Positions 1-20,338 of a stretch of DNA of 20,338 bases are shown here, piece after piece (positions within the stretch are counted from its first letter, which is position 1; each line of letters opens with the position of its first letter). The translations under genes and the position numbers were made by a program. The stretch lies in IMG/VR virus record IMGVR_UViG_3300011010_000317, positions 1 to 20,338 of that record; one strand, 5' to 3'. The DNA is from a virus. Under the pieces are notes generated by a model that saw nothing but the letters and a program-made list of their open reading frames with translations, made no database searches and was not told where the DNA came from.

Positions 1-2150
1 TAACAGTAGGAAGAGCAGATAATGTTTTAGATAATATTGGTGCAATTGCAGGACCCTTTCCAATTGGACCAGTAGATTACCCAATTGATATTTCAACAGA
101 ACAGGATTTAATTAACGTATTTGGTAAACCACTCTCAACAGATTCTCAATACGAATATTGGATGAGTGCTTCCTCATATCTTTCTTACGGTGGTATCCTT
201 AAGGTTGTAAGAACCGATGGATCAACTTTGAATAATGCAAATGCCGGAGTTGGAGCTGCCTCTACTTCAGCATTAAAAATTGAAAATTATGATGATTATA
301 CAAATAATCATTCAGATGGAACTAATTTCACTTATGCAGCAAAGAACCCAGGAACTTGGGCAAATAATTTAAAAGTTTGTTTTATTGATAATTTAGCAGA
401 TCAGACAATTGGTATTGCAACAACCAACCCTTCAGCTTCTGGGGCAACTATTGGTTTTGGTGTTACGACTGCACTAACAAATATTGCTCTTGCCGGATCA
501 GGAACAACATCACTCTTTAATGGTTATTTGAAGGGTATTATTACTGGTGTTACGACTGATGCTACAAATGGAAATAGTACTATTGATGTACGAATTGTTT
601 CTAGAGTTTCATCTGGTAATACAGAAACTGCAATTGATTATGCAGAAAGTTCTTCTACCGCATCATATTCTACTTCAAGTTCTCTTCGTTTCGTCAATAA
701 TTCTGGAATCAATACAGGAACATCAGCATCTTCTCCAATTACTCCTTCCACAGTTGTTGATTGGTACGGACAACAAACTCTTGGTCTTACAAATTCCACA
801 ATTTTCTGGAAGTCAATTGCACCAAGACCAACTTCAAATCAGTATTCACTTGATAGAGCTGGTGAGAATGATGCTCTCCATATTGCAGTTGTTGATGACA
901 GAGGAACAATCACAGGAAATTCTGGAACAATTATTGAAAAATTCGTAGGTATTTCCAAGGCATTTGATTCAATTTCTTCAGTAAATTCTCCTCAAAAGAT
1001 TTGGTACGAACAGTTTCTTGCTGATTTCTCTTCTCAAGTTTATGCAGGAAGCAATCCTTCCAGTGCTGCTGATTCATATCACGGAACTGCCCCAAGAGCA
1101 GTAGGGTTCAGTACAGCATTTACTCCATACACAACCTCACAAGGTCTCTGGGGACAGGATGCACAGGGAATAACCTTCTCTTCAATCGGAAATGTATCAT
1201 ACACTCTCGCAGGAGGTCAGAATTATTCTGCTAATGGTGGATTCCAAGCATCTCTTGGAGATTTGATTGACTCATATCAACTCTTTAGTAATAAAGATGA
1301 GATTCAAGTAGATTATCTCATTATGGGCCCAGGTCTTACAAATCAAGTAGATTCACAGGCAAAGGCAAATTATTTGATTTCTCTTGCAGGTTCAAGAGGA
1401 GATGCTATTGCTTGTATTGGACCACATAGGGCAAACTTGGTGGGACAAACAAATACTACCACTCAAACAACAAATCTAATTCAATACTTTAGTTCACTTC
1501 AATCATCATCTTATGCAATCTTTGATAGTGGATATAAGTACACCTATGATAGATTCAACAATCAGTTCCGTTATATTCCTTGTAATGCTGATATTGCAGG
1601 TCTAATGACTCGCACTAATATTACATCATTTCCTTGGTTCTCTCCTGCGGGACAACAGAGAGGAATTTTAAATAATGCAATTAAACTTGCTTACAATCCA
1701 TCAAAATCACAAAGAGACCAACTTTACCCACAAAGAATCAACTCAATTATAAATCAACCTGGAGTTGGAACTCTTCTTTTTGGAGATAAAACTGCTCTTG
1801 CATATGCATCCGCATTTGATAGAATTAACGTTCGTCGTCTGTTCCTTACGATTGAACAGGCACTTGAAAAAGTTGCACAAGCACAACTTTTTGAATTAAA
1901 TGACGAATTGACTAGAGCAAATTTCAAAAACGTTGTTGAACCATTTCTTCGTGATATAGAAGCAAAGAGAGGTCTCTACGGATTCCTGGTTGTTTGCGAT
2001 ACCTCAAATAACACTCCTGATGTGATTGATAATAATGAGTTCCGTGCTGATATCTTCCTAAAACCAACGAAGTCAATTAATTATGTAACTCTAACATTTG
2101 TTGCGACTCGCACTGGTGTTAGTTTTGAAGAAGTTGCTGGAACTGTTTAA
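1..2150 (+). CDS. 18: Tail sheath protein gp18 (5' end outside window)
   Basis: Contractile tail sheath subunit of a T4-like myovirus; it polymerises around the tail tube and contracts during infection. The frame is open from base 3, well upstream of the first ATG at 162, and the upstream residues (GPVDYPIDI, then VFGKP, then SYGGILKVVR) are the conserved N-terminal part of sheath proteins, so the real start lies left of the window and the ATG at 162 is internal. About 715 codons are visible, which fits cyanophage sheaths that are longer than T4 gp18 (659 aa). The C-terminal part (DRINVRRLFLTIEQAL, then FVVCD, ending VATRTGVSFEE) is the family's conserved polymerisation region. The middle is Ser/Thr/Asn-rich and resembles the variable surface-exposed insertion. 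It is followed at once by the tail tube gene, as in T4. Identity is certain; only the N-terminus is missing. Confidence 0.95.
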   Translation, partial: TVGRADNVLDNIGAIAGPFPIGPVDYPIDISTEQDLINVFGKPLSTDSQYEYWMSASSYLSYGGILKVVRTDGSTLNNANAGVGAASTSALKIENYDDYTNNHSDGTNFTYAAKNPGTWANNLKVCFIDNLADQTIGIATTNPSASGATIGFGVTTALTNIALAGSGTTSLFNGYLKGIITGVTTDATNGNSTIDVRIVSRVSSGNTETAIDYAESSSTASYSTSSSLRFVNNSGINTGTSASSPITPSTVVDWYGQQTLGLTNSTIFWKSIAPRPTSNQYSLDRAGENDALHIAVVDDRGTITGNSGTIIEKFVGISKAFDSISSVNSPQKIWYEQFLADFSSQVYAGSNPSSAADSYHGTAPRAVGFSTAFTPYTTSQGLWGQDAQGITFSSIGNVSYTLAGGQNYSANGGFQASLGDLIDSYQLFSNKDEIQVDYLIMGPGLTNQVDSQAKANYLISLAGSRGDAIACIGPHRANLVGQTNTTTQTTNLIQYFSSLQSSSYAIFDSGYKYTYDRFNNQFRYIPCNADIAGLMTRTNITSFPWFSPAGQQRGILNNAIKLAYNPSKSQRDQLYPQRINSIINQPGVGTLLFGDKTALAYASAFDRINVRRLFLTIEQALEKVAQAQLFELNDELTRANFKNVVEPFLRDIEAKRGLYGFLVVCDTSNNTPDVIDNNEFRADIFLKPTKSINYVTLTFVATRTGVSFEEVAGTV

Positions 2151-2155
2151 TTAAA

Positions 2156-2162
2156 ATAAATA
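2156..2162 (+). promoter_or_regulatory. T4-type late promoter box before gp19
   Basis: ATAAATA in the gap between gp18 and gp19, 24 bases before the gp19 ATG. It matches the T4/cyanophage late -10 element (TATAAATA or NATAAATA) read by gp55 sigma. Position supports the call; the box is short and AT-rich, so chance matches occur. Confidence 0.6.
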
Positions 2163-2186
2163 AATTAAAAAGGAGAAACTAAAAAA

Positions 2187-2768
2187 ATGGCAACTAACAA
2201 AACTCTCTCAGATTTCAAGTCAGCTCTTATTGGTGGTGGTGCTCGCCCCAATCTATTTGAAGTTGGAATAACTCTACCAGGGCCGGCACAGACAGCAGTT
2301 GGTTCACAAATTGATGCAAAATTTACATTGTTGTGTAAGGCAGCAAATCTTCCAGCATCAAATATTGCATCTATCGATGTTCCTTTTCGTGGAAGAACTT
2401 TTAAGGTTGCTGGGGACAGAACTTATGATACATGGTCGATCACAGTCATTAACGATACTGATTTTGCAATCAGAACGTTTATGGAAAACTGGATGCAATA
2501 TATTGGTCAGTATAAAGATGCAAGTGGAGTAACAAATCCTACCGATTATATGGCAAGTGCTTTGGTAGAACAATTAACTAGAGTTGATACAGCTCAGGGA
2601 GCCACTTCCGGTGGTGGTATTTCAGTTGCAAAATCATATAAATTTGAAGACATCTTCCCAACTAACATTTCTGCAATTGATCTCTCATTTGATTCATCGG
2701 ATGCAATTGAAGAATTTACTGTTGAATTTCAAGTGAATTATTGGTATCCTGTTGGTAAAAGTAACTGA
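2187..2768 (+). CDS. 19: Tail tube protein gp19
   Basis: Major tail tube subunit; hexamers stack to form the inner tube through which DNA passes. The 193-residue product has the T4 gp19-family pattern: an N-terminal RPNLFEVGITLPG segment, CKAANLPASNI, the VPFRGRTFKVAGDRTYD block, ITVINDTDFAIRTFMENW, and a C-terminal beta-rich SYKFEDIFPTNISAIDLSFDS segment. It is somewhat longer than T4 gp19 (163 aa). The ATG is preceded by a clear AAGGAG ribosome binding site 11 bases upstream. It lies directly between sheath (gp18) and portal (gp20), the standard T4-like order, with a late promoter box in front. A second protein with the same layout is encoded at 8733-9287. Confidence 0.95.
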   Translation: MATNKTLSDFKSALIGGGARPNLFEVGITLPGPAQTAVGSQIDAKFTLLCKAANLPASNIASIDVPFRGRTFKVAGDRTYDTWSITVINDTDFAIRTFMENWMQYIGQYKDASGVTNPTDYMASALVEQLTRVDTAQGATSGGGISVAKSYKFEDIFPTNISAIDLSFDSSDAIEEFTVEFQVNYWYPVGKSN

Positions 2769-2774
2769 TAAATA
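2768..2774 (+). promoter_or_regulatory. T4-type late promoter box before gp20
   Basis: ATAAATA overlapping the gp19 stop codon and 24 bases before the gp20 ATG, the same spacing as the box before gp19. Likely late promoter -10 element. Confidence 0.6.
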
Positions 2775-2798
2775 GTAAGAATACAGATTAATTAAATT

Positions 2799-4490
2799 AT
2801 GGCAAAATTATTTGGTTTTTCTATTGAAGATCAAGAACCAATATCACCATCCGTAGTATCACCAGTTCCTCCCAATAGTGAAGACGGATCTGATCATTTT
2901 GTAAGTAGTGGGTTTTTTGGTTCTTATGTAGATATAGAAGGTGTTTATAGAACTGAATTTGATTTAATCAAAAGATATCGTGAGATGGCACTTCACCCTG
3001 AATGTGATAGTGCCATTGAAGATATTGTAAGTGAGGCAATTGTATCTGACACAAACGATAGTCCAGTAGAAATTGAACTTTCAAACTTAAATGCCAGTGA
3101 TGGTATTAAAAAAAGAATTAGAGAAGAGTTTAAAAATATTCTTGATTTATTGGATTTTGATAGAAAATCTCACGAAATTTATAGAAATTGGTATATTGAT
3201 GGAAGACTATACTATCACAAAGTAATTGATTTCAAAAAACCAGAAGAAGGAATTAAAGAGTTGAGATATATTGACGCAATGAAAATGCGTTATATACGAC
3301 AACAAAAAAAGACAACTGATGCGGATAAGAGATTTAGATTAGCAAATGCGAATCCAAATAATCAAAATCCAATGGAATACGAATTCCCCGAAATGGAGGA
3401 GTATTTCATTTACAATCCAAAGATGACATATCCCACAGGAAATGCATCTGCATTGGGTGGAGAGGCAGGGATTAAGATGACTAAGGATTCTATTACCTAT
3501 TGCACTTCAGGACTTGTAGACCGCAATAAGGGGTCAACCTTATCATATCTTCATAAGGCAATTAAATCTCTCAATCAACTACGAATGATTGAAGATTCTT
3601 TGGTAATCTACAGACTTTCAAGAGCACCAGAAAGAAGAGTATTTTATATTGATGTTGGTAATCTACCTAAAGTAAAGGCAGAACAATATCTTCGTGATGT
3701 GATGATGAGATATCGTAATAAACTTGTATATGATGCGAATACAGGTGAAATTCGTGATGATAAAAAAATGATGTCTATGATGGAAGATTTCTGGTTACCA
3801 CGAAGAGAAGGTGGTAGAGGAACTGAGATTACAACTCTTCCTGGTGGGCAAAATCTTGGTGAAATCACAGATATTGAATATTTTAAGAAAAAACTTTATC
3901 GTTCATTAAATGTACCACCATCAAGAATGGATGGTGAAGGTGGATTTAACCTTGGACGTTCTTCAGAAATTCTTCGTGATGAAGTTAAGTTCAGTAAGTT
4001 TGTTGGTAGATTGAGAAAAAGATTTTCATATATGTTTAATGATATGTTGAAAACTCAATTAATTCTTAAAAATATCATTACCCCAGAAGACTGGGAGACA
4101 ATGGATGAGCACATACAATATGATTTCTTATATGATAATCACTTTGCGGAACTTAAAGACGCAGAATTACTTAATGAAAGGTTGAATATGGTACAAGTTG
4201 CCGAACCTTATATTGGTAAATATTTTTCACAAGATTATGTGAGGCGTAAAATCCTTCGTCAAACAGATATTGAAATCATTGAACAGGATTCAATTATTAA
4301 GAAAGAAATTCAAAAAGGTATTATTCCAGATCCAAGTCAACCAATTGATCCACAAACAGGACTTCCATTAGACCAAACATCTCAAATGGATTTGGGACAA
4401 CCAGTTATGGAACCTGATATTGATAAACAAGGTGATACTACTGTTGCGGATGGTAAAATTGCAGAGATGCCCAAGGGCGGTGAGATATAA
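2799..4490 (+). CDS. 20: Portal vertex protein gp20
   Basis: Head portal protein; a dodecameric ring at one capsid vertex that nucleates head assembly, is the docking site for terminase and the passage for DNA. The 563-residue product is close to T4 gp20 (524 aa). Recognisable family blocks are VYRTEFDLIKRYREMALHPE near residue 48, SAIEDIVSEAIV, YYHKVIDF, LRYIDAMKMRYIRQ, the YRLSRAPERRVFYIDVGNLP block, YRNKLVYDANTGEIRD, and LYRSLNVPPSRM. The last 60 residues are Pro/Gln/Asp-rich and poorly conserved. No good ribosome binding site is seen before the ATG. The gene sits between the tail tube and the head core/protease/scaffold genes, as in all T4-like phages. It is widely used as a cyanomyovirus marker gene. 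Confidence 0.97.
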   Translation: MAKLFGFSIEDQEPISPSVVSPVPPNSEDGSDHFVSSGFFGSYVDIEGVYRTEFDLIKRYREMALHPECDSAIEDIVSEAIVSDTNDSPVEIELSNLNASDGIKKRIREEFKNILDLLDFDRKSHEIYRNWYIDGRLYYHKVIDFKKPEEGIKELRYIDAMKMRYIRQQKKTTDADKRFRLANANPNNQNPMEYEFPEMEEYFIYNPKMTYPTGNASALGGEAGIKMTKDSITYCTSGLVDRNKGSTLSYLHKAIKSLNQLRMIEDSLVIYRLSRAPERRVFYIDVGNLPKVKAEQYLRDVMMRYRNKLVYDANTGEIRDDKKMMSMMEDFWLPRREGGRGTEITTLPGGQNLGEITDIEYFKKKLYRSLNVPPSRMDGEGGFNLGRSSEILRDEVKFSKFVGRLRKRFSYMFNDMLKTQLILKNIITPEDWETMDEHIQYDFLYDNHFAELKDAELLNERLNMVQVAEPYIGKYFSQDYVRRKILRQTDIEIIEQDSIIKKEIQKGIIPDPSQPIDPQTGLPLDQTSQMDLGQPVMEPDIDKQGDTTVADGKIAEMPKGGEI

Positions 4491-4499
4491 ATATAAATA
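4487..4499 (+). promoter_or_regulatory. Overlapping double late promoter box before the gp67-like gene
   Basis: Two overlapping ATAAATA motifs (4487-4493 and 4493-4499, sharing one base) at the end of gene 20, 26-38 bases before the small acidic gene at 4525. Likely late promoter; whether one or both are used cannot be told. Confidence 0.55.
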
Positions 4500-4524
4500 A
4501 ACAAGCAATTAATTGGTCACAAAT

Positions 4525-4692
4525 ATGGATGAACTGATGGATATGATTATTAGTGATGAATCACCTTCACAAATCAGCGATAAAATCAAAGATTTGCTTT
4601 TTGCAAAATCCACAGAAAGATTGGATACATTTCGTCCAATGGTAGCATCTTCGGTTTTTGGTGAAGGAGAAAGTGAAGAAGACGAAGAGTAA
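4525..4692 (+). CDS. 67: Small acidic prohead core protein, gp67-like
   Basis: A 55-codon gene that is easily missed. The product begins MDELMDMIISD, contains SQISDKIKDLLFAKSTERLD, and ends in an acidic tail GEGESEEDEE. T4 gp67 (80 aa, minor prohead core protein also called PIP) has the same layout, an N-terminal helix starting MEEL followed by a very acidic tail, and lies in the same place between portal gene 20 and protease gene 21. In T4 it helps shape the prohead core and is destroyed by the gp21 protease. Here the acidic tail is much shorter. Function is inferred from position, size and composition rather than from strong sequence identity. It has a late promoter box upstream, and no clear ribosome binding site. 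Confidence 0.75.
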   Translation: MDELMDMIISDESPSQISDKIKDLLFAKSTERLDTFRPMVASSVFGEGESEEDEE

Positions 4693-4723
4693 AGATACGA
4701 TTATACTACGAATTTGTAAAGTA

Positions 4724-4730
4724 ATAAATA
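4724..4730 (+). promoter_or_regulatory. T4-type late promoter box before the 184-aa virion-type gene
   Basis: ATAAATA in the 62-base gap after the gp67-like gene, 24 bases before the ATG at 4755. The spacing equals that before gp19 and gp20, which strengthens the call. Confidence 0.55.
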
Positions 4731-4754
4731 ATCAATAAATGTATTATACGAATA

Positions 4755-5309
4755 ATGACGCATAGACCAGTTGGTGCAGGTTCTTCATTCTCATTTACCG
4801 GCACCGCAACAACATCATCAGCATTTTCAGTGCAGTCAGATACTTTGAGAATTGTTGCTGTTGGTGGTGCAGCACATATTACGATTGGATCAAGCCCAAC
4901 GGCAACAAACACTGATTACTATGTTCCTTCTGGTGGATCTGTAACTCTTGCTCTTACAAAGGCATCAAATAGAGTTGTTGGTATTACTACTGGAACTACT
5001 ACAACAATTGATTTCGCAGAAGGAACACAATCACCATTTGGTGTTGGTGATTCTGTAACATTGAGTGCATCTGGACAATCTTATTATGACTTTTCTCACC
5101 AGATAGTCACATCTGTAAATACTAGTTCTGGTGTTAATGGATTTCATCAAAGTAGAATCATTGTAAGTTACAACTCAAGTGGTATTGTAACTGCATTTTC
5201 TTCTGCTGATGCAACATTAAGAACATCACAAAAACTTGGTGCGATTGGTGCTTCTGGTGCATCTGGAGTTTTATATTATCAACAAGTACAACTTACCAAC
5301 CAGGCATAA
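4755..5309 (+). CDS. Unrecognised beta-rich protein, probably a virion structural protein
   Basis: A 184-residue product that I cannot assign to a T4 gene. It is rich in Ser, Thr, Gly and Val with almost no charged residues, for example SFSFTGTATTSSAFSV and SGGSVTLALTK, a composition typical of beta-sandwich surface or decoration proteins. It has no signal peptide or membrane segment. Its second half contains GVGDSVTLSASGQ and QSRIIVSYNSSGIVT. It sits between the gp67-like core gene and the protease gene 21, a position held by gene 68 (head core) in T4, but the composition does not resemble the charged core proteins. A late promoter box precedes it and gp21 starts one base after its stop, so it is made with head proteins. 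A role on the capsid or neck is an inference from context only. Confidence 0.8.
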   Translation: MTHRPVGAGSSFSFTGTATTSSAFSVQSDTLRIVAVGGAAHITIGSSPTATNTDYYVPSGGSVTLALTKASNRVVGITTGTTTTIDFAEGTQSPFGVGDSVTLSASGQSYYDFSHQIVTSVNTSSGVNGFHQSRIIVSYNSSGIVTAFSSADATLRTSQKLGAIGASGASGVLYYQQVQLTNQA

Positions 5310-5310
5310 A

Positions 5311-5961
5311 ATGAAACTCATCACAGAACAAATTGAATCAGTAGAAGTTATTACTGAAAGTATAAATGGAAAGAAAACTCTGTTTATTCAGGGGCCATTT
5401 CTCTGTACAGAGAAAGCAAATCGTAATAATAGAATATATTCTTTCTGTGTTATGGAAAGAGAAGTTAAAAGATATAATGAACAATATGTATGTAAAGGTC
5501 GTGCTCTTGGTGAACTTGGGCATCCAGATGGACCTACTGTAAACCTTGATCGTGTTTCTCACAAGATTGTTTCTCTTTTTCCAGAAGGAAATAACTTTAT
5601 TGGTAAGGCACAAATCCTTCCCACTCCAATGGGTAAAATTGCTGAGGCACTTTTAAACTCTGGTGTGACTCTTGGTGTTTCTTCTCGTGGTATAGGATCT
5701 GTCACAAGAAATCGTGATGGATACAATGAAGTTGGTGATGATTTTATGTTAGCAACTGCTGCTGATATTGTTGCAGATCCTTCTGCCCCTGACGCATTTG
5801 TTCAGGGAATTATGGAAGGAAAGGAGTGGGTGTGGTCTGGAGGAATCTTAAGAGAACAGATCGCAAAGTCAACACAAAGAAGAATAAATACATTAGTCGA
5901 TCAAAAAAGACTTGAAGAAAGAAAATTGGAATTGTTCAATGACTTTCTTGCAAATATTTAA
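5311..5961 (+). CDS. 21: Prohead core protease gp21
   Basis: Head maturation protease that cuts the scaffold, core proteins and the N-terminus of the major capsid protein after assembly. The 216-residue product matches T4 gp21 in length (about 212 aa) and in conserved blocks: IQGPFLCTEKANRNNRIY, ALGELGHP with the likely catalytic His71, LGVSSRG with the likely catalytic Ser at 124/125, and DIVADPSAPDAF. The ATG at 5311 is chosen over an upstream in-frame TTG at 5236: the TTG lies inside the preceding gene, the family begins near this ATG, and a weak AGG lies 6 bases upstream of it. The start follows the previous stop by one base, suggesting translational coupling. Assignment of catalytic residues is from family knowledge; the third member of the triad was not identified. 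Confidence 0.95.
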   Translation: MKLITEQIESVEVITESINGKKTLFIQGPFLCTEKANRNNRIYSFCVMEREVKRYNEQYVCKGRALGELGHPDGPTVNLDRVSHKIVSLFPEGNNFIGKAQILPTPMGKIAEALLNSGVTLGVSSRGIGSVTRNRDGYNEVGDDFMLATAADIVADPSAPDAFVQGIMEGKEWVWSGGILREQIAKSTQRRINTLVDQKRLEERKLELFNDFLANI

Positions 5962-5964
5962 ATT

Positions 5965-5971
5965 ATAAATA
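5965..5971 (+). promoter_or_regulatory. T4-type late promoter box before gp22
   Basis: TATAAATA (core ATAAATA at 5965-5971) in the gap between gp21 and gp22, 36 bases before the gp22 ATG. Full match to the T4 late consensus. Confidence 0.65.
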
Positions 5972-6007
5972 AATATAGATTTAATAAAGGTAAATCGGAG
6001 AGTTCAA

Positions 6008-7132
6008 ATGTCTCGTGGAGATCTACAAGAAATGGAAGTGGGCACTAAGCAATCCAAAACTGCTGTAAATTCTAATGCTACAGCAGCAGATTCAATGACA
6101 TCATTATCTGGAAACTTACCACCAGGTCAAACTGGTAGTTATGAAGACCTCGGTGGTCCTACTCCAGAAAATTATAAGTCAGATGATGATTCAGCAAAAC
6201 TTAAAACTCCTGGTGCAACACTCAAACAAGTAAGAGATGTTGTAAATAAGGGAGCAAAACCTGCTGATGCAATGAAAGAAGAAGAAGATCTTGAAGACGA
6301 AGATTTTATTGAAGAAGAAATGCATGATGAAGAAGATGAAGACGATGAGGAAGATGAAGACGATGAGGAAGAAGATGACGAAGAAGATGACGAAGAAGAA
6401 GTACAAGAAGATTTTGATATTGAAGACGATGTAAATGCTCTTCTTGATGGTGAAGAACTATCTGAAGAGTTCCAACTAAAAGCAAGAACCATTTTTGAGG
6501 CTGCTCTCAGATCTAAGGTTAGTGAAATTAAGGAATCTATTGAAGATCAATATGCAAGAGCACTTGTTGAAGAGGTTGAAGAAATTAAAACCGAACTCAA
6601 CGAACGTGTAGATTCTTATCTAGAATATGTTGCTGATGAATGGTTCACCGAAAATTGCCTTGCGATTGAGCAAGGACTTAAGGCAGAACTTACAGAATCC
6701 TTCATCCAAGGAATGAAGGGTCTTTTTGAAGATCATTATGTAGAAATCCCTGAAGATAAATATGATGTTTTAGATAGTATGGTAGAAAAACTTGATGAAA
6801 TGGAAACAAAACTCAACGAGCAAATTGAGAAAAACGTTTCCCTAAACAAGCGTCTCTCAGAGTCGGTTGCTGATGGAATCTTTGAACAAGTTTCTGGTGG
6901 ACTTGCTGCCACTCAGAAAGATAAGCTCGCTTCACTTGCCGAAAGTGTTGAGTTTGAAAGTGAATCAGAATATCGCGGAAAACTGGAGACATTGAAGGAA
7001 TCTTATTTCCCAACATACAAATCTCCAAGATCCAAACCTGAAAATTTGTCAGAAGGCGTAGATAGTTCACCTGAATCTATTTCAGGAACAATGGCATCTT
7101 ATCTGAACACTCTTTCAAGATTTAATAAATAA
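6008..7132 (+). CDS. 22: Prohead scaffold (core) protein gp22
   Basis: Main internal scaffold of the prohead, around which gp23 assembles and which gp21 later degrades. The 374-residue product is longer than T4 gp22 (269 aa). Three parts can be seen: a polar N-terminus containing TKQSKTAVNSNATAADSM, a pattern typical of cyanophage gp22; an extremely acidic tract of Glu and Asp at about residues 91-135; and a long helical region (residues 150-300) with heptad-like Leu/Val spacing and many Glu/Lys residues, including LDEMETKLNEQIEKNVSLNKRL, consistent with coiled coil. The C-terminus reads SGTMASYLNTLSRFNK. A CGGAG ribosome binding site ends 7 bases before the ATG. It lies between protease and capsid genes as in T4. 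The acidic tract is encoded by short tandem repeats. Confidence 0.93.
   Translation: MSRGDLQEMEVGTKQSKTAVNSNATAADSMTSLSGNLPPGQTGSYEDLGGPTPENYKSDDDSAKLKTPGATLKQVRDVVNKGAKPADAMKEEEDLEDEDFIEEEMHDEEDEDDEEDEDDEEEDDEEDDEEEVQEDFDIEDDVNALLDGEELSEEFQLKARTIFEAALRSKVSEIKESIEDQYARALVEEVEEIKTELNERVDSYLEYVADEWFTENCLAIEQGLKAELTESFIQGMKGLFEDHYVEIPEDKYDVLDSMVEKLDEMETKLNEQIEKNVSLNKRLSESVADGIFEQVSGGLAATQKDKLASLAESVEFESESEYRGKLETLKESYFPTYKSPRSKPENLSEGVDSSPESISGTMASYLNTLSRFNK
6332..6391 (+). repeat. Short in-frame tandem repeats encoding the gp22 acidic tract
   Basis: Two perfect tandem copies of an 18-base unit (6332-6349, 6350-6367) are followed directly by two perfect copies of a 12-base unit (6368-6379, 6380-6391). 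All units are multiples of three and encode only Glu and Asp, so copy number can change without breaking gene 22. Confidence 0.85.
7125..7131 (+). promoter_or_regulatory. T4-type late promoter box before gp23
   Basis: ATAAATA overlapping the last codons and stop of gene 22, 53 bases before the major capsid gene ATG. Likely late promoter; the leader would be longer than for gp19 or gp20. Confidence 0.5.
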
Positions 7133-7184
7133 CTGACTTCAATATTAAATCAAACGTAAACAAACACACTAAAGGTAAACGCAA

Positions 7185-7508
7185 ATGTTTCAATCAGAAC
7201 ATCTGCAGGAAAAGTGGGCTCCTCTCCTCAACTATGAGGGTCTTGATTCAATCAAAGATTCACATCGTAGAGCGGTAACCGCAGTCCTGTTAGAGAACCA
7301 AGAAAGATTTTTAAGAGAGCAATCCTCATTTGATAATGGTTCATTGTCAATGTTGATGGAATCTCCAACCAACAGCGGTAATGCTGCTGGTGCTAGTGGA
7401 GGATTCGGTGGTGGTGCTGGTCTAGCATCTGGTCCTACTGCTGGTTTTGATCATTCGGTGGTGGTTCTGCTGCTGCTGGTCCTACTGCTGGTTTCGATCC
7501 AGTTCTAA
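7185..7508 (+). CDS. 23: Major capsid protein gp23, N-terminal part (frame broken)
   Basis: N-terminal part of the major head protein. It starts MFQSEHLQEKWAPLLNYEGL, which is diagnostic of cyanophage gp23, from an ATG with AAGG 9 bases upstream. The reading continues through DSHRRAVTAVLLENQERFLREQ and a Gly/Ala-rich linker ending GPTAGFD at 7451. After that the frame reads nonsense: a run of Val/Leu produced by reading the linker codons one base off, ending at a TAA at 7506-7508. The rest of gp23 continues in the frame one base back (-1). The shift must occur after the in-frame stop of that second frame at 7448-7450. In T4 gp23 the N-terminal 65 residues form the piece that gp21 removes. As written this segment alone cannot form a capsid protein. 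Confidence 0.9.
   Translation: MFQSEHLQEKWAPLLNYEGLDSIKDSHRRAVTAVLLENQERFLREQSSFDNGSLSMLMESPTNSGNAAGASGGFGGGAGLASGPTAGFDHSVVVLLLLVLLLVSIQF
7403..7496 (+). repeat. Imperfect tandem repeat (47-50 bases) in the gp23 linker, at the frame break
   Basis: Two adjacent copies start at 7403 and 7453. They share a perfect 13-base 5' part (7403-7415 and 7453-7465) and a perfect 17-base 3' part (7431-7447 and 7478-7494), with a differing 15- or 12-base middle. The copies encode FGGGAGLASGPTAGFD and FGGGSAAAGPTAGFD but in different frames, since the offset (50, then 47 bases) is not a multiple of three. Confidence 0.85.
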
Positions 7509-8665
7509 TCTCATTGATTAGACGTTCAATGCCTAATCTGGTTGCTTACGACCTTGCTGGCGTACAACCAATGAGCGGTCCTACTGGACTCATCTTCGCA
7601 ATGCGCTCACGTTATGTAAATCAGAGTGGTACTGAAGCATTCTACAACGAAGTAGATTCAGCATTCTCTGGTCAAGATGCCGGTCTTGATGAATCTGCTG
7701 GATTCAGTGATACTGCTGCTGGTATTGGTACCACTGCTCAAAGTGGAACTAATCCTTCAGTTTTAAACCCTGTTGGTACTGCTACTTCTACTGCCTATAA
7801 CGTAGGTCAGGGAATGGTTACTGGTGATGCAGAGAACCTTGATGGTACCGGTGCTGATGCTTTCAACCAGATGGCATTCTCAATCGAGAAAGTCACTGTG
7901 ACTGCAAAGTCACGCGCACTGAAAGCTGAGTATTCATTAGAACTCGCACAAGACCTTAAGGCAATTCACGGTTTGAATGCTGAGGCAGAATTGGCAAATA
8001 TTCTCTCTACAGAGATTCTTGCTGAAATTAACCGTGAAGTTATCAGAACCATCTATAAGGTTGCTGAGCAAGGTGCTGTACAGAATACCGCAACTGCTGG
8101 TATCTTTGACCTTGACGTTGATTCCAATGGTCGTTGGTCAGTTGAGAAGTTCAAAGGACTTCTATTCCAGATTGAGCGTGATGCTAACGCAATCGCACAA
8201 AGAACTCGTCGTGGAAAGGGCAACATCATTATGTGCTCTGCTGACGTTGCTTCAGCACTGACCATGGCTGGTGTTCTTGACTACACCCCTGCTCTTAATG
8301 CTAATCTCAACGTAGATGACACTGGTAACACCTTTGCTGGTGTTCTACAAGGTAAGTATCGTGTTTATATCGATCCTTATTCTGCTAACCTGACCTCAGG
8401 TAATGCATCTCCTGGTAATCAGTATTATGTTGTTGGTTATAAGGGTTCTTCCCCTTATGATGCTGGACTATTCTATTGTCCTTATGTTCCTCTCCAAATG
8501 GTTCGTGCCGTTGGTGAGAACAACTTCCAACCAAAAATTGGATTCAAGACTCGTTATGGTCTTGTTGCCAATCCATTTGCCGAAGGAACTGCTCAAGGTC
8601 TTGGAGCACTCAGAGTGAACGCTAACCGTTACTACAGAAGAGTTGCTGTAAAAAATCTAATGTGA
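7451..8665 (+). CDS. 23: Major capsid protein gp23, main C-terminal part (frame broken)
   Basis: The body of the T4-like major capsid protein, HK97-fold. In this frame the first codons after the stop at 7448-7450 read SFGGGSAAAGPTAGFDPVLI, then LIRRSMPNLVAYDLAGVQPM, SGPTGLIFAMRSRY, the TVTAKSRALKAEYSLELAQDL block, NREVIRTIYKVAEQGA, NIIMCSADVASAL, and YCPYVPLQM, ending NRYYRRVAVKNLM. These are standard gp23 blocks. The first possible start, TTG at 7514, lies inside a conserved block and has no ribosome binding site, so this is not an independent gene. Joined to the part at 7185 by a -1 shift, the product would be about 493 residues, a normal length for cyanophage gp23. An intrinsic terminator follows. 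Confidence 0.92.
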   Translation, partial: SFGGGSAAAGPTAGFDPVLISLIRRSMPNLVAYDLAGVQPMSGPTGLIFAMRSRYVNQSGTEAFYNEVDSAFSGQDAGLDESAGFSDTAAGIGTTAQSGTNPSVLNPVGTATSTAYNVGQGMVTGDAENLDGTGADAFNQMAFSIEKVTVTAKSRALKAEYSLELAQDLKAIHGLNAEAELANILSTEILAEINREVIRTIYKVAEQGAVQNTATAGIFDLDVDSNGRWSVEKFKGLLFQIERDANAIAQRTRRGKGNIIMCSADVASALTMAGVLDYTPALNANLNVDDTGNTFAGVLQGKYRVYIDPYSANLTSGNASPGNQYYVVGYKGSSPYDAGLFYCPYVPLQMVRAVGENNFQPKIGFKTRYGLVANPFAEGTAQGLGALRVNANRYYRRVAVKNLM

Positions 8666-8686
8666 GTCTTCTCACAAACTTTATTG

Positions 8687-8714
8687 AGAGGGTCTTTCGA
8701 GACCCTCTTTTTTT
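8687..8714 (+). terminator. Intrinsic terminator after gp23
   Basis: Perfect 9-bp stem AGAGGGTCT / AGACCCTCT with a stable TTCG tetraloop (8696-8699), followed by a run of seven T. It lies 21 bases after the gp23 stop and closes the capsid transcription unit. Confidence 0.95.
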
Positions 8715-8716
8715 AT

Positions 8717-8723
8717 CTAAATA
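8717..8723 (+). promoter_or_regulatory. Late-type promoter box (CTAAATA) before the gp3-like gene
   Basis: CTAAATA directly after the terminator T-run, 9 bases before the ATG at 8733, so the transcript would have almost no leader. The 15 bases from 8718 (TAAATACTTAAAAAA) recur exactly at 17454-17468, also just ahead of a gene. Likely late promoter variant. Confidence 0.5.
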
Positions 8724-8732
8724 CTTAAAAAA

Positions 8733-9287
8733 ATGGCAAGAAGTAATACACAAATAGAAAATAGAAATTTTCTTTCTCCTACTGGATTCAAATTTTCTTT
8801 AAAAAGAAGTCCTAAAGTTGCATTTTTTTGCAATCAAGCAAATATACCAGACCTCAATTTAGGTGTTGCAATTCAACCATCATATCTAAAAGATATTGAT
8901 ACTCCTGGAGATAAAATTGTATTTGGTGATTTAAATATTAGATTTTTAGTTGATGAAAATCTTGAAAATTATATGGAAATTCAAAATTGGATTCGTGGAC
9001 TTGGATATCCAGAAAGTTTGGAAGAAATTTATGATCTTCAAAAAAATGGAATTGTAAATCCAAAATATCAACAAAAATCAATGAATATTTACTCTGATGG
9101 AACTTTACAAATTTTAAGTAGTAATTTAATTGCAAAGTTTAATGTAAGTTTTAAAGATTTATTTCCATATTCTCTTTCTACAATTAGTTTTGATGCAACA
9201 GATACTGATATTCAATACTTTACAGCAGACGTAAGTTTCAAGTATACTATCTACAATATAACTGATTTAAGTGGAAATAATTTATGA
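8733..9287 (+). CDS. 3: Tail-tube-fold protein, probable tail completion/sheath stabiliser gp3
   Basis: 184-residue protein with the conserved cyanophage pattern NFLSPTGFKFSLKRSPKV, then FFCNQANIPDLNLG, DIDTPGDKIVFGDLNIRFLV, and NYMEIQNWIRGLGYP. Its layout parallels gp19 at 2187: CNQANIP with CKAANLP, TPGDKIVF with VAGDRTYD, and a following beta-strand then a NW(I/M) helix. This supports a tail-tube fold. In T4-like cyanophages the gene between gp23 and uvsW is usually gp3, which caps the tail tube end and stabilises the sheath; that name rests on position and size (T4 gp3 176 aa). A tail-tube initiator such as gp54 is a less likely alternative. There is no ribosome binding site and almost no leader. 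The ATG of the next gene overlaps its stop by 4 bases. Confidence 0.75.
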   Translation: MARSNTQIENRNFLSPTGFKFSLKRSPKVAFFCNQANIPDLNLGVAIQPSYLKDIDTPGDKIVFGDLNIRFLVDENLENYMEIQNWIRGLGYPESLEEIYDLQKNGIVNPKYQQKSMNIYSDGTLQILSSNLIAKFNVSFKDLFPYSLSTISFDATDTDIQYFTADVSFKYTIYNITDLSGNNL

Positions 9288-9721
9288 ATTTTGACCTTGA
9301 TATGATTCAAAAAATGTGGGAAAAAGATTCAATAATTGATCCAGATAATCTACATACAGAATCATTGAAAATACCAGCACTACACGCAAAATACTTTGAT
9401 ATCTATAATAATACAATACTTCTAAAAAAGAAAGCAGAACAACAAAGAAAAAATATTAGACACGAAAGATATGAATATTACTCAGGAAAATCAGATCCAG
9501 AAACTTATATAGAAACTCCATTTCCTAAAAAGATTAGAGATAAAGATACTCTACAAAAATATTTGGATGCTGATGAAAAACTTTCATCAGTTTCATTAAA
9601 AAATGACTATTACGATACAATGATTTTTTATATTGATAATATTCTTAAAATGATACACAATAGAACATATCAGATTAAAAATGCCATAGAATATCAAAAA
9701 TTTATGAGTGGATTAGGGTAG
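9284..9721 (+). CDS. uvsY: Recombination mediator UvsY
   Basis: Mediator that loads the UvsX recombinase onto gp32-coated single-stranded DNA in recombination-dependent replication and repair. The 145-residue product matches T4 UvsY (137 aa) in length and pattern: an N-terminal DLDMIQKMWEKDSIIDPDNL (T4 has DLQEEL...VFIDSTKL), PALHAKYFDIYN, a basic helix KKKAEQQRKNIRHERYEYYSGK (T4 ends LDYYSGRGD), LDADEKL (T4 LSADKDV), and a C-terminal helix IHNRTYQIKNAIEYQKF (T4 SRGFAIKHIQDMRAF). It overlaps the gp3-like gene by ATGA, so it is translationally coupled to a tail gene and would be transcribed from the same late-type promoter. The downstream uvsW gene acts in the same pathway. Confidence 0.88.
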   Translation: MNFDLDMIQKMWEKDSIIDPDNLHTESLKIPALHAKYFDIYNNTILLKKKAEQQRKNIRHERYEYYSGKSDPETYIETPFPKKIRDKDTLQKYLDADEKLSSVSLKNDYYDTMIFYIDNILKMIHNRTYQIKNAIEYQKFMSGLG

Positions 9722-9728
9722 ATAAATA
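9722..9728 (+). promoter_or_regulatory. T4-type late promoter box before uvsW
   Basis: GATAAATAC starting one base after the uvsY stop, 22 bases before the uvsW GTG. T4 uvsW is known to be a late gene, so the match is consistent with family behaviour. Confidence 0.6.
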
Positions 9729-9749
9729 CTCACAGGTGAACAAATCATC

Positions 9750-11219
9750 GTGAGTGTAACAGACGTTATTATTAAAAAAGCAAACGAAGTATTTTTAAAT
9801 TTAGAAACTCAACCACACATTGAGTATGAGTTAAGAGATCATTTTACATTCCAAGTAGATGGGGCAAAGTTTATGCCCCAGTATAGAAATAAGCATTGGA
9901 ATGGTGAAATTCATTTATTTGATATTAGAACTAAACAGATTTATGTTGGTCTTTTAGATAAGATTATAAGTTTTTGTGAGCAATCTAATTATACTTATAC
10001 ATTTGAAGACAATAAATTTTATGGACAACCCTTTGAAATAAATGAGGGTATCTCACTTGAAGGTGTTCAAGATTATATGAAATCTATTTGTTGTCACACT
10101 CCTCGTGACTATCAAGTAGAGGGAGTATATGGTGCATTAAGGCATAATCGAAAACTATTGATATCTCCCACTGCATCAGGCAAATCTCTGATGATTTATT
10201 CGTTAGTGAGATACTATGTAGATAAACACGAAAAAATACTTTTAGTTGTTCCAACGACATCACTCGTGGAGCAAATGTATAAAGATTTTCAGGACTATGG
10301 TTGGGATGCTGAATCATATTGTCACAGAATTTATTCAGGAAGAGAAAAAACAAACGAACATCCAGTTACAATTACAACCTGGCAGTCAATATACAAACTT
10401 GAACGTTCTTTCTTTGAAGATTATGGTGTCATTATAGGTGATGAAGCTCATTTATTCAAGAGCAAGTCATTAATCTCAATCATGACTAAATTACATCATG
10501 CCAAATATCGTTTTGGATTTACTGGAACTTTAGATGGAACTCAAACTCATAAGTGGGTTTTAGAAGGATTATTTGGTCCTTCATATAAAGTTACAAGAAC
10601 AGATGTGTTGATGAAGCAAGGACATCTTTCTCAGTTGGATATTCAGTGTATAGTTCTTAAACATTCTCCTAAGAAGTTTGATGTGTATGAAGATGAGATA
10701 CAATACTTAATAACTCATGATAAAAGAAATAACTTTATTAAAAATCTTGCATTAGATTTAAAAGGAAACACTTTAGTTTTATACAGTAGAGTTGAAACAC
10801 ACGGATCTATATTATATGAAAAGATAAATAGTAATAAGAAGAATGATAGAAAAGTTTTCTTTATTCATGGTGGTGTGGATACTGAAGAAAGAGAGCTCAC
10901 TCGTGAGATTACTGAAAAGGAAAATGATGCGATTATTGTTGCTTCTTATGGTACATTTTCAACTGGTATCAATATTCAAAATCTACATAATGTAATATTT
11001 GCTTCTCCTAGTAAATCTAGAATTAGAAATCTTCAATCAATTGGAAGAGTTTTAAGAAAAGGTAAAAACAAAACAAAAGCAGTCTTGTATGATATCTCTG
11101 ATGATTGTACTTACAACTCAAGAAAAAACTATACTCTCAATCACTTTATAGAAAGAATTAAAATATATAATGAAGAAAAATTCAATTACGAAATAATTAC
11201 AATACAACTCAAAAACTAA
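9750..11219 (+). CDS. uvsW: UvsW RNA-DNA and DNA helicase (SF2)
   Basis: ATP-dependent superfamily 2 helicase that unwinds R-loops, remodels branched recombination intermediates and helps switch phage replication from origin-dependent to recombination-dependent mode. The 489-residue product (T4 503 aa) has an N-terminal substrate-binding domain (HIEYELRDHFTFQVDGAKFMP, then YRNKHWNGEIHLFD), Walker A SPTASGKS at 139-146 with Lys145, a DEAH box at 231-234, motif III-like FGFTGTLDG, and motif VI QSIGRVLRKGK at about 429-439 with the Arg433 and Arg436 fingers. The start is GTG, supported by an AGGTGA ribosome binding site 10 bases upstream. It follows uvsY, and its stop overlaps the next ATG by one base (TAATG). 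Confidence 0.95.
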   Translation: MSVTDVIIKKANEVFLNLETQPHIEYELRDHFTFQVDGAKFMPQYRNKHWNGEIHLFDIRTKQIYVGLLDKIISFCEQSNYTYTFEDNKFYGQPFEINEGISLEGVQDYMKSICCHTPRDYQVEGVYGALRHNRKLLISPTASGKSLMIYSLVRYYVDKHEKILLVVPTTSLVEQMYKDFQDYGWDAESYCHRIYSGREKTNEHPVTITTWQSIYKLERSFFEDYGVIIGDEAHLFKSKSLISIMTKLHHAKYRFGFTGTLDGTQTHKWVLEGLFGPSYKVTRTDVLMKQGHLSQLDIQCIVLKHSPKKFDVYEDEIQYLITHDKRNNFIKNLALDLKGNTLVLYSRVETHGSILYEKINSNKKNDRKVFFIHGGVDTEERELTREITEKENDAIIVASYGTFSTGINIQNLHNVIFASPSKSRIRNLQSIGRVLRKGKNKTKAVLYDISDDCTYNSRKNYTLNHFIERIKIYNEEKFNYEIITIQLKN

Positions 11220-11608
11220 TGGAAGAAGATTTTTACTCAACAATAAAATTAAAATCAGGTGAAGAAATATTTGCCAAAGTATCTGCTGTGGAAGAAGAAG
11301 ATAAAACTTTATTAATTATTCTAAATCCAATTATGATATCAGAAATTAAAAATAGATTTGGAGTTTCTGGATATAAGTTTGAACCTTGGATGAAGACAAC
11401 AACAGAGGATATGTTTGTTATTAATTTAAATGATGTGCTTACAATGTCAGAATCTTTTGATATTGAAATGATTGTGATGTATCAATCATATGTGAGACAA
11501 CTGGATACAAAAGGAATTAATGAATCTAAACCAAGTAAAACAATGGGTTATCTTTCAAATGTAAATGATGCTAAAGAAATCTTGGAGAAGCTCTATAAGA
11601 TTAGTTAA
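11219..11608 (+). CDS. Small protein with an LSm-like N-terminal domain, function unknown
   Basis: 129-residue product, translationally coupled to uvsW through a TAATG overlap. The first 80 residues (STIKLKSGEEIFAKVSAVEE, DKTLLIILNPIMI, then a strand-rich stretch ending TEDMFVINLNDVLTMSES) follow the Sm/LSm pattern: a short helix, a strand with K-L-x-S-G-x-E-I, a strand with A-K-V, an Asp-x-x-hydrophobic turn, and a later hydrophobic strand. LSm proteins, including Hfq, form rings that bind RNA. The C-terminal 45 residues are polar and end in a helix (DAKEILEKLYKI). Similar proteins occur beside uvsW in cyanophages, usually called hypothetical. The fold is a pattern-based guess; RNA binding is not shown. 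The gene is followed by a 123-base gap holding a sigma70-like promoter. Confidence 0.8.
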   Translation: MEEDFYSTIKLKSGEEIFAKVSAVEEEDKTLLIILNPIMISEIKNRFGVSGYKFEPWMKTTTEDMFVINLNDVLTMSESFDIEMIVMYQSYVRQLDTKGINESKPSKTMGYLSNVNDAKEILEKLYKIS

Positions 11609-11677
11609 GTATCTCTAAGTAACTTATACCAATCTTTTCAACCCTGACAAAGGTTATTGTACCCTTATTTGTGAAAC

Positions 11678-11706
11678 TTGTCAACTATTAAAATACGTGT
11701 TATAAT
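11678..11706 (+). promoter_or_regulatory. Sigma70-like promoter upstream of gp55
   Basis: TTGTCA (11678-11683), a 17-base spacer, and a perfect TATAAT (11701-11706). Transcription would begin near 11713, just before the gp55 gene. The host sigma factor could use it early in infection. It is the only strong -35/-10 pair I found and starts the gp55-gp47-gp46 unit. Confidence 0.8.
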
Positions 11707-11731
11707 TCATACATATTAATGAACAAAACTT

Positions 11732-12229
11732 ATGATAACAACAAATGTTATGACTAAAAGAAAAAGGTCAGATCATTATGTAAATAATAAAGATTTTCTT
11801 GCTGCTCTCATTAAGTACAGGGAAGATGTTGAAATTGCTTCTCTTCAAGACAAACCCAAACCAGTAATACCACGTTACATAGGTGAATGTTTTTTAAAGA
11901 TTGCTAATCATCTTTCATTCAAGCCAAACTTCGTAAATTATATGTTTAAGGACGATATGATTTGTGATGGGATTGAAAATTGTGTTCAGTATATTCATAA
12001 CTTTAATCCAAAGAAATCTGAAAATCCTTTTGCTTACTTTACACAGATTATCTATTATGCTTTTCTTCGTCGTATACAAAGAGAAAAACGTCAATTAGAA
12101 ATCAAAAATAAAATACTTGAACGTTCTGGATTCAGTGAAGTATTTACTGATGACAATACCCTTGACGGTGGAAATTATTCAGACTATAATAGTATCAAAG
12201 ACGATATACACAGTAAAATAAGATATTAG
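11732..12229 (+). CDS. 55: Late sigma factor gp55
   Basis: Phage-encoded sigma factor that redirects host RNA polymerase to late promoters with the TATAAATA box; it acts with coactivator gp33 and the sliding clamp gp45. The 165-residue product (T4 185 aa) has the diagnostic HYVNNKDFLAALIKYREDV near the N-terminus (T4 NYVNNKELLQAIIDWK), ECFLKIANHLSFKPNFVNYM, DDMICDGIENCVQYIHNFNP, and NPFAYFTQIIYYAFLRRIQREKRQ, corresponding to a sigma region 2-like core. The ATG at 11732 gives an N-terminus of MITTNV before a second ATG at 11750; MTKRKRSDHYVNN from 11750 looks equally natural, and neither has a ribosome binding site. The C-terminus stops at DDIHSKIRY, without the hydrophobic clamp-binding tail known in T4 gp55. 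gp47 begins 4 bases downstream. Confidence 0.9.
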   Translation: MITTNVMTKRKRSDHYVNNKDFLAALIKYREDVEIASLQDKPKPVIPRYIGECFLKIANHLSFKPNFVNYMFKDDMICDGIENCVQYIHNFNPKKSENPFAYFTQIIYYAFLRRIQREKRQLEIKNKILERSGFSEVFTDDNTLDGGNYSDYNSIKDDIHSKIRY

Positions 12230-12233
12230 TTTT

Positions 12234-13268
12234 ATGCGTGTTGCAATAATCACTGATAGTCACTACGGTTGCCGGAAAGGTTCAAAACTTTTTCAGGATT
12301 ACTTTGAGCAATTTTATAAAAATGTATTTTTCCCGACATTAGAAAAGGAAGAAATCACTACAGTAATGCATCTTGGAGATGCTTTTGATAGTCGTAAGTC
12401 AATTGATTATCAGAGTTTGGAATGGACAAAAAGAGTTGTATTAGATCCTCTTTTAAAATATGATGTACACATGCTCGTTGGAAATCACGATGCTTATTAT
12501 AAAAATACTAATAGTGTAAACTCTCCCTCACTTTTGCTTCAAAATTATTCAAATATAAAAACTTATAGTGACCCTGAAGTTATTAAAATTGGAAACTTAA
12601 ATGTTCTTCTGATTCCTTGGATTTGTGCTGATAATGAAGAAAAAACTTTACGTCTAATCAAAAAGAGTGGGTGTAAAGTTGCTATGGGGCACTTGGAATT
12701 GAATGGATTTCAAGCTTATCGTGGGCATACAATGGATGATGGTATGGATTCCATTATGTTTGATGATTTTACAAAAGTATTTTCTGGGCATTATCATACT
12801 CGTTCAAATAATGGTACTGTATTTTATCTTGGAAATCCTTATGAGATTTTTTGGAATGATGTAAATGATACTCGTGGATTTCATATCTTTGATACTGAAA
12901 CTCTTGAACATACTCCTGTAAATAATCCATATAAAATGTATTATGTGATTTATTATGATGACGATAATTATCAAACTTTTGATACTCGTGAGTATGAAAA
13001 TAAAATTGTAAAAGTAATAGTTCGTAAGAAATCAAATACTAAAAAATTTGAAAAGTTTATTGATAAACTTTATACCTCAAATATATCTGAACTTAAAATT
13101 GTTGAAAACCTCCAAATTGAAGAAAATGAAGAATTTGAGGCTTATGAATCAGAGGATACACTTTCTATTTTGAATCGTTATGTTGAAGAATCTGAAATAT
13201 CTCTTGATAAATCAATTGTTCAGAAAATGCTTCATGAAATTTATCGTGAGGCATGTGAAATAGTTTAG
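12234..13268 (+). CDS. 47: Recombination endonuclease subunit gp47 (Mre11-like)
   Basis: Nuclease subunit of the gp46/gp47 complex, which resects double-strand ends for recombination-dependent replication and degrades host DNA. The 344-residue product (T4 339 aa) carries the calcineurin-like phosphoesterase motifs in order: DSH (Asp8, His10), GDAFDSR (Asp49), GNHD (Asn84, His85, Asp86), GHLEL (His153) and GHYH (His186, His188), which bind the two metal ions. The C-terminal third is variable and probably contacts gp46. It is 4 bases after gp55 and 2 bases before the DUF3110 gene, in a tight operon driven from the promoter near 11701. Confidence 0.95.
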   Translation: MRVAIITDSHYGCRKGSKLFQDYFEQFYKNVFFPTLEKEEITTVMHLGDAFDSRKSIDYQSLEWTKRVVLDPLLKYDVHMLVGNHDAYYKNTNSVNSPSLLLQNYSNIKTYSDPEVIKIGNLNVLLIPWICADNEEKTLRLIKKSGCKVAMGHLELNGFQAYRGHTMDDGMDSIMFDDFTKVFSGHYHTRSNNGTVFYLGNPYEIFWNDVNDTRGFHIFDTETLEHTPVNNPYKMYYVIYYDDDNYQTFDTREYENKIVKVIVRKKSNTKKFEKFIDKLYTSNISELKIVENLQIEENEEFEAYESEDTLSILNRYVEESEISLDKSIVQKMLHEIYREACEIV

Positions 13269-13270
13269 AT

Positions 13271-13528
13271 ATGTTTTTACTAACAATTTACGGTAGAGAA
13301 AGAGAGGGGGCATATTCTGTTGTGAATGAATATGGGGAAAAAATTCTATACCTCTTTGAAGAAGAAGATGATGCTGAAAGATATGCTATGATGCTTGAAG
13401 AAGATGGACATCCAGAAATGCATCTAATTGAAATTGAAGATGACATTATGTTACAAACTTGCAATTTAAATGACTATAAGTATACTATTATTACTTCAAA
13501 TGATATTGTAATTCCTCCAAATTATTAA
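13271..13528 (+). CDS. DUF3110 family protein, function unknown
   Basis: 85-residue acidic protein. The central EEEDDAERYAMMLEEDGHPEMHLIEIE matches the DUF3110 pattern (FEDEDDAERYAxLLE...), a small family otherwise typical of cyanobacteria and plastids. It has no signal peptide or membrane segment. It starts 2 bases after gp47 and stops 2 bases before gp46, so it is embedded between the two subunits of one nuclease complex and is presumably made with them. The family's biochemical function is not established. The position is common in T4-like cyanophages and is one of the better signs that the host is a cyanobacterium. Confidence 0.85.
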   Translation: MFLLTIYGREREGAYSVVNEYGEKILYLFEEEDDAERYAMMLEEDGHPEMHLIEIEDDIMLQTCNLNDYKYTIITSNDIVIPPNY

Positions 13529-13530
13529 TA

Positions 13531-15243
13531 ATGATTACATTTAAGACCATAAAATGGAAGAACTTTCTTTCTACCGGTAATCAATTTACCGAAGTTAATT
13601 TCACTAAAAACAAAACTAATTTAATTATTGGTACAAATGGTGCTGGTAAGAGTACAATTTTAGATGCATTATGCTTCTCTTTGTTTGGACGTAGTTTTAG
13701 AAAAATTAATAAACCACAACTTATCAATACAGTTAATGAGAAAGATTGTATTGTTGAAGTTGAATTTTTAATTGGAACATTAGAATGGAAAGTGATTCGT
13801 GGAATCAAACCAAATATCTTTGAAATTTATTGTAATGATAAAGTCATAGACCAAGTTTCTGCCTCAAATGACCAACAGAAATGGTTAGAGCAGACAGTTC
13901 TTAAAATGAATTATAAGTCATTTACACAAATTGTAATATTGGGGTCAAGTGCATTTGTTCCTTTTATGCAACTTCCTACATCACATCGTAGAGAAGTGAT
14001 TGAAGATTTATTGGATATAAAAATCTTTTCTTCAATGAATACTGTAATTAAAGAAAAGATTCGTAAGATTCGTGATGAAGTAAAAACTTTAGAACTTAAA
14101 AAAGAATCTCTTTTTGATAAAGTTGAAATGCAAAAAAACTTTATTGAAGAACTTGAGAATCGTGGAAATGCAAATATAAATGCTAATAAAGAAAAGATTG
14201 CTAATTTAGATTCTGAAGTTGTTGATTGTATAAAAGAAAATACTTTAATTGAAGAAGATGTTCTTAACAATATAAAAAAACAAGAAGAAGTTTCTGGCGC
14301 ATCTGATAAACTCAAAAAACTTGGAACATTAAAAGGTAAAATATCACAGAAAGTATCAACAATTACTGTTGAACATAAATTTTTTAATGAAAATACGGTA
14401 TGCCCTACATGTACACAGGAGATTGATGAAGAATTTAGAATAAATAAAATTAATGATGCTCAAAATAAGGCCAAGGATTTGCAATCTGGTTATAAAGAAC
14501 TGGAGGTAGCAATCAAAGAGGAAGAAGATCGAGAGCATCAATTTATAACACTTTCAAAAGAGATTACAAAACTTACACATGAAGTTTCTAGGAACAATAC
14601 TAAAATCTCTGGATGCCAAAGGCAAATCAGAGATCTTGAAAATGAAATTCAAAAACTTACCAATCAACTTAAAAACAGAAATTCTGAACATGAAAAATTA
14701 GAATCATTTCAAGAAACTCTTCATAATACTTATGATGAATTAGCAATCAAAAAAGATTCTATTAATTACTATGATTTTTCTTATGGTCTTTTAAAAGACG
14801 GTGGAGTTAAATCTAAAATTATTAAAAAATATCTACCATTAATTAATCAGCAAGTCAATCGTTATTTACAGATGATGGACTTTTATATAAACTTTACTCT
14901 TGATGAAGAGTTTAATGAAACTGTTCAATCTCCAATTCATGAAGATTTCTCATATGCTTCTTTTAGTGAAGGTGAGAAACAACGTATAGATTTAGCATTA
15001 CTTTTTACTTGGAGAGAAGTCGCACGAATGAAAAATTCTGTGAACTGTAATTTGATGATACTTGATGAGATTTTTGATAGTTCTTTAGATTCTTCTGGAA
15101 CAGAAGAGTTTCTTAAAATTATTCAGTTTGTAGTAAAGGATGCTAATATTTTTGTTATCTCTCATAAAGCAGGATTGGAAGACCGATTTGAAAGTGTAAT
15201 TAAATTTTCCAAGATAAAGGGGTTTAGCAGAATAGACACTTAA
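13531..15243 (+). CDS. 46: Recombination endonuclease subunit gp46 (Rad50/SbcC-like ATPase)
   Basis: ATPase and DNA-bridging subunit of the gp46/gp47 complex. The 570-residue product (T4 560 aa) has the full SMC-like layout: an N-terminal half-domain with Walker A GTNGAGKS at 34-41 (Lys40), a long charged coiled coil (about residues 160-450) interrupted by the zinc hook CPTC at 291-294, an ABC signature FSEGEKQR with Ser479, and Walker B LMILDEIFD with Asp512 and catalytic Glu513, followed by VISHKAG. All key residues are intact. Start is an ATG two bases after the DUF3110 stop. A terminator lies 15 bases beyond the stop codon, so this is the last gene of the gp55-gp46 unit. Confidence 0.97.
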   Translation: MITFKTIKWKNFLSTGNQFTEVNFTKNKTNLIIGTNGAGKSTILDALCFSLFGRSFRKINKPQLINTVNEKDCIVEVEFLIGTLEWKVIRGIKPNIFEIYCNDKVIDQVSASNDQQKWLEQTVLKMNYKSFTQIVILGSSAFVPFMQLPTSHRREVIEDLLDIKIFSSMNTVIKEKIRKIRDEVKTLELKKESLFDKVEMQKNFIEELENRGNANINANKEKIANLDSEVVDCIKENTLIEEDVLNNIKKQEEVSGASDKLKKLGTLKGKISQKVSTITVEHKFFNENTVCPTCTQEIDEEFRINKINDAQNKAKDLQSGYKELEVAIKEEEDREHQFITLSKEITKLTHEVSRNNTKISGCQRQIRDLENEIQKLTNQLKNRNSEHEKLESFQETLHNTYDELAIKKDSINYYDFSYGLLKDGGVKSKIIKKYLPLINQQVNRYLQMMDFYINFTLDEEFNETVQSPIHEDFSYASFSEGEKQRIDLALLFTWREVARMKNSVNCNLMILDEIFDSSLDSSGTEEFLKIIQFVVKDANIFVISHKAGLEDRFESVIKFSKIKGFSRIDT

Positions 15244-15258
15244 ATATCTGTCCACTGC

Positions 15259-15282
15259 GGTGCCTTTATGGGCACCCTTTTT
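15259..15282 (+). terminator. Intrinsic terminator after gp46
   Basis: Six-bp GC-rich stem GGTGCC / GGCACC with a 6-base loop (TTTATG), then CTTTTT. It lies 15 bases past the gp46 stop and ends the gp55-47-46 transcript. Confidence 0.85.
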
Positions 15283-15290
15283 GTTATGAT
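15282..15290 (+). promoter_or_regulatory. Possible extended -10 promoter before the peptidase/VWA gene
   Basis: TGTTATGAT matches the extended -10 form (TG-n-TATAAT with one mismatch), directly after the terminator T-run and 21 bases before the ATG at 15312. No -35 element is visible at the usual distance, where the terminator hairpin lies. Likely host-sigma promoter. Confidence 0.45.
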
Positions 15291-15311
15291 AGGTTCATAA
15301 GAAAAAAACCG

Positions 15312-17456
15312 ATGCCAGTCAATCACGAAATCAAATCACAACTTGCTAGATTGCTTGCTACTGAAGACTTGGTGGTTGAACACAAAAAAGTACCTACTGC
15401 TTGTTTTAACGTTCATACTCGTGTGTTAACCTTACCTTTGTGGGAAAAGGCAAGCAATATCGTGTATGACTTATTGGTCGGGCACGAAGTTGGCCATGCT
15501 CTTTTTACTGATGATGTTGACTGGACTGAAGAAACTAATGTTCCTCAACAGTTTGTGAATATCGTTGAAGATGCTCGTGTTGAAAAGTTAATTAAACGTA
15601 AGTATGCTGGACTTGCAAAAACATTTTATGGTGGATATAAAGAACTGAAAGAACAAGATTTCTTTGAGATTGGTGATGAAGATATTTCTACTTTTAATCT
15701 TGCTGATCGTGCAAATCTTCACTTTAAAATTGGAAACTTCTTAACATTAGATTTTAATTCTGAAGAAAGTGAGATTATAAACTTAATCGCATCAACTGAA
15801 ACTTTTTCTGATGTGCTGAATGCGGCAGAAGAACTCTATAAGTATTGTAAAAATGAGAAAGAACAAGAACAAAAAGTTAATGAGTTAGATTCTCATAAGT
15901 TAGAAAATAATGATAACTCTTCTAATGAAGGAGAAGAAGAATCACAACAGGAATCTGAAGAATCAGATGAAGGTGAATCAAATAAATCTCAACCTTCAGA
16001 ATCTCAAACAGAACAATCTGAAAGAACTCAAGGAGAATCTGTAAGCAATACTCCTAAAGGATCTTCTAATGAACCAAAAATTCGTACAGAAGAAACTCTT
16101 CGTCAAAAAATTGAAGAACTTGTAAACCTTTCAGGTGGTGAAAATGTTTATGTTGAAATTCCAAAAGTAAATTTAGATACTGTTATCGCAAAAAATTCAG
16201 AAGTTCACGAATATATTGATGACTATTTTCTCAATCAACAAAATGTAAAAGATGATTGGTCAAAAATAAATCAGTTATCTAATCATAATATTTACGAACA
16301 ATCTGATAAATTATTCAAAGAATTTAAAAACTCTGCTCAAAAAGAAGTTAATTACTTAGTAAAAGAATTTGAATGTCGTAAGGCAGCTGATTCATATGCT
16401 CGTATATCAATATCTCGTACTGGTGTTCTTGATACTACTCGTCTTCATACCTATAAGTATAATGAAGATCTTTTTAAGAAAATTAATGTAATACCTGATG
16501 GTAAAAATCACGGATTGATTTTTATTTTAGATTGGAGTGGATCAATGCAAACAGTATTAAAAGATACTTGTAAGCAACTTTACAATCTAATTTGGTTTTG
16601 TAAAAAAGTATCAATACCATTTGAAGTTTATGCCTTTACAAATGAATGGAAGAAGGATCTTAATCCACATTACGAAAGAAAAGAAGGTTTAATATGTGTA
16701 TCTGAAGAATTTTGTTTACTTAATATTTTTACCAGCAAAGTAAACTCCAGATTATTGGAGGCTCAGATGATTAATATCTGGAGACTTTCACTTGCTATTT
16801 CTACTCCTTATTCCTGCCAATATTCATTCCCTGGTCGTCTCTCTCTTTCTGGTACTCCACTAAATGAAAGTTTGATTGCCCTACACCAAATACTTCCAAA
16901 GTTTCGTAAAGATAATAAACTACAAAAAGTTCAGTGTGTAATTTTAACTGATGGTGAGGCAAATTATCTTCCATATCACCACATAGTAAAACGTGGAGGA
17001 AATGATTATATGGGTGCTCGTGGAATGAATCCAAGTCAGTCTTTTCTTCGGGATCGTAAGATTGGAACAACTTATAAAATGGGTACTACTTACCATTCCT
17101 TTACAGAAGTTTTAATCTCTAATCTCAAAGATAACTTTCCATCTGTTAACTTTGTAGGTATTCGTGTTCTTGAAAATAAAGATACCTCTCGTTTTGTGAG
17201 TTTATATTACAAGCAACCATCTCCAGAATATGATAAAATTATGTCTTACTGGAAAAAGCATAGAAGTCTTAATATCTCAAATTCAGCATATGATGCTTAT
17301 TTTGGACTCTCTGCAAGTTCTCTTGCTCAGGATACTGAATTTGATGTTGCTGATGATGCGACTAAGGCACAGATTAAATCTGCATTTGTAAAATCTCTGA
17401 AAACTAAGAAGTTGAATAAGAAAGTTCTTGGTGAGTTTGTAAGTATCATTTCATAA
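15312..17456 (+). CDS. Metallopeptidase-like plus VWA domain protein (CobT-like)
   Basis: 714-residue protein in three parts. The N-terminal part has a zinc-peptidase HEVGH motif (His58, Glu59, His62) and, further on, NIVEDARVEK, whose Glu86 or Asp87 could be the third ligand. Residues about 180-260 are a low-complexity Ser/Glu/Gln linker. The C-terminal part is a von Willebrand factor A domain with an intact metal site: DWSGSM (Asp407, Ser409, Ser411), Thr515 in SGTPLNES, and Asp547 in LTDGEAN. CobT, the partner of CobS in aerobic cobaltochelatase, has this same acidic-linker-plus-VWA arrangement. The downstream gene at 17946 is a CobS/MoxR-like ATPase, so the two probably act together as an ATP-driven remodelling complex. 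No chelatase CobN is seen, so a role in cobalamin synthesis is not supported. It has no ribosome binding site. Confidence 0.85.
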   Translation: MPVNHEIKSQLARLLATEDLVVEHKKVPTACFNVHTRVLTLPLWEKASNIVYDLLVGHEVGHALFTDDVDWTEETNVPQQFVNIVEDARVEKLIKRKYAGLAKTFYGGYKELKEQDFFEIGDEDISTFNLADRANLHFKIGNFLTLDFNSEESEIINLIASTETFSDVLNAAEELYKYCKNEKEQEQKVNELDSHKLENNDNSSNEGEEESQQESEESDEGESNKSQPSESQTEQSERTQGESVSNTPKGSSNEPKIRTEETLRQKIEELVNLSGGENVYVEIPKVNLDTVIAKNSEVHEYIDDYFLNQQNVKDDWSKINQLSNHNIYEQSDKLFKEFKNSAQKEVNYLVKEFECRKAADSYARISISRTGVLDTTRLHTYKYNEDLFKKINVIPDGKNHGLIFILDWSGSMQTVLKDTCKQLYNLIWFCKKVSIPFEVYAFTNEWKKDLNPHYERKEGLICVSEEFCLLNIFTSKVNSRLLEAQMINIWRLSLAISTPYSCQYSFPGRLSLSGTPLNESLIALHQILPKFRKDNKLQKVQCVILTDGEANYLPYHHIVKRGGNDYMGARGMNPSQSFLRDRKIGTTYKMGTTYHSFTEVLISNLKDNFPSVNFVGIRVLENKDTSRFVSLYYKQPSPEYDKIMSYWKKHRSLNISNSAYDAYFGLSASSLAQDTEFDVADDATKAQIKSAFVKSLKTKKLNKKVLGEFVSIIS

Positions 17457-17459
17457 ATA
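17453..17459 (+). promoter_or_regulatory. T4-type late promoter box before the capsid-targeting-like gene
   Basis: ATAAATA overlapping the stop of the peptidase/VWA gene and 19 bases before the ATG at 17479. It is the only late-type intergenic box right of uvsW, and its first bases downstream are identical to those of the box at 8717. Confidence 0.6.
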
Positions 17460-17478
17460 CTTAAAAAATAAATTAGAT

Positions 17479-17694
17479 ATGAAGACGTTTAAGAATTTTG
17501 TTGTAGAGGCAGGGGATTACTGGCATCCAGACGAAAATGAAGATAAAAAACTTCCTGGTAAAGGACCTCAAGAACGAGCTCGTGAAAACAGGGGACAAGA
17601 TGTTTCACCACAAACAAAACCAGACTATAGTAAAAGATTAAAACCTGGTGAAACTTATATGCAATTTGCTAAACGTAAAGCGGCAGGAGGATGA
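17479..17694 (+). CDS. Small protein with a T4 capsid-targeting-like N-terminus
   Basis: 71-residue, highly charged protein beginning MKTFKNFVVEA. T4 internal head proteins such as IPIII begin MKTYQEFIAEA, a capsid-targeting sequence that brings them into the prohead and is removed by gp21 after the Glu. Here cleavage after Glu10 (V-V-E before A) would leave a 61-residue mature protein, AGDYWHPDENE onward, rich in Lys, Asp, Pro and Gly, ending YMQFAKRKAAGG. A late promoter box precedes it, as expected for a packaged protein. The role is inferred from the N-terminus and promoter only. Its stop overlaps the next ATG by 4 bases. Confidence 0.8.
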   Translation: MKTFKNFVVEAGDYWHPDENEDKKLPGKGPQERARENRGQDVSPQTKPDYSKRLKPGETYMQFAKRKAAGG

Positions 17695-17876
17695 AAAATA
17701 AATTTCCACTTGAGCACTTTGTAAAATCTGACACCAAAGAAGTTTGGGTAAGATGTGATAGTGCCATTACTGCAATGGGTATTGGTTCTATGGTTGAAAA
17801 ATATTACCCTGGATATAAGGGGCACATTGGTAGTCAAGAGCATATTGAAAAACTCAAGAACCAATTGATGAACTGA
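17691..17876 (+). CDS. Small hypothetical protein
   Basis: 61-residue protein, MKNKFPLEHFV onward, with no family I recognise. It contains VWVRCDSAITAMGIGSMVEKYYPGY and ends in a basic helix HIEKLKNQLMN. It overlaps the previous stop as ATGA; a GGAGG lies immediately against the ATG (17686-17690), too close for an ordinary ribosome binding site, so reinitiation after the upstream gene is likely. A small hairpin overlaps its stop codon. Probably expressed with the capsid-targeting-like gene. Confidence 0.7.
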   Translation: MKNKFPLEHFVKSDTKEVWVRCDSAITAMGIGSMVEKYYPGYKGHIGSQEHIEKLKNQLMN

Positions 17877-17892
17877 CCATAGGATGGTCTTT
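17875..17892 (+). terminator. Weak hairpin terminator candidate
   Basis: Six-bp stem GACCAT / ATGGTC with a 3-base AGG loop, followed by only three T. It overlaps the last base pair of the preceding stop codon and lies just before a TATAAT box, so it separates two transcription units. The short T-run makes it weak. Confidence 0.45.
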
Positions 17893-17909
17893 GTGCTCTC
17901 CTTTCATTG

Positions 17910-17915
17910 TATAAT
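17910..17915 (+). promoter_or_regulatory. Perfect TATAAT -10 box before the AAA+ ATPase gene
   Basis: TATAAT preceded by TG, in the 69-base gap before the ATG at 17946. No clear -35 is seen at 16-18 bases. A probable early promoter that lets the ATPase be expressed separately from the late unit before it. Confidence 0.55.
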
Positions 17916-17945
17916 GACTATAGTCAAAAACAAACAATCAACTCC

Positions 17946-19046
17946 ATGAAACGAATTCAAATGACTGACGATCAAGTTCTTTCAGATCTCAAGAATACTT
18001 TTGGTAAAGAGTTTATTGCTGCTGATGTTCGTGGGTATTGTGTTTCTAAAAATATTTCATATCCAACTGTAACCAAACGTTTAGAAAACTTTAAGGTTGG
18101 ACGTGGTAAATGGAATTTAGAAGTGACACAAAGAAAAGTTCGAGAAATAGAACGTAGTTATTCTGCCCCTGCTGCTCTTCCTGCTGTGGAACAAAATCTT
18201 ATTCCTGATAAAGATGATACTTTCGTCAAGTTTGGTAACTTCAATGATATTAAGAAAATTATTCAGTCCAATCTTTTTTATCCGACATTTATCACGGGTC
18301 TTTCGGGTAATGGTAAAACGTTCAGTGTTGAGCAAGCTTGTGCTCAACTTGGTAGGGAACTAATTCGTGTAAATATTACAATAGAAACTGATGAAGATGA
18401 TTTGATTGGTGGATTTCGTTTAATAAATGGTGAAACTGCTTGGCATAATGGCCCAGTTATTGAGGCACTTGAAAGAGGTGCGATTCTTCTTCTTGATGAG
18501 GTTGATTTAGCATCCAATAAAATACTTTGTCTTCAATCTGTTCTGGAAGGTAAAGGTGTATTTTTAAAGAAGATTGGTAAGTTTGTAAGACCTACTTCTG
18601 GATTTAATATATTTGCAACTGCTAATACAAAAGGTAAAGGTAGTGAGGATGGAAGGTTTATTGGAACTAATGTTCTTAATGAAGCATTTTTAGAAAGATT
18701 TCCTGTAACCTTTGAGCAGTCATATCCTGCTCCCTCAGTAGAACAAAGAATTTTAGAAGGTGTTGCTCTTGATTTGGGTATTGAAGATAAAGAGTTTTGT
18801 AAGAGACTTGTAGATTGGGGTGATGTAATCCGTAAGACCTTTTATGATGGTGGTATTGAAGAAATCATTTCCACTCGTCGTTTAGTTCATATTCTTCGTG
18901 CTTATAGTATCTTTCAAGATAAAGGTAAGGCAATTCAAGTTTGTGTAAATCGTTTTGATGATGAAACCAAACAGGCATTCCTTGAACTTTATGATAAGAT
19001 TGATATTGATTTTAAACTTCCTGTTGACGAATCTGAATCAAACTGA
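17946..19046 (+). CDS. cobS: MoxR/CobS-like AAA+ ATPase
   Basis: 366-residue AAA+ ATPase of the MoxR/CobS type; such proteins pair with VWA-domain partners to remodel target complexes. Visible elements are an N-terminal region (residues 1-90, with SDLKNTFGKEFIAADVRGYC and TVTKRLENFKVGRG), Walker A GLSGNGKT at 118-125 (Lys124), ETDEDDLIGGFR, Walker B ILLLDEVD at 180-187 (Asp184, Glu185), sensor 1 FATANT with Asn227, and an Arg finger in EAFLERF (Arg251). Cyanophage homologues are commonly labelled cobS. I chose ATG 17946, since the upstream TTG at 17907 overlaps the -10 box. Its probable partner is the VWA protein at 15312. A hairpin follows the gene. Confidence 0.88.
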   Translation: MKRIQMTDDQVLSDLKNTFGKEFIAADVRGYCVSKNISYPTVTKRLENFKVGRGKWNLEVTQRKVREIERSYSAPAALPAVEQNLIPDKDDTFVKFGNFNDIKKIIQSNLFYPTFITGLSGNGKTFSVEQACAQLGRELIRVNITIETDEDDLIGGFRLINGETAWHNGPVIEALERGAILLLDEVDLASNKILCLQSVLEGKGVFLKKIGKFVRPTSGFNIFATANTKGKGSEDGRFIGTNVLNEAFLERFPVTFEQSYPAPSVEQRILEGVALDLGIEDKEFCKRLVDWGDVIRKTFYDGGIEEIISTRRLVHILRAYSIFQDKGKAIQVCVNRFDDETKQAFLELYDKIDIDFKLPVDESESN

Positions 19047-19052
19047 TATGAT

Positions 19053-19079
19053 AAGAGGAGGTAAATACTCCTCTTCTTT
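19053..19079 (+). terminator. Hairpin terminator candidate after the AAA+ ATPase gene
   Basis: Perfect 8-bp stem AAGAGGAG / CTCCTCTT (19053-19060, 19068-19075) with a 7-base loop, followed by CTTT. The T-run is poor, so it may be partial or serve to stabilise an mRNA end. Confidence 0.55.
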
Positions 19080-19099
19080 GTTCCTTAGTGTGAAAAATT

Positions 19100-19645
19100 A
19101 TGACTGAAAATTTTGAATCAAATTATGAAAGTTTTATTCCAGAAAAACCTCCTTCTGTAACATTTGGTGCTGCTTCTATTACTGGAAGTCATCTTCTTGG
19201 TGGAATGGGAGAAGATCATCTTTCTTTCAATTGCAATAATTACTGGGAAGATGATGGATTTAGTTTAACTGGAAATCCATTTGTTCCTTTTTCTTCTTCT
19301 GATAATGTTGTTCTAAATTCACCAATATCAAAAAATCATCTTTGGAAATATAATGAAGATCAAATTCTTAAGGATGTTTCAGAGTATGTGACAAGCACTT
19401 ATGGTAGTCACTACTGCGGACAAAATCAAGAGTATAAAGATATTCAAACAATTGATTTGATAGCAGCAAAGGATCTGGCACCAGATTTTTGTCAGTCAAA
19501 TATTCTTAAATATGGATCTCGTTATGGAGCAAAAAACGGACGAAATAAAAGTGATTTACTTAAGGTAATTCACTATGCTATGCTACTACTTCACTTTGAT
19601 GGTCATTATACTCGCAAGAATAATGGACTTTCTGAATTCAAATAA
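19100..19645 (+). CDS. DUF3310 protein, T7 gp1.7 nucleotide-kinase-like
   Basis: 181-residue protein in two parts. Residues 1-85 are polar and aromatic, without a recognised domain. The C-terminal half reads SHYCGQNQEYKDIQTIDLIAAKDL, then FCQSNILKYGSRYGAKNGRNKSDLLKVIHYAMLLL, which fits DUF3310: a leading H-Y, an E/D-x-I-D helix, a N-x-x-K-Y-x-x-R-x-x-x-K core and a D-L-x-K helix. T7 gp1.7, a member, phosphorylates dGMP and dTMP. Its place two bases before the sliding clamp gene suits a role in supplying DNA precursors. Activity is inferred from the family only, and the N-terminal extension is unusual. No ribosome binding site is near the ATG. Confidence 0.8.
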   Translation: MTENFESNYESFIPEKPPSVTFGAASITGSHLLGGMGEDHLSFNCNNYWEDDGFSLTGNPFVPFSSSDNVVLNSPISKNHLWKYNEDQILKDVSEYVTSTYGSHYCGQNQEYKDIQTIDLIAAKDLAPDFCQSNILKYGSRYGAKNGRNKSDLLKVIHYAMLLLHFDGHYTRKNNGLSEFK

Positions 19646-19668
19646 TAATGAAACTGCGAAATCAAATT

Positions 19669-20334
19669 ATGAAACTTTCTGACAAAACTCTGTCTTTGCT
19701 AAAAAACTTCTCTGGTATCAATCAATCTATTCTTTTTAAGGAAGGTGATAAACTTCGCACTATTTCAGTGATGAAGAACATACTTGCTGAGGCAACGATT
19801 ACTGAAACCTTTCCAAAAGACTTTGGAATCTATGATCTAAATCAATTTTTGAATGGTCTCAATCTTCACCAAACACCTGAACTTGATTTTGAGAATGATA
19901 AGTATGTAATGATACGTGAAGGCAAATCAAGGTCTAAGTATTTCTTTGCTGACCCAAGTGTGATTGTAACACCACCAGATAAAGAGATTCTTCTTCCAAG
20001 TGAGGATGTATGCTTTGTGTTGAATACTCAGCAGTTAGATAAGTTACTCAAGGCTGCTGCAATTTATCAACTCCCAGATTTATCTGCTGTTGGTGAGGCA
20101 GGTGTTGTGAAACTGGTAGTAAGAGATAAAAAGAATGATACCTCAAATGATTTTTCTATCGTGGTTGGAGAAACTGATAGCATCTTTACGTTTAACTTTA
20201 AAGTGGAGAATATCAAGATTCTTCCTGGTTCCTATGAGGTTGTCATCTCACAAAAACTTTTGTCACAATTCACAAGCACCGACAGAGATTTGAAGTATTA
20301 TATTGCTATGGAACCCGATTCTACATTTGAATGA
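19669..20334 (+). CDS. 45: Sliding clamp gp45
   Basis: Trimeric processivity clamp for the gp43 polymerase and also the mobile enhancer for late transcription with gp55 and gp33. The 221-residue product (T4 228 aa) starts MKLSDKTLSLLKNFSGINQSIL, closely following T4 MKLSKDTTALLKNFATINSGIM. It has FGIYDLNQFL, SKYFFADPSVIVTPP (T4 IFWPAADPSTVVAP), TFNFKVENIKILPGSYEV, and ends AMEPDSTFE (T4 ALEADSTHDF). I chose ATG 19669 by this alignment; an in-frame ATG at 19648 would add MKLRNQI. Neither has a clear ribosome binding site. In T4-like phages gp44 and gp62 normally follow, beyond this window. The gene is complete, four bases before the window end. Confidence 0.95.
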   Translation: MKLSDKTLSLLKNFSGINQSILFKEGDKLRTISVMKNILAEATITETFPKDFGIYDLNQFLNGLNLHQTPELDFENDKYVMIREGKSRSKYFFADPSVIVTPPDKEILLPSEDVCFVLNTQQLDKLLKAAAIYQLPDLSAVGEAGVVKLVVRDKKNDTSNDFSIVVGETDSIFTFNFKVENIKILPGSYEVVISQKLLSQFTSTDRDLKYYIAMEPDSTFE

Positions 20335-20338
20335 ATAT

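Follow-up and report, generated by a model that had tools for sequence, protein, structure and literature searches.

The ORF at 17479–17694 (plus strand) of the DNA analyzed here, a viral stretch of 20,338 nucleotides hereafter called the window, very likely (with a probability of roughly 0.83) encodes an internal head protein that is packaged and cleaved by the gp21 protease, both events being inferred for this peptide, for which there are no cleavage data. Observed directly are the ORF itself, a late promoter box upstream of it, a conserved N-terminal leader pattern, the exchange of cargo behind this leader, and the presence of other leader-bearing proteins in virions.

The 20.3 kb window, with the gene order gp18-gp19-gp20-gp21-gp22-gp23-...-uvsY-uvsW-...-gp55-gp47-gp46-peptidase-[17479 ORF]-61 aa ORF-MoxR ATPase-DUF3310-gp45, is a fragment of a T4-like cyanophage, a virus of marine cyanobacteria, as follows from its synteny with annotated S-SRM01 and Sf-FS3 and from family scans. 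The gene at 5311–5961 (plus strand), taken for gp21 in the initial annotation, indeed encodes a prohead protease of the gp21 type (Peptidase_S77, E = 1.4e-31; phrog_207, E = 1.4e-77), the predicted processing enzyme, and is followed at 6008–7132 (plus strand) by the gp22 scaffold gene (T4_CASP, E = 9e-80), whose product in the T4 model is the core that binds the capsid-targeting sequence (CTS). The gp23 major capsid gene (7185–8665) is a single ORF in related phages and lies here in two frames (7185–7508 and 7514–8665), probably due to a frameshift or an assembly error near 7450–7514 of the contig.

The 71-aa product (MKTFKNFVVEAGDYWHPDENEDKKLPGKGPQERARENRGQDVSPQTKPDYSKRLKPGETYMQFAKRKAAGG) begins with the putative capsid-targeting leader MKTFKNFVVE (codons 1–10; 17479–17508, plus strand) followed by Ala, and the predicted gp21 cleavage site is E10/A11 (17506–17511, plus strand), with [ILVM]xE preceding the body module, compared to FIAE/A and FLTE/A at the T4 sites. 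The likeness to the starts of T4 internal proteins, which had been proposed initially, is correct, since IPII and IPIII start with MKTYQEFIAEA and IPI with MKTFKEF. Residues Phe4, Phe7, Val8, and Glu10 correspond to the CTS residues of IPIII, where mutants demonstrate that positions 4 and 7 control targeting, and positions 8 and 10, processing (PMC9026906). Having left out two internal Met artefacts from 26 N-termini located directly before the module, we aligned 24 leader relatives, and in all of them position 4 is F/Y, position 7 is F, position 8 is I/V/M/L/A, and position 10 is E; positions 3, 5, 6, and 9 are variable. The closest relative, L007, has four amino acid changes, at positions 3, 6, 9, and 20, and thus three of the four fall on non-critical leader positions. 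Relatives that keep the protein and lose its N-terminal 11 residues would have refuted the proposed role; the stand-alone relatives retain the leader (24 out of 24 aligned), and the leader-less copies of the module are found inside larger proteins, each after a gp21-like site (20 out of 20).

The pattern M[KR]x[FY]xxFxxE, sought on both strands with all start codons, has the 17479 ORF as its sole match in the window, and picks out ipII and ipIII alone in the 49 kb of T4 scanned. Across related loci totalling 1.26 Mb, it heads 55 distinct ORFs, compared to 0, 0, 0, 0, 2, and 5 ORFs for six control patterns with altered spacing. As the loci are related, the counts of leader ORFs, and also those of late boxes given below, overstate independence.

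The late promoter box CATAAATA (17452–17459, plus strand) does lie 19 nt before the ATG, as had been claimed, and conforms to NATAAATA, the late promoter motif of cyanomyoviruses, in S-PM2 (PMC2984593). ATAAATA occurs in the window 14 times on the plus strand (5.7 expected) and is absent from the minus strand, most copies being located 13–53 nt upstream of gp19, gp20, the ORFs at 4513 and 4755, gp22, and gp23. The neighbors of the ORF had been described as early-looking; the replication and recombination genes at 9284–20334 have no close upstream ATAAATA, with the exception of uvsW and the 17479 ORF. [AC]TAAATA at −30 to −15 is found for 17 out of 27 leader ORFs vs. seven out of 331 other ORFs.

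The predicted mature peptide AGDYWHPD...KRKAAGG (17509–17694 including the stop codon, plus strand) comprises 61 aa and is basic (pI 9.35), in line with the small charged mature part expected from the outset. Its AlphaFold model is largely extended, with short helices (pLDDT 73; pTM 0.36, which is low). The ORF is a single 71-aa module and does not combine domains with differing activities, while its fused relatives consist of at least two modules; neither Pfam nor the solved structures assign the module to a family (best E = 0.026, unconvincing). Homology of the body to IPI, IPII, or IPIII was not found, tblastn returning cyanophages and no T4 record; a tblastn match in an Achromobacter phage (35%, E = 0.1) was dismissed as chance.

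This body of about 60 aa (the WHPD module) is present in 265 phage records, all of them cyanophages except one, and IMG/VR contains it in no fewer than 343 stretches. The only match among genome contigs, in a Nonlabens assembly, was dismissed as a bacterial homologue, as the 188 kb contig of Nonlabens xiamenensis (L163, NZ_RMVE01000006.1) shares 96% identity with cyanophage P-TIM40 in the compared stretch and likely represents phage contamination of the bacterial genome record. The module is found in three settings, namely, alone after the leader, in a leader-bearing fusion with a SAM-lyase-like domain (PF23780, E = 2.5e-14 in L009), and within long basic modular proteins, which usually are encoded between gp16 and gp17 and contain DUF6321 and other repeated modules. 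Directly upstream of the module, [ILVMF]xE is observed in 20 out of 20 internal contexts (background 2.8% per position), the upstream sequences of which form 15 dissimilar clusters; P2 and P1′ are variable, and P3 is hydrophobic throughout. At the edge of the SAM-lyase module, a search not requiring Glu yielded [LIV]xE in nine out of nine contexts. Both edges are built like the gp21 sites of T4, and, judging by the sequences, we infer that the module strings may be cut inside the head.

Exchange of the cargo is seen at the locus itself. Contig L047 matches the window with 97% identity at 15335–17528 and 17691–20335; the two differ only across 17529–17690, the window containing its 71-aa ORF and L047 a 225-aa ORF. 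The 225-aa ORF retains the promoter and the leader, followed by a diverged module and a SAM-lyase domain; the breakpoint falls just after the predicted cleavage site, and from the next start codon onward the sequences match again. In S-SRM01 the slot is occupied by a 302-aa modular protein unrelated to this one, whereas Sf-FS3 has nothing there. In the ip genes of T-even phages the signal is constant and the bodies are variable (PMC12373910), and this layout is likewise seen at the cyanophage slot. Neither the swapping of cargo after the leader nor the modular proteins figured in the initial annotation.

The leader is shared by unrelated bodies, that is, SAM-lyase, ADP-ribosyltransferase-like, kinase-like, and nucleotidyltransferase (cytidylyltransferase) ones; the open-licence literature searched does not describe a leader of this kind from cyanophages. 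Among individual occurrences, a 181-aa protein of L076 starts with the leader MKTFQEFIAEA (located at G004:C1:32491-32522, minus strand) and shows weak PARP/ART similarity (PF00644, E = 4e-4; PF18760), reminiscent of T4 Alt, and in many cyanophages the proteins of family phrog_1742 (MKSF..FLSESVNISGDFNGNLYI) begin with a perfect leader (L002, 6299–6625; S-SZBM1 ORF191; S-SCSM1 ORF30).

Some leader-bearing proteins have been detected in virions. In S-CREM2, 52 virion proteins were identified by mass spectrometry among 219 ORFs (PMC10665884), and these include all five ORFs with a relaxed leader, namely, ORFs 6 (SAM hydrolase), 13, 14 (kinase), 136, and 154 (cytidylyltransferase), with Fisher p = 6.5e-4, which becomes 4.4e-5 when known structural proteins are excluded. 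No S-CREM2 protein matches the strict leader ^M[KR][TS][FY]xxFxxE, and the test was not blind, since the pattern was relaxed with the translations of this phage already in view. In the held-out proteomes of S-SZBM1 (30 out of 218 detected) and S-SCSM1 (45 out of 282), one out of four ORFs with the exact pattern is in the virion, which is not significant (p = 0.48); if the three proteomes are pooled, this is the case for six out of nine leader ORFs (p = 0.0014). One S-SZBM1 protein, ORF57 (MQVIDDFLPEE), looks like a chance match to the leader.

Firmer evidence than this enrichment is provided by an orthologous cytidylyltransferase, which is present in the virions of S-CREM2, S-SCSM1, S-SZBM1, and S-SM1 (T4-GC190) and starts with MKNFSSFLTEA, MKSFLQFLKEA, MRFRQFIIEA, and MKKFSAFLNEA, respectively; the S-SZBM1 protein falls outside the exact pattern because its leader is one residue shorter. 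Moreover, proteins consisting of the leader, the module, and SAM-lyase are 53% identical over 172 aa to the virion protein S-CREM2 ORF6, and modules of the WHPD-bearing strings recur, with up to 89% identity over 83 aa, in the virion proteins SSCSM1_29, SSCSM1_92, SCREM2_160, SCREM2_137, and SZBM1_139. The WHPD module is in no protein so far reported from a virion; SSZBM1_194, which contains it, was not detected in the 30-protein S-SZBM1 proteome, and the small leader-bearing phrog_1742 family was undetected in the virion proteomes of S-SZBM1 and S-SCSM1. The S-CREM2 authors were unable to say whether non-structural virion proteins are packaged or are contaminants (PMC10665884).

An N-terminal module SDGHGxWxDxxGxxVAxTxxGxL is common to Cas9-like, kinase-like, and two cytidylyltransferase virion-type proteins (L070, 7704–10313 and 10579–12846, corresponding to S-CREM2 ORF12 and ORF14; L118, 912; S-SCSM1 ORF91). 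In S-CREM2 ORF12, FASFMAEA is found at residues 19–26, in place of a terminal leader.

The proposed mechanism is as follows. The 17479 ORF would be transcribed late, residues 1–10 would act as a capsid-targeting sequence docking the protein on the prohead core formed by gp22, gp21 would cleave after Glu10, and the basic 61-aa peptide would stay in the head and pass into the host along with the DNA. Cleavage, packaging, and injection of this peptide are all inferences, its ejection into the host being suggested by analogy with T4. In this reading, the promoter and the leader stay constant as a platform, and phages swap the cargo modules that follow it. That the mature peptide acts early, in inhibition of host defense or in host takeover, is a guess with even chances. 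It is made because the usual fusion partner is SAM-lyase-like, that is, anti-restriction, because bodies with the same leader include ADP-ribosyltransferase-like, kinase-like, and nucleotidyltransferase ones, and because T4 internal proteins, all three of them, inhibit restriction enzymes. We are equally undecided as to a more general head-cargo system in Kyanoviridae, with one leader and one late promoter serving exchangeable cassettes, and with larger packaged strings of shuffled modules that would be cleaved inside the head at a gp21 site in front of each module; if it exists, a single gene for such a string supplies the host with several peptides or enzymes.

The leader could also merely dock the protein on the prohead core, with the mature peptide being a scaffolding or DNA-condensing component that serves head assembly and not the host. 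A small basic peptide with a largely extended model is compatible with this, as are the related modules in large basic proteins encoded beside gp16/gp17 and the influence of T4 IPIII on head assembly (PMC9026906), and a structural or DNA-binding role of the peptide in the head remains possible. However, the cargo is swapped between phages that are 97% identical, and its slot is taken by a modular protein of unrelated sequence in S-SRM01 and by nothing in Sf-FS3; a slot that is exchanged, replaced, or empty poorly fits an assembly component, and the partner domains are enzymes acting on host metabolites, so that we regard an assembly role as rather unlikely. It is far less probable that an ordinary late cytoplasmic protein with an unknown function has, by chance, an amphipathic start that matches the leader. 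This would agree with the fact that the 17479 protein itself has not been shown in a virion and with the lack of enrichment of exact-pattern ORFs in the two held-out proteomes, but it hardly accounts for the contrast between 55 ORFs and 0–5 ORFs in the altered-spacing controls, for the conservation of precisely the CTS residues, for one leader being found on unrelated bodies, and for orthologous leader proteins in four virion proteomes.

A further rival reading concerns cleavage. The Glu before the module might only mark where its conserved residues begin, with no cleavage there and the larger proteins remaining intact; common descent alone, as we infer, can fix a residue at a domain edge. Such an explanation seems doubtful given the dissimilarity of the 15 upstream clusters, the variability of P2 and P1′ with P3 staying hydrophobic, and the same [LIV]xE edge in all nine contexts of the unrelated SAM-lyase module. 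The preferred reading, a packaged and gp21-cleaved internal protein, predicts mature N-termini after [ILVM]xE and loss of packaging upon changes of residues 4 or 7.

The 17479 ORF resembles T4 IPI, IPII, and IPIII in the 10-residue leader with aromatic residues at positions 4 and 7, a hydrophobic residue at 8, and Glu at 10, followed by Ala, as well as in the small basic mature part, variable bodies after a constant leader, and a phage-encoded gp21. T4 internal proteins bear the CTS, are processed by gp21, and are injected, whereas the 17479 ORF has a body for which the searches gave no T4 internal protein as a relative and which is a module also present inside larger proteins, and a cyanobacterial host, and its packaging has not been demonstrated. 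Leaders of the same kind are carried by S-CREM2 ORF6 (SAM hydrolase), ORF14 (kinase), and ORF154 (cytidylyltransferase), found in the virion, ORF6 containing the SAM-lyase module that is fused to the WHPD module in relatives; these are large enzymes, unlike the 17479 ORF. The accessible portion of the S-CREM2 publication (PMC10665884) contains no mention of the leader of these proteins. Polyvalent proteins of phages and conjugative elements are multidomain, are injected, and combine anti-restriction and host-modifying domains (PMC5512222), whereas the 17479 ORF consists of one module and a leader, and its multi-module relatives differ from them in being predicted to be cut by gp21 and in having few recognizable enzyme domains. 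Internal proteins with the CTS are already known in T-even phages, and exchangeable cargo of this type has so far been met chiefly in the T4 group of E. coli phages; the exchange of cassettes and the predicted module strings make the present case a variation on them.

Cyanophage virion proteomes repeatedly hold non-structural enzymes and hypothetical proteins, for which the leader supplies a mechanism, and a capsid-targeting leader yields a rule for finding packaged cargo from sequence. The arms race involving T4 internal proteins may thereby be extended to viruses infecting the photosynthetic bacteria that are most abundant; in the literature found, we met no established head-delivered anti-defense protein for cyanobacterial phages.

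Several small ORFs of the window deserve mention. A 61-aa ORF at 17691–17876, without a known family, overlaps the stop codon of the 17479–17694 ORF (GATGA) and is kept at the same position in L007 and L047. Between gp20 and gp21, a short acidic ORF at 4525–4692 (phrog_14164) occupies the position of T4 gp67, stated to be missing from cyanophages (PMC2984593), and has in common with it the equivalent location and an acidic C-terminus. The 184-aa Gly/Ser/Thr-rich ORF at 4755–5309 (phrog_682, unknown function), located between this acidic ORF and gp21, has its own late box 24 nt upstream.
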